DNA from: Strigamia acuminata
Taxonomy: Eukaryota > Arthropoda > Chilopoda > Geophilomorpha > Linotaeniidae
Assembly (NCBI GenBank): GCA_949358305.1
Contig: OX442317.1
Location: 9,862,186-9,926,185 of the forward strand
Length of the DNA stretch: 64,000 bases
Direction of reading: 5' to 3'
The notes below the pieces were generated by a model. That model saw nothing but the letters and a program-made list of their open reading frames with translations. It had not been told where the DNA came from and did no database searches. This document shows, in pieces, positions 1 to 64,000 of the stretch; within the stretch, counting starts at the first letter, position 1; each line of letters opens with the position of its first letter. The position numbers were made by a program, and so were the translations under genes.

Positions 1-330
1 TATATACGTTTTTTTGCTATTGTTTGCGCTATTTTAGGCCTACTGTGGGCCTAGTTCGAAATGTATTTTCTTCTGTATTTCTTCAGTGATGTGGTGGTTG
101 AGTATTTATTTGGCAAGAATATTATTTGATGCGCCTTTTGGAGCTTTTTGGTGTTTTTTGGTGTTTTTTGGTGGTTTTTCAAGGTTTGGTTTGAATTTTT
201 CATTTGAAATTGAATTTGTCTTGTCATGATTGGTAATGGAATTTGCCATTTTTCGTGATCAAGTTTGGGATTTGATTTCTAAAATCTGGTTTTTATTTTC
301 AAAGTTATAAGTGGCTCAGAGGATGGTCAT
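1..330. repeat. Dispersed repeat family A, copy 1
   Basis: This AT-rich non-coding stretch is resembled by 10311-10640. Both copies share, in the same order, a segment around AGGCCTACT, a motif GAGTATTTATTTGGCAAG, and a T/G-rich run leading to ATTTTTCATTTGAAATTG. No ORF or terminal inverted repeat is evident, so the superfamily is unknown. The similarity was judged by eye. Confidence 0.6.
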
Positions 331-659
331 AAACTTCAAAAATGATATTTTCAAGCAAAAAAAAAATAATTTTAGATGGCAAAAATGTATTTCACAGATG
401 GAAAAAATTCATTTACAGATGGAGAAATGCATTTGCAGATGGCTTTTGCAGGTGTACTGACATTCCATCAATTTTTTGTATTTGATTCTCATTTCTGTAT
501 ACAATTTTTTATTTTTCTATTTCTTGAGTAGTATTAGGAAGAATATTTTAAGGCAAAAATTTGGGTGTAGTTCTTAATCTTTCGTGCTTATACTGCTACA
601 TGGGCTCACATTCCAACTGAAATGATTTCCCTGAACAAGATAGACAGTTTTTACATCAT

Positions 660-1245
660 ATCTCTGAGAATTCTAATATTGATGAAGATTAAGTGAAATT
701 GAAATCACTTCTTTGACTTCTGCATCTACATTTCTTCAACCTGGCGTCCTGTTTTTTTCAGTTTATGCACTTGTGGTTTATTTAATTTCCTCAGCCTAAC
801 CTACGATGATCCTAGTTTTAATCCCTATTCTGGCCATTCCCACTATTCCTGGTTCTAATGGCACGCTTTAAGAGTGTCAGACTGTTTGAAATATAAGCTT
901 AAGATTAAGTGAAATTGATATTGAAATCACTTCTTTAACTTATAAAAGTCACTTATCTCTTCTGCGTCTACATTTCTTCAACCGGGCATCCTGTATTTTC
1001 CAGTTTATGCACTTCCGGAAGAGAAACGATGCAGAAATGAACAGAAATGAAGAGAATGTTAAAGAAATGTGGCTTTATTACAGTGGCATGACAAAACCTC
1101 TCCCATTCTACTGTCAGAATATGGCGGAATATCTTTCTCATTCTCATTTCGGCTGCAAATGTACGCATTTTCTGGTTTTCGAGGTCGGTGTATTATTCCA
1201 GTTTATGCACATGTGGTTTATTTTCTCAGCCTAACCTAGCTGAAA
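660..1245. repeat. Dispersed repeat family C, two tandem-like copies
   Basis: A segment reading roughly 'tctacatttcttcaacc ... cagtttatgcac ... cctcagcctaacct' occurs at about 700-810, again at 960-1240, and a third time at 4160-4370. The third copy is interrupted by a small hAT-type MITE. The ORFs crossing these copies look like chance reading frames. Confidence 0.55.
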
Positions 1246-1990
1246 GGTTGCACTTCATCTTTAATGGTTTTTTATCTAGCTGGTTAATTGTTTTTTTCTT
1301 CTTGCCGTTGAAACTTAAGTTACCGCTCTTCTTCCTTGTGTTTTTGATATTCTAGTAGTGAAATGAAATTTAATTAAATTAATTAAATTAAAAGCTACAC
1401 ACGTGCTATTCGATCTTCCATCTGCAGAAACAATTTCTCTTTTTCGAAAAGTTCGCTGATTGCCTGTGGCATGGGTTTGGAATTTCTTTTGCTTTGCCGA
1501 TGGCGTTCTCTTTTCTGGTGGTTCTGATAATCCTTACTTTTGTTGTTTTTTTTACCGTAGTTTTAACCCTTTTTTGGCCGTTGCCACTATTCCTGGTCCT
1601 AATGACACGCTTTAAGAGTGTCAGACTGTTTGAAATATAAGCTTAGAAAACATATTGGAGTATTGTAGTATAGAGAAAGTAATGAAAAGCCCAGCCAAAG
1701 ACCCAGCTTTTTACCAAAGTCAAAGTCGGAGAGTAGACTGAAAGTCATAAATTTTATTGAGGATCTCTTTTCTTTCATCCTCAGGTGCAATGTTGCTCAG
1801 AGCACAAGCTAAGACTAAGGGGCCGTTCTTTTGGCCGTTGCCACTATTCCTGGTTCTAATGGCATGCTTTAAGAGTGTCAGACTGTTTGAAATATAAGCT
1901 TAGAAAACATGTTGCAGTATTGTAGTATAGAGAAAGTAATGAAAAACCCAGTGAAAGTCAGAGAGTAGACTGAAAGTCATACTTTATTGA
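831..1990. repeat. Short direct repeats (three copies of about 70 bp)
   Basis: A block containing CCACTATTCCTGGT followed by GCTTTAAGAGTGTCAGACTG and a GAAATATAAGCTTA tail appears near 831-900, 1578-1640 and 1838-1905. After copies two and three a further ~100 bp (pairs of 'gagaaagtaatgaaa' and 'gagagtagactgaaagtcat') is also shared. This suggests a duplicated unit of about 260 bp at 1578-1990. No coding potential is recognised. Confidence 0.55.
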
Positions 1991-2579
1991 GGATCTTTTT
2001 TCTTTCATCTTCAGGTTGTCTCTTCCTTTTGCTTCTTGTAGTGACTTGATAAGTCCTTGATAATAACTATTTTAATTTACAATTTACAATAATTCTTTAA
2101 TCTTTTAGCCTTTGTCCTTCTTGACTAGCGATTCAATATTCACTGGGCAGGGCCACAGATTTATGGTTCAGTTTGTAATTTTTCAATTTTTCAATTAAAC
2201 AAATATAATTTCAATCTTTCAATTCTACAAATATAATTTCAATTTTTTAATTCTACAAATATAATTATGCGCATCAGGGCCGCAATCCAAACCATGAACC
2301 ACCACAATCCCCGAAAAAAACGTTTTAAATCTACCGAATTTATGTGCAAGTGAGTGCCAATAGTCATCACTTCCAGTAGACTGTTGGGATGTAGTTTCTT
2401 GTATGTCGATACCGTTTTCTCTTGCCTGGTTGCGGCAATATCTAAAATCCAAACAATGCTGTCAATGTACAAAACAAGTTAGAACACACTTAAATACCTT
2501 GTGTACAAGTGTGCATACTGACCGAAAGTCTAAAATTAATATAATAAATATAATAAAATCAATAAAATGTAATAAAATC

Positions 2580-3425
2580 CAATTACCGCAGCAAAATAAA
2601 AAATATAGTAATATAGAATCCCCGAATCTTCAAATCCCGAATCTTTACATTTTATAAAAATTTGAATTTTTTTTGTCGTAAATTGAACAAGATAAAATAT
2701 TTTACAAACCAAGTATTACAAACACGACAATTACCCCTTTTCTACTTAAAAAACATCAGGATCAGGGCAACTAGATAAACAACCAAGAATACTAAAAACA
2801 CGTAAAATATATATTTCAATGTTGTTGCGTGGTTTCTTGTCTTTTAAGAGCGGTGGCCACACAACAACTCTATTTGGGGCTGAAGTGTGAGGAATGAAAT
2901 GAGCAGACTTTTATTTAGGTTTAACTTTAACTAATTCTCTTTATTTAACCGGGCATTGTGATTGTTCGGTTATTCATTGGCTTTGGGTGAATTTACATTC
3001 AGGTTTTACATCTCATTAAAGTAAATGCAACACAATACAATTCTTAACAAATAAAACACGCAATGATAAGCTGAAACGATTAATCAATTTGTTATGCAAT
3101 AAGAATAGTTCCTCGCTGCCATGCCACAATCGGGCTGACATTGATTTCCTACTCGGGTCAAAAGATCAGAGCTCATACCGTTTCCAGTTCCTAAAGAGAA
3201 GTGTTTTAAATTGGGTCATTTGCTTAACAGGAAAGCTCCTGTTACCCCCGTTTTCCTAATCCTTTCGCCCGATGACGAGGTGATGATTAAGTCATCACTC
3301 AACTGCAGCAAAATAAAAAATATAGTAATGTAGAATCCCCGAATCTCCGAATCCCGAATCTTTACATTTTCTAAAAATTTGAATTTTTTTGTCGAAAATT
3401 GGAGTAAAGATAAAATATTTTCCAC
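2580..3425. repeat. Pair of ~120-bp direct repeats (2583-2700 and 3302-3425)
   Basis: Both copies contain GCAGCAAAATAAAAAATATA, a stretch of 'cccgaatct' motifs and AAATTTGAATTTTTTTTGTC. The stretch between them holds no recognisable gene. A 113-codon minus-strand frame (3216-3557) runs across the second copy and matches nothing I recognise. Confidence 0.5.
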
Positions 3426-3727
3426 TTTTTTATTAAAGTAATCATCTAAATCTTTCCAAATGCCAACCGAATCCCATCCGAATGCTATAAAACATTCAAA
3501 TCTCTGACACGCAGATTCTATATCATATCCTAAATGTTTGTATAAGTCGTTAAACAATTTTTATAATAATCTGTCTTCTTACAAAAACTCTCTAAAATAT
3601 TGTCCAAAAAACTCCCAGTCAATTATAGATTGCGGCGCCATGAAAACCAAACTCACGTATCAAATCGTCTTGGGATTTTGAATAATGATGTCTCCTTTTA
3701 AGCTTCTTTTTAAATATTAAAAAAAAT

Positions 3728-3838
3728 TAAAAATCTTCATTTTTTATTGAAATTTTTCATTTTTTATTGAAATCTTTTCATTTTTTATTGAAATTTTTCA
3801 TTTTTTATTGAAATTTTTCATTTTTTATTGAAATTCCA
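3728..3838. repeat. Tandem repeat, ~20-bp unit
   Basis: About five imperfect units of the form AAATTTTTCATTTTTTATTG lie head to tail. It is a simple AT minisatellite in non-coding sequence. Confidence 0.75.
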
Positions 3839-4192
3839 TCATTTTTTTGTATTTGATTCTCATTTCTGTACACAAATTTCAATTTTTCTATTTCTTGAGT
3901 AGTAATATGAAGAATACTTTAAGGCAAAAAATTGGGGTGTAGTTTTTAATCTCTTGCATGCTTTAAATTGCGATGGTGGCACAACAAAACCTCTCCCATT
4001 CTAGTGCGTCTGTATATCCTTCTCATTTCGGCTGAAAAGGTGGTGTATTTATGATTTCTCGATTTGTGAATCCATAAGTACGCAATAATGCAAGATAGCA
4101 TAATTCAGTTGATTATATTAGTGAGAAATGACATTTTCAAAATTTTTCAGGCTCGTTGGTTTGTTTAGTTCTGCATCTACATTCCTTCAACC

Positions 4193-4297
4193 CAGGGCTG
4201 GACTGGGAACAAATTTATTGCCGGGAAATCTGGGTGTCCGGGCTACAATTAATGAAGTCGGGACAGGCCACAGCGGCCATGGGCCAGTCCAGCACTG
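4193..4297. mobile_element. hAT-type MITE (105 bp) with 8-bp TSD
   Basis: The ends are inverted repeats: CAGGGCTGGACTGG at the left, and the complement of CAGTGCTGGACTGG at the right. The element is flanked on both sides by the octamer CTTCAACC (4185-4192 and 4298-4305), an 8-bp target-site duplication typical of the hAT superfamily. Empty versions of the same target survive in family C copies near 731-745 and 976-990, where CTTCAACC is followed directly by the flank. Half-copies with the same terminus occur near 21408, 26225 and 27087. There is no ORF, so it is non-autonomous. Confidence 0.85.
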
Positions 4298-4385
4298 CTT
4301 CAACCTGGCATACTGTATTTACCAGTTTATGCACTTGTAGTTTATTTCCTCAGCCTAACCTAGCTTAGAAACCCATACTTTTTGT

Positions 4386-5300
4386 TGCTATATCTTTTTT
4401 GCCCTTGACATATCCCTAGCTAGAATTAAACCAATTCGCAACGGTTTCTTACTTTTGTGTCTCTTGCATGGGTGATTAATGTGCTTTGCTCGGTCTTGCC
4501 ATCTCGCCATTAGAGATCCCAGCAAGGCTTGGGACGGTATCGCCTTCTGCGATAATCTGGTTGTCGACGACAGTCTTAAAGACACGTAACTTCAACTAGA
4601 CCATGAAGGCTCGCTCTACCAGAATTCTTCCTTTTTATAATTTCAATAAACTCGTGCTTAATTCGTGAATGATCGAGCGAGAGGATCGCTCGCCGCCACA
4701 CTTCAGGAGGACTTTCAGTAAACGGGTCCCATCTTACAGCCATGCTCTCCTTGTGTCGTAGTCGACACGTAATTCAAAACGCGTTTACCCTATTCTATAA
4801 ATCCCCTATTCTATAAAAAGTTGTTTGTTGCCATAATAACTTGACAAAAAATTCCATGTCGTAAAATGCACGCAATAAATCAATCAATGAAATCAAGAAT
4901 GATAAGAAGAAAGTTGGTCTATTTCTTTGAAAATGAGCATCCATAAACGAGAAAGTGGCACAAATTACATCTTTTTTTTCTTCTTGTTAAGTTAAAATCT
5001 TGTGATAAACGTCGCGGTTTTGTTATTTCGAATGGTTATTTCGAAGCCGCCACTCAATCGGTTGGCGATTATCTTTGACTAATAATTGGTCCGCAAAAAT
5101 AGAATGCTTGAATCAATTATCTTATCGGTTAAATTTCCATTTGTCGAATTTTATAGTGGTTCAATTTTCAATTTTCAATTTTCAGAAAATTCGAAAATCA
5201 AGAAAATTTTCAGTTTCAATTTTAATTTTCAAATTTACAATTCCTCCATATTTTATTGCATTTGAAAAAATTAAAAGGAAACAATACAAATTGCTTAAAT
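4386..5300. other. Gene-free AT-rich stretch
   Basis: I see no supported gene here. Short frames on both strands lack splice signals or protein-like composition. The right end grades into the copy of the MPC1 promoter and exon 1. Confidence 0.5.
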
Positions 5301-5309
5301 ATAGGCTCA

Positions 5310-5690
5310 TCAAACGAATCGAGTAAATACCAAACACTAGATTTTTATTCCGACCATTTGTGTCGTAATTACTACACAACTATACATTTAATAAAATAAA
5401 ATCCAAAAAATTAAAACTACCAAAACTCATTCAGGGTCTTTCAAGCACAAGGCCTTGGTGAAAATAAAGGCGGGAGATACAAAAACAAACTTTGCTAAGC
5501 AACACAATAACGCGCGTGTTTCACTTGGAAATATATTCTTTTATTCAATCTCAAGGCAGAATATTGCGTGCACAATCGGTGGTGGAATTATGGCAGCTTC
5601 GATCAAACAGGCGATGAATCAACTAAAAAGCCCCGAATTTAGATCCTACTTAGCGAGGTGAACGAATTTCACATTTTTCATCGCGATTTC
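5310..5690 (+). pseudogene. Duplicated MPC1 promoter and first exon (copy of 33185-33545)
   Basis: About 350 bp are nearly identical to the MPC1 locus at 33185-33545, from the upstream 'aaataccaaacactag' block through the first coding exon. The exon copy starts with ATG at 5590 and ends at 5657 just before a GTGAAC donor. It encodes [20 protein letters not shown] and the last few residues of exon 1. After about 5690 the two loci diverge, and no downstream MPC1 exon is found near this copy. It is therefore an orphan promoter and exon. It could still be transcribed and spliced to something else, but nothing here shows that. Confidence 0.8.
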
Positions 5691-6464
5691 TTATGGTATT
5701 CGGGCCGATCAAGCGATCACAGCCGAAAGCGAGGCTCGATCGCGAAGACAATGGCGGTTATCGCAGCATTGACACTAAATAGAAATCAATTCCCGAAACC
5801 ATTTATTTCTCCAGCGAATTCCGAACGGTTTTCCGAAACACATAACAAATTAAAACTATCATTCGAGAATTCAACTGCAACTAAAATCACTGTCACGATC
5901 ACGACCCCTTTTCCAACCTCGATCGCGGCCATTTTCTCACTCTGCGTGACAAATCCTCTCCCAGGCCCACTCCAGAAACCCTAACAACGTCATTTTCTGT
6001 AAATTCATAAATAAAAACAAAAAATTAGAATTTACGAAAAATTTATTAAAACATACCGGTATATTTAAAAAAAAATATCAAAAACATTTAAAATCAAACA
6101 CTAAAACACAACAACAAAATGGTGGAATAATTTAAATTCACAAATCCAACACTATCAAGAACAACAAAATGGAATACGATCTAGTTAAAATTTACGATTT
6201 AGCGATCCTCAAGGCTTGTATCCACATCAACAAGTAAGCACCTGTTACAACGTCTTGGGTCATCTTCTCACTCACAACGTCTTGGGCCATCTCCTCACTC
6301 CTCACCTCACTCCCGTTCGAACCCATATCATCGTCTCCAACCCTCGCACATCTTTCCGCAATACCATCCAAACCAACCCTCAACCTCGGCACGGATATAA
6401 TCTACCAAAAACAACAAAAACACAGCGAATTAAATAAAAGAAAAAGTGAAAAATTCCTCCATTT
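5691..6464. other. Possible first exon(s), unassigned
   Basis: Two short open segments look exon-like but match no family I know. A minus-strand 48-codon frame starts MAAIEVGKG near 5937. A plus-strand 21-codon frame (ATG at 6169) ends at about 6231 at a GTAAGC donor. Neither can be extended with confidence. The minus-strand frame at 6192-6392 contains a tandemly duplicated motif (QDVVSEKM/QDVVTG-like) and lies downstream of the zinc-finger stop codon, so it is probably 3'UTR or chance. Confidence 0.25.
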
Positions 6465-6826
6465 TTATACGTTAGCTCTTTTCCTCGCGTGTTTCGTCGC
6501 GCTGTGCCTGCTCACGTTTGATTTGTTACACGACTCGTATTTGCAGTAACCGCATTTGAAGGGTTTTTCACCAGTGTGGATTTTGTTGTGTCTCTCGAGT
6601 AGTGCATGGCGAGTGAATTTCTTGCCGCAGTTCGGAAACATGCACATGAATCCTTTCTCGTGCACCACCTGAACGTGCTGTTTCTTTTCGAATTTCGTCC
6701 AAAATTTGATTCGGCAGCAACCCAATGGTTCCGCCAACGGCTCGTGCATAAATCTCCAATGACGCTGCACATTGTTTTCGCGGTTGCTGCTATAAAAGCA
6801 TCGCTTGCATTTAATTTTAACGGTTG
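6465..6826 (-). CDS. C2H2 zinc-finger protein, last exon (partial)
   Basis: A minus-strand exon begins after a pyrimidine-rich acceptor ending TTTCTTTAG at 6827-6829 and runs to a stop at 6465. It encodes a degenerate finger (CKRC ... HWRFMH), a second partial one ending VQVVH, and two good C2H2 fingers: CMFPNCGKKF...H...H, then C..C...H....H after the classical linker HTGEKPF. The tail is basic (KHARKRANV). Paired fingers with a TGEKP linker normally bind DNA in nuclear transcription regulators. The 5' exons (>6830) were not recognised. The finger spacing is irregular, so it may be a fast-evolving family member or a retained fragment of a broken gene. The family assignment is firm and the target is unknown. 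Confidence 0.75.
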
Positions 6827-6839
6827 CTAAAGAAATAAC

Positions 6840-7850
6840 CGAAAAAAAAAATGAAAATTTTTCATTAAAAATCGAAGAAAACTCTTACACATTGCTTCCT
6901 CTTGACCAGTCTTCTTCTGGGCCAGCCAGGATACGAATGCAAACTGGTCAAAATCCACCTATTTATATGACGAAGTGTCAACCAATGTCGAGGAGAGAGA
7001 TTAAGGATTACAATGGATTATAACAGGACCAAACTTGTGCAGATAAGAAAACAATGAAACAAAAATCTGACCAGACCTTTTCCTGTAATTCTCTTTCTTC
7101 CTCTAATCCTAACAAGAATGAGATTTTTTGTATTTTTTGTATTTTTTTTAGTAAAATTTGTAATATTTTTTGAACTAATTTTCAACCTCTTCTTCCTTTC
7201 GTTTGAACTGTTTGGTCAAATTAGGACGAATCCACGTGATTATTAACCCCCTTGCCCGCCATCTTGCCCTTGCCTTGACTCCCGTGATCTCCCGTGGTGT
7301 TTGTGTTTGTGTAGGAATTTGATATTTGTGGGTCATTTCTGAGTCATTTGTGTATTGTGTGTGACTGTGTGGTAAGGTAATTAAGCACCTGCTCTTACAT
7401 CCTGGTTGTTTTGGTTGTGGTTGGGTCGTGGTTGGGTGTTTAATCCGTGTCCCGCTGGGATTTAAAAGTTTAGTCTGAGTTGGTGTTTCAGGCGTCCTTC
7501 GCATATTTTAGTCGAAGAATACGCATTGTTTGTACTCACAATGCCATGACCGCATTCGGAGATTTTTTAGCCATGAACAAAACCAGAATTTAAAGTTTTT
7601 GTTTTTACCGCTTACGAATTATTCTATATAAACAGAATGTATATCAAAAACAACGAAGAACCATCACCAAAAATCGCAAAAAAAAAACAGGGGGGATTTA
7701 TTTACGCCGGGTTTTAATTTTTACAACCAAATCTGAAATGGCGGCCGTTACGAAAGTCAGATCGAGGGCTCAGAGTTTTATCTACTTCCCAAAACATGAG
7801 TACGGGGGGGTCATAACACACCAAATTTATTGGTTGAATGAAAAAATGAA
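6840..7850. other. No recognised gene
   Basis: This is AT-rich sequence upstream of the zinc-finger exon. It should contain the rest of that gene if the gene is intact, but I could not identify an exon with a clear finger or linker. The 109-codon minus frame at 7175-7504 is low in complexity (Pro/Thr/Gln) and unsupported. Confidence 0.4.
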
Positions 7851-8214
7851 TTTTTAAGTGCCATTTACAAGACCGAGATGCAAAAACGAACAAAAACGAA
7901 AAATAGCTTCACATACAGGCGGGTTTTTGCATTCTGTTTTGGCCATTTATACAAATGCCTATAAAAAAAATACCAAAAAAGTAATGCAGAATGATAAAAA
8001 AAAGTGCGAAATAAAGACCAAAAAGCATATTGATGAAATTTCAGACCCAAACAAATTCTTCTTTTTTTTCACATTTTTTAAATTTCTTTTTAATTCGCAC
8101 TCGAAGTTGTTCCATACTTTTGTAATCGTCTTTCGATGTGGTTCGAAACGCTTAATTTTTTAGCATAATTTATACAGCAAAAAAAAACCAAAAAAAAAAC
8201 AAAAAACATTTTAG

Positions 8215-8350
8215 ATGATTTATTCTAACTTTCCTTTGTCAGTGAAAAAAATGACAATCCTTCTTTTCTTCCTCCAAAACGCTTCGTCTTGACCGTTTTC
8301 CAAACACGCAGAAATTGCATTACTCCACGTTTTGTCCAAACTATAAATCG
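8215..8350 (-). pseudogene. GPR107-like exon 3 fragment
   Basis: On the plus strand this stretch parallels 32590-32756, exon 3 of the GPR107-like gene. Shared blocks include GTGAAAAAAATGAC, TCTTTTCTTCCTCCAAAACG and TTTTATCCAAACTA-like text (here TTTTGTCCAAACTA). Several small indels break the frame, so it is a relic. Confidence 0.65.
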
Positions 8351-9383
8351 AATTAAAACTAAAGTTTAAAAAAACAAATAGGAAATAAGAAATGTTTTTC
8401 CTTTCTATTCAATTTTCAAACCTAGGCTATTTCTTGTTATTATCTTTCGGTGGTGCGAGCATTCCCCCTTTATTTCTGTCTCTAACTTGGACTGATTAGC
8501 CAATTAAGAAGGATAATGCACCTGATCATGCCAACCTAATTCTCTCCCCATTACTCCCCGTGGTCACTTGAGTGTTTTGAGGAGGAATCTGCTATTCGTA
8601 GGCCATTTTGAACTCGTTCAGACATGATTCGTTTGCTGTGCATTGCGCATTGTCTGGAATTTCTAATGAAAATAGTAAAGTTTTAAAATTACATATTTGC
8701 ACAAAAAGGTAATTTTGCTCAAAAAGTAGCATTATTGCACTGAAAAGTGCTTTCTAGCATTTCAAAGTTCATTTACGCACCAACTGTGCATTTGTGCACA
8801 TAAAAAGTTTAGTTGCAAGTTGAAAACTTTATGACAGACAAGCAACAAAGTGTCCTGGGCGTACAGTATTCAAATTTTAAAAGAATTGGACGTCGCAACA
8901 CACTCCAAGTCTTCAATAGCTAATGCTCGTGGCCCCATGTCAACTACACGCGCTGACCCGCGACTGCTTCGCTATCGCCACTGCAGCTGCTCTTCCTTTA
9001 ACCTTTAATCGGTGGCCCGCTGGGTTTGTGTGCTGAAGCTCCCCTGGTTCTATGCAAACTCCTTCGCATATTTTAGTCGAAGCAAATGCATTGTTTGTTT
9101 GTGCTCAGATTGCATGTTCGTCCTGAAAACGGCAATTTTTAGGCAGGAAACGTAGTTTTATACACCCAATCAGAATTTTAGACCAAGAAAATGAAGTTTT
9201 ATGTTTGTGCTCTGTTTTTTAAACAGTAAATTCAAATTAAGTCGCAAATTTGTCGTGTCACAAGAAAAAATTCAACCTTTGAACCAAAAAATGCATCCAA
9301 ATGCACAAAAATAGCTCATTTTACGCCAAAAAATGCATTTTTAAAAACAGATAATTTTATTCAAACCACATTTTCAAAACAAA

Positions 9384-9600
9384 TCACAAATCCATTTTTG
9401 CTAATTTCGTTTTTTTTGCTCTGAGTTTAGTCATTTGCTCGAAATCCGCAGGTCGCGCTGCCATATATTTCTCCATCACTTCGACATTCAAAACCTCCGG
9501 TACCATGTACGCTTTGAGCCAATTCACCAATGGCGTGGAACCACAGGTGTAGTGAGTTTCCTTATGGTTAAACAAAATGCCATCCAAATCGACTTCAAAC
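9384..9600 (-). pseudogene. Snurportin-1 C-terminal fragment
   Basis: A 67-codon minus-strand frame reproduces the last part of the snurportin-1 protein encoded at 28258-29211, with a few substitutions (FNHKETHY for FYHKETHY, AYMVPE for AYMLPE). Similarity stops near 9610, so the IBB and most of the cap-binding domain are missing. It is a truncated duplicate, not a functional gene. Confidence 0.85.
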
Positions 9601-9659
9601 TGCGCAGACGCAGAGACGTTTTTTATTCAAAACTTCGATTGTTGTTAGTAAAAATGTAA

Positions 9660-10310
9660 TCAAACTTCTCCCTTTTTTTGAAAACTTTTATTTTAAAGTC
9701 TAAAAATATATTTTTTTGTTTCATTTCCTCTGGTGGAACTACTGCTGCTATCCTCTTGTCTATTTTCTAATTTAATTTAAAGAAATTCATACAATTCATC
9801 CAGAATTGTATGTTAACTGTATACAAACATACCCCTTAGCCTCGTTTTCATTCTAGTGTGACGTCACTATGACGTCATTTGTAAACTCTGCCATTAGGAT
9901 AAATTTTTAAAATTTAAAAAGCACGTTGGGTTTGCTTCTTGCTGAACTTTAAAATGTCATCAGTTTCGTTTCCATCATCCATTACCTAGGTAGGAAATTT
10001 TCATGATTAGTTTGAAAAAGACAGATGGCCCCAACAAATCTCCGTAGACGTCGGATTGTTTTCTTTTCTGCGCATGGGCAGACGCTAAACAATAATCTGT
10101 CACGTAACTTCGTCTCGATTAGCACAAGGCGAGATGTACAGCAAGGTTTTGCTGTTCGACATGCTCGCTGTGTTCGTTTTTCACGGAATTTAACTCGGGT
10201 TTGATTTCAAAAAGGTTGGTTGGTTTCATAAGCATGGGATTTACATTTCTTCAAATTTCTCAGCAAGTTTGAATTCGTATTTCTAAATGATCCATTTATT
10301 TTTTTACATA
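9660..10310. other. No recognised gene
   Basis: Sequence near 10078-10140 resembles 27655-27712, the left flank of a MITE, so this too is partly shared with the 27-kb region. Nothing coding is supported. Confidence 0.4.
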
Positions 10311-10640
10311 TGTTCTTTTGATATTGTTTGGCGCCATTTGAGGCCTACTACAGGCCTAGTTCGAATTGTATTTTCTTCAGTTGTGTGGCGATTGAGTATT
10401 TATTTGGCAAGAATATTATTTGATGCACATTTTGGAGTTTTTTGGTAGTTTTTCAAAGTTTGGTTTGAATTTTTCATTTGAAATTGAATTTGTCTTGCGG
10501 GTTTTGTAATTTGCCATTTTTCGTGATTGAATATGGCATTTGCCTTTTTTCATGACATGAAGTGTTCAGTTTGGGATATAATTTCTGAAACCTGGTTTTT
10601 ATTTTCAAAGTAATCAGTGGCTCAGAGGATGGTCAAGGTT
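10311..10640. repeat. Dispersed repeat family A, copy 2
   Basis: The counterpart of 1-330, with the same order of motifs. It merges directly into a copy of family B. Confidence 0.6.
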
Positions 10641-11410
10641 CTTCAATCTCAAATGCTCTTGGTTGGACTGTGGAAAATTTTTGTCACCTTTTTCTGGATG
10701 ACTCATGGAGTGGTTATTTGTCTTTTCATCTTAGTTGGGGACGCCCCAAGGTGTTTCTGAGTTTAAGACAAATCAATTTGACCCAAAACATGCAGTCGTT
10801 CTAGGTTAATTCTCTTTTTTTTATTCTTTTTTAAGAAAAATGCCACGTTGCTGATTATGATGTAAAGCATCAAAAAACACTATTGGAAACCCATTGGGTC
10901 ATTTTGACCAATCTAGCTGTTCTAGTGTTAAACTAAAATATTTGTAGACCTTTGAGAAGCTTTCAGTTTTTTCAAAATGACTTTCTCCAGAGTTGCAAAA
11001 ATCCTCTTAAGAGAAAGAAAAGTTTTTTTATAGTCAACTATAGTAAGTAGAAACCAGAGCCACAGTACAGCTCGTGCACATGCGCACTCTTGTATAGGAG
11101 CAGAACTAAATATATACTTTTCGTACAGAATTTAATATTTGGGTTTGGTTGGTCTGATTTCCCAAAATCCAACTGTTGTGGAAAACCTTCTGTTTACAAA
11201 ACACATTGTGGCGAAATATCACAATTTTCCCATTAGCAATTATAAAATTGCAAACAAAAATAACTGCTCTTGTTGCCCTATGCACATGGCTAACAATCAG
11301 CAAAATTCATTTAAGATAAAACATCCTTAGCTAAAGGGATGCTTAGCATAATGCTAGTATTGTAAAACTGCACAATGTAGCATTTACCAATTTGTCATGA
11401 ATATCTATTT
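10560..11410. repeat. Dispersed repeat family B, copy 1
   Basis: This is one of four copies of a ~0.7-1.2 kb repeat; the others lie at about 21170-21840, 22915-23690 and 25470-26700. Shared landmarks in order are 'tggctcagaggatggtcaa', a block on 'gattatgatgtaa', the segment AACCCATTGGGTCATT, and a 3' block with TGGGTTTGGTTGGTCTGATT and TATAAAATTGCAAAC. No long ORF or consistent TIR is seen, so the class is undetermined. The short ORFs repeated across copies (for example 11106-11303) come from the repeat. Confidence 0.75.
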
Positions 11411-11610
11411 ATCATCAATTTCCAAGAAGAGCTGCCATGCCCAAAATAAAAATTTCCTTTGTAATCGTCGCAAAAAAAAAATGAAAATACAATTGTCGTA
11501 TTGAGGTGGTGCTGATGGTAAAACAGCAAGTTCTAGTTGCTGCTGCTGTTCTCACATTTTTCTTTGATCGGTGTGATAAGAAAATAAAATCGGTGGATCC
11601 ATTCATTTAT

Positions 11611-11793
11611 TTATTTTCTATTTCCATCTTTCGTATACGGTCGATAGAAAAAACTCCACATCAATCCTAGTATTACAAGGAGAATGAGGAAAGTGCCCAA
11701 TCCTGTTAAATCCTGTATACTGTATATCCCAGACGCAAATCCTATCAGTATTGTGCATTCCGTAAAATATTCGAAAATATTATTCAGCGACAA
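11611..11793 (-). CDS. Small hydrophobic ORF, doubtful
   Basis: A 60-codon minus-strand frame has two hydrophobic stretches and a charged tail (residues 20-50 are strongly apolar; the end is YTKDGNRK). The listed start is a TTG, so it would have to be an internal exon. It sits just outside the 3' LTR of the Gypsy element. I do not recognise a family and no splice partner was found. Confidence 0.25.
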   Translation of the reverse strand: MSLNNIFEYFTECTILIGFASGIYSIQDLTGLGTFLILLVILGLMWSFFYRPYTKDGNRK

Positions 11794-11954
11794 TTGCTTT
11801 ATTTTTAATAAACATACACACTTAATTACAAATTATTTTTCACTTGCCTTCTCTGTTCCAGAGAGTTCAAAACAGCTACAACACTGTATTCGGTTTAAAC
11901 ATGTAAGCAATTTTCACAGCAACAGCAGATCAGACTAATTTGTGGAAAGAATAT

Positions 11955-12447
11955 TGTTACGTGGCTAAATGGGGATTGATTTAGTCCTACGTGACATGAA
12001 TTCACTCAAGAATGACACAGGGTTTTATATGTAAAATGCCTGTTGGCTTTATTGTTCAAAGTCGGACATTTACTAATGTAAATGTTCGGTCATCAGCTCT
12101 TATTACATTTGTTCATTTATTAAACCTAAAACACATAAATGGTTCATTCAAATCAAATAAGGATGATGCTGTTGTTTATTCAATTCAGTTTAGGAAACCT
12201 AGTCCTGCCTGACCGTCAACCGGCTGGCAGTAGTAGGTGAAGGTAACAGTTTGAGACTCAAAAGAGATCTGAGCTCTCTGGCTTAATCAACTCACTAAGT
12301 AAACTCCTATTCCCCCTATCAACTAAGTTGAACGGTCTGTGCATCTAATTAGGTGCGCAGCGCCGTCTAGTGAGAATTCATTGCATTAAATGCCTAAACA
12401 GAGCGAGCAGAGCCAGCCGATACACGGTACGGCTCTACCGCGTAACA
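11955..12447 (-). repeat. 3' LTR of the Gypsy element
   Basis: It matches 20467-20959 base for base as far as I can read. The terminal inverted repeat is TGTTACG/CGTAACA. Identical 66-codon plus-strand frames in both LTRs are a by-product of the identity, not genes. Confidence 0.95.
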
Positions 12448-12460
12448 GCCCCCCCCTTTA
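12448..12460 (-). other. Polypurine tract of the Gypsy element
   Basis: On the coding strand the bases immediately before the 3' LTR read TAAAGGGGGGGGC. This is the expected position and composition of the plus-strand primer. Confidence 0.85.
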
Positions 12461-12856
12461 ATTTTTTCGGTCTCTCGAAAAACAATGAATTGTTCTAACT
12501 AACGCATCTCCTTTCACATTAAAAAATTCAAATCATAAACTCAATTTTACAATTTTGAGAATCTCTTTTCATCATCCTTATTTTTACAAAAATATAATAT
12601 GATACACTTTTCAATGTTTATAAATGTCATAGTCACTTTTTATTACATTTTTACATTGGAAACAATTTTCAAAGTTTAAAATTCAATAAAATTAACACTT
12701 TTCATCAATAATAACACTTTTTGGTTTTTTGTTTTATATTACTTTTTTTTCAAGTTTTCAATTTTCTATAAAATAAAAAAAACACACACACAAAAAAAAA
12801 TGTTCAAAGTTCGTGTTGATTTTACACTTATTCACTTAAAGAAGTTAAAGTTCACT

Positions 12857-14230
12857 TCACTCTCCTCCTTCCGCTTGATCCTTCTTATCTTCTTCCTTGA
12901 TCAACTCGAATGGGAGAATTTCACGATTTGCAATCTCGTACACAAATCGTAAGCGTAACTCACATGGCTCCCCAAACTGCATTAAGTCACGGTCTTCAAC
13001 ATATCTTCTAGTGAAGTAAAGTATGGTTGGGCCACAGCTGTCATTATCCAATTGGTGCATACGTGGCGGGTCCCAACGTATGAATTTGTTTGGAAACTTT
13101 ACTCCTGCATCCATCAACGAGTATCTTAAAGATTCCCACTTTGGATATGTGCGCTCTATTGGTCCGCTTGGGTCGTAAAGCACGTATTGGGTTGGCTTTT
13201 TCCGCCAATCCACTATGAAAAGCTGCCAATGCTCTTCAATAGGAACTGGAAACACCCAAATCTTCTTTTGAGCACTTGGAAGTCTCTTCATTAGCCAATA
13301 GATCGCTTCCTTTCGTTTAGCTGGGTCCACCATTTTGAAGACCCACTCAGATTGAATTGGTGCCAATATGGGATATCGTTCTTCTAACAGTTGGAGGTAG
13401 TGATCAACGACGCTGTCATACGTCCAGCTCTGTCGTCCCGGCGTTAGATCGCCTAATGCTGCCATCTGATAGTTCATGACTTTAATCGGCGGACAACCCA
13501 CGGCGTCGAATGCTAAGTCATATTTTGGCGCATTACTATAGTCTAATGCAAGTCCGAGAGCCTGGACCTGTCGTGCAGCGTCCAACTCCACACGGTATAC
13601 CCGTATAGGAGTAGGAAATACTACACTAGGGTCCTGGAAGGACTCTCTTCTCGCTAGGGCGATGGCTTTTAAAATATTTTTTCTTATTTTCGCCTCCTGG
13701 ATCAGCAAAGCATTCGCCCCTGTTCTCCACAACTGATAGTCGGGCAATCCCATCACTCCTTTTAATTTCCTGGCTCTAATGGCGTTGACCATATTCCGGT
13801 GCTCCATTCGCAAATCATTTAATCGGCGTTTGTTTCGATCAACGGTGTGACGCATTTCTTCTTCCCGGATTCTTTTTGATTGCTCGTCAAACACTTTCTT
13901 CTTTTGTGCTTTCTTATCTCGTTTCAATTGTCGATTCTTACGACGACGACGCAATAAGCCTTCTTCACCCTTTGTTAATGGTCCTGCATATTTCTTTTTG
14001 TCTTCCTCCGCCTTTTGTTTTCCTTCTGTAAACGGGCGTGGGCAGTTAACCAATTCGTCCAAAGTTTTACTTGTGCTCGGCTTATTTGCTAAATAAATTT
14101 CCAAGTCATCGCCTTTCTTAAGTTGACGTTCCAAAAGATCGCCCACTTGCATCGAGCAAACCGAATCCGCATCGCTGTCACTGTCACTACGCACATCCAT
14201 CCGATCAAATTTGCTTGCCATTTCGTCCAT
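12857..14230 (-). CDS. Gypsy ORF3: Ulp1/C48-type cysteine protease in env position
   Basis: This 457-residue protein lies between pol and the 3' LTR, where errantiviruses carry env. No signal peptide or membrane segment is visible. Residues 1-60 are acidic with an SDSDSDADS run, and residues 75-145 are very rich in Lys/Arg and probably helical. From about 265 the sequence follows the Ulp1/SENP fold. His334 lies in EEHWQLFIVDW, Asp353 in YVLYDPSG, Gln393 in MHQLDNDSCG and Cys399 in the same motif. The catalytic His-Asp-Cys triad and the oxyanion Gln are therefore all present. C48 enzymes cleave SUMO, NEDD8 or related isopeptide bonds, and related adenain-type proteases process viral proteins. 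The substrate here is unknown. The frame is uninterrupted, and a 3' splice-site-like sequence sits a few bases upstream of the ATG, suggesting a spliced subgenomic mRNA. Confidence 0.9.
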   Translation of the reverse strand: MDEMASKFDRMDVRSDSDSDADSVCSMQVGDLLERQLKKGDDLEIYLANKPSTSKTLDELVNCPRPFTEGKQKAEEDKKKYAGPLTKGEEGLLRRRRKNRQLKRDKKAQKKKVFDEQSKRIREEEMRHTVDRNKRRLNDLRMEHRNMVNAIRARKLKGVMGLPDYQLWRTGANALLIQEAKIRKNILKAIALARRESFQDPSVVFPTPIRVYRVELDAARQVQALGLALDYSNAPKYDLAFDAVGCPPIKVMNYQMAALGDLTPGRQSWTYDSVVDHYLQLLEERYPILAPIQSEWVFKMVDPAKRKEAIYWLMKRLPSAQKKIWVFPVPIEEHWQLFIVDWRKKPTQYVLYDPSGPIERTYPKWESLRYSLMDAGVKFPNKFIRWDPPRMHQLDNDSCGPTILYFTRRYVEDRDLMQFGEPCELRLRFVYEIANREILPFELIKEEDKKDQAEGGE

Positions 14231-14645
14231 TCGGATTCTAATATATTATTTGAAAAGAAAATAAAATAAATTAATTCATTAATTCAAAATATTCACAAAA
14301 TTATTCCAATTTTCATTCACTATTTCATTTAACATTTCATGTTGCACTAAATTACACTAAATTTAACAATTCTTCAACTAATTAGTCACTTGATAATATA
14401 TGCACACACTAAAATTTCATTTCGAAGATTTAACACAATTATTTAAGTTTAAATTTCCATTTCGCGATGTTATTTTCTCACAAAATTCGCGATAAATTCG
14501 TTTCGTTTTTAAGCTATTTGTTCGCCAAATTCGTTCAAAATCCACTCCTTTCACTTACGGAATCACACACAAATCAACTGCTGCTGTTATTAATGCTTTA
14601 GGTTTCTTTGAGTCACACAGTAAACCCGGTTCGTCTCAGAAAACC
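14231..14645 (-). promoter_or_regulatory. Pol-ORF3 spacer with candidate splice acceptor at 14238
   Basis: On the coding strand the sequence CAAATAATATATTAG ends at 14238, and the ORF3 ATG (14230) follows after seven bases. That is a plausible 3' splice site for a subgenomic ORF3 mRNA, analogous to env mRNA. The rest of the spacer is AT-rich, with no ORF. Confidence 0.5.
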
Positions 14646-17600
14646 TTAACACAATCCACTGTAGTCACGACGAGCCTGTTTGCGAAGGCGACGTGACCGG
14701 AAACTCTCGATTTCAGGCGGCGACGCGTCATCGACTGCGTCAGCGACACCTGTCGGCGGTTTTCGCAATTGATTTTCTTTGTTTTTCCGTTCGTCTTCGT
14801 TTTGCCATCTTTCCATAATTTCTTTCGGTCCATAGAGCGCTTTTAATCGCTCTTTTTCGCTTGGAATTGGGAAATTTGACACTTTTATTGTATTTTCTTC
14901 AGGTTCAAAGAGTGTTTTTAACGAAATTTGATCGTCATCGCTAATGAATCGTTCTTTAGCGATCGGAATTGGCGAAGTTGATGTGTTTTCTTCAATTTCT
15001 TGTTGTTTTTCACTCTGTGTTGCAGTTTCATCAGCAAATGTGACTTTTTTAGCCGTCAATTCTTCTAATATCTCCGCTGGAATTTCTTCTCTGGGTTTAT
15101 ACGGTTTTAATCGTTCAATATTAACAATATCTGTTTTCTTTCCATTTGAGCTTCTAATTTCATAGTCATTTGGCGCGGTTCTTCTTACTATTTCGTATGG
15201 GCCTGAGAACTGTGGTAGGAGTTTTTCACTTAACCCAACTTTTCTATTGGGTGTTTTGAGATATACTAATTCTCCTGGGTCAAATTCCACATGGACTCGG
15301 CCTTGATCGAATCTTTTTCTGCTTTTTTCTCCTTGCCACTCCAACCTTTCATTTGCTATTTTCCTAGCTTCTCGGATGAATTTTGAGGTTCGCAAGGTAA
15401 ATTCTTTTTGAGGTAAGTTGAGGTTTACGTCCACGTTCAAATCAACTTCATATCCTTTCAAAAGATAATAAGGTGTATATCCTGTCGTCTCGTGCACACC
15501 GGTATTATACGAGAAAAGCAAAAATGGCAAAAAATCATCCCAGTCCCTCTGGTCCTTATCAACATAAATCTGCAACATTTTTGCAAACGTCGCATTAAAA
15601 CGCTCAGTAAGTCCATTGGTCCTTGGATGGTACCCTGAAGTGGTTTTGTGTAGGGCTTTAAACATATTTGATACTTCTTCCACCATTTTGTTTCTGTATT
15701 CTGTGCCTCTATCGCTCAGGATTTCTCTCGGACTGCCTTCCTTCAACATTAACTCATAAAGCAAGGTTCTAGCTGCTTCCAACGCTGTTGATGCTGGAGC
15801 TGCTCTAGCAATCACTGTCCGCGACAAATAATCTGTCATTACGAAAACATACTTGTTGCCCTTTTCGGAGGTTGGAAAACTTCCCAGTGTGTCGATTCCA
15901 ATCCTCTCGAAAGGCTTAGATATCGTAGACCACGGCTGCATTAAACCTTTTGGCGCTGTCGTCATTGATTTCGAGCTCGCGCAATGTGGACAAGAAAGTA
16001 CGTAATTTCTAACGTCTTTATATATCCGGGGCCAGAAGAATCTTGTTCTCATTCTCTTCCATGTTTTGTTTAGGCCCAAGTGAGCACCCGTCAGTCCATC
16101 ATGCATTTCTTCAAGAACGGCCGTTTTCAAATGCTGTGGAACGTATAACAGATTTACTTCCGTGTCTAGGGAATTCAAAGAATTTTTCTTCCTAAACAAC
16201 ACGTTATCGAGAAGGACGAACTGCTTTAGAGGACGTCTTCTCTTCTTCGGAAGTTGCTCTACTTGATTCATTGCGGTGATCAATTCCAGTAGCTTCTTGT
16301 CCTTACGCTGCTCAGCAGGAAGGTCGAGCTGTTCGAGTAAAAGTGAGGGAACTATTTCGTTTTCTTCCTCGCTTAAATCTTCTGGAATTCTGCTCAAGGC
16401 GTCGGCATCTTTGTGCGCTTTTCCGCTCTTGTAGATCACATCGAAATCAAAATCTACTAGCTGTAGGCTCCATCTAGCTAGTCTGCCATTGGGGTTTTTG
16501 ACTGATTTTAGCCATTGGAGTGCCGAATGGTCTGTAATTATCTGGAACTTCTTACCATACAGATAAGGTCGGTACTTTTCAATTCCAAACAGAATAGCCA
16601 GACATTCCCTTTCTGTGGCTGTGTAATTCTGTTCTGCTTGGCTGAGAAGTCTACTGGCATAAGCTATCACATGTTCTTGTTTGTTTATCTTCTGTTTCAA
16701 CACTGCTCCAAGACCATATGCGCTCGCGTCAGTCGATACCATGAAGGGTTCTTCAAAATTAGGGTGCGCAAGCACTGGCACGGTGATAAGGGCGGTCCTT
16801 AATGTTTTAAAGGCCTTGTCATGAGGTGGGCCCCAATCAAATTTCTCGTCCTTCTTCGTCAAATTGACTAAGGGCTTGGATATGTCCGCAAAACCTGGAA
16901 TGAACTTCCTGTAATACGAACAGAGCCCTATGAATCCTCGAAGAAGTTTGAGGTTAGTAGGAACTGGAAACTTTGCGACCGATTCCAAGTTCCTAGGGTC
17001 TGGTGATATACCCTCAGAGTCCACGACATGTCCCAAATACTTAATGGTGTTTGTCCCAAATGTGCACTTGCTCAACTTCACCTTTAAGTTAGATTGTCTT
17101 AGCTTGTCGAAAACGTTGTCTAGATCTTTCAAATGCTGATCGAATGTTTTAGAGAAAATGATAAGGTCGTCAATGTACGCTATACAGACTTTGCCTAGGA
17201 GGTTGCCTAAAACTTTATTCATTAACTTTTGAAAAGCCGCTGGACTATTGCATAATCCCATTCCTAGGACGTTAAACTCAAAATGTCCGCTTGAAGTGGT
17301 AAATGCTGTTTTTTCGCGATCTTGTTCATCTATTTCGACTTGATAATATCCTTGAATAAGATCCATCATGGAGAAGAACTGTGCACCTGCCAGCTGATCT
17401 AAAGTGTCATCTATTCTTGGCAATGGGTACACCATTTTCTTTGTTATCGCATTCAAACGTCTCCAGTCGACACAAAATCTCCACTTACCATCTCTTTTCT
17501 TTATTAGCAATACAGGCGCGCTCCAGGGACTTTCTGATTCCCTTATCACTCCCATATCAAGCAATTTCTTTGTTTCCTCAGCTTCGACTTCTTTTTCCTT

Positions 17601-18590
17601 CATAGAACGACGATACGGTTGCAAATGTATTGGTTCATGGTCTCCAGTATCGATTTTATGCTTATACACTTGAACTCTTCCCAAATCCTTGTCAGAAACA
17701 GCAAATCTGTCTTGATTCTTTTGAAGAAGTTGTCGCATTTGCTCTTGTTGGTCTTTATTCATTTTGTCTTTTGCTATTGAGGCGTCAAAGTCAAAACAGT
17801 GTACCTGTTTTTCATCAAACACCCCAACATCAACCACATAATAAGCTTTTGCGATTGCTGACTTCTCCTTCAGAAAGACTGTCTTCTTGGTTGGGTTAGC
17901 CACTCGAATGATGCCTTTGCCATTCTTGAAATCTGTCAAAGTTTTACAACCTATCACAGCAAATCTATCAGTAACATTATGCAATGGTTGCACAAACATG
18001 TCCAATGTTATTGCTTTATTCAAATAGATGGGAACAATGCATTCGTGCATTGGTGGTATAGTGATGTTTTTCATTACCCTCGCAACATAATTCTGATCAA
18101 CAAAAGTTTTATTCATTGGAAATGACACTTCCTTTCCACTAGTTCGGCCCACAAAGATTTTTTGTTTGTCGTAGTCTAACACACACTTCGCGAACAGCAT
18201 GAATGGGTCACTTAGCAGTAATTCATAATGAAATCCTTTAACAATCAGGACCTCGATCCTGTATGTTAATTCACCAATTGTAATGTTCATCTTGGTTTTT
18301 CCTATTGGAGTCACAAGTTCTCCGCTTACCCCTTGTAATCGTATATTTGGGCTTGGCGGGTACTTCAACTGTAAAGCTTCAGCAAGCTCTTCGCTGATAA
18401 CATTGCGTTTTCCTCCAGTGTCCATAACTGCCTTGACTTCCATGTTGTTCACTATTACTGGAATTTCCAATAGAGATTCTGAAATGTTCATATTGACTAC
18501 GATTATCTTTTCTTTTCTACTTTTTCTTTTCTTCTTTGGATGACAACATCTTCCTTGTTGATGGTGACATCTTCTTTGTGGCCGACCCAC
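14646..18590 (-). CDS. pol: Gypsy Pol polyprotein (PR-RT-RNaseH-IN)
   Basis: 1314 codons are open from the gag stop. The aspartic protease has DTG at 57-59. Reverse transcriptase runs from about 340 to 540, with PWSAPVLLIKK, a catalytic YIDD at 472-475 and the FNVLGMGLCNSPAAFQ substrate segment. RNase H begins around the STDAS motif (Asp621). The integrase zinc module has His830, His837, Cys867 and Cys870, and its catalytic triad is Asp900, Asp960 and Glu996. A Lys/Arg-rich tail follows. The frame opens with GTG at 18590, overlapping the last base of the gag stop codon. Pol lies in the -1 frame relative to gag, so it is probably made by -1 frameshifting rather than started at that GTG. No inactivating change is visible. 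Confidence 0.95.
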   Translation of the reverse strand: MGRPQRRCHHQQGRCCHPKKKRKSRKEKIIVVNMNISESLLEIPVIVNNMEVKAVMDTGGKRNVISEELAEALQLKYPPSPNIRLQGVSGELVTPIGKTKMNITIGELTYRIEVLIVKGFHYELLLSDPFMLFAKCVLDYDKQKIFVGRTSGKEVSFPMNKTFVDQNYVARVMKNITIPPMHECIVPIYLNKAITLDMFVQPLHNVTDRFAVIGCKTLTDFKNGKGIIRVANPTKKTVFLKEKSAIAKAYYVVDVGVFDEKQVHCFDFDASIAKDKMNKDQQEQMRQLLQKNQDRFAVSDKDLGRVQVYKHKIDTGDHEPIHLQPYRRSMKEKEVEAEETKKLLDMGVIRESESPWSAPVLLIKKRDGKWRFCVDWRRLNAITKKMVYPLPRIDDTLDQLAGAQFFSMMDLIQGYYQVEIDEQDREKTAFTTSSGHFEFNVLGMGLCNSPAAFQKLMNKVLGNLLGKVCIAYIDDLIIFSKTFDQHLKDLDNVFDKLRQSNLKVKLSKCTFGTNTIKYLGHVVDSEGISPDPRNLESVAKFPVPTNLKLLRGFIGLCSYYRKFIPGFADISKPLVNLTKKDEKFDWGPPHDKAFKTLRTALITVPVLAHPNFEEPFMVSTDASAYGLGAVLKQKINKQEHVIAYASRLLSQAEQNYTATERECLAILFGIEKYRPYLYGKKFQIITDHSALQWLKSVKNPNGRLARWSLQLVDFDFDVIYKSGKAHKDADALSRIPEDLSEEENEIVPSLLLEQLDLPAEQRKDKKLLELITAMNQVEQLPKKRRRPLKQFVLLDNVLFRKKNSLNSLDTEVNLLYVPQHLKTAVLEEMHDGLTGAHLGLNKTWKRMRTRFFWPRIYKDVRNYVLSCPHCASSKSMTTAPKGLMQPWSTISKPFERIGIDTLGSFPTSEKGNKYVFVMTDYLSRTVIARAAPASTALEAARTLLYELMLKEGSPREILSDRGTEYRNKMVEEVSNMFKALHKTTSGYHPRTNGLTERFNATFAKMLQIYVDKDQRDWDDFLPFLLFSYNTGVHETTGYTPYYLLKGYEVDLNVDVNLNLPQKEFTLRTSKFIREARKIANERLEWQGEKSRKRFDQGRVHVEFDPGELVYLKTPNRKVGLSEKLLPQFSGPYEIVRRTAPNDYEIRSSNGKKTDIVNIERLKPYKPREEIPAEILEELTAKKVTFADETATQSEKQQEIEENTSTSPIPIAKERFISDDDQISLKTLFEPEENTIKVSNFPIPSEKERLKALYGPKEIMERWQNEDERKNKENQLRKPPTGVADAVDDASPPEIESFRSRRLRKQARRDYSGLC

Positions 18591-19921
18591 TAGTTTTCCT
18601 CTTCTTGTTGACCTTGTTGTGGGTTCTGCTTAGGATTAGGGTTAGTTTTACCACCCCCTTGTGTCCTTTTCTTCTTAAACCACCTTTTGTTGTTTGGGTT
18701 CCCTCTATTCTCTTGAGGTTGTTGCTCCTGTGGCGCTGATGTGTTATGTTCACAACCATAACGATGCCAACATCCACATGAACGCGTTGTTGTCGGACTG
18801 CTATTTGACCGTTGTCTACCTCTGTTATATCTACCTCTAAAGTTCTGTCCGCGCTGCGATGCTGGAATATACCACTCGCCTTGTATGAATAATGGAACCG
18901 ATTGTTGTGGCTCTACTGACTCACTCACGAGCTTTTGCTGTTTTAATTTGATATTTTCAGCTAATAACTCGGCGTAGCTTACTGGGGATCCCCCTGTTCC
19001 AGACAGTATACCTGTTGTCGTAGGGTTCACCTTTTCATCTACAACTTTTTTGAACATTGTGAGCAGTAGATCCGCTGGTTCCTCTGTTTTGTGACTTTCA
19101 TACAATTTAAGTCTCTGTTCCATTTCTTCTAACGTCGATGGAAATACTGTTATCATCATCTTCTGCATTGCAGGCTTCAAACCTTGGTAAACATAATTTA
19201 TTTTCTGAATTTCAGTCATTTCTGGTAGAATAAACGCACATTCGGCCAAGACTTTCTTCATGAAGGCATCTGCTGTACCCTCTTTATGTTTCATGAAGTG
19301 GAGAGTATTGTAAACATTTTCTTGGCTTCTTCTAAATTTTTTCTCGATCTGTGGTTTCCAATCCGTCCATTTCCATGTCGGATTCTTCTTTAGTTGTTCC
19401 ACAAACCATGCCAATCCATCAGTCTTTAAGGCTAATGCTAGATGTTTTACCCTCTCATCATCTGTTCCTATTGTAGCTTCATATGCCACAAGCCATTGGT
19501 CGATGTTGCCCTTTTCTGTATCATAAGTGACAACAGGTCGCTTCTGCACTACCAAACTCTTCAATAAGTCGGTCAATACGTCCGTTGGAGTCTGTGATGA
19601 TGTCATTTTTGGAAAATTTGGTTCAATTGGTGTTGGAACTGGTTTAGTCTTTACTGGTGTAAATGTCTTTATTATTTCTTCTAAACCTTTTTGTGGAATT
19701 AATTTTATTAACGGAGTAGCGAAATCCAACTTCTGTAGGATTGATTGAGGTTGAGATCGGACTTCTCTATCTTCCTTCTGAGGTTCAGTGTCAGATTCAG
19801 ATCCAGTGTTCCTTTTCTTTCTAGTAGCGATAAATTTCAAATCCGGTTCGGGCAATTCCCAATTTTGTAAATCTTGAAGATTATCCGTATTAAACTGCGA
19901 CAATTTTATTGGCTTAGCCAC
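18590..19921 (-). CDS. gag: Gypsy Gag
   Basis: The 443-residue structural protein starts at the first ATG after the leader. Residues 110-290 carry the capsid-like core (WLVAYEATIG, LAWFVEQL, KFRRSQENVY motifs typical of retrotransposon Gag). The C-terminal third is Gln/Asn/Arg-rich, with RG repeats around 350-365 and a compact Cys/His cluster CGCWHRYGCEH. The cluster resembles a zinc knuckle but does not fit the canonical CX2CX4HX4C spacing. Gag should form the cytoplasmic particle and package the RNA. The stop TAG at 18590-18592 overlaps the pol frame by one base. Confidence 0.9.
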   Translation of the reverse strand: MAKPIKLSQFNTDNLQDLQNWELPEPDLKFIATRKKRNTGSESDTEPQKEDREVRSQPQSILQKLDFATPLIKLIPQKGLEEIIKTFTPVKTKPVPTPIEPNFPKMTSSQTPTDVLTDLLKSLVVQKRPVVTYDTEKGNIDQWLVAYEATIGTDDERVKHLALALKTDGLAWFVEQLKKNPTWKWTDWKPQIEKKFRRSQENVYNTLHFMKHKEGTADAFMKKVLAECAFILPEMTEIQKINYVYQGLKPAMQKMMITVFPSTLEEMEQRLKLYESHKTEEPADLLLTMFKKVVDEKVNPTTTGILSGTGGSPVSYAELLAENIKLKQQKLVSESVEPQQSVPLFIQGEWYIPASQRGQNFRGRYNRGRQRSNSSPTTTRSCGCWHRYGCEHNTSAPQEQQPQENRGNPNNKRWFKKKRTQGGGKTNPNPKQNPQQGQQEEEN

Positions 19922-20008
19922 ACTAAAGCCTTTATATTGCGCTTTTTATCACTTTCACTAGCACTGATTCACTTTCTAAACACTGAATACACTAACACGA
20001 ATTCATTA

Positions 20009-20010
20009 CC
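20009..20010 (-). promoter_or_regulatory. Candidate splice donor in the Gypsy leader
   Basis: On the coding strand the leader reads TTTTCAG followed by GTAATGAAT, a strong 5' splice-site consensus, with the exon ending at 20010. A related, diverged leader at 24060-24600 keeps ATTCAG/GTAATGG in the corresponding place. Joining it to the acceptor at 14238 would give an mRNA whose first long ORF is ORF3. Confidence 0.55.
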
Positions 20011-20450
20011 TGAAAACTTAAAGTGTTATTAGCATATAATACATAAATATTACACTCAAAATTACAAAGAAAATAAACCATCAATAACATTTCAAAACAA
20101 TTTGTTCAATTCCTATAAATTCACAAAATTTCCTGTAAATAAATATCAAAATTAGTATTTATACACTATATATTTTATTTATTCTAAATATAACAATTGT
20201 AAATCAATTTATTAATCCCTAATAAACAATTAAACTCTATTTTCATTTCCAAAATGCAAATTATTTCACACAATGACATTAAATATTCAAGCTGTGACTT
20301 CACTTATCTTTACCAACTCTGAGTCATTCAAGATAATTGCTATAAAATCAGCAATTTTCAAGTTTTTATTTCTAGATTTTTATTAAATTATTTTGGCAAT
20401 TTTAATCCAATTTTAATGGGATTTTAAATCTAAACGGGCTACAATCGAGA

Positions 20451-20464
20451 CCGCATCTCCACCA
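20451..20464 (-). other. Primer-binding site of the Gypsy element
   Basis: Two bases after the 5' LTR the coding strand reads TGGTGGAGATGCGG. It starts with the TGG that pairs with a tRNA CCA end. The same block is retained next to the related LTR remnant at 24585-24598. I could not name the tRNA with confidence. Confidence 0.7.
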
Positions 20465-20466
20465 GT

Positions 20467-20959
20467 TGTTACGTGGCTAAATGGGGATTGATTTAGTCCT
20501 ACGTGACATGAATTCACTCAAGAATGACACAGGGTTTTATATGTAAAATGCCTGTTGGCTTTATTGTTCAAAGTCGGACATTTACTAATGTAAATGTTCG
20601 GTCATCAGCTCTTATTACATTTGTTCATTTATTAAACCTAAAACACATAAATGGTTCATTCAAATCAAATAAGGATGATGCTGTTGTTTATTCAATTCAG
20701 TTTAGGAAACCTAGTCCTGCCTGACCGTCAACCGGCTGGCAGTAGTAGGTGAAGGTAACAGTTTGAGACTCAAAAGAGATCTGAGCTCTCTGGCTTAATC
20801 AACTCACTAAGTAAACTCCTATTCCCCCTATCAACTAAGTTGAACGGTCTGTGCATCTAATTAGGTGCGCAGCGCCGTCTAGTGAGAATTCATTGCATTA
20901 AATGCCTAAACAGAGCGAGCAGAGCCAGCCGATACACGGTACGGCTCTACCGCGTAACA
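20467..20959 (-). repeat. 5' LTR of the Gypsy element
   Basis: The partner of 11955-12447, identical by eye, followed by the right-hand ATAT flank. It should hold the promoter for the genomic RNA. Confidence 0.95.
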
Positions 20960-21169
20960 ATATTTTTGTTTAAATTTCGTAAAATAGATTTGGAATAAAA
21001 AATTTAATTTTTCTTATAGATTTGGTTTGTATTTAATTCTAATAAAAACACTTGGCTTTTAATTTCATCACTAGTCCAATCTGTATTTTTTTTTTAAAAA
21101 AAACATACAGTTAAAGTGTATGTGGACAAACCCCAGCACACGTTTATTGTATCCTTTTATCTCTTTCTC

Positions 21170-21840
21170 TTGACTATTTCCACAATTTCTCCTGACTGTG
21201 CTTGTGTTTGGTAGCCATAGAATAGCTAGCATCTTTGGCAACTGCAATCAAGTTAAATTATTTATTAATTTCAACTTCCTCATATTGTTTTTGATAATTT
21301 CAGCCAATGGCAGTGTTTTATGAAGTTAAAAAACTACGTGACTCTGGTATAAATTTGTTCCTGTGGCCCGACCTATCCAGATTTCCCGGTACTAAATTTC
21401 TTTCCAGTCCAGCACTGACCAAGGTAGTCACTTCATGATTGTTGAGAAGTCAAATACCTGTAGATCCTTGTCCAAGGTGAAGCGGCTAAACTGTGGTTTT
21501 GCTTTATGCTCTCCAAAAGGAGGAGTGATGCAGGCCTAATCTAGATTCGAATTGGAATGAACTCTTGTATAAATATATATAAATATATATTTTTTGTACA
21601 GTCTGGGTTTGGTTGGTCTGATTTCCCAAAATCCAACTGTTTACGAAACACATTATGGCGAAATATATATCACGATTTTCCCAATAGCAATTATAAAATT
21701 GCAAACAAAAAAAACTGCTCTTTTTAAATTAAAATATTTAATTAAATTTAAGAAATTGATTTTCAATCAGTCAAATTTCTTACATTTACTCTCCCGAACT
21801 CTATCCACTGCTGGCTACTAATGTTCTGGTGTAAATGCTG
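21170..21840. repeat. Dispersed repeat family B, copy 2
   Basis: It shares the 'tatttccacaatttctcctgactgtgcttgtg' end and the 'ccaaaaggaggagtgatgcaggcctaat' to 'tataaaattgcaaac' block with the other copies. A half-copy of the hAT-type MITE terminus (CCAGTCCAGCACTG) is embedded near 21408. Confidence 0.7.
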
Positions 21841-22265
21841 ATATAAAAGCGTAAGAAAGCAGGCATTATGTGAAGAGTTCTTACAACTCGATGTCACTCT
21901 TTAATTTAGACACAGAAAACATGTTCACTCTCATTTATTGAACTCGTCGTACATAACTGAATTCCAGAATATGTGTTGCCATGGTTAGCTTCCAAACAAT
22001 CACCAGCCATGGCACATTGTTACAACAATCGTATAATACTGTCAATTCTCACTTAATAGTTAATTTACAATCAGAATCTAACATTATGTTGTCGAAACGA
22101 AAAGAAATGCTATTTTCTGTTTATTTATTTGTTTTTATTTATTTGTCAACTCCCGGTTCAACTCGCGTGGTGTAGTGTAGTGTATTGCTGAGTGTTTGAG
22201 AAATGAAACGACGTAATTGGCTCTCTCTCGCTCCTAATCATTGCATTGCATTTGCTGATGTCATA

Positions 22266-22469
22266 TCACGTGATTGACGTACTGTGTCTATCATGTTGTG
22301 TGGTTGGTGGCTGTGTGGCCGGCGGGAGAGATGCTGGCGCCGGAGCATTTTCTTGTGGACTTTGAAGTCTCTGGCGTTTTTCAGGCAATGGGTTTGTTGG
22401 CTCTGCCTGCGATTTTGCCATTTTCTTTTTCCTCTTTCCTCTTCTAGATTTTTTTTTGCCCGGCGCCAT
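22266..22469 (-). CDS. Hypothetical basic/proline-rich small ORF
   Basis: A 67-codon frame from the ATG at 22469 begins MAPGKKKSRRGKRKKKMAK and continues with Pro/Gln/Thr-rich sequence. The lysine/arginine cluster would act as a nuclear or nucleolar signal. The composition is low in complexity and no family is recognised. A real gene or a fragment of one is possible but unproven. Confidence 0.3.
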   Translation of the reverse strand: MAPGKKKSRRGKRKKKMAKSQAEPTNPLPEKRQRLQSPQENAPAPASLPPATQPPTTQHDRHSTSIT

Positions 22470-22591
22470 TATACTAAAAATTCGAAATACCAGGTCCTTG
22501 ATTTTACCAAACAATGAGTAAAGCTGGTAAAATAATGTTACCACTTACTGTCTTTGCAATACATTTAGATTAAATCAGTATTAGTGACAGA

Positions 22592-22910
22592 AGAAAATTG
22601 AAGAAAATTGACTAAAATCTTTGAATTTTATAAGAAAATTGACTAAAATCTTTGAATTTTATAAGAAAATTGACTAAAATCTTTGAACTTTATAAGAAAA
22701 TTGACTAAAATCTTTGAACTTTATAAGAAAATTGACTAAAATCTTTGAACTTTATAAGAAAATTGACTAAAATATTTAAACTTTATAAGAAAATTGACTA
22801 AAATCTTTGAACTTTATAAGAAAATTGACTAAAATCTTTGAACTTTATAAGAAAATTGACTAAAATCTTTGAATTTTATAAGAAAATTGACTAAAATCTT
22901 TGAATATTAT
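22592..22910. repeat. Minisatellite, 31-bp unit, about 10 copies
   Basis: The unit reads roughly AAGAAAATTGACTAAAATCT followed by TTGAATTTTAT, repeated head to tail with rare substitutions (TTGAA[T/C]T; one ATATTTAAA variant). It directly abuts a family B copy. Confidence 0.9.
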
Positions 22911-22914
22911 TGAA

Positions 22915-23690
22915 TTCTCTTTTTTTTTATTCTTCTTTAAGAAAAATGCCACATTACTGATTATGATGTAACCATCAAAAAACACTATTGGAAACCCATT
23001 GGGTCATTTTGACCAGTCTAGCTGTTCTAATGTTAAACTAAAATATTTGTAAACCTTTAGAGAAGCTTTCACTTTTTTCAAAATAACTTTCTCCAGAGTT
23101 GCAAAAATCCTCATAAGATTAACGAATGCAAGAGAATTTTTTTGCGTTTGGAAAACAACAACATGGTGGAAAGTTGTTTTCGTTTCTTGTGTGTTCAGTT
23201 TGGTTAATACCCAACTTTTTATTGTCTCTTATTAGAATCCTTTTATCTCTTTGTCTTGATTATTTCCACAATTTCTCCTGACTGTTGGTTTTGCTTCATG
23301 CTCTCCAAAAGGAGGAGTGATGCAGGCCTAATCTTGATTCGAATTGGAATGAATAATTCTTGTATAGGAGCAGAACTAAATATATATTTTTTGTACAGTC
23401 TGGGTTTGGTTGGTCTAATTTCCCAAAAATCCAACTGTTGTGGAAAACCTCCGGTTTACAAAACACATTGTGGCGAAAAATCACGATTTTCCCAATAGCA
23501 GTTATAAAATTGCAAACAAAAATAACTTCTTGTTGCCCTATGCACATGGCTGAAAATCAGCAAAATTCATTTAAGATAGAGCATCCCTAGCTAAAGGAGA
23601 GCTCTGCTTAGCATAATGTTGGTATTGTACGACTGCACAATGCAGCATTTACCAATCAATTTGTCATGAATATTTATTTATTAATATCTC
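22915..23690. repeat. Dispersed repeat family B, copy 3
   Basis: Contains the 'aaaatgccac...gattatgatgtaa' block, the AACCCATTGGGTCATT block and the 3' TGGGTTTGGTTGGTC block in the family order. Confidence 0.7.
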
Positions 23691-23713
23691 CATTGATTTA
23701 AGATTACAGCCAA

Positions 23714-23908
23714 CTATTTGTAGTTGCTTCTGCTTGATGCTTTAAGTAATGAGGGACCTTTGTTTGTGCCAATTGTAAAATCTTTTAACTCCTGGTCTTC
23801 CAAGAAGTCAAGTCTCTGACGAACACGTTCCATAAATTTTGAATCGATTTTATCAAGTTTCCTGAATCGTCTGTCTTTAATCAGTTTATGCCTACGATTA
23901 TTGCTCAT
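23714..23908 (-). CDS. Hypothetical small basic protein (64 aa)
   Basis: The frame starts at an ATG (23908) and reads MSNNRRHKLIKDRRFRKLDK, followed by a charged, probably helical segment and a KASSRSNYK end. The composition is protein-like, without low-complexity bias, and it does not overlap another ORF. It lies between a family B repeat and an LTR remnant, and I do not recognise a homologue. It may be a genuine small gene, a terminal exon, or part of the decayed element at 24-24.9 kb. Confidence 0.35.
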   Translation of the reverse strand: MSNNRRHKLIKDRRFRKLDKIDSKFMERVRQRLDFLEDQELKDFTIGTNKGPSLLKASSRSNYK

Positions 23909-24059
23909 CGTAAACTGAGTTTTTAAAAGAAAAGAAACAGTGTAACGCTACCTTAGAATCCGAAAACCTAACCAAAGGGCAGGCCTAAAACGTTTGCCAA
24001 TGGCGGGACATGTATTGTACTGTGGCGTTATGGCTCTGGTTACTAAGCATAGAGTAAGG

Positions 24060-24900
24060 ATGGAACCATTACCTGAATTAATAGATATTTGGCCAAACTA
24101 AATGGAATTAGCAATATAATATATTTTTTATCGTTACCAGAAATTTTGAAGGCGGAATGTTTACCAACTATATAGCATGGTATTTTTTATTAAAATATTA
24201 GGATCAAAATCTAAATTTAGTTAAACTTCATTATCAAAATAAGTACTTTGTTAATATATCACTTTCAACCAGTATATATAACTTTAATAATTCAAAACTG
24301 TGAAACTTTCAATGTTATTAAATATTCAACTCTAAACTCTAACTAAAAAAAAAAAAAAAAAAAAAAAACTTTTCAACAATGAGTCACTCTTTTCTATCTT
24401 ATCAATTATTCTAATTATTTTGCAACTATTCAAAATTTTATAAGATTTTTATTCACTTTCTATGCAATTTTACGGGGTTTTAACTTTAATCTTCTAGTTG
24501 TTAGCAAAAATTGGCCAAATTCACACTTCTTTTCACTCATTTTACAAAACTTTTCAGCCAATTAATGGGTCTCAAATAGAAAAACCGCATCTCCACCACT
24601 TTGCTACGTGGCCCAGGGGTGAGAATGGACCACGTAATTAATAGCTTTGCATTTACTACAAAACAACTAACTGACTAAATGATATGACTCACTGTTTACT
24701 TAAAATAACATAAGGGTCTTTATTATATGAAATAATAATACTTTAATAAATAAGCATGAATAACACTTGATAAATTGGTTTTATAAATTTTGCTAAGTCA
24801 ATGAAAGGAAATGTTAATGATTCGTCCATTTATTTTACTTACTTGTTAATCTGCTTACCAAAATAAAAAATAATAAAAAAAAAAAAAAAAAAAAAACGAC
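24060..24900 (-). mobile_element. Remnant 5' end of a Gypsy element related to the 12-21 kb one
   Basis: A PBS-like block at 24585-24598 (the same 14 bases as in the complete element) sits three bases from a sequence starting TGCTACGTGGCC at 24602, resembling the LTR start TGTTACGTGGCT. The leader side keeps the splice-donor-like ATTCAG/GTAATGG (exon end 24073). The LTR cannot be followed to a clear second end and the internal genes are absent. Two poly(A) runs (24342-24368 and 24873-24896) lie inside. Confidence 0.6.
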
Positions 24901-25086
24901 GACACAAACTTTAGTTTCCCATGGCAATTCAATAGTTGTGATTTTTTGAGTTCTCTCTTCGCGTGTAATCTCAAACATTATTTTGATTTGCAAAAACTCT
25001 ACATTTTGTTCAAAATATTTTTGAAAATTGTAATTGTCAGTTATCAGTTATATTGTAGTTTGTGCAACCACGAACACAAGGTTGAC

Positions 25087-25417
25087 GGGTCACTACAAAA
25101 CAAGGGGTACACCCCAAATGGGGTACCCCATGGGGAATACCCCAAAGTCCTAAAAATAAACAATTTCAAAGTAATAATTACCAACCTATTTTAATTGATT
25201 TTAATTTTGATAGTAATTGTAAATTTATTCGGAATTTAGATCAGAGATTTCCCTAAAAACAATGCGTGCAAGTGCGCGAGATAAATACAGAAACAAACGA
25301 TACACTGCTAAAAATAAGGAGGAGAGATGTAAAAAGATGTAAAAGCAAAATAAGTAACACCTAAAATGGTGTTAAAATGTGTTTCTGGGAGGTGTACCCC
25401 TTGTTTTGTAGTGACCC
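25087..25417. mobile_element. MITE (331 bp) with 27-bp TIRs and 8-bp TSD
   Basis: The left end GGGTCACTACAAAACAAGGG is matched by its complement at the right end, and the inverted match continues to 27 bases. The direct octamer AGGTTGAC flanks both sides (25079-25086 and 25418-25425). An 8-bp duplication fits hAT or P-type elements, but the terminus differs from the hAT MITE at 4193. It has no ORF. Confidence 0.9.
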
Positions 25418-25469
25418 AGGTTGACGTCATTAGGCCTAAGCACTGATGTTTGCATCACGAACACAATAA

Positions 25470-26700
25470 ACCTAGGTTTGGGATATGATTTCTGAAGCCT
25501 GGTTTTTCTTTTCAAAGTAATCAGTGGCTCGGAGGATGGTCAAAGTTCTTGCTCTATTAATTGTAATCAATCTCAAATGCTCTTGGTTGGACTTCTGTGT
25601 GATTGTGAAAAATCTTTCATTAACCTTTTTCTGGATGACCCGTGGAGTGGTTCTTTTCGTCTTTGTTGGGGACGCCCCAAAGTGTTTCTGAATTTAAAAC
25701 AAATCAATTTGACGCCAAAACATGCAGTCGTTCTAGGTTAATTCTCTTTTTTTTATTCTTCATAAAAAAAAATGCCACATTGCTGATTATGATGTAAAGC
25801 ATCAAAAATCACTATTAGAAACCCATTGGGTCATTATGACCAGTCTAGCTGTTCTAGTGTTAAACTAAAATATTTGTAAACCTTTGACTTTCTCCAGAGT
25901 TGCAAAAATCCTCATAAGATTAACAAATGCAAGAAAATTTTTTTGGTTAATAACCAACTTTTTATTGTCTCTTATTGGAATCCTTTTATCTCTTTCTCTT
26001 GACTATTTCCACAATTTCTCCTGACTGTGCTTGTGTTGGGTAGCCGCAGAATAGCTAGTTAAATCAAGTTAAATTATTTATTCATTTCAACTTCTTCATA
26101 TTGTTTGTGATAATTTCAGCCAAAGGCAGAGTTTTATGAAGTTAAAAAACTCCATGACTCCGATTAGGAGCAAACACAGGTGGCCCGACCTATACAGTTT
26201 TCCCAGTACTAAATTTCTTTCCAGTCCAGCACTGACCAAGATAGTCACATCATGATTGTTGGGAACTCAAATACCTGTAGATCCTTGTCCAAGGTGAAGC
26301 GGCTAAGCTGTTGGTTTTGCTTCATGCTCTCCAAAAGGAGGAGTGATGCATCAGGCCTAATCTTGATTCGAATTGGAATGAACTCTTGTATAAATATATA
26401 TAAATATATATTTTTCGTTCAGTCTGGGTTTGGTTGGTCTGATTTCCCAAAATCCAACTGTTTACAAAACACATTATGGCGAAATATATATCACGATTTT
26501 CCCAATAGCAATTATAAAATTGCAAACAAAAAGAACTGCTCTTTTTAAATTAAAATATTTAATTAAATTTAAGAAATGGATTATCAATCAGTCAAATTTC
26601 TTACATTTACTCTGCCGAACTCGATCCACTGATGGCTACTAATGTCCTGGTGTAAATGTTGACATAAAAACGTAAGAAAGCAGGCATTATATTGTGGTGT
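25470..26700. repeat. Dispersed repeat family B, copy 4
   Basis: The longest copy of the family, with all landmarks from 'tggctcggaggatggtcaa' to the TATAAAATTGCAAAC block. A half hAT-MITE terminus lies near 26225. The right end joins the block duplicated at 7915-8140. Confidence 0.7.
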
Positions 26701-26724
26701 GTAATGGAAGTTTGAACCAGCTAC

Positions 26725-28250
26725 ATTCTGTTTTGGCCATTTATACAAATGCCTATAAAAAAAAATAATAGAGAATGACAAAAAAAAGTGCGAAATAAAG
26801 ACCAAAAAGCACATGCTGTACAGTAGTACATACAGTATATAGTTTTGCGGCTTTTAAGTTATTAGATGAAATTTCGACCCAAACAAATTCTTTTTTCATT
26901 TTACACATTTTTTTAATCTCTTTTTAATTCGAACTCGAAGTTGTTCTGTACATTTGTAATCGTCTTTCGACAGACAAGCAACAAAGTGTCCTGGACGTAT
27001 TCAAATTTTAAAAGAATTGGACGCCGCAACACACTCCAAGTCTCCAATAGCGAAATAATAGTTATTTCATCCTATGCTCGTGGCCCCCAGTGCTGGACTG
27101 GCCCGTAGCCCGTTCTTAGCCCACCGTAGCCTGGGAGGAGTGCGCTAACAACAGCATTCATTCGATTTCTGCATTTCAATGTGCATCAGTTGTTTGAACA
27201 GCATTCAGAATTCATTGAACCAACCCTTGATGAGATAACTTATTAGTTATTACGTTTTCGTATTGATATAATCCACTCAGGAGAGAGGCAGAGGTTTTTA
27301 CATATGATTTGCAATGCTATGACTTGCTACTGTTTCTTTTTTTTAATATAGGTTTTCCATGTGTTTTAAAATTGGAAATTAATTAAATATTAGCGAGAAA
27401 AATATATACAATTGCATTCATTTATGTTTTCTGAACTTTACCGTATTTAATTTCGTGCTAAAAGACATGCCAGCATCTGCTTTCAAGTTTTGTCCATTGT
27501 ATTTAGCATTGCATTGTTTGAGACTTACTTGACAGTCGAATTTTCCACCCAGCGATCCAATTTTCGTTTTATACATATCCATAATCTTTTGGTCGTTCAA
27601 CAGCAGAGGTTGTGCATGTGCATTTTATGACGATGCCACAAATACAAACAATACGATACGCTAAACAATCATCGGTCACGTGACTCGATCAGCACGAGGC
27701 GAGGTGAACAGCTATACTCTTTTCACACTCAAGAGTGACCCTGGAAGCTGGGCTCCCATTGGCCGAGCCATTTAACTTGTGTAGCAGTAGTTTCATTGCA
27801 GTTCTAAGTAGGCCAATGGGAGCCCAGCTTCCAGGGTCACTCTTGAGTGTGGAAAGAGTATAGATTCTAGATTTGGGTGGCCCGCTGGGTTTGTGTGCTG
27901 ACGCTCCCCTGGGTCTATTTCAAAGTTTTGTCTGTCTTGGTGTATGGTGTTGTGTGTCCTTCGCATATTTTAGTCGAAGCAAATGCATGTTCGTCCTGAA
28001 AACGGCAATTTTTAGGCAGGAAACGTAGTTTTATACACACAATCAGAATTTTAGACCAAGAAAATGAAGTTTTATGTTTGTGCTGTGTTTTTTAAACAGT
28101 AAATTCAAATTACGTGGAAAATTTGTCGTGTCACAAGAAAAAATTCAATCTTTGAACCAAAAAATGCATCCAAATGCACAAAAATAGCTCATTTTACGCC
28201 AAAAAAATGCATTTTTAAAAACAGATAATTTTATTCAAACAACATTTTCA
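26725..28250. other. Non-coding flank of snurportin-1, partly duplicated at 7.9-9.4 kb
   Basis: It contains the second copy of the collinear duplication, a half hAT-MITE (near 27087), a hairpin MITE at 27715-27860 and a doubtful 60-codon minus frame at 27418-27600 starting from a TTG. No gene is supported. Confidence 0.5.
27715..27860. mobile_element. Hairpin MITE (146 bp), TA target, TACTC termini
   Basis: About 50-base inverted repeats with one or two mismatches face each other across a ~45-bp spacer. The outer ends are TACTCTTTTCACACTC and its complement, flanked by TA on each side. The long arms end in CTCCCATTGGCC and its complement. The termini resemble the elements at 58952 and 60600. 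No coding capacity. Confidence 0.85.
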
Positions 28251-28257
28251 AAACAAA

Positions 28258-29211
28258 TCACAAATCCATTTTTGCTAATTTCGATTTTTTTTCTCTGAGT
28301 TTAGTCATTTGCTCGAAATCCGCAGGTCGCGCTGCCATATATTTCTCCATCACTTCGACATTCAAAACCTCCGGTAGCATGTACGCTTTGAGCCAATTCA
28401 CCAATGGCGTGGACCCACAGGTGTAGTGAGTTTCCTTATGGTAAAACAAAATGCCATCCAAATCGACTTCAAACTGCGCAGCCGCACACATCACGCGATG
28501 CAATTCCGAAGCCGAGTATCGAAAATACTGCAACGGAACAAACCTGAACTGATTAGTCGATGTTATCTGAGAAATCTCGGGTATTTCCGACAACTTATCA
28601 TTGAGCCAATAAAACCGGAACTCGGTCTCGGAATCGGTCACCGGATTTCCCTTCCAACACTTAACATCGAGAACATAAAACGTGCGCTCGATCTCGCTGA
28701 AAACGCAATCCAAACTCGTGTATCCGTATCCTCCCTTCATCTGTTTTCGCTTACTCCCGCCTGGAAGATGCGAGGAAAACTGTTTCAGAAAATATCCGCC
28801 TCGAGTATGGGCGCTCGTTTGGCCCCGATTGGTCGTGACCAGGCATCGACGACCGACCGGACAGAGCATGAAATACCAATTCTCGGCCAAATCAGTCGGA
28901 ACTTCGACCAGCCATTCCGATAACATTAACCGGTCGCGTTTTATCTTTTTTTTCGTTTGTTTCGATTGTTTCCATTGCATCGGTTCTTCTTCTTCCTTCT
29001 CCTCTTCCTCTTCATTAACATTTCGTCTTGTGTTCACCAATTTGTCTCGACGTCGTTTCTGTTCTTCTAAAAGTCGTTCCCGTCTCGTTTGTTGGTCCGA
29101 ATTTTTGTGTTTGACTTTGTATTGAGAGAATCGCGGGTGAGGTGCGTGCGGGTTGTTAGGTGTTTGCGTCACTTGGAAACTCGTTGCCATTGCTTCTGTC
29201 AGGGCGTCCAT
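28258..29211 (-). CDS. SNUPN: Snurportin-1 (U snRNP import adaptor)
   Basis: The 317-residue, single-exon protein binds the trimethylguanosine cap of spliceosomal U snRNPs and brings them to importin-beta. I start it at the ATG at 29211 (MDALTEAMATSFQV), which aligns with the vertebrate start. The frame is open 32 codons further upstream, but that extension has no counterpart. The N-terminal importin-beta-binding segment lies at about 22-62 (HPRFSQYK, then RRERLLEEQKRRRD, NTRRN). An acidic Glu run follows. The cap-binding domain starts near LMLSEWLVEVP and includes CPVGRRCLV, YVLDVKCWKG and FRFYWLNDKL. The end has HYTCGSTPLVNWL, a region that should help hold the cap. The family is shorter here at the C terminus than in human (~360 aa). 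A truncated copy of the 3' end lies at 9384-9600. Confidence 0.95.
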   Translation of the reverse strand: MDALTEAMATSFQVTQTPNNPHAPHPRFSQYKVKHKNSDQQTRRERLLEEQKRRRDKLVNTRRNVNEEEEEKEEEEPMQWKQSKQTKKKIKRDRLMLSEWLVEVPTDLAENWYFMLCPVGRRCLVTTNRGQTSAHTRGGYFLKQFSSHLPGGSKRKQMKGGYGYTSLDCVFSEIERTFYVLDVKCWKGNPVTDSETEFRFYWLNDKLSEIPEISQITSTNQFRFVPLQYFRYSASELHRVMCAAAQFEVDLDGILFYHKETHYTCGSTPLVNWLKAYMLPEVLNVEVMEKYMAARPADFEQMTKLREKKSKLAKMDL

Positions 29212-29309
29212 CTTGTTTGTTGAAAGGAAATCTTTCGTAATGCTGTTAAAATGACACAAACGTCTATTTATACTGGAAAATAAAGCCATACAACGTTCGT
29301 ACGACATTC

Positions 29310-30085
29310 TAAAATCGGCGCAACGTTAAAACGTTTTCCATATTAAAAATTGGGAAAGAAAATGAATAAAAAATACAATTACAGCTGGCGAATAGTGTAA
29401 ACTTCAAATTTTTATTATTCGTTTAAATGAATTCAGTCGTTTTAGCTGATAAATTAAGTAATTTAATTAAGTATAAAAAACTTGAAAATTTAAACCACTC
29501 AACAGTTGAATAATTTTTTCATTGGAATTAGCAGTTAGCACCACCTTGAGCCACATTCAAACATGGCCGAATTCAGTAAAATTTATATTTACATAAAGAT
29601 TCAGCACTCTAATTAATTCGACACGTTGCAATTTACATGCCAGAAAATTCCCAACCCACAAAAACATCAATTTTTCTTATAAATAAATAAATTTAAAACA
29701 AAAAATCACACTTAAAGCGCATGCGCGTGAAATAAATTAATCCGAAAATATTTATATTTTTATTAAATATTTATTGGTGGAGCTTCGAGTTAATTCGAGA
29801 AACAAAATGGCCGACAGTTTCGTGGCATGTAAACGGGCGACGGTGAAATCGCAATGTCAAAAATAAATATATTCCAAGAAAAAATAAAATAACTATCAAG
29901 GCCGGTAGTGCACGCTCTACGTTTAATCGTATTCGTGACTGCTTTCTTGACTGTCTTGGGTAATTTGTTTACGGATTTTACTGACGCCGTCCAAGGTGCC
30001 ACCCTCAGTCAAACTATGGAAAAATGCGAAAAATTAATCCTTTAATTTTTTTTTTTAAATTTTATATATATATATATTTTTTAGA
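29310..30085. other. Intergenic, no gene seen
   Basis: AT-rich sequence between the snurportin start and the GPR107-like stop codon. It should hold the snurportin promoter and the GPR107-like 3'UTR. No ORF is supported. A TA-repeat (30062-30080) lies just downstream of the stop. Confidence 0.5.
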
Positions 30086-33133
<3,048 letters not shown>

Positions 33134-33459
33134 CTCAGTGACAAGCGATCAGCGCCATTACTTTTCGGCGATAAAAAAATCAAACGAATGGAGTAAATAC
33201 CAAACACTAGATTTTTATTCCGACCATTTGTGTCGTAATTACTACACAACTATACATTTAACAAAATAAAATCCAAAAAATTAAAAATACCAAAACTCAT
33301 TTAGGGCCTTTCAAGCACAAGGCCTTGGTGAAAATAAAGGCGGGAGATACAAAAACAAACTTTGCTAAGCAACACATAATAACGCGCGTGTTTCACTTGG
33401 AAATATTCTTTTATTCAATCTCAAGGCAGAATATTGCGTGCACAATCGGTGGTGGAATT
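33134..33459. promoter_or_regulatory. Divergent promoter of GPR107-like and MPC1
   Basis: The two start codons point away from each other and are 326 bp apart, so both promoters must share this space unless untranslated first exons lie elsewhere. Most of it from ~33185 onward is the segment also present at 5310-5590. No TATA box is obvious. Confidence 0.6.
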
Positions 33460-34118
33460 ATGGCAGCTTCGATCAAACAGGCGATGAATCAACTAAAAAG
33501 CCCCGAATTTAGATCCTACTTAGCGAGGTGAACGAATTTCACATTTTTCATTGCGAAAATTAAAAATTCCAACACATTTTTTGTGTTCCATTCCTCAAAA
33601 TAAGCCTAAAATTCAATTTATTTTTATTTATTTATTTCAAATGTTAATTTTTTCGACATTTGCGGCTATAGCACGGTAAGAAAAGAATTCAATGCCCGCA
33701 CGCAATTTCTTTCGTAAATATTTTCTTTTTATTTTAGCATTTCTGGGGCCCTGTTGCCAACTGGGGCATTCCTCTAGCGGCAATCACAGACATCGCTACG
33801 AAAGATGCGAGTGTCATCAGTGGCAATATGACTTGCGGTTTGTATTTAAGTGTGGCCAAAAGTAATAATAACTTTTTAAGTTTGTGTGTTCAGCCTTGTT
33901 GATCTATTCGGCCTTGTTCATGCGATTTGCCGTGCGTGTACAGCCGCGCAATATGTTACTATTTGCTTGCCACGTCACCAATGAATGTGCGCAGTGTATT
34001 CAGGGCTTCCGATTTGTCAAGTTTCAGTACGTTTATTAAACTCAAAATTTAAAATTTATCAAATATATTGAATATTGATTTTTTTTTCTTTTTTAGCTAC
34101 GGCGGCTCTGATGCTTGA
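33460..34118 (+). CDS. MPC1: Mitochondrial pyruvate carrier 1, 4 exons, with a frame problem
   Basis: MPC1 pairs with MPC2 in the inner mitochondrial membrane to import pyruvate. Exons: 33460-33527 ([20 protein letters not shown]...), 33738-33837 ([20 protein letters not shown]..., ISGNMTC), 33894-34026 ([28 protein letters not shown]) and 34097-34118 (YGGSDA, stop). The [10 protein letters not shown] and [12 protein letters not shown] blocks are diagnostic, and the length (~107 aa) fits the family. Exon joins 2-3 and 3-4 keep frame. The join 1-2 does not. Exon 1 ends after two bases of a codon (GCG AG, before GTGAAC) while the conserved exon 2 frame starts exactly at its acceptor, and the usual Ser-Thr before HFWG is missing. 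Either the gene is damaged by a few-base deletion here, or the sequence or splice prediction is off. Confidence 0.88.
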
Positions 34119-34900
34119 ATTGGATCAATTTTAGAAGAATTATTATTTCTGTTGGCCAATGTCATTTTTGTTTGAGTTGAAACTTTATTGTAAGTCTTGA
34201 GTTTACTGAACTGATAAAAATCTACATTTTGTACAAAATTGTATTCCAAAGAAAGTAATAAATTTAAAAAAGAGACCATTTTTCCAATTTCTCGTCCATG
34301 AGATTCCAGTTCAGTTTTCAATTCACAACTCGACTGGACCCGAGTACAACATGCCATCACCAGATGTCGACAAGCGTGAAAAATATCTCTACAAACAGAC
34401 CGGCACTTAAGCGGATGAGGACAGCGTGCTCCTCGTCGTACCTCCTGTGTTCACATTTTATCATCATCACAAGGTTTAAGAATGACTAAAGCTTAAACAG
34501 ATTGAAAACGATCAAAAAGCGTTGTAACTTTGAATTTTTCGTTTGTTTTGCTCTGTATTTCGCCGTGTGTGACTCGATTTTTTAAAAAGCATTAGTCATT
34601 CCTGGTTACGAAGCAGGCTGTCCGCATCCGCTACAGACGAGCACCCAATTTTGAACTACAAATCGTCGAGTCGAGTTAACAAACAAAATCAATTCTTACA
34701 AACTTTAATTCTTGACGAAGGCGGAATGGTGGATTAGACTTCCAAGTGCAGGAGAGCAAGCGATGGGTACACGGTACAAAAACTCGATTTAAATTATTGC
34801 AATTTTCCAATTTTTTCCAAAACCCAAAAAAAGCAAAATGGCCCCCAAACTTAAAAAAATAAATGAAAACTCTTTATTTCCATTGCAGCGAGTGCATCGA
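34119..34900. other. Region between MPC1 and importin-alpha exons
   Basis: It should contain the 5' part of the importin-alpha gene (importin-beta-binding domain), but I found no basic IBB-like exon. A 3' splice-site-like stretch (TTTATTTCCATTGCAG) ends at 34888. Downstream of it the conserved frame is interrupted by stops before the acidic segment at 34955. Confidence 0.4.
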
Positions 34901-34930
34901 ACCGTAACCGGATTTTAGTGGCGAATCTTC

Positions 34931-35275
34931 ATGCTCTCATCCACAGAAGCCAAAATGCCACAAGCAGAAGAAGAACTCGACGACTTATCACTCGACGACA
35001 CGAATATACAGTCGACGGACGACGAAGAAGAGGTTCAATCGCACATGAACTCCAAAATAACCCTAAAGGTTAAAAAAAAATCTCATTTATTCGAAGGTAA
35101 ATGCCCTTTCATTATCTGAAATTATGAACCAATTGAATTCGGACGACGCCAACGTTCAGCTGGAAACGACTCGCCATGTTCGGGAAATGCTGCGCGGAAG
35201 CGAGCCCCCGATCGACGCCATCATCAATGGCGGAATCGTTCCAAAATTGGTCGAATTGCTGAATTGTCATGACAA
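34931..35275 (+). pseudogene. Importin-alpha piece 1: acidic linker and ARM 1
   Basis: The 5' part reads MPQAEEELDDLSLDDTNIQS, an acidic linker like those between the IBB and ARM 1. The 3' part reads LSLSEIMNQLNSDDANVQLE, then REMLRGSEPPIDAIINGGIV and PKLVELLNCHD, a clear first ARM repeat. The two parts are in different frames, separated by a run of nine A at 35072-35080. Changing the run by one base would put them in frame, so this looks like a homopolymer frameshift. Alternatively a 28-bp intron would be needed, which is too short. The donor is at 35276 (GTAAAT). Confidence 0.8.
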
Positions 35276-35975
35276 GTAAATATTGTATTTATTGCTATTA
35301 GAATTTACGTTATTATTAATTAATATTATAATTTTTTAGTCCGGATTTGCAGTCGGAATCTGCCTGGGCGTTGGCAAACATCGCGGCTGGAAATACGCAA
35401 CAAACTCGCGTTAAGCTAAGTTCACATGTGAATACAAAACGTCGACCATGCGTCGCCGAGCGCGTCGCCGCGACGCGAGTGGACGAATTCCGCGAAATCG
35501 CGCGAACGCCGAAAGTTGAAAATATTCAACTTTGACGCGCCTGACTGCGCGTTGCCACCTTCGTTTTCCAGGGAAATCACTGATTTTTACATTGAAAACA
35601 GTCATATTCTATTGAAATGAATTGTTTTCACATTAAAACAATAAACAAAAAACAATACACGAAAAAAAAAGTTCATAAACAAATACAATCGTTTCGACGG
35701 TGCGCGCGGAAATTACATGCCGCTCAATGCTCGCCTGCTGCGGCCGGGGATATTGCAATTTCCCGTCGAGCAAGCAAAACACAAAAACCCACCAAATTTT
35801 CAACTTTTCCCACTTTAAAAAACAATTAAATATTCTGTAAATTAATAATCAACTATAAAATACAACAAAAAATCACTTTTTAGGCAACTTAACAATTTTC
35901 GTTTTTGTGCCGCATGGGAATCAAAAAATTGGTTGACGCGAGCTTAATACACGCGCTGCACAACCTCGCAAATCC

Positions 35976-36426
35976 TGTCAATCTATAAACCGTAGGTGAG
36001 TGCATGTGTGGAAGCAAAACAGCATCTTTACTTTCTGCAAAGCCATCTAACCATGGAGGCCGCCATCTTTATTGCCAAACAGTAAGTCATCAAGTGATAC
36101 ATGGGTTAGAGGCTAACTGCCAACCAACTAACAGTAGAACAAATCATCCACACAGTGGTTGATTTGTTCTTTACAAACAAAACATCAACTAAATACAATT
36201 CCAGTACTCACACTGGATAAAAACCGGGGCAAACTAATAGATAAACTAAAAACCCAAGCAGACGACAGTCTGGATAACACCGTAAAACATGTGTTGATTG
36301 AATTTGCAAGACAATCAACACTCGACCTCGAGACATAACACAATGCTAAACAGACACGCGCCATTGCCGCACTAATTCGGAAAGGTGCGACGTATCACAC
36401 CATATGACGGATCCAAAATCCCAACA
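35976..36426 (-). repeat. 3' LTR of the RT-less Copia
   Basis: Pairs with 40863-41313 without visible differences. On the coding strand the adjacent bases 36427-36440 read GATCAGAGGGGGCAT, a polypurine tract. Confidence 0.93.
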
Positions 36427-36506
36427 ATGCCCCCTCTGATCCGCATATGGGCTAACACGGATAACAGAACAACCCGTAACGCTCACGACCCCCTCACTGC
36501 ACGACA

Positions 36507-39500
36507 TTATCGTCGCGCCCCGAAAATACTATTGCCAAGGGTCACAAGACGTGGACGTGCCAGCCATTTGGTCAGCAAGTCCGCCACGTTATTCTCTCCC
36601 ATAACATGTTTGATATCACCATTTGTAATCCAATAATCTGCGGTCTGGCATTCCTCCGACCGCATAACGGACGCTCCCTTTCGTAAACGTATTAATCTTT
36701 TCCATTCATTTCTTTTGCCACAATGAACTCCCTCTTCAGTCAACGCTTTGATTTTCTTCATTATCCCTTCCCATTCATTACTTCTCTCAACTTGTGCAAC
36801 ATCCTTATCAGTATCAGGCCTTATCATGCAGCACAATGAGAAAGGAGTGCAACATGAACATGTACACAATGCGAATGGGTTTTCAGGCTCGTCCTTTAAT
36901 GACGTAAACTCGAACAAGCTCGCATCGTACTCAAAGCCGTTATTTTCGCACCAAGCTAGGATTTCAATCCTGCTCCTTAATCTAGTCTTGTCTGGTGCCA
37001 CGTACGATGTACACGGTCTTCCTTTATCACGACCTGACTTCCTCGTATACTCAAATCTTTGCCACTCATCAATATTCAGGGGCAACAGCCGTTGTCCCCC
37101 AACATCCCCCGGGCCCCCTCTAATGTTCTTAGTAACCCGTACGGCCTGCTCATACTCTTCTTCATCTTCCGACTGTGTCGGGCTCTGCTCTGCAGGCGCT
37201 TCTGCCGTTCTCGGCCTCAATGTGGGTTTGGGGGTCGTGGGTAATGGCGGTTTCGCCGGTTTTGTCGGTAAGACCCCTCCAATAGGGGCTTCTCTCTCTA
37301 CCTGTTGAACAGGTGCTCGCTGCGCAATTTCTTGCGCTACCTGCTGGGCAGGTTTCACTTTGGGTGCCTGTTGCACCATTTCTTTCACCGGCTCGAGTTT
37401 AGCCGCTGGTGGGGGCACTTTAACTGCCCTCGGGGGTGACGGAGGTGGTGTCGCCACCACACTCTCCTCGTCCGACTCAAAACCGTCTTGCGCGGTGTAT
37501 ATGAAATCTCCATTCCATTCCGTTCCTACCCCCTCTGATTTCTTAAACACCTCCTTGTTATAGACTTTATCGTTCCAATATTCTTCCTCAATAATTTTGA
37601 CGTGTTTTGAACTGACGACACGCCTATTTTTATGGTCCCAGATCCGGTAACCCGTGGTATTAGTACCATATCCTACAAGGGCCCCAGCCCATGCCCTTTC
37701 TTGTAATTTGCCTTGTCTAACTTGGGCCGGGATGTGTACATAGGTCTTCGAGCCTATGCAACGCAAGTGTCTCACGGACAGCTTCTTGCCCCAAAACACA
37801 TTATACGGGGCTTTGGAATTTAACTTGGGATGGGGGAACCTATTTTTCAGGTACACTATAGTGCAGACTAATTCCGCCCATAAATAACTCGGAAACTCAT
37901 TTTCCAGCATCATCGCTCGTGCACCTTCTAGTATCGTTCGGTTGGCTCTTTCAGCCACCGAATTGGACTCTGGGGAATAGGGATTGGTTCTTTCGCATTT
38001 GATGCCTTCCTTCTGGGCATATATGTCCCACGCCTTTGACGTGAATTCCCCTCCGTTGTCCGTTCGTATGCGCTTAACTTTCCGTGATGTCATTCTCTCG
38101 ATTTCCCGCTGCCAGGGCTCAAAATGTGCTAATACATCGCCCTTTCTTTTCATTATTCGAATCCACATATAACGTGAATAGTCGTCAATAATAATTAAAT
38201 AGTAGCGGCCCCCGCCTAACGAGTTCACCTGCGAGGAGCCCCAAACATCCATGTGGACTAGCTCTAAAGGTCCACTTGTGGAAATCTCCCCTATCGGGGT
38301 GAAGCTAGCTCTAGTGAGCTTTCCCCTAATACAGTGCTCACACTTGCCCATATCTTTATTGGCTAGCTTAACTCCACATATGTCGGTGGATCTCGACATT
38401 GACACGATCCCATTCGTGTTCAAATGGCCGAATCTCCCATGCCAAAACTCCATGTCTAATGGCTTGTCGTTGTAGACTCGTTGTCCAGCCATTTCTTGCT
38501 GTTGTCGACCACCGTTCCCATTACTAACATTGTTAACCAACAACCCCCTCTCACTCAAACTCTTTTTGTTTGCGCCAGACTGCAAAACGTCGCTATGATT
38601 GCGCAAATCGCCATTTTCGTTATTATTAACGCTGGTTTCGGGTTTGGTTAATTCGCTCTTATGACTAGTATGGGTTAGTAACTGTACATTTCCACCAGTG
38701 CTCTGGTTATCTGCCGCAAGCGCATCCTGTTGCGCAGGAATTGCACTTGCGTTCACATTTGGTAAAATCACTCTACAATTAGTTTTATACATTCTGTCGC
38801 TTTGCCGCGTTGCTCGTAAAATCGGCTGCGTAATCCTGTTTTTGAAGGAGACCAACTTTCCTTCAGCAATGCGGGTTACATACCCGGCCTCATCAATTCT
38901 GCCTAGACTCATTAAATTCCTCACAAAATTCGGGGCATAATATACATTCTTCAATGTAACAAACCCGCCAGGCACTTTTTCACCTGAATCTAATCTTAAG
39001 TCCCCCACTCCTGCTATTTTAGAGGACCCTTCCCCTAAATGAACGTTAATGTTCGTTAAAGGCCTATAATTGATGAGCCCATCTTTGCTGAAAGTGAAGT
39101 GATCCGTCGCCCCGGTATCAACATACCAGGCGGGATCCGGCGCTCCGCACGTCACGTATGAGCGTAATGGCAAATTATTTTGCCTTTGACTTTCGTCCAT
39201 CGACACGTAGAATAATTTGGGACTGTCTCCCACGTTGCAATTCAATGTTTCCTCTTGTCTAATCATTAGAGCAACGTGTGCAGATGGCTCCTGTGCGCAG
39301 GACGCACCCAAACCACGGTCAACATCTTTTTCATCACTTGAACTGTCCATTTCTGATGATGACATGTCCATAGGCTCCTGGACACGTGGTGGGTGCAGCC
39401 TGTCCCACTCTCTTAACAGTTCAACCCGGATCTTTTCGGGAATAAAATCTTCGACTGGCCACGACTCAATTCCTTCTTTGCATTCCTCGAACTCCGGTCC

Positions 39501-39677
39501 GAGGAAGTCCATATACTGGAAAGCCACATCAATGTCGTGCAATTCCAGCCCCTCTGCATTAACTTCGATTGCTTTCTGGTCGACTCGATCCAGAAATGAG
39601 TATATCGACTCATTGTCGTTGCGTTTGAGGTCTAAAAACTCTCGCCTCAGTCTAGCTCTGTCAAATCTATCCGCCAT
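36507..39677 (-). CDS. Copia Gag-Pol with MBD-like segment, RT/RNaseH core deleted
   Basis: From the ATG at 39677 (MADRFDRARLRREF) the frame is open for 1056 codons. It has a Copia-type Gag domain (about 1-100), an acid protease with DTG at ~187-189 (WYVDTGATDHF), the GAG-pre-integrase zinc module (FWHGRFGHL ... CEHCIRGK), and an integrase core (MDVWG, TDNGGEF, PESNSVAERANRT) with the usual PYNVFWGKK tail. A Pro-rich linker leads to residues ~870-924, which resemble a methyl-CpG-binding domain (EW, RKSG, Y, AP, LRSRIEI, SLFEF). Only the first residues of the RT module (EWEGIMKKIKAL) and the very end of RNase H (HVMGENNVADLLTKW) remain, so some 450 residues including YVDD are gone, yet the frame stays open. 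The 66 codons upstream of this ATG are also open but outside the Gag homology. Confidence 0.88.
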   Translation of the reverse strand: MADRFDRARLRREFLDLKRNDNESIYSFLDRVDQKAIEVNAEGLELHDIDVAFQYMDFLGPEFEECKEGIESWPVEDFIPEKIRVELLREWDRLHPPRVQEPMDMSSSEMDSSSDEKDVDRGLGASCAQEPSAHVALMIRQEETLNCNVGDSPKLFYVSMDESQRQNNLPLRSYVTCGAPDPAWYVDTGATDHFTFSKDGLINYRPLTNINVHLGEGSSKIAGVGDLRLDSGEKVPGGFVTLKNVYYAPNFVRNLMSLGRIDEAGYVTRIAEGKLVSFKNRITQPILRATRQSDRMYKTNCRVILPNVNASAIPAQQDALAADNQSTGGNVQLLTHTSHKSELTKPETSVNNNENGDLRNHSDVLQSGANKKSLSERGLLVNNVSNGNGGRQQQEMAGQRVYNDKPLDMEFWHGRFGHLNTNGIVSMSRSTDICGVKLANKDMGKCEHCIRGKLTRASFTPIGEISTSGPLELVHMDVWGSSQVNSLGGGRYYLIIIDDYSRYMWIRIMKRKGDVLAHFEPWQREIERMTSRKVKRIRTDNGGEFTSKAWDIYAQKEGIKCERTNPYSPESNSVAERANRTILEGARAMMLENEFPSYLWAELVCTIVYLKNRFPHPKLNSKAPYNVFWGKKLSVRHLRCIGSKTYVHIPAQVRQGKLQERAWAGALVGYGTNTTGYRIWDHKNRRVVSSKHVKIIEEEYWNDKVYNKEVFKKSEGVGTEWNGDFIYTAQDGFESDEESVVATPPPSPPRAVKVPPPAAKLEPVKEMVQQAPKVKPAQQVAQEIAQRAPVQQVEREAPIGGVLPTKPAKPPLPTTPKPTLRPRTAEAPAEQSPTQSEDEEEYEQAVRVTKNIRGGPGDVGGQRLLPLNIDEWQRFEYTRKSGRDKGRPCTSYVAPDKTRLRSRIEILAWCENNGFEYDASLFEFTSLKDEPENPFALCTCSCCTPFSLCCMIRPDTDKDVAQVERSNEWEGIMKKIKALTEEGVHCGKRNEWKRLIRLRKGASVMRSEECQTADYWITNGDIKHVMGENNVADLLTKWLARPRLVTLGNSIFGARR
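36906..37070 (-). other. MBD-like domain within the Copia polyprotein
   Basis: The segment starts DEWQRFEYTRKSGRDKG and ends DASLFEF. Against the MBD of MBD1-type proteins it keeps the Trp, the RKSG turn, the following Gly, the central Tyr, the [S/A]P, the LRS..E motif and the final LFxF. Residues that contact methyl-cytosine in MBD1 (an Asp and a Tyr in the central strands) appear to be Cys and Ser here, so methyl-specific binding is not assured. Domain identity is by eye. Confidence 0.65.
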
Positions 39678-40862
39678 TTTGCAACTAAATTGCACTGATT
39701 CGTAGCACAAACACACTAAATAAGCAGTTTCACTCGGCAAAAACACAATTTTCCCCAACCAAAATGAAGGAGAAACAATAACAATCCACCCTGGACTAAT
39801 CTCACTAAGTGAGATGAAAAACTCCGACACAGTATTTCCCAAGTTCCGACCGGTGCACCTGGGCCCGCGGGACACTTGGTGGCCAGAAATAGCCTGTGTG
39901 GAAATAGGATTCCGCTACGCGACTGCGTAAAGGGCGGAAAACAGTCTAAATGACCCCAAAACAAAACCTTAAATTCTATACAAAGGTAATTTCGACCCAA
40001 ATAAATTATCAAACACAATAATCGATGTGAAGATGACTTCCGTGTTGTCTTCACTGCTGAAATCCGTTGTCTTTCACTCGTGCACCTGGCACGAGGCTTA
40101 ACCGGTCCCTCCGATGCGCGAATACACTTCACGTGCAAATTCGCGATGCGTTTCGGCTCGTCGCACGAAACGCGTCCAAAACGTGACAATGTCGATCCTA
40201 ATCGACTCGTACGACTTCTCTTCGTGTTGTACGAACGTTGGACGTTCGTATCCAGCTCGGAATAGGCGAGCGACGTCTCCAATACGTTGCGGAAATCTGT
40301 CTCGATCGCCGCCGACGAAAAACGCTTCGTTTTCGCCCAAAAACTGTCCAAATCGACTTGAAACCACTTCCAATCGACTCCTGGGGTCTGGTTCTGGTCC
40401 CACGTCGTCAATTCCAACGTCGGGATCCACTCGTTGGCTCGAAAACAACTCGAGTACGGCCTCAAACACTCGTCGCACTGGGCGCCGCCATTTTGGAATG
40501 ACGCGTCATCATGCGAATCAAAATGAGAAAAATGGCTTATAAAACGCCGAAATAATTTCGAAAAATACTTCTCAGTGTTCCTGCAGTCTATACAACTGCT
40601 TCTACGATGATTTCGATCCGTTTCGGCACCGAAATCGTCAAAATCCGTCTTTGCTGCTTCGGGTCGCAATTCGTCGACTTCGCTGCTTTACGAAGCACGC
40701 GAAACTCGCTCGTCTGGTCGGAATGTCGTCGCTCTCGTGCTGCCCGCCGCTCCGGTACCGCTCGTCGACGCGCACAAGACGTTCCTGGCCAGAATTTCGT
40801 CGCGAATCCGAAAATCAACGTTTAAACAACGTTGCACTCACCAAACCACCCTCTGCTACCAA
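39678..40862 (-). other. Copia leader with possible small ORF
   Basis: The leader is 1.2 kb, long for Copia. A minus-strand frame at 40098-40478 (126 codons, starting from a GTG) has protein-like composition (FRAGYERPTFV, TRFVRRAETHREF), and another of 317 codons overlaps it (39716-40669). At most one of these could be real. No family is recognised. The primer-binding site lies at 40841-40861. Confidence 0.35.
40849..40861 (-). other. Primer-binding site, initiator tRNA-Met 3' end
   Basis: On the coding strand, one base after the 5' LTR, the sequence is TGGTAGCAGAGG. It is complementary to the 3' end (CCTCTGCTACCA) of animal initiator tRNA-Met, and two of the next three bases also match. Confidence 0.9.
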
Positions 40863-41313
40863 TGTCAATCTATAAACCGTAGGTGAGTGCATGTGTGGAA
40901 GCAAAACAGCATCTTTACTTTCTGCAAAGCCATCTAACCATGGAGGCCGCCATCTTTATTGCCAAACAGTAAGTCATCAAGTGATACATGGGTTAGAGGC
41001 TAACTGCCAACCAACTAACAGTAGAACAAATCATCCACACAGTGGTTGATTTGTTCTTTACAAACAAAACATCAACTAAATACAATTCCAGTACTCACAC
41101 TGGATAAAAACCGGGGCAAACTAATAGATAAACTAAAAACCCAAGCAGACGACAGTCTGGATAACACCGTAAAACATGTGTTGATTGAATTTGCAAGACA
41201 ATCAACACTCGACCTCGAGACATAACACAATGCTAAACAGACACGCGCCATTGCCGCACTAATTCGGAAAGGTGCGACGTATCACACCATATGACGGATC
41301 CAAAATCCCAACA
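40863..41313 (-). repeat. 5' LTR of the RT-less Copia
   Basis: Identical by eye to the 3' LTR, followed by the second AATCC target copy. It should hold the promoter. Confidence 0.93.
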
Positions 41314-42189
41314 AATCCTTGGTGCGTCCACAGCCATACGCGTCGGCCTTGACGCGCGCGTCTAGACGCGCACATGTGAACTTAGCTTTATAGTCGATTC
41401 AGGAGCCGCGCCTATTTTCATCGAGCTCTTTTCGTCGCCCAAAACGACGGTTGTCGAACACACCGTGTTGGCTTTGGGGAGCATCGCCGGCGACGGGCCC
41501 GAACTCAGGGATTATGTCATCAATCTGGGCATTTTGAAGCCATTGATCGCACTTACTGAAACCGAGGTACAAAAAAAAATAATACATGAAATATTTCCAT
41601 AAAATAAATCAATTTCTAAATAAGGGGTTTCATTAACTTAGTGTGTTTTGTGATTGTGTGATTTGGATGATTTCGTGATATCGGTTCCACCAGTCATGCA
41701 CAAGATTGGAAAATCACAAAAATTTACATGGACATTAGTGAAAACTGAATTTTATTTATTAGGCAATAGTTTTCTGGTAGGCATGTTAATCACCCATAAT
41801 GCATTTGATTATCTGGAACAACAAAATGGCTGTCGATCTATTTCAACCCTAAACAAACTAAAATCTAGCTCGTATAACTTCTCCGAATAGCAAGAAGTAT
41901 TATTAATTTGTTTATAAGACCCAAAAATACATCATTTTCGTTTGTATACTTGGTGCCATATTTAATAAGGGCACAAAATATCAAGGTCAATAGGGCACTT
42001 TTCCGCACACAGATGTTTGCAATGCAAATGGAAATGCGTAAAACGCTCAAAATCTACTTTGTATGAGTGAAATTCAGTTTACCAAATCAGGGCAGGATTA
42101 AGCTGTTTTGGGGCCATAGACAAATTTTTTTCTTGGGTCTCTTGTAGCAACCCTCTTGTAGCAACCCGTAATTACCTTTTTTTTCTAAA

Positions 42190-42905
42190 ATTAATTTTTG
42201 TTGTTGTAACAATCAATTTTTTGGCCTAAAATCAGGTTTTTTTTTATTTAAAATTAGAATTTTTGGTCTAAAATCAGAATTTTTGGCCTAAAATCAGAAT
42301 TTTTGGCCTAAAATCAGAATTTTTGGCCTAAAATCAGAATTTTTGGCCTAAAATCAGAATTTTTGGCATAAAATCAGAATTTTTGGCCTAAAATCAGAAT
42401 TTTTGGCCTAAAATCAGAATTTTTGGCCTAAAATCAGAATTTTTGGCCTAAAATCAGAATTTTTGGCCTAAAATCAGAATTTTTGGCCTAAAATCAGAAT
42501 TTTTGGCCTAAAATCAGAATTTTTGGCCTAAAATCAGAATTTTTGGCCTAAAATCAGAATTTTTGGCCTAAAATCAGAATTTTTGGCCTAAAATCAGAAT
42601 TTTTGGCCTAAAATCAGAATTTTTGGCCTAAAATCAGAATTTTTGGCCTAAAATCAGAATTTTTGGCTTAAAATCAGAATTTTTGGCCTAAAATCAGAAT
42701 TTTTGGCCTAAAATCAGAATTTTTGGCCTAAAATCAGAATTTTTGGCCTAAAATCAGTTTTTTTGATTTAAAATCAGATTTTTTTGGCCTAAAATTGGAT
42801 TTTTTTTTCTAAAATTGGATTTTTTTTTCTAAAATAGGATTTTAACCTAAAATTTGAATTTTGTTGGTGTAATAAAAATATTTTGGCCTAAAATTACATT
42901 TTTTG
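42190..42905. repeat. Minisatellite, exact 20-bp unit, about 26 copies
   Basis: The unit AAAATCAGAATTTTTGGCCT repeats in perfect register from about 42240 to 42760. Only isolated variants occur (GGCATA at 42361, GGCTTA at 42661). The flanking units are more degenerate (GGATTTTTTTTTCT). The homogeneity suggests recent expansion. It sits in what was an importin-alpha intron. It is not a CRISPR array, because there are no spacers. Confidence 0.97.
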
Positions 42906-42949
42906 AGGGGCACCAGACATTTCTCTTGTTTGTCTATTCTATAATCCGC

Positions 42950-43535
42950 TGTGACTGCTATGGTCTCGCCAGTGTAGTCAGGGGACTGATAACACCGGGT
43001 AGGGACGCATACTTCATGTAAATAACGGGGAATCCCACAATATTGGTTGGTTGGCCTTTATTGTGTTGTCTAGGGGTATGGGGAATCCCGTTACCCGTTG
43101 CAGGGGTGCCACGAAGGCACGCCGCACCGGCAACCGACCCGTCACACACTGGGCGCGAGCCCAATGAGTGACGTGGTCGGTTCAACGTTACATTCATGCT
43201 GTACTTACCTACAGCCCGCAGTGACCACTCATGGAGGCTGTATTGGGTGCTGAACCCAGATACTGAGCATCGCTGTGGTGAATGGGAAGGAGTGCAGAGT
43301 CCTCTCAGCCGGGACACGTCTTGTCCCCTCGTCTACTACAACACTCTGGAACTCTGTCAACACACGACCGTCCTGGTCGGTGTCCGCACTCTCTCTCTCT
43401 GCAACTCCTCCCCACACCACTTAGCTCCCTCCTTCCCCCGGGCTAGATCACCTTGCCCAATCAGGGGGTGATCTTGGGGCCGTATGGCGGTGTGTGGCAG
43501 TGACGTAGGTCACCCCAGGTGGCCTGACGGTCACA
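42950..43535 (-). repeat. LTR (586 bp) of a GC-richer retroelement
   Basis: It begins TGTGACTGCT and ends TGACGGTCACA, giving TGTGAC/GTCACA inverted ends. The base composition is distinctly more GC-rich than its surroundings. On the minus strand it is preceded by a polypurine tract (43536-43555: TCGGAGGGGGGAAGA), so it is the 3' LTR of the element whose Gag-like ORF lies at 44283-46277. The matching 5' LTR was not found in the window. Confidence 0.75.
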
Positions 43536-43555
43536 TCTTCCCCCCTCCGAAAAAG

Positions 43556-44282
43556 GTAAGGAACACAGGGGCCACACACAACACCAACGGGGCCATGCGA
43601 ACCGAGGCAAACACAACACGAGACTTCCTTTGCTGAATGCGGACTGATGCCGTTGGTTCGAAAGTTACGGCACCGTCGTGCATCGGGCTAACGGTTGGTG
43701 TCACTCGTCCGGAGACTGCAGCACCGCCCGCCCCCGATGGTAGCAACACGGGACAACGGAACTCACCCAAGCCTGGATTGGCCGAAAACAAAAATCAACT
43801 ATTGAAAATTATACAAATTTAAAAAACAATTCACCGAGTCTGAGCGTAACAGACCCGGGATGAAAGAATAGTAATGACGATTAAACAAACAAAAAAAAAT
43901 GTGTAAATCAAACAAGGATGGGAGAGGTTGGTCAATCCTCTCGAAAAAAAAAAATTTTTACGTTAAACAAATCGTATCAAAGAAAGAATTAATCAAAAAA
44001 AAAAAAAACGTATATTACAAAAATACCAGCCGGGACCTGACCTAGGTCCATGGGCCGGGAGGTCCTCAGATGAGAAACCTCAGATGGCTTTTCCCCTTCA
44101 CCGGTCGCTCATGGGAGTGGTGCGGCGTCGGTGACGCACGAGGCGCAACGCTTCCATGGCCGGACGTCCATGTTTCACCGGTTGCGGCAAGATCCTAGGG
44201 AAACAAATAAAAGGTCGGGACCGAAATGGTCCGTCGTCTGTACAATTAGTAGCACACCACCGAGGCAGCTACCACGGCCTTT
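43556..44282 (-). other. 3' untranslated part of the GC-rich retroelement
   Basis: It lies between the Gag-like stop and the polypurine tract. No pol domain is present in any frame. Confidence 0.5.
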
Positions 44283-46277
44283 TCAGGGGCCTGGCGCATC
44301 CTCCGATGGTCGGTCCTCGTGCGAGGTTTCTTGCGAGACCTCGTCGCTGACGACAATTACTTCAGGTGACTCGAAAAGGGGCGGAGAGAAACTCTCCGCC
44401 TCTCTAACTGCCATGCGCGGTTCGGGGAGTGGTGCCAGCCTGGCTCCTTCCTCCGTTACTGCGGATGATGTTGACGCCGAAGGAGAAGTACGAGACTTCT
44501 TGGCCTTCCTTCCCTTCCTCCGTCGGGAACGGTGTGGTCTGCCTGGCGTCCTCGGGATGTCACCTGGAACGTCGCTGTCTTCGCACGGGGAGGAGAGGAG
44601 CATGGCGGCGTCCGCCCTTGCTTCCGTTTCCTCTTCCGATTGAGACTCCGGGGTCATCTGACCTTGTGGGGTACCGATCTCTGGTGAGAGGGTCTCCATG
44701 AACTCCTCAATCGTAGCAGGGGGTTTCCTTGAAGGTTGCTCGCCCCAGAGCGGCTCGAGCAGTGCTTCCATGTCCTCTGCCTCGTTCGCCAGCTCGGCGG
44801 GAGTGACGTCGACTTTGGCCACAGGTCGAATCGGCCACATCTGTACACTCATGGGCGGAGGGAGAAGCATGTACCACTTCTGCACGGATTCGCCCAAGCA
44901 GGCCTTCAATGCCCGCACGATCTCATCCCATCGGCGCAGCCGTGATGTTTCGGCCGCGGTTGCCGGGATTTGGAGCGACATGTACATTTTCAGGCGAATC
45001 ACGGCCAAAGCGGTTGCCGTTCGGGCCTCGTTCCTGAACGCATCCACAAATGCAACATGAAGGCTCCTCCACCGATTGAGTTCTGCTAACCAGAGGTTCA
45101 TCACCTCAGGGGATGCTGCGGCTAAGCGTGGCACTCCGCTGATGATACCCTCTCTAGTGATGTACGGGGTACCTTGCGGTTCCCAGCGTATACCTGGTAG
45201 CGGGTTGCAGAGATCCGGTTCGAGGATCGCCACAGTACCCTGATCCAAGGGGGTCGCGGTCGTCGCCGACTCGCCACCCTCCCGCGTCGTTCCGCTCGTC
45301 GCTGTTCCCAGTATGGCGGACCGCTGCTGTTCGCGGGCACCAAGGGACAAGCCCTCTAGTCCGCTCACATACAGCTGTCTCGCCACTGGCTCGGTTGTCG
45401 GCACTACTGGCGGCACAATACTCGTATTTGCCTGCTGGGTGTCCGACGTTTCCACGGGAGGTGGCGTCATCGGGCCTCGTCTCGGCCTCGGCTCCATCTC
45501 CACGGCTTGCGAGTAGGTGGGTGGCGGTTCGGGGTGGCCGGAAACCGTCTCCGTCTCCATAGGTACATCTTGGGTGACGGTTCTTCCTGAGCTCTGCGAA
45601 CCCTCATCCCACGCGGTGTCGTCCCGCACCAAGCGCGCCTCGGCCTCAGCCTCGGCCAGTGCTTGCCTCTGTGCTGCTGCGGCGCGCGCTCGTCTCGCAT
45701 TCTCCTTAATACGCTTGCGCGTGTGTTTGGACTGGTATCGCTCCTGGTCCGGAGTCGCGTTGGGGACTTGCTTTCGCCAGTCCTCCATGGCAACACGCAG
45801 CTTCTCGGCCTCTACCTCTCCCCACTTGCTGCCTGGCTGGTTGACGTGCTGGCGCTTCGGGGTGGGCTGCGTTAGCCCTGCCGCTGCTGCGCCACGCGTC
45901 CTGGGCCTAGACCTCGTCGGCTGGGCGGCTCGAGAAGGACCTGGGAGCGGGTTGTCGAAGTCCACCACGGGCGTGTAGTCGTCTGGGGGAGCGTCACGGG
46001 AGAAACCGGCGTTAGCCAGTGTATCCAGACGTGTCTCCCAGTTCGGGGTGCTTGCCCACGATATCACCGACCGGCGAGAACGATCACCACCCGGGACAGA
46101 CTGGTGCAGTTGGAACCAGCGCTGGAGCGGAAATGCGGAGTGCACGAGACCGAAACCCAAACAGTTCTGGCACGGCGCCTCACACGTATTCGGCTGGACT
46201 ATCCAGCACTGACCCACGCAAATGGGGCAAATGCACCACCACTCCCACTTGCGACCCTCGCAATCTCCCGAATGTCT
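44283..46277 (-). CDS. Gag-like protein with N-terminal Cys cluster, unrecognised family
   Basis: The frame is open for 665 codons from a good 3' splice site (TTTTGTTATAG ending at 46278) and lacks an ATG near its start, so it is probably a downstream exon. The first 45 residues are cysteine-rich (DC, CICPIC, GQC, TC, APCQNC), a possible zinc-binding module. Then come a Pro-rich region, a Lys/Arg/Ala-rich helix around 170-220, a PPPTYS motif that includes a PPxY-type late-domain sequence, and a globular part near 380-520 (ELNRWRSLHVAFVDAF, MYMSLQIP, VQKWYMLLPPP) that could be the capsid core. The end is acidic and Ser/Pro-rich with a basic patch (SRRRKGRKAKKSR). Position upstream of a PPT and LTR makes Gag the best guess. 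No pol follows it. Confidence 0.6.
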   Translation of the reverse strand, partial: RHSGDCEGRKWEWWCICPICVGQCWIVQPNTCEAPCQNCLGFGLVHSAFPLQRWFQLHQSVPGGDRSRRSVISWASTPNWETRLDTLANAGFSRDAPPDDYTPVVDFDNPLPGPSRAAQPTRSRPRTRGAAAAGLTQPTPKRQHVNQPGSKWGEVEAEKLRVAMEDWRKQVPNATPDQERYQSKHTRKRIKENARRARAAAAQRQALAEAEAEARLVRDDTAWDEGSQSSGRTVTQDVPMETETVSGHPEPPPTYSQAVEMEPRPRRGPMTPPPVETSDTQQANTSIVPPVVPTTEPVARQLYVSGLEGLSLGAREQQRSAILGTATSGTTREGGESATTATPLDQGTVAILEPDLCNPLPGIRWEPQGTPYITREGIISGVPRLAAASPEVMNLWLAELNRWRSLHVAFVDAFRNEARTATALAVIRLKMYMSLQIPATAAETSRLRRWDEIVRALKACLGESVQKWYMLLPPPMSVQMWPIRPVAKVDVTPAELANEAEDMEALLEPLWGEQPSRKPPATIEEFMETLSPEIGTPQGQMTPESQSEEETEARADAAMLLSSPCEDSDVPGDIPRTPGRPHRSRRRKGRKAKKSRTSPSASTSSAVTEEGARLAPLPEPRMAVREAESFSPPLFESPEVIVVSDEVSQETSHEDRPSEDAPGP

Positions 46278-47700
46278 CTATAACAAAATCAATAAAGTAA
46301 AATTAATACCAATAATTAAAGTAGAAGAAAAATCACTCAAGGAGCAGCTGGCAACAGTGGAGTTGAGATAAGTGACGCGAGAGCGCGGTAAAACCTGCTT
46401 CTCAGCGTCCGGTCAGCGCGCATGCGTGAGAACACATTGCGTCACTGGTTCACAATATCGGCGGAGTCTTCGAGCGAGCGGAAGTTTGCTTCGAAGTTAC
46501 GCCTGATAACGTCCCATCGAAAAACTACGACTGGTGAAGCAGTTGCACGTTTTCGATGTGAGATGCAGCGGCAGTGCGATGAGTGTTTAAACTGCTCGCC
46601 GCCGTTTCTTCCTGACCACTAGGGAGGATCATAGGACCACAGCCGTTACGGAGATCGCAACTGTCATGGCGGAACGTTCTGAGCCAACGTGCCGCAATGA
46701 GCCGATCATCCGTGCCGTCTTGGTTCCCAGAATCCCCAAGTGAGATTGAAGATAATAATGAAAGCCAATTCAACAGCAGCAACAGGCGATCGGTGGATGG
46801 TCGAAACCGTTCCGGCCGTGCGCCGCCGCTGGCTGAAAAACAACTCGAAAAACGGAGGAAAGGGAAAATTTAGAAAGTAAAAAACTAAGCTAGATAAATT
46901 AAGACCTGATCCTCAGAAGAAATGTTCGAAATTTTTTAAGACTTGAGATGGCGAAGCAGAAGGAGAAAAAGAATAAACTCCCACTTGCCGTAATATCTCG
47001 TAAACAACAAGCTATCAAGGAAAAAGAAGCAAGAAACCCAACAAACAGTAAAACTAAAAGCAAAGGGAATTAAAGAACAAGTTGGGATTGGAAGATCACA
47101 CCGCGCCGCCGAGGGATTAGGGACTAATCCCCCCTCGTCGCGGTTGACCTTTCCTCGCTTTCCGCATTGTTTCTGCGGCTTGCGGTCAATGGCTGGAGGG
47201 GCGTCGCTAAGCTGACTGTCTCCACCAAGTCTGACCACAAGTCGGATCTTATACTGGTAACGCGCGAGATCTTTGTGGGACCCAGATACCCATAAAAACG
47301 GCATTGGTTCCTCACAAGATTTGCCACCGCATCCCGCTAAACTAACGAAAGGTGTGGGAAAACGGTGATAGAATGAGAGAAAAAAAAGAAAAACTATTCG
47401 TGAGACTCGAAAAGAAAAAAAAGAAAATAAACTGCCCATGTAAAAAAAAATACAAGAAGGAAAAAGGAAAAAAGGAAAAATAGAAGGAGAAATGATGATC
47501 GCGGTGGCGAACGAAAAGTGAAACTGATCGCCGCCCGAACACGATGTAGCAGAGGAGTGCGCGAAACCGGTATTTAACCGGTGGGAAGCGTGCGTATGGT
47601 GTCGTGCTTCACGCACGAACGTCTGCAAAACGTATCGGTTCGATACGTACGAGGCGCGCGGAAAATACCGCTTATATTCGCCTAAAAGCACTGAATGTGC
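46278..47700. other. Leader or flank of the GC-rich element, no gene seen
   Basis: On the minus strand this is upstream of the Gag-like exon. The 271-codon frame at 46936-47751 is dominated by Phe/Ser runs and looks like chance. A matching 5' LTR was not recognised, so the element is 5'-truncated or diverged, or this stretch belongs to another insert. Confidence 0.4.
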
Positions 47701-47719
47701 TTGCCAATAATGAACGAGG

Positions 47720-49485
47720 TTTAAACTAAATATACACTTTAATAAAAACATAATACATTACGAAATAATGTCCTAAAACAGTTGAAAGCAGGTGAGCTAC
47801 ACACGCCCGTGTGTAGCGCCATGATGTCAAGTGGCACCTGGTGCCGATTATTGACATGAATACAAGACAAATCATTATATAAAAGAACAAATCATCTGGG
47901 AATATGAACATCATATGGAATTACATATGTGACAGCGTTAAATTAAACGCAATAACTGAAAACAATCAAGTAATAACTGATATGCACTGAAAATCTAAAC
48001 ATAATGGGAAATCAAGAAGAAATAAAATATATTCATCGATAATATTTGGTCTTTAGACCAACAAATCCCCTCTTCGATGGAAATATTTATCAGGGGATGA
48101 AACAAACGTGTACTGGAATTACAGTTGATAATTAACGAGAAATGAAAACAATAAAGTCGAATCATCGGGCCGGGTACTGTGATTGAAGAACTCTTCCTTA
48201 AGGAAGCCCGAAAATTCCCTCGAATACTCGATGATCCTCAAAGTCGGGTGAAACTAAAATAGGAATGTCATGCTCGGAAGATCTTCGAAATTAGCGATCG
48301 CAAACGTTCGGATGAAAGCCATTTGGTGAAAATGTCAGCGATATTAACCTCGCTGGCGACTTTTCGAAGATCGAAGACTCCCGCAGTAAACCACTCCCTG
48401 AGCCAGTGAAACTTCACGCGAATATGCTTCGTCTTCGCGTTCTCGATGTCATTAGACGTAAATTGAATCGCGGCCAGGGCGTCGGAATACACGATAGGTC
48501 GGGATAGACGATTGAGAATCGGGAATTCGGTGTACACGCTGTCGAGCCAGAAAAGCTCCTTTACACACTCTACTAGGGCGATAAACTCCGCTTCCATAGT
48601 AGAGCATGCAACGGTCGACTGTTTACGACAGGACCAGCCGATAGGGACGTTGCCGATGTACACGATGTATCCTCCGAAACTCAAAGATGTTTCCGGGTCG
48701 CTTGCCCACGATGCGTCGGTGAAAGCCGATAACTGGCTGGAAATGCAACCAGACAGTTCGATACAAAGGTCTGCGGTGTTTGCTACGTACTGCAGAACCT
48801 GGAGAAGGGCGCGGATGTGGGTTCGGTTGTAGCACGTGTTGTATTGTGCTAAGGCGATCACGGAGTATAGGATATCGGGACGAGTTCTCGATGCCAAAAA
48901 CAACAGTGAACCGATTACCGATCGATAGGGAAAATCTTCGAGGTTTTCGGTGGACCCTCTGACGAGCGTCGTTCCCGGTGTCACTGGCACCTTGACGAGG
49001 TTATTGGTCGATGTCCCGAACTCCTTTATAATCTTGGCGATGTAAGCACGCTGGGTGATAAATGTGCGTCCTGCGTCACGGATGAATTCGACGCCTAGAA
49101 GTCTCGTGATCGGGCCGAGATTTACGATGTCGAACTTCGAACTGATGAGTTGGATCAGTTGTTTAAAGATGCCGTCGGATGCGTAGAAAAGAACAATATC
49201 ATCTACGTAAATCAGCATAACTGCTGTATTGCCGAATACGTAGACGCAATTACATGCCGGCATCTTCCGAAATCCGAGGGCCCGTAACGTCTCGTCGAGT
49301 TTCTCGAACCATTGTCTTCCGGATTGGTGGAGGCCGTAAAGTGATTTGAGGAGCAGCCACACGTTATTTGGATCGGAGCATGTGGCACCTGCGGGGATTC
49401 GCATGTAGACTTTATGCTTTAACTCCCCGTACAGGTACGCACACTTCACGTCGAGGTGGGCATCCTTCCAGCCTCGCAACACGAC
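47720..49485 (-). mobile_element. 3' half of a Copia element
   Basis: Coding for the C-terminal part of Pol (48268-49482) is followed on the minus strand by a polypurine tract (48064-48080, CGAAGAGGGGATT) and an LTR start TGTTGGTCTAAAG at 48063. The far end of that LTR is not clear (about 47650-47720). The 5' part (Gag, PR, IN and most of RT) is missing, and at ~49485 the sequence switches directly to a Gypsy element. Confidence 0.8.
48268..49482 (-). CDS. Copia RT (C-terminal part) and RNase H
   Basis: 404 codons are open. RT begins inside the domain at GWKDAHLDVKCAYLYGEL and includes YGLHQSGRQWFEKLD, the catalytic LIYVDDIVLF and LLGVEF. The connection PYRSVIGSLLFLASRTRPDI and the RNase H motifs DASWAS, STMEAEFIAL and KTKHIRVKFHWLREW follow, ending with ADIFTKWLSS. 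The frame is intact, but the protein is 5'-truncated and cannot act alone. Its tail resembles the residual RNase H end of the RT-less Copia. Confidence 0.9.
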   Translation of the reverse strand: MLRGWKDAHLDVKCAYLYGELKHKVYMRIPAGATCSDPNNVWLLLKSLYGLHQSGRQWFEKLDETLRALGFRKMPACNCVYVFGNTAVMLIYVDDIVLFYASDGIFKQLIQLISSKFDIVNLGPITRLLGVEFIRDAGRTFITQRAYIAKIIKEFGTSTNNLVKVPVTPGTTLVRGSTENLEDFPYRSVIGSLLFLASRTRPDILYSVIALAQYNTCYNRTHIRALLQVLQYVANTADLCIELSGCISSQLSAFTDASWASDPETSLSFGGYIVYIGNVPIGWSCRKQSTVACSTMEAEFIALVECVKELFWLDSVYTEFPILNRLSRPIVYSDALAAIQFTSNDIENAKTKHIRVKFHWLREWFTAGVFDLRKVASEVNIADIFTKWLSSERLRSLISKIFRA

Positions 49486-50776
49486 CAGAAGACAGAAAAA
49501 CAGACGGACGTTTAACTCCGGTTACTTCGGTAGGCGGAGCCACAGGAGTTGGCGGCGGGCCCTCAGCTGCAGGTTCGATGACCTCAACAGGTGGAACCGT
49601 TTCCGCCGCATCCTCGGCTACCGGCCAAGTGGGTGTGGACTCGGGTGGTATATACCGCCTCAAGTTCACAATATTTACCGGACCTTTACATTTCAGCGTA
49701 ATCGGCGTTGCCACCGTGTACACCAAAGGACTGATGACCTTTGTGACAACGTACGGGCCTTCGAATCGATCTTCCAACGACGCAGCATAACGGAGCGCTT
49801 TAACCGACAGTGGGTGAGTTCGAAGCAATACTAAATCATCCACCTCAAATGTATCGTCGCTACGATGTTGATCGTAATAAGACTTCTGTTTCTGTTTAGC
49901 CAGCGACTTATTTTTGAGCGCTGCCTTCAACAACACATCCATCCTAGAGACCAACATTCTCACCGTGTCGTACGGCTGCTCGGGGTCGAAGGGTGCATCC
50001 AGAGCCACACCGCGACTATCCCAAAACGGACGTAACTCACGGAGATACGTTAGCATTGCTGGTGATAAACCCGTTGTTGCCGATGGGGCCGTGCGCAAGG
50101 CGAAATTAATGCTATTGATGCATCGGTCCCACTGGTCATGTTCGGACGTGAAAATCTGAAGCATAATTTTAATGTTCCGATTGACTCGTTCGGTGTAATT
50201 AGTTTGCGGGTGATATGGTGACGTCCTTAACGGAGTGACACCTGCCTCCCTGCACAACTCATTGTATACCTCTGAAATAAATTGTTTTCCGTTATCACTT
50301 ACGATGAACCGAGGGCATCCATGATTATGAAAGAAACGCAACAACACGGGCACGACACTTGAAATTTTCGCCGTCCGCATCGCCGTAGCCTCAACCCATC
50401 CAGTGGCATAGTCCACAATCACCAGAATATACCTGTTCCGGTCTCTCGTCATTGGTTTCGGGCCCATGAAGTCGACTCCGAGTCTTTCGAATCGGCCTAT
50501 CATTGGTGAAACTGGCATCAGGAGTCCGATTGGTTTCCTCTGCACAGGTTTGCAGCGCTGGCAACGGTCACACCTTGCGATGTATTCCCGCACACTGCGT
50601 CTAAACCCGGGCCAGAAAAAACTCCGACGTAACATCGACACCGCCATGTCCGGACAACGGGTGGTCGTGCACAACCTTGAGACAGCGGTCATGTAACGAA
50701 ACAGGCACCACGATTTTTAGTCCGGAGCCATATTCCGTGTTTTCCAAGAACATATCTGTCTTCAACGGGGCGTTTA
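49485..50776 (-). pseudogene. Integrase of the decayed Gypsy, frameshifted
   Basis: The first part of the zinc module (LKIVVPVSLHDRCLKVVHDH, then PLSGHGG, 50700-50640) and the second part (FFWPGFRRSV, CDRCQRC) are in different frames, with a break near 50630-50640. The core is otherwise good: GVDFMGP, SDNGKQF and YHPQTNYTERVNRN give the Asp-Asp-Glu residues. A GPY/F-like tail (RFEGPYVVTKV) and a Pro/Glu-rich end run into Copia sequence at ~49485. Confidence 0.88.
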
Positions 50777-50778
50777 TA

Positions 50779-51999
50779 CAGGGTGGAACAAAAGTCTGTT
50801 CCCCTCAAATATTTCCTCAGGAATTGCATCTAGGACAACTTTGATGAAGCGATCGTATAGGAAGTTGGGTGAGAGCAATCCAATGATGTCATCAAATTTG
50901 ACCTTGACGGCTATTTTCAAGGATATTCACTTGCTAACTTCTAAACCAATCAGGTTAGAGCAAAAAAGTCAATTACAAAGTTGTAGAGCACCATCAAATT
51001 AGTACTATTCAACTTATCTTAGTCATCTTAAGTTAAATGTTTTCCTTTTAAAAAGGAGACAAATCAGCTGAAATAAAGCCAGCCATTGTGACAAAACTTA
51101 AATTTCTATCACAAAAATACTGAATTACTTAAATAAACGTATTCAAATGTGCATCATTATGCAAGTAAACAAGAAAAACCACTGCCTTTTTTTAATGCCT
51201 CAATAATTATTTTATCACAAGATTAACCCTTGGCTATACGGATTTATGAACAAGCTTTTTCTTGAATAGGAAAATTTTTTTTCCTACGAATTTTTTTTGT
51301 TGAAAATTTGTGACTTTGTTGATCGGATAATAAAGTAAATCTCGGGTGAAATTTGTAATAATTCATCATTTATTTAATTAAATATTCAACTTGGAAATTT
51401 TCTGCCCCTTAAAACTCCAGCATAACTTTTAAGCTGGCTTTGCTGTATTTGTAAACAGCGCTTCAGTGAACAGCTTTTCGCATTTACCAGTAGTGATTAA
51501 AACCACCTCCAGATGGCTCAAATCTATTTATTTTTATTGTTTAGGCATTACGTTCTCAATAAAATTAGTTCCGAACTAAAAACAAACTACATGGCGCTTT
51601 AACCAATCGACTTAAAAATTGTCCATAAATCCGTAATGGCTAAACCAGAACGGCACATTTTATCCTTATGCCTCCGAGGGTTAAAAAATTTCACTTTGCT
51701 GATTTTTTTTCTGATTTGTCTCCTTTTTAAAAAGAAAACATTTAACTTAAGATGACTAAGATAATTTGGATAGTACTAATTTGATGATGCTCTACAACTT
51801 TGTAATTGACTTTTTTGCTCTAACCTGATTGGTTTAGAAGTTAGCAAGTGAATAACCTTGAAAATGGCCTTCAAGGTCAAATTTGATGACATCATTGGAT
51901 TGCTCTCACCAAACTTCCTATACGATCGCTTCATTAAAGTTGGCCTAGGTGCAATTGCTGAGGAAATATTTGAGGGGAACAGACTTTTGTTCCACCCTG
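50779..51999. mobile_element. Tc1/mariner-type MITE (1221 bp) with ~290-bp TIRs
   Basis: The ends CAGGGTGGAACAAAAGT and complement face each other, with a TA duplication outside (50777-50778 and 52000-52001). The inverted similarity extends about 290 bp at each end (50779-51070 and 51705-51999), with small differences. The centre contains no transposase ORF. It is inserted in the Gypsy pol between RNase H and integrase. The open plus-strand frame at 51858-52142 runs out of one TIR and is a chance frame. Confidence 0.92.
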
Positions 52000-52009
52000 T
52001 ATACAACAC

Positions 52010-54247
52010 TCCGTTTGAAGCTAACATAAAGTCAGTCTTGTACTGTAGCATGAGCGGTGAGAGTTGGGATAGGGACGTCTCGTCTCCTTTCTCCATCTTC
52101 AACCACTTAATTAGGATCGCACAATCGGCGTCGGCCAACTGACCCGTCCGTATCTCATCGAGAGACATAGTTAGATCAGCCGACCCAGAGGCCAAAAGTG
52201 AGTGTGACAGCAAAAGTGCGTTCGCTTCTCCGGGTAGAGCCTCTGATGTTGTTAAGTCGTCATCTAGGCTCACTCGTGAGAGCGCATCAGCCACCTTGTT
52301 GTCTACACCTTTTCGGTATTTAATAATAAAATCCTCCTGCTGAAGTTTCATAGCCCATCGAGCCAAACGACCGGACGGATTCTCGCATGACATAAGCCAC
52401 TTAAGAGCCATATGGTCTGTTTCGACTACGAACTTTGAATACTCCACGTACGGCTTGAACTTATTAACAGCCCAAACCACTCCTAGGCATTCGAGCTCTG
52501 AAGCGCTGTAGTTAGCCTCTGCACCCTGGAGAGTGCGGCTAGCGTAGGCGACAGGTCTCACCTTCTCTTCGTCATCAGCCTGCATGAGGACTGCACCGAG
52601 ACCGCCTGCACTAGCATCGGTGTGAATGATGAAAGGGCGGGCAAAATCAGGCAAAGGTAGCACGATCCCATTAGCCAGCTGATGCTTCAGAGTCGTGAAA
52701 GCATCTTGGCACTCCTTCGACCAACTCCATGCTATATCCTTTTTGAGGAGCAGGAAGAATGGTTTTGAAGTAATGTTCAGATCTTTCAGTAATGGCGCGT
52801 AGAATCCAACCATACCGATAAAACGTTGCAACTGCTTTACGTTCTTCGGCGGCGGATACTCCACGATCGCTTGTACCTTGCTTCCGTTTGGACTGTATCC
52901 TATAGGTGTCATGGTGAAACCAAGGAAATCCCAGTCAGCAGGGCAAACAAACGATTTAGATGGGCTAGCCGTCAGGTTTACCTTCTCCAATCGGGCCAAC
53001 ACATCCGCCAAATGCATCAAGTGTTCATCAAATGACTTGCTGTAAATGACAATGTCATCCAGAAAAGCCAGAGCCCACTTGAACTTCGCTTCCCCCAAAA
53101 CCTCGTCCATCATGCGTTGAAACGCACTGGGTGCATTACACAACCCGAACGGCATTCTAGTAAATTGGAACGTGCCCTCAGGGGTGGCAAAAGCCGTTTT
53201 GCACTTGTCTCCGGGCTTCAACTTAATTTGGTAGTAGCCCTTAGTCAAGTCTAGAGTCGTAAAATAAGTACTCCCTCCCAGACACGCCAAAATCATAGAG
53301 ATTGACGGCATTTGATAGACGTCTTTCTCAGTGACCTTGTTCAGTTGTCGGAAATTGATACAAAGACGATAGTTACCACACTTCTTCTTCACGATGACCG
53401 GTGGGTTCTTGTAGCTGCTTTCGCATCTCTCAACCTCACCTTTGCTAAGTGACTCTTCCACCAATTGGCGAAAAATTTCAGCTTTAGCGGGGTTCATCGG
53501 TCGATCTCTGCATTTAAAAGGTGGGTTGTCACCGGTTGGGATCTTATGTTCCGCATCCGGGTGACAACCAGCTTTATAGCTAAAGGTACGGCTGTATTCG
53601 TCAATTAAATACGACAACCTCACCTTCTGCGAATCATCCAGTTCACATTTCGACATTAAACGTTCCGCAAGCGTAGGCCCAGCAGATTCGCCAGCTATCC
53701 GTGAGGATTCGGCGAGCTCCCACTGGTCCACGACAGGGACCGCTAAGTCTACTCTATATGGTTGGGGGTCAAAAGGAAATGTCTCCTCCGGGTTATCAAG
53801 GTGAAACCAATCATTCCGGGGCAATCTAATCACGATGTTGTTCCCCTTAATCCAGTTGCACCCGAGGAGGATGAAACACGAACTAGAGGGTAACACCGGG
53901 AAACGGATCTTTTGACTCCCAGTTCTCCAGCACAGAAGCAACTCGAGTATCCCAACTGGACTCGTTACTCTGTCACCAGTCATAACCCTAATAGGATTCT
54001 TACAGGGTTCAATCAGGTGCATGAGACTAAACCTGTCGGCCATAGCGCTACTGATATAAGGACCCGTTGCGCCGCAGTCAACCAAAGCCTTTGTCTCATG
54101 GCCGTTCAAGCAAACATTGATGTAGGGAAGAGGGCAATTCCAATCCCTAACAGCAACGTGTACTATATCGAATACCTCAACCTCGGGAAGTCCCGAGAAG
54201 GGGTGTGGTTCTGAAGGTGAGACGTCTGCAAAGATATCAGCATCCAA
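52010..54247 (-). pseudogene. Protease-RT-RNaseH of the decayed Gypsy
   Basis: The frame continues into the MITE to 51776, but Pol homology ends near 52010. The protease has Asp57 in LVDCGATGPYI (DCG instead of DTG/DSG). RT has NPPVIVKKK, FRQLNKVTEKDVYQMP, FTRMPFGLCNAPSAFQ and FLDDIVIYS as the catalytic box. RNase H has HTDASAGGLGAVL and the ...NPSGRLARW segment. The domains are open throughout, but the polyprotein is separated from integrase by the MITE. Confidence 0.9.
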
Positions 54248-54303
54248 ATCAGTCCCACTGGGTGCTAAGAAGGAAGCGGCTTGCTTGCAGACTTTGGATG
54301 AAT

Positions 54304-55929
54304 TTAATCCTCTGGAGCCTGCTCCAGCTCGTTTTCCGACTCAGTCGTTTCTTCGGTTATACCTTTCGTGAAGAACACAGCTTTCGCCAGTTCCTCAGTC
54401 AGGTGGGCCACGCGTTCAGCAGCCTTACCGGCGAGTTTGTGTTTAATTGTGCAATGACGCTCAAAATGCGGTCCGCCACAATGCCAACAACCTGCGCCAG
54501 TAGGTGCGATCGCATGATCCTTCAGCAGGTTAGACGCGGGTCGGGTCGCGGCCGTCTTCGGGGTTTCCGTAGGCTTCCCACTAGGGGTCGCCACAGGCTT
54601 ACCCGTCGGAGGCTTCAACCAACTCCGCGTTCTATCTCCGCTTTTCAGGTCAGCAAACTTCGGCAACGCCTGGGCCGGTGGTGAATGCCAATGTGGTATG
54701 ATTACGCTGGCCGGGTCACGGAACCTTTCCATTGCCAAAGCTGCTGGGGCGAAACGTACACAGGAGCGTTTCAATCCTAGCCAGGAGTGATCCCATGCCA
54801 AGGTGTTCGCTGCCATAGTGCACGTTTCCGGGGTCATAGCTGCCAAAGCATAGTTAATTTTATACTCATCCGCTATCGGCACCTGCATCTGGTTAAACAA
54901 CGCGTCCAGGTCCGTCCAAATCTGCAAAGCCGTCACATCCTTCGCCTGCTTGATGGATACTACTTTTGCGAGTAGTTGGCTGTCGGAAGGTGCGAACCGG
55001 GTCTGGAAGGCGACTTCGAACTCATCCCACGTTTTTACGGGCATCGTCGATTGTCACCAAGATAGGGCGTCACCTGTAAAAAATCTCGACAAGAAACGCC
55101 TAGCCACATAATCGAGCTGCAGCTCGGCGAAGGACAGATTCGATCTCAGCTGGATGAGAAACGTCCTTGCCGCCGTGCGATCGCCCGAGAACGGGTCCAT
55201 GCGTATCTGCGCAACATGTTTGGTCAATTGCTCCACATCTGGTAAACCTTTAGATGTGGGGATGTTGGACTGCGTTATAACTTTATCTGCCGGCACCTCA
55301 ACCCCGAGATGCATTGAGACGTCCGCGGCGAGAGGCGGAGTGGTCCACCTCCTCACCTTTTGGCCGGGCATCGCTTGCATCATTCGCGGATTGACAGGTA
55401 GGGAGTCGCTTGGTGCAACCGAATTTAATTCATCGGAGACGGAGGCTACCGAACTGATGTCCGAATCTGCCCCCGAACCGAGCACACTAGCGCCTTTCCC
55501 ACCAGCAAACTTGCTTTTCATCTTGTAGTACTTCGCTTCGAGCGCCTTCAACTCACTAGTGTGAGTTAATAGCTCCTTCGAGCGAGTATCTCTCAACACC
55601 TCATTCTGCCTTTCGGCGTCGAGAAACGCTTGGCGAGTCTCTGATGCCATATGGTCAGAATGTTCAGCCTCTCTACGCGCGGCAGCGGCATCGTTCAGCG
55701 CCTGCTGTCGCGTCGCAAGGAGATCTTTTATTGCCCCCTCGAGGTCGTGCTGTGACGCGAAGTCACCCGTATCCACCCCGAGCAGGTCGGCCAATTTCTC
55801 GGCCAACTCCGGATTCAAATCGAGATCCATTGCCTTCTTAGTCAGAGACCTGGATCGACGTTTTGGTGAGCGTGATTGAGACCGTGTCTTAACCATGAGT
55901 GAAGAGTGAAAATTTCTGTCCACTCGCAC
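54304..55929 (-). pseudogene. Gag of the decayed Gypsy, one premature stop
   Basis: Two same-frame segments (55929-55054 and 55044-54304) are divided by a single TGA at 55054-55056, inside the conserved Gag stretch GDALSW / TWDEFEVAFQTRF. Residues 60-140 form a likely coiled coil. The 3' part has a CCHC-type zinc knuckle (CWHCGGPHFERHC). Pol is in the -1 frame relative to Gag, as in other Gypsy elements. The stop inactivates the full-length product unless read through. Confidence 0.87.
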
Positions 55930-58440
55930 TCAGCAAACCAATCCAATGTCAGGTGGTTAGCTGCAGCCAGTCACAGTCGCCTACAACTAGGTCAACTCAG
56001 GACTTTACAAATGCTGTCAGCTCCACCTTCCAAGGGTAGCGACCAGTTAATGGCCTTCCCTGGTGGGCCTTGGGCAATCCCAGGTCCATCTAGGGTATTT
56101 TTAGACTTCCAGGACAAAAGGCCATGACTCGAGGAACAAAAGGGTGCCATAAACGTCATCCTGTTTCCCCCAAACCACATGCCTTTTTGTCTCTTCGCAG
56201 CGATTCGGTAGCAATAGTCCAGGTAGGGGTCACTGTTGAGACAACACGACTCCCAGCCATAAAACTATCACCCTGCAGGGGCATCTCGCCTCCTGTTCTG
56301 CACAGCAACCTGTCACAAATATAAATGAATGTAGAAACTGGCAAAAGTATTAAATTTTGGCTTTTCTCTGCGCCCCAAAAGATAAAATTAGCGGTTATAT
56401 TTTGGTATTTTCTGATCCACGCCCCAAAATAAAAAATTAGCGAACACCTTTCTGGTACTTATCCACGCCCCAGAAGATAGAAAACGGCGAACACCTTTCC
56501 GGCATTTATCCACGCCCCAGAAGATAGAAATGGGCGACTGGAAGTTCTCTGACACTCCCAAACTAACAAACCAATGCATGATTCGTCTTTCCCTTCGTGT
56601 TCTAAATTATTCACGCCAGAACCAAGTAGAAAAAACTGCGTATATCGATTTTTCGTGGCATTTTCCATCGCGCCCCACAGCTTCGATGCTAAGGCGTACG
56701 TTTTCCTTTGCGCTGGTGTATACGTCTGCCACCAGTTTTAACCCCTGCTGAAAACGCTAAAACGCGTGTTTCAGGCTTCCTTTGGCATAGCTAGCTCCAG
56801 CACCAAAATCACACCCGAAACACCATCAAGATCGCGATAATCTTGATGAGGCAAAATGTCGACTCGCCCGCTTCAGACTAAGAGTGAAGGGAAATCCGCG
56901 AACAGAGCCAGAGTCAGATCGGAGGTATTGCAACTGAACACGGTCCAGCGCCAGGGAAAGTTAGGTCCAATCCCCGGGAGCCTCACTCCTCACCAACCCG
57001 GATATGAAATTAGAGTAGAAATAGGATAAAAGAAGGGTTCAAGAAAAATGTGGCATGTTTCACAAAATTGGGAAGAGGGATCCACACACAGCACATTGAA
57101 AACAAAGATTAAAAAGGTGTTGGGCTGGATTCACAGTCTTTTTTCAAAGCTGTTAGCCACCCAATCCGTGCCTGCAAGCATTCCACGCGCGGTTTGAAAG
57201 CAAAACACCCTCGGGCTCGACACCTGAGCAGTCCCCTGCAAAGGCCGCCCCCCCCCGCTATCCGAGACCCAATTTCCACGGCAAGGCTGTGAAATCGGTA
57301 CAATGTGTCGTAAATGCGCATATAAAACACATTGCCAAAATCACACCAAGCCGTGTCCACCAGTGCTCGGGACAGGGTTGGAAACCCAGTCTCCGTGCAT
57401 TCTCCTTAAGTACGCGTGTCTGTGATTCAAAAGATTACTCAAACCGCTGCAACCAGGAATGTACCTCTGGCCAGTAATGAACAGAGCTCCCCTAAATTTA
57501 CCGCATTAGTTTATCGTCGTCCGGGCAAGGCACAGGGCTGAACCGGGATATACTGCACCTAGCAGCATGCCTGCCCACCACAACAACACCACATTCACGT
57601 TTCCCGCCAAAAAACACACTCGGAAAAAGCACCAAATCTGCAAACCTAGGAAAAGAAATAAAAGAACTTAATCTACCATTCGTCTGGCGTGGTGCCGACC
57701 CTCTAAGACACTCATTACGTCTGCGTAACCTCAGGAATGTCATGGGTAACACGTTGCCGGCTTGTTCAAGCCTAACCCCTACACACCCCACTTTCAATAT
57801 GCCCCTAAAACGATGAAGCTGTACATCTCCAACGCTTCAGACCACAAATTCTGAGCACCTACAAATGGTTTCTCTCCCAATTGCACACCCAAGAAATAAA
57901 TTATAAAATAATATAAAAAACGGTATAAGACTCATGTGTTGGTTGGCTATTATTATCCCAAGATGATTAAAGGAAACACCAAGGTCAAACTCAAGTCAAC
58001 CAAACACACAAGAAAAATACACTTCAAATTAAAAAAAATGGTATGGCATCAAGCTAATGTGCTGGTTGGCTGTTGTCATCATAAAGTGGGCCTTAATTGT
58101 AACAGAAAAGAAAGAACAAATCAATCAAACTCCAGCCAGGCCAGCAAAAAAGAAAAAACGCCATAAAATAATATAAAATTGCACAACACTTCTCAAAAAC
58201 CTGAACAATACCCAGCCCAAATTCAGAGAAGAGTGTGACAGAAGAATAACAAGTGTTTCTCACCCCGACCCCAAAAATAGACACACAAAACAAAGACAAT
58301 GTGATGTGATTTATTAAAATATTGCCACTCATCTCTAGCAGAATTGTGTGGTTTGTTGCAATGTTAGGTCCAGACTCCATCAGAGGTGTAGTTAAGTTGC
58401 GTGGTTAAACGCCCACATTGGCACTTTTCAGCTTTGCCAT
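55930..58440. other. Probable 5' leader/LTR debris and unassigned sequence
   Basis: Upstream of the Gag of the decayed Gypsy I cannot define an LTR. 56380-56545 holds three to four imperfect ~62-bp tandem units (each with 'cacgcccca' and 'gaacacctttc'). 57930-58100 contains two similar GTTGGTTGGCTATT-like blocks. No exon of importin-alpha ARM 4-7 was recognised here. Confidence 0.45.
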
Positions 58441-58485
58441 TAAATCCTGTATACCTAATGAAATTTGTATTTGTATACGACGAAG

Positions 58486-58668
58486 GTTGATCCCAAAGTG
58501 CAAAAAGAAACAATTTGGGCCATTACAAATTTCACGTGCGGTGCGACTCCAGTTCAAATGGCCCAGCTCTTAAGCGACGGCGTTCTTGGGCCTTATTGTC
58601 GGTTGCTAAATTCTGGTGATCCAAAAACACTGCAATTGGTGCTCAATGGAGTAAACAACATTTTAGAA
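58486..58668 (+). pseudogene. Importin-alpha piece: C-terminal ARM exon
   Basis: It encodes VDPKVQKETIWAITNFTCGA, then LLSDGVLGPYCRLLNSGDPK and LVLNGVNNILE, matching the eighth/ninth ARM repeats of importin-alpha. The exon ends cleanly at a GTAATA donor (58669). The 5' boundary after AAG is uncertain because the preceding tract is not pyrimidine-rich. Confidence 0.85.
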
Positions 58669-58951
58669 GTAATAAAATAAGTGTCGGTATATCTAACCAC
58701 TAGCTGCAATTGACCATTGGAAAATTATGACCTAATGCAGTTTGGCTCCGCCCACAATAAGAAAAGTACAAATTAAGAGTGTTATAATGTTATTTTGCAA
58801 AATTTTTTTTCATGGGGGGGGGCAACCATTCTTGCGATCACGTGATCATTTTCCAAAGGTCTGTTAGTAAAGTTGAGATGTCACCAAGAAGCAAGTAAGG
58901 AAGTAACTTTTAGCAATCAGCAGCAGCAAGCCTACGACAATTTAGACACTA

Positions 58952-59271
58952 CACTCAAAACCACCACAACGTTGTAGTGGTACAGAAAGGTAGTCCGTAA
59001 CACCAGAATTGTAATCTAACTAGGCAAAACAACCAATAAAAAACTAATCCTTTATTTACCTGCCAAAAACAAAGGGGAAAAAACTTATTTAGCAAATAAA
59101 ATAAACATTTTATTGTCAAATAAATAAAATCCATCAGTCTAATCACTTTTTACACTAAAATACATTGAAAATACTACTACTACTTTTCCGCATAGTAGAG
59201 CACAGTCCCCAGTTAGGCGTAAACTGGCTTAGCCAATAGGAGTTAGGACAATGTTGCGGTGGTTTTGAGTA
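58952..59271. mobile_element. MITE (320 bp), TA target, TACTC-type ends
   Basis: The left end CACTCAAAACCACCACAACG faces its complement at the right (TACTCAAAACCACC), flanked by TA. The internal block around CCAGTTAGGCGTAAAC is shared with the element at 60600-61004. It lies in the last importin-alpha intron. Confidence 0.8.
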
Positions 59272-59540
59272 TAGGTTTACTTTAACGATGCTGTTTATAA
59301 AACCTAACTTAACTTAACAGAAGTGGCTTGAACCTGACCTAACCTGAATCTTCCAGCTACCACCATTTGACTTGTTTCTCTAAAACAAGCCCAATGGGAG
59401 CCTCAAAATTACATGCTAACATTTCACACGATCAATTCATTACCAAATCGGAGAAACACAATTTTGAATTTAAATAAATGTTTTACTTTTTCTTCTTACC
59501 CCGTTAATTCTTTACTCATTCGGCTCGTGCGAACACACTA

Positions 59541-59834
59541 CAGTTTGCGCCCGGTATCTGGATACTAAATTCGTACTGCGCATCCCATTCTGCGCAGACA
59601 ATTTTCTAATTCCAGTTGTTATTTAGCAGTATTAAGCTTAATATTAGGCCTATTAATGCAAAAATTAGGTAAGTAAATAAAAATATTTTGGTACTAGGCT
59701 GTAAATTACTTTTAATGATGAGTTTATTTATTTTATTTTAGCATTATTAAGCCTAATATTAGGTTTAATACTGGTAAATAACAACTGGAATTCGAAAATC
59801 GTCTATGCAGCATCAAGATACTGGGCACGAACTA
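59541..59834. mobile_element. MITE (294 bp), TA target
   Basis: The inverted ends are CAGTTTGCGCCCGGTATC and TAGTTCGTGCCCAGTATC. A second inverted block covers TTCCAGTTGTTATTTA and TTAATATTAGGCCT. TA flanks both sides. It is also in the last importin-alpha intron and has no ORF. Confidence 0.8.
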
Positions 59835-59953
59835 TAGGTGCATTCTGTAAAGAATTAACGCAACCTGTTAACACGAGTTGACGTTGACGAGCTAGTGGTT
59901 ATGTGGTTGTACTTTGAGCAAACAATTAGCTTATATTTTTTTTACATTTGTAG

Positions 59954-60187
59954 ACAGCTGAGAGATGTTTTAGGATGGAGCAGGTGTGCATGATGATTGA
60001 TGAGTGTGATGGTCTGTATCTGGTTTCGAAATTGCAATATCATGAGAATGTGCAAATTGCTGATTTGGCCAATCAAATTCTGGAGAAATTTCATTGTGGA
60101 TTGGAGGTGGTGTCTTGGCAAAAGAAGAAGATCGAAGTTCTGCAATACTTTGCTTTGGAGTTGATGAATCGATTACATTTGGCTTGA
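59954..60187 (+). pseudogene. Importin-alpha last exon
   Basis: After a pyrimidine-rich acceptor (TTTACATTTGTAG) it reads TAERCFRMEQVCMMIDECDG, then LQYHENVQIADLANQILEKF, the ARM 10 helix set of importin-alpha. The join to the preceding exon is in frame. The protein would end with an unusual KKKIEVLQYFALELMNRLHL instead of the acidic/Gly-rich tail of vertebrate proteins. Polyadenylation-like AATAAA motifs follow near 60345-60390. Confidence 0.85.
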
Positions 60188-60599
60188 TTATCTTATCTTA
60201 TATTGCCTTATTTTATTTTCTGAATTTTGTTATTTTATTGCAAAAAGATGCTAGAAAGATGTAAAAAGATCCATTTAGTATTTTTTTTACTACTTTTGTA
60301 AAAATTTTATTTATTTAGACATTTAATTTCTTTAATTTTGCAAAATAAAAGCTGATTCCTGGTATTTTTATATTTGTGAATGTGTAAATAAATCCTTCAA
60401 TTTAATTAACAATTTTCCGATTGATTTTTTTATTTTATTTTTTATTTTCCTTTTAGGATCTAACCTGGACCAGTCGTTTTCTCCATAAGAAAAATCCAAA
60501 CCAACACGGTACCGTACTGTTTTTCTTAAGCTTTCTGTATATAATAAACTGCCTATAGAACCGGCATAAGCAGGTCCTACACAGCAAGTGCCCTGTCTG

Positions 60600-61004
60600 T
60601 ACTCTGGCCGAGTATAAGAGTGCGCTATTTCCTATTGGTCCAGCCTTTTCACTAGTGTAGTGATCCCAAAAAAAGACCAAAATACATGTTGAGTGCTTTC
60701 CAGACAATGCAACCGATAAGAAAATTCAAAAAGTGCTTGCTTTCCTGACAAAGCAACCAATAAACTCAACAGTCTGAACAAACATGTATTTAGAAATAAA
60801 ACCAGCATAACACAATATTTTATGATTTTAAAAACATTTTATTATAGAAAAGAAATAAACTTACATCATTTCAAACATTAAAATAATCATACAAATTAAA
60901 AATAGAACAAGACTACTTTTCCTGGTGGAAGTACACAGTCCACAGTTAGGAGTAATCAAGCTGGGCCAATAGGAAATAGCGCACTCTTATACTCAGCCAG
61001 AGTA
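60600..61004. mobile_element. MITE (405 bp), TACTC-type ends
   Basis: The inverted ends begin TACTCTGGCCGAGTATAAGA and continue for about 44 bases, to CTATTGGTCCAG. The right flank is TA and the left flank TG (probably mutated). It shares an internal block with the MITE at 58952. Confidence 0.85.
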
Positions 61005-61834
61005 TAGAGAAGTGCTTCTTAACTGGCGGTGCGAGGCCACTTCAGAAGAATGTTTAATATACATGCACAAGTGGTTAAGTGACACCAGTAAGAAATTAGC
61101 ATTCAACAAGCTTGTACACTATAAGAGTGTTCTTTGGTGGCACCCATTTTGTTTGAACACAGACTAAATAGACTGCGAACTGAGGGATTGTGGGTAACAA
61201 ACTTATGCTTACAGGTAGTGGCAACACTAAATTCAATGGCTGCCTGAAATCAGCATACAAACAAAATTTCTAAACGATGGTTGCAAATACTGCATGGTTT
61301 TGAATCCAAATGTATTTATTTAAATACTGTATGACTAAGAAAAAATATGCAAAAAATGTGCAAAAAATGCACATCAATAAACAAATGGTATAATGTTCAT
61401 AAAGGTTTCAAATTACAGACAAATGATTCTCACGGAATTTCACCGACATTCACTAGTGCTAACAATCCCATAATACAATGCGATACAAACGATAATCTCG
61501 TTTTGACCACTGAAGGTGATCGTTGGGCCGAAAGGCCTATGGGTTTTAGTTAATTGTTTGTACGCCATGAATGTCATTAAATCACTTTATTAATTATCAA
61601 AAAGAAGGTGCGCATTTGGATAGATGTTTTTCTATTTACTCTTTTTTTGCAAACAAGGATAATTGATAATTGTTGACAACTCAATTTCCTTGAATTCTGG
61701 TTATTTGAAGCACAAGGTTAGCTGGAACAAATAATTTCCTCAATAAATCAGTACAAATGTATCATAGCAATGACAGTTCAGAAGTTGAGAGAGAAAAACA
61801 ATTTGATATTTTTGTTTGTAGAGTTGTGCATCAG

Positions 61835-62855
61835 CAATGGTGTAAAGGGTCCCATTTATTGGTCCACTAAATTTCCTTGGATTTCCACTGAAAAAAAACT
61901 AATTCTCCCACTTACTGAAATTTCCACTAACGCTCCTTTTTTGTTCCACTAAATTTATACACTAAAAAAAAACTAAATCTTCCACTAAAATCAAATTCGG
62001 AAAGAAAAAACTAATATTACCACTACTACTTCTATTATTATTTTTTTTTGTGTGACAGTCGAGGATAACCAACCCTACCTCCACATGGTCTATGAGCGCC
62101 CCAACAGTTGCCCGCTTCCGCAACTGAGTCCCCGCCAAGGCCCTAGTCCTAGTCGCCAGTTTTAGTCACGTGTCGGGACCCAGTCCCAAGTAGACCTCGG
62201 GGCCCCTCGCCTTCGGCATGCACATCGGGTCAATCTTCATGGACGACTATGGCCACGCGAATGTCCACGACGACACACCACCCTCGTTCGTTGACTCCTG
62301 CCGCTCCCCAATGAGCCGGCGGACTCCCCAATTGTTGGAAGCTCTGCAAGGCGCTGCAGCAATTGGGGAGTCTAGCGACCACGCCGGGATTATCGGGGAG
62401 CGGCGGAGTCGACGTGTGTCGTCGTGGACATTCGCGTGGCCATATTCGTCCACGAAGATTGACCCGATGTGCATGCCGAAGGCGATTTTGCGGCCGGCGA
62501 GGGGCCCCGAGGTCTTGTTGGGATGAGGGAACTTGTTCTTGTCCTATTATTGAGCAGTACCTAAGTAGAACGTGCCTTTGGGCGAGAAAAGGAAGCGAGG
62601 TAGACCATCGAAAGCCAGAAAAGTCTTCCTTTTGTAATAAAAAAAAATAGTAGAAAGAGTGGATGTACTTAGTTTTTTATAGTGGGGAAATTCAGTAGTG
62701 GAAAATTTAGTTTTTTTATAGTGTATAAATTTAGTGGAACAAAAAAGGAGCGTTAGTGGAAATTTCAGTAAGTGGGAGAATTAGTTTTTTTTTAGTGTAA
62801 ATCCAAGGAATTTTAGTGGATTAATAATATATTCCCTGGTGTAAATACACCAGTG
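61835..62855. mobile_element. Foldback element with very long inverted arms
   Basis: Almost the whole stretch is palindromic. Outer AT-rich arms (CCACTAAATTTCCTTGGATT ... and complement, 61864-62000 and 62680-62820) flank inner GC-rich arms (GGTCAATCTTC, GACGACTATGGCCACGCG ... CCGCTCCCCAAT and complement, 62190-62335 and 62365-62515). Exact ends and a target duplication are not clear. The 95- to 102-codon frames in it are arm artefacts. Confidence 0.8.
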
Positions 62856-63177
62856 CCTCAGTATAACATGGGCATACGAGGAGGGGCACTCACCTGGGGC
62901 CTTGGATTTCTAGGGGCCCCATTCCAGTTGACCAGTTTATAAAACAAAAACAAAATCAATTCAAGTTTGATGCCCAAGCCCCACAAGCTCCACGATGTGC
63001 CAGTGCAAAACGCTTTACGTGTGTCGTTTTCGCGAACAAAAGTGTGATTTTGTATTGACCGTCAGTAAATTTCAGACACTCAAATTTAACTGAAATAAAT
63101 TGTCTACAAACAAATACTCCGTAAATTCTTTTGAACAATTGAAATATTTATTCTTGATAGTCTTCTTTACATCTTAG

Positions 63178-63390
63178 TTAATGAATTCCGAAAATCAGTT
63201 TGATTACAAAAAAAATGATTTTAAATGGAAGAAGCAGAATTTTAAATGGAAGTAGCAGGATTTTAAATGGAAGTGTAAGCAATCCACCAATCAGTCCTCT
63301 TTCCTCAGCAATGTCAGTTGATGCTTCAACAGCAATAACCGCAGCCAGCAAAACGACCACGAGTAAGAAGATCTGTGTTTTCACGTCCAT
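63178..63390 (-). CDS. Small secreted peptide with repeated LPFKILL core
   Basis: The 70-residue precursor starts at the ATG at 63390. Residues 1-23 form a signal peptide (hydrophobic stretch IFLLVVVLLAAVIAVEA). A short acidic stretch ending EERG follows, then a strongly hydrophobic, lysine-spaced tail in which LPFKILL occurs in tandem about three times, degenerating to PFKIIFF and VIKLIF. The DNA shows the matching 21-bp repeats at 63216-63280. No cysteine is present. The layout (signal, acidic pro-part, cationic amphipathic peptide) is that of many secreted antimicrobial or membrane-active peptides. That role is an inference and no family is recognised. An acceptor-like TTTTCAG lies about 20 bases upstream, so a 5'UTR exon is likely. 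Confidence 0.65.
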   Translation of the reverse strand: MDVKTQIFLLVVVLLAAVIAVEASTDIAEERGLIGGLLTLPFKILLLPFKILLLPFKIIFFVIKLIFGIH

Positions 63391-63504
63391 TTTGAGAAAA
63401 AGATACCTGAAAAGAAGATGAAGGCTGATAATGATAATACAAACTGAACAGAGAGATCAATTAATGAAAACATTGTAAATGTGTACAAATCGATTTCCGC
63501 GAAC

Positions 63505-63710
63505 TGTTGGTTTTGAGTGCCCAGTCTTCACGCCAGGTGAACGTTTCACCTGCGCACCCACGACGTCCAGATGACGTACTTGGCGCAAACCAATCAGGGT
63601 TGAGCGCACCTGTATATAATGTGTTAGCAATTAGAATAAAGTCAGTCTTTCCTGTTAAACCTAACCACGCGTCTTATCATTGTCCCAACCTTCGACACCT
63701 AAAAACTACA
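63505..63710 (+). repeat. 5' LTR of a plus-strand Copia element
   Basis: It begins TGTTGGTTTTGAG and ends AAAAACTACA, resembling the classic copia LTR ends. A TATA-like TATATAA lies at 63613-63619 and AATAAA at 63635-63640. The 3' LTR would be beyond the window. Confidence 0.75.
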
Positions 63711-63740
63711 GGTTATGGGCCCAGCACGCTTCCACTGCGC
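63711..63740 (+). other. Primer-binding site, internal half of initiator tRNA-Met
   Basis: Starting directly after the LTR, GGTTATGGGCCCAGCACGCT and the next ten bases are complementary to the anticodon and D-arm half of animal initiator tRNA-Met, with one mismatch in 30. This is the half-tRNA priming known for Drosophila copia. Confidence 0.92.
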
Positions 63741-63824
63741 ATAATATCAAGATTTGGAGCGAAACGTTCGAGGAAGTTAAAACGTTTTTGACACGAACCG
63801 ATTCGAGAAACAAACTTGGAAACG

Positions 63825-64000
63825 ATGGCGAATGCAGGCGGAATTTCGGCTAGAATCGAAGCATTGGGGAAAGAAAACTACGATGCCTGGAAAGTCCAAA
63901 TGGAAGCAATTTTGGGGAAGAACGATCTCTTAAAGTACGCGGACGGAACATTGAAGCGACCAGAAGTTGATCCAAGCAACAATAACACCAAGAAAGCCGC
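63825..64000 (+). CDS. Copia Gag, N-terminal part (runs off window)
   Basis: The frame opens at the ATG at 63825 with MANAGGISARIEALGKENYD, then WKVQMEAILGKNDLLKY and DGTLKRPEV. The block 'LxGxENYxxWKxxMxxxL' is the signature of Copia-type Gag. Its spacing from the primer-binding site (about 85 bp) fits. The remaining polyprotein is outside the window, so completeness is unknown. Confidence 0.9.
   Translation, partial: MANAGGISARIEALGKENYDAWKVQMEAILGKNDLLKYADGTLKRPEVDPSNNNTKKA

What the first reader, a model, noticed from the sequence alone, without database searches (positions are those of the whole stretch)
12857..14230. A Ty3/Gypsy element that carries an intact Ulp1/SENP-like protease where env should be
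Seen: a structurally complete Gypsy (identical LTRs, TSD, PBS, PPT, intact Gag and Pol) has a third 457-codon ORF with His334, Asp353, Gln393 and Cys399 in the C48 motif context (EEHWQLFIVDW, LYDPSG, QLDNDSCG) and no membrane segment. Known: third ORFs of Gypsy elements are usually envelope proteins, and C48-type proteases occur in Mutator-like and other DNA transposons and, as adenain relatives, in Polintons. I do not recall an LTR retrotransposon with one. Inference: the enzyme could strip SUMO or a ubiquitin-like modifier from host silencing or nuclear-import factors, or act as a second maturation protease. Purifying selection is suggested by the intact triad in a young element.
Basis: partly seen in the sequence, partly recalled or inferred. 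Interest (0 to 1): 0.95.

Follow-up and report, generated by a model that had tools for sequence, protein, structure and literature searches.

The report
Gypsy retrotransposon carrying a SUMO-protease gene
A family of jumping genes in what looks like an arthropod genome carries, where related retroviruses keep their envelope gene, an intact gene for a SUMO-removing type of protease, which may help the element escape the host's silencing.

The parts
20960..20963 (.). target-site duplication ATAT, 5' side of the element
   Evidence: NTAT duplications also at 7 of 10 other copies examined
20467..20959 (-). 5' LTR, 493 bp, TGTTACG...CGTAACA
   Evidence: identical to the 3' LTR
20451..20464 (-). 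primer-binding-site-like TGGTGGAGATGCGG
   Evidence: close variants follow the 5' LTR in other subfamilies; tRNA not identified
18590..19921 (-). gag frame, 443 codons, first in-frame ATG at codon 106
   Evidence: tblastn 36-58% identity to Gag of divergent lineages
14646..18590 (-). pol frame: aspartic protease, RT, RNase H, integrase with p58/SH3-type C-terminus
14238..14269 (-). pyrimidine-rich stretch ending in AG, 7 nt upstream of the ORF3 ATG: possible 3' splice site for a subgenomic ORF3 mRNA
   Evidence: suggestive only (score 0.71 in the window), no conserved donor found
12857..14230 (-). ORF3, 457 aa: helical N-terminal half plus Ulp1/SENP-type cysteine protease domain (residues about 212-440; His334, Asp353, Gln393, Cys399)
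12448..12467 (-). polypurine-tract region next to the 3' LTR
11955..12447 (-). 3' LTR, 493 bp
11951..11954 (.). target-site duplication ATAT, 3' side

Best explanation
ORF3 is a catalytically competent Ulp1/SENP-type (clan CE, family C48) protease that this group of Ty3/Gypsy elements keeps in the env position as a separately expressed, exchangeable module. Supported by sequence and prediction: the fold, the full catalytic set, conservation across lineages, purifying selection, signs of modular exchange, and repeated loss in derivative copies. Inferred: it is made from its own, probably spliced, mRNA; it enters the nucleus; and it removes SUMO (or a related modifier) from host proteins that carry out transcriptional silencing of transposons, for example factors of the SUMO-dependent piRNA/SetDB1 pathway of insects. 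Such a product would act in trans, which would explain why ORF3-deleted copies with open pol frames can spread as freeloaders. I put about 0.95 on the enzyme's identity, about 0.7 on its acting on SUMO-like conjugates, and about 0.45 on the anti-silencing role as the main function.
Against: No activity, expression, localisation or target is shown. 77 of 144 related pol rows have no listed ORF3 within 5 kb, so ORF3 is not needed in cis. In yeast, loss of the host deSUMOylase Ulp1 itself raises Ty1 RNA, so more deSUMOylation need not mean more transposon activity. The NLS pattern is absent from 5 of 17. No conserved splice donor was found and the acceptor signal is modest. The window's own ORF3 has no Pfam C48 match. 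Model confidence is lowest in the protease domain just around Gln393/Cys399 (block pLDDT about 58-60). The N-terminal half has no identified relative.
Confidence: 0.5

Rival explanations
1. ORF3 is a second maturation protease that processes Gag, Pol or a capsid protein, as adenain-type enzymes do in adenoviruses, poxviruses and Polintons.
Confidence: 0.12
2. ORF3 removes ubiquitin or NEDD8 rather than SUMO and protects the element's own proteins from degradation.
For: Clan CE enzymes differ in specificity: XopD and NopD structures with SUMO and with ubiquitin and Den1/NEDP1 with NEDD8 all match the model. Retroelement proteins are degradation targets (general knowledge).
Against: The SENP1/2/3/5 and Ulp1 group is nearest by sequence and fold. 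ORF3-less copies fit either reading.
Confidence: 0.2
3. ORF3 mainly assists nuclear entry or integration, for example by deSUMOylating import or pore-associated factors or integrase itself.
For: Basic stretches in the N-terminal half in 12 of 17 members; yeast Ulp1 sits at nuclear pores and affects Ty1 (PMC8585004).
Against: A factor needed for each integration would be hard to lose, yet 77 of 144 pol rows have no listed ORF3, unless it is supplied in trans.
Confidence: 0.15
4. ORF3 is a passenger gene captured by chance, decaying and without function for the element.
For: ORF3-less copies exist.
Against: Catalytic set invariant in 17 of 17 members down to 32% identity to the window's; dN/dS 0.07-0.16; 79 of 94 rows without stops.
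Confidence: 0.03

Closest known systems
Cellular SENP1/SENP2/SENP5 and yeast Ulp1 (peptidase family C48)
   Different: About 14-20% identity in the structural alignments, its own N-terminal half, encoded inside an LTR retrotransposon
Errantiviruses / insect endogenous retroviruses (gypsy/gypsy clade)
   Same: LTR-gag-pol-third ORF-LTR order; possible spliced third ORF; third ORF that can be lost
   Different: Third ORF is a protease without a membrane segment, not env-F (env-F as described in PMC12992720, passages). Clade of the present element within Gypsy was not determined
Ginger1 DNA transposons with a C-terminal Ulp1 domain
   Same: Gypsy-like integrase together with an Ulp1 domain (PMC2836005, passages)
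   Different: Ginger1 is a cut-and-paste DNA transposon with TIRs and a fused domain; here there are LTRs, RT and a separate ORF
NeSL and Utopia-1_TSP non-LTR retrotransposons of nematodes with an N-terminal Ulp1-like protease
   Same: A retrotransposon with an Ulp1-like enzyme (PMC4640811, passages)
   Different: Non-LTR class, domain fused to the RT protein, nematodes
KIU/VANC genes of plant Vandal MULEs; CryptonF and CryptonS of oomycetes
   Same: Ulp1 domain kept by a mobile element; in Vandals it sits in an anti-silencing (VANC) gene (PMC13317346; PMC3212892; passages)
   Different: DNA transposons; the review calls the role of the Ulp1 part unknown
Bdelloid rotifer LTR retrotransposons with enzymatic ORF3 (GDSL esterase, DEDDy exonuclease)
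   Same: Enzyme in place of env, modular gain (PMC5408684, abstract and passages)
   Different: Different enzymes; the words SUMO, ubiquitin and Ulp do not occur in that text

Membership tests
Ty3/Gypsy LTR retrotransposon | PR-RT-RNaseH-IN order in pol | tested here: met
Ty3/Gypsy LTR retrotransposon | LTRs with TG..CA ends, TSD, PBS, PPT | tested here: met
   primer tRNA not identified
Peptidase C48 (Ulp1/SENP) | His-Asp-Gln-Cys catalytic set in motif context | tested here: met
   17 of 17 aligned members, aligned with SENP1
Peptidase C48 (Ulp1/SENP) | Ulp1/SENP fold | tested here: met
Peptidase C48 (Ulp1/SENP) | Match to Pfam PF02902 | tested here: inconclusive
   Window's protein has no match at E<=1; 15 of 17 members match at E<=1, best 1.2e-4
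Peptidase C48 (Ulp1/SENP) | Cleaves SUMO precursors or conjugates | not testable with these tools
   needs an enzyme assay
Errantivirus (env-bearing Gypsy) | Third ORF is an envelope with membrane anchor | tested here: not met
   Highest hydropathy mean 0.72, 1.53 in the family; protease fold instead
Ginger1 DNA transposon | TIR-flanked transposase gene without RT | tested here: not met
   LTRs and RT present
Adenain-type maturation protease of Polintons and adenoviruses | Conserved GG-type cleavage sites in the element's own structural proteins | tested here: inconclusive
   GG pairs in the Gly-rich Gag tails of 6 of 6, but no shared column in all six (best 3 of 6); Pol 3 of 5, at the aspartic-protease motif
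Adenain-type maturation protease of Polintons and adenoviruses | Nearest fold is a viral protease | tested here: inconclusive
   In the viral library the best matches are phaeovirus proteins (E 1.9e-6, 6.8e-5) and adintovirus adenain comes at E 0.19; cellular SENPs lead in PDB

The most novel reading that the evidence does not exclude
A clade of animal LTR retrotransposons has replaced the envelope by a SUMO protease that disarms SUMO-dependent (piRNA-type) transcriptional silencing for the whole family, and this anti-silencing module is swapped between elements and lost by freeloading copies much as env is in retroviruses.
Probability: 0.35. Interest if true: 0.88.

Novelty: new variant of a known kind. 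Interest (0 to 1): 0.74.

Why it matters
Ulp1-type domains turn up repeatedly in unrelated transposons with no settled role. An LTR retrotransposon with the domain as a stand-alone gene, in many young copies with divergent lineages side by side, both ORF3-bearing and ORF3-deleted, makes the question testable: do transposons use deSUMOylation against host silencing? SUMO is required for piRNA-guided silencing in Drosophila, so the substrate pathway is already known and assays exist.

Tried and rejected
Protein database search with ORF3 alone and with the 17-sequence alignment: no hit at E<=10 among the about 8000 candidates scored each time. The same database holds arthropod Gypsy pols (Cordylochernes, Trichonephila, Amblyomma; highest listed identity 54%; PF02902 in none of the 120 listed rows), so the miss is informative but no proof of absence: stand-alone ORF3s are often not annotated and remote relatives sharing no 5-residue word are missed. 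Viral contigs: no confirmed relative for ORF3 or pol. The prokaryote genome contigs were not scanned and no metagenome scan was available. Rfam: no hit in the window. Single-sequence structure prediction was poor (pTM 0.26) and was not used.

Host donor of ORF3: ten other C48 stretches of this genome, out of 29 PF02902 rows, were compared with the ORF3 profile; they score weakly (best 19 bits). They are exon-size fragments and 19 rows were not looked at, so a host donor is not excluded; no close one was seen. Copies derived from spliced RNA, which would show the ORF3 splice junction: five loci with ORF3 and broken or missing pol were checked; none showed a leader-to-ORF3 junction. Splice donor in the leader: no conserved strong site. 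A conserved GG cleavage site in Gag or Pol: GG pairs exist but none is shared throughout. The poxvirus and ASFV protease folds are more distant; families absent from the fold list are not thereby excluded.

Full report
What is there. On the minus strand of the window lies a Ty3/Gypsy element from 20959 down to 11955: identical 493-bp LTRs, ATAT duplications, a PBS-like and a PPT-like sequence, a gag frame, a pol frame with aspartic protease, RT, RNase H and integrase, and, 415 bp after the pol stop, an ATG-initiated 457-codon ORF3 at 12857-14230. The genome carries TTAGG arrays, one at the start of contig C1, which is the arthropod-type telomere repeat (general knowledge); the genome (237.5 Mb, 157 contigs) is not named by the tools, so the host is inferred only.

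It is a family trait. Searching the own genome with ORF3 lists 94 rows, a lower bound (93 of 507 candidates scored; a few copies appear as two rows); 8 rows score as the identical protein, the window's own included, and 79 of 94 contain no stop. Searches with two other members list 95 and 103 rows and show further lineages. Of 20 loci fetched, 18 have a Pol match with the ORF3, two (L020, L027) none; full-length Pol of divergent lineages is 69-75% and Gag 36-58% identical to the window's; several loci are truncated or nested. Ten loci were examined for LTRs: seven (L013, L015, L017, L018, L021, L025, L028) have LTR pairs with hits of 494-583 bp at 99.6-100% identity and 4-bp NTAT duplications; one (L026) gave a broken pair at 89%, two (L010, L012) none. 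The seven are young insertions.

Selection. Nei-Gojobori dN/dS: of 12 ORF3 pairs, 6 have computable dS and give 0.069, 0.071, 0.110, 0.134, 0.151 and 0.162 (the last with dS near 3, so unreliable); 6 are saturated. Pol gives 0.069-0.083 in 4 of 6 pairs. In four ORF3 pairs cut into an N-half and a protease half, both halves are constrained (0.06-0.17). ORF3 is therefore kept as a protein under clear constraint, somewhat weaker than pol.

Module behaviour. ORF3 and pol-core trees of 13 elements share their deep branching, so ORF3 has mostly travelled with pol. But between L017/L018 and L021/L026 nucleotide identity in 300-base steps is 0.89-0.96 over most of the pol end examined, declines through its last part and the spacer, is 0.60-0.67 across ORF3 and about 0.8 after it; ORF3 synonymous sites are saturated (pS 0.76-0.81) while pol dS of L018 against L026 is 0.42. 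Of six pairs compared, L013/L012 and L010/L015 show a milder dip and the two within-subtype pairs none in ORF3. I read the first case as a recombination mosaic, comparable to envelope exchange in retroviruses; the decline is gradual rather than a sharp breakpoint, and no formal recombination test was run.

Copies without ORF3. A search with the integrase C-terminus lists 144 rows (144 of 3715 candidates scored). By coordinates 67 have a listed ORF3 within 5 kb downstream and 77 do not. Among the 51 rows at >=91% identity, the window's own subfamily, 42 have it and 9 do not (recounted). The ORF3 lists were capped, so 77 is an upper bound. Four of the 77 were fetched, one from each of four subfamilies: all four lack ORF3 through different deletions, starting about 52-190 bp before the ATG and ending between about 137 bp before the end of ORF3 and 25 bp after it, with short repeats at the junctions; three keep a remnant of the ORF3 C-terminus. 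Their listed pol frames are 1312-1360 codons. So ORF3 has been lost repeatedly and is not needed in cis for spread. This counts against ORF3 as an essential cis-acting replication enzyme and fits a product that acts in trans; it equally allows ORF3 to be merely helpful.

Expression. In 12 of 17 loci an acceptor-like site (pyrimidine-rich plus AG) scoring >=0.8 on a simple scale of my own lies within 60 bp before the ATG, against 30 of 153 control windows in the same non-coding stretches; the 17 loci are not independent, and the window's site scores only 0.71. No conserved donor was found. A spliced subgenomic mRNA is likely by analogy with env but not shown.

Mechanism. In Drosophila ovaries depletion of SUMO-pathway enzymes releases a Panoramix-tethered reporter and derepresses transposons (PMC8733420, passages); [quoted passage not shown] in yeast, mutants with decreased SUMOylation raise Ty1 RNA (PMC8585004, abstract and section 8). 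In the same yeast work loss of Ulp1 itself raises Ty1 RNA, explained by its authors through decreased SUMOylation, which shows that the direction of effect cannot be taken for granted. An element-encoded, possibly nuclear deSUMOylase would weaken SUMO-dependent silencing. Basic NLS-like runs are present in 12 of 17 members. All steps after the protease identity are inference.

Literature. Ten text searches were made; eight bear on prior reports of this combination, and for only 20 of 24, 15 of 22 and 15 of 52 papers were listed. They gave Ulp1 domains in Ginger1 (PMC2836005), NeSL/Utopia non-LTR elements (PMC4640811), Cryptons (PMC3212892) and plant MULEs (PMC13317346), all seen as passages, but no LTR retrotransposon. 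The library holds open-licence papers only, and Repbase could not be searched, so an unpublished, paywalled or database-only example may exist. Enzymes in the env position are known in bdelloid rotifers (PMC5408684, abstract and passages).

Verdict. Real, intact, conserved and under selection; a new combination of two known kinds rather than a new kind of enzyme or element. The function is open but directly testable.

Noticed in passing
window 36510-39875 (-), repeat arms near 35976-36275 and 40863-41162: A copia-type element whose polyprotein frame carries a methyl-CpG-binding domain match (PF01429, E 9.2e-7, residues 936-993) near its C-terminus; an accessory, possibly chromatin-targeting, module.
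   Followed up: no
window 18590-19921 (-): The Gag frame matches three other lineages from its first codons on yet has no in-frame ATG before codon 106, suggesting a spliced upstream exon or a non-AUG start.
   Followed up: partly
L039, L040, L041, L042: ORF3-deleted derivatives with long open pol frames in four subfamilies, each with a different deletion bracketing ORF3.
   Followed up: yes
L013, L015, L017, L018, L021, L025, L028 and window: All eight insertions with clean ends have an NTAT target-site duplication, suggesting a target preference.
   Followed up: partly
L029, L031, L034, L036 leaders, and variants in others: A TGACTCA-like motif, as in GGTGACTCATTG, recurs some 210-270 bp after the 5' LTR in several subfamilies; possible AP-1-type, packaging or splice-donor signal.
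   Followed up: no
window 28258-29307 (-): Snurportin-1-like protein frame (PF21974 E 3.4e-71); 9111-9612 repeats part of this region (27984-28486) at 95-98%.
   Followed up: no
G000 C1:47590268, C4:16988389, C6:13670386, C9:7231089, C56:6440, C1:13498094: Six matches with identical Peptidase_C48 score inside 1075-codon open frames elsewhere in the genome: probably another, unrelated mobile element with a C48 domain.
   Followed up: partly
window 42100-42979, 30433-30852, 22539-22972: Tandem arrays with 20-, 21- and 31-bp units.
   Followed up: no
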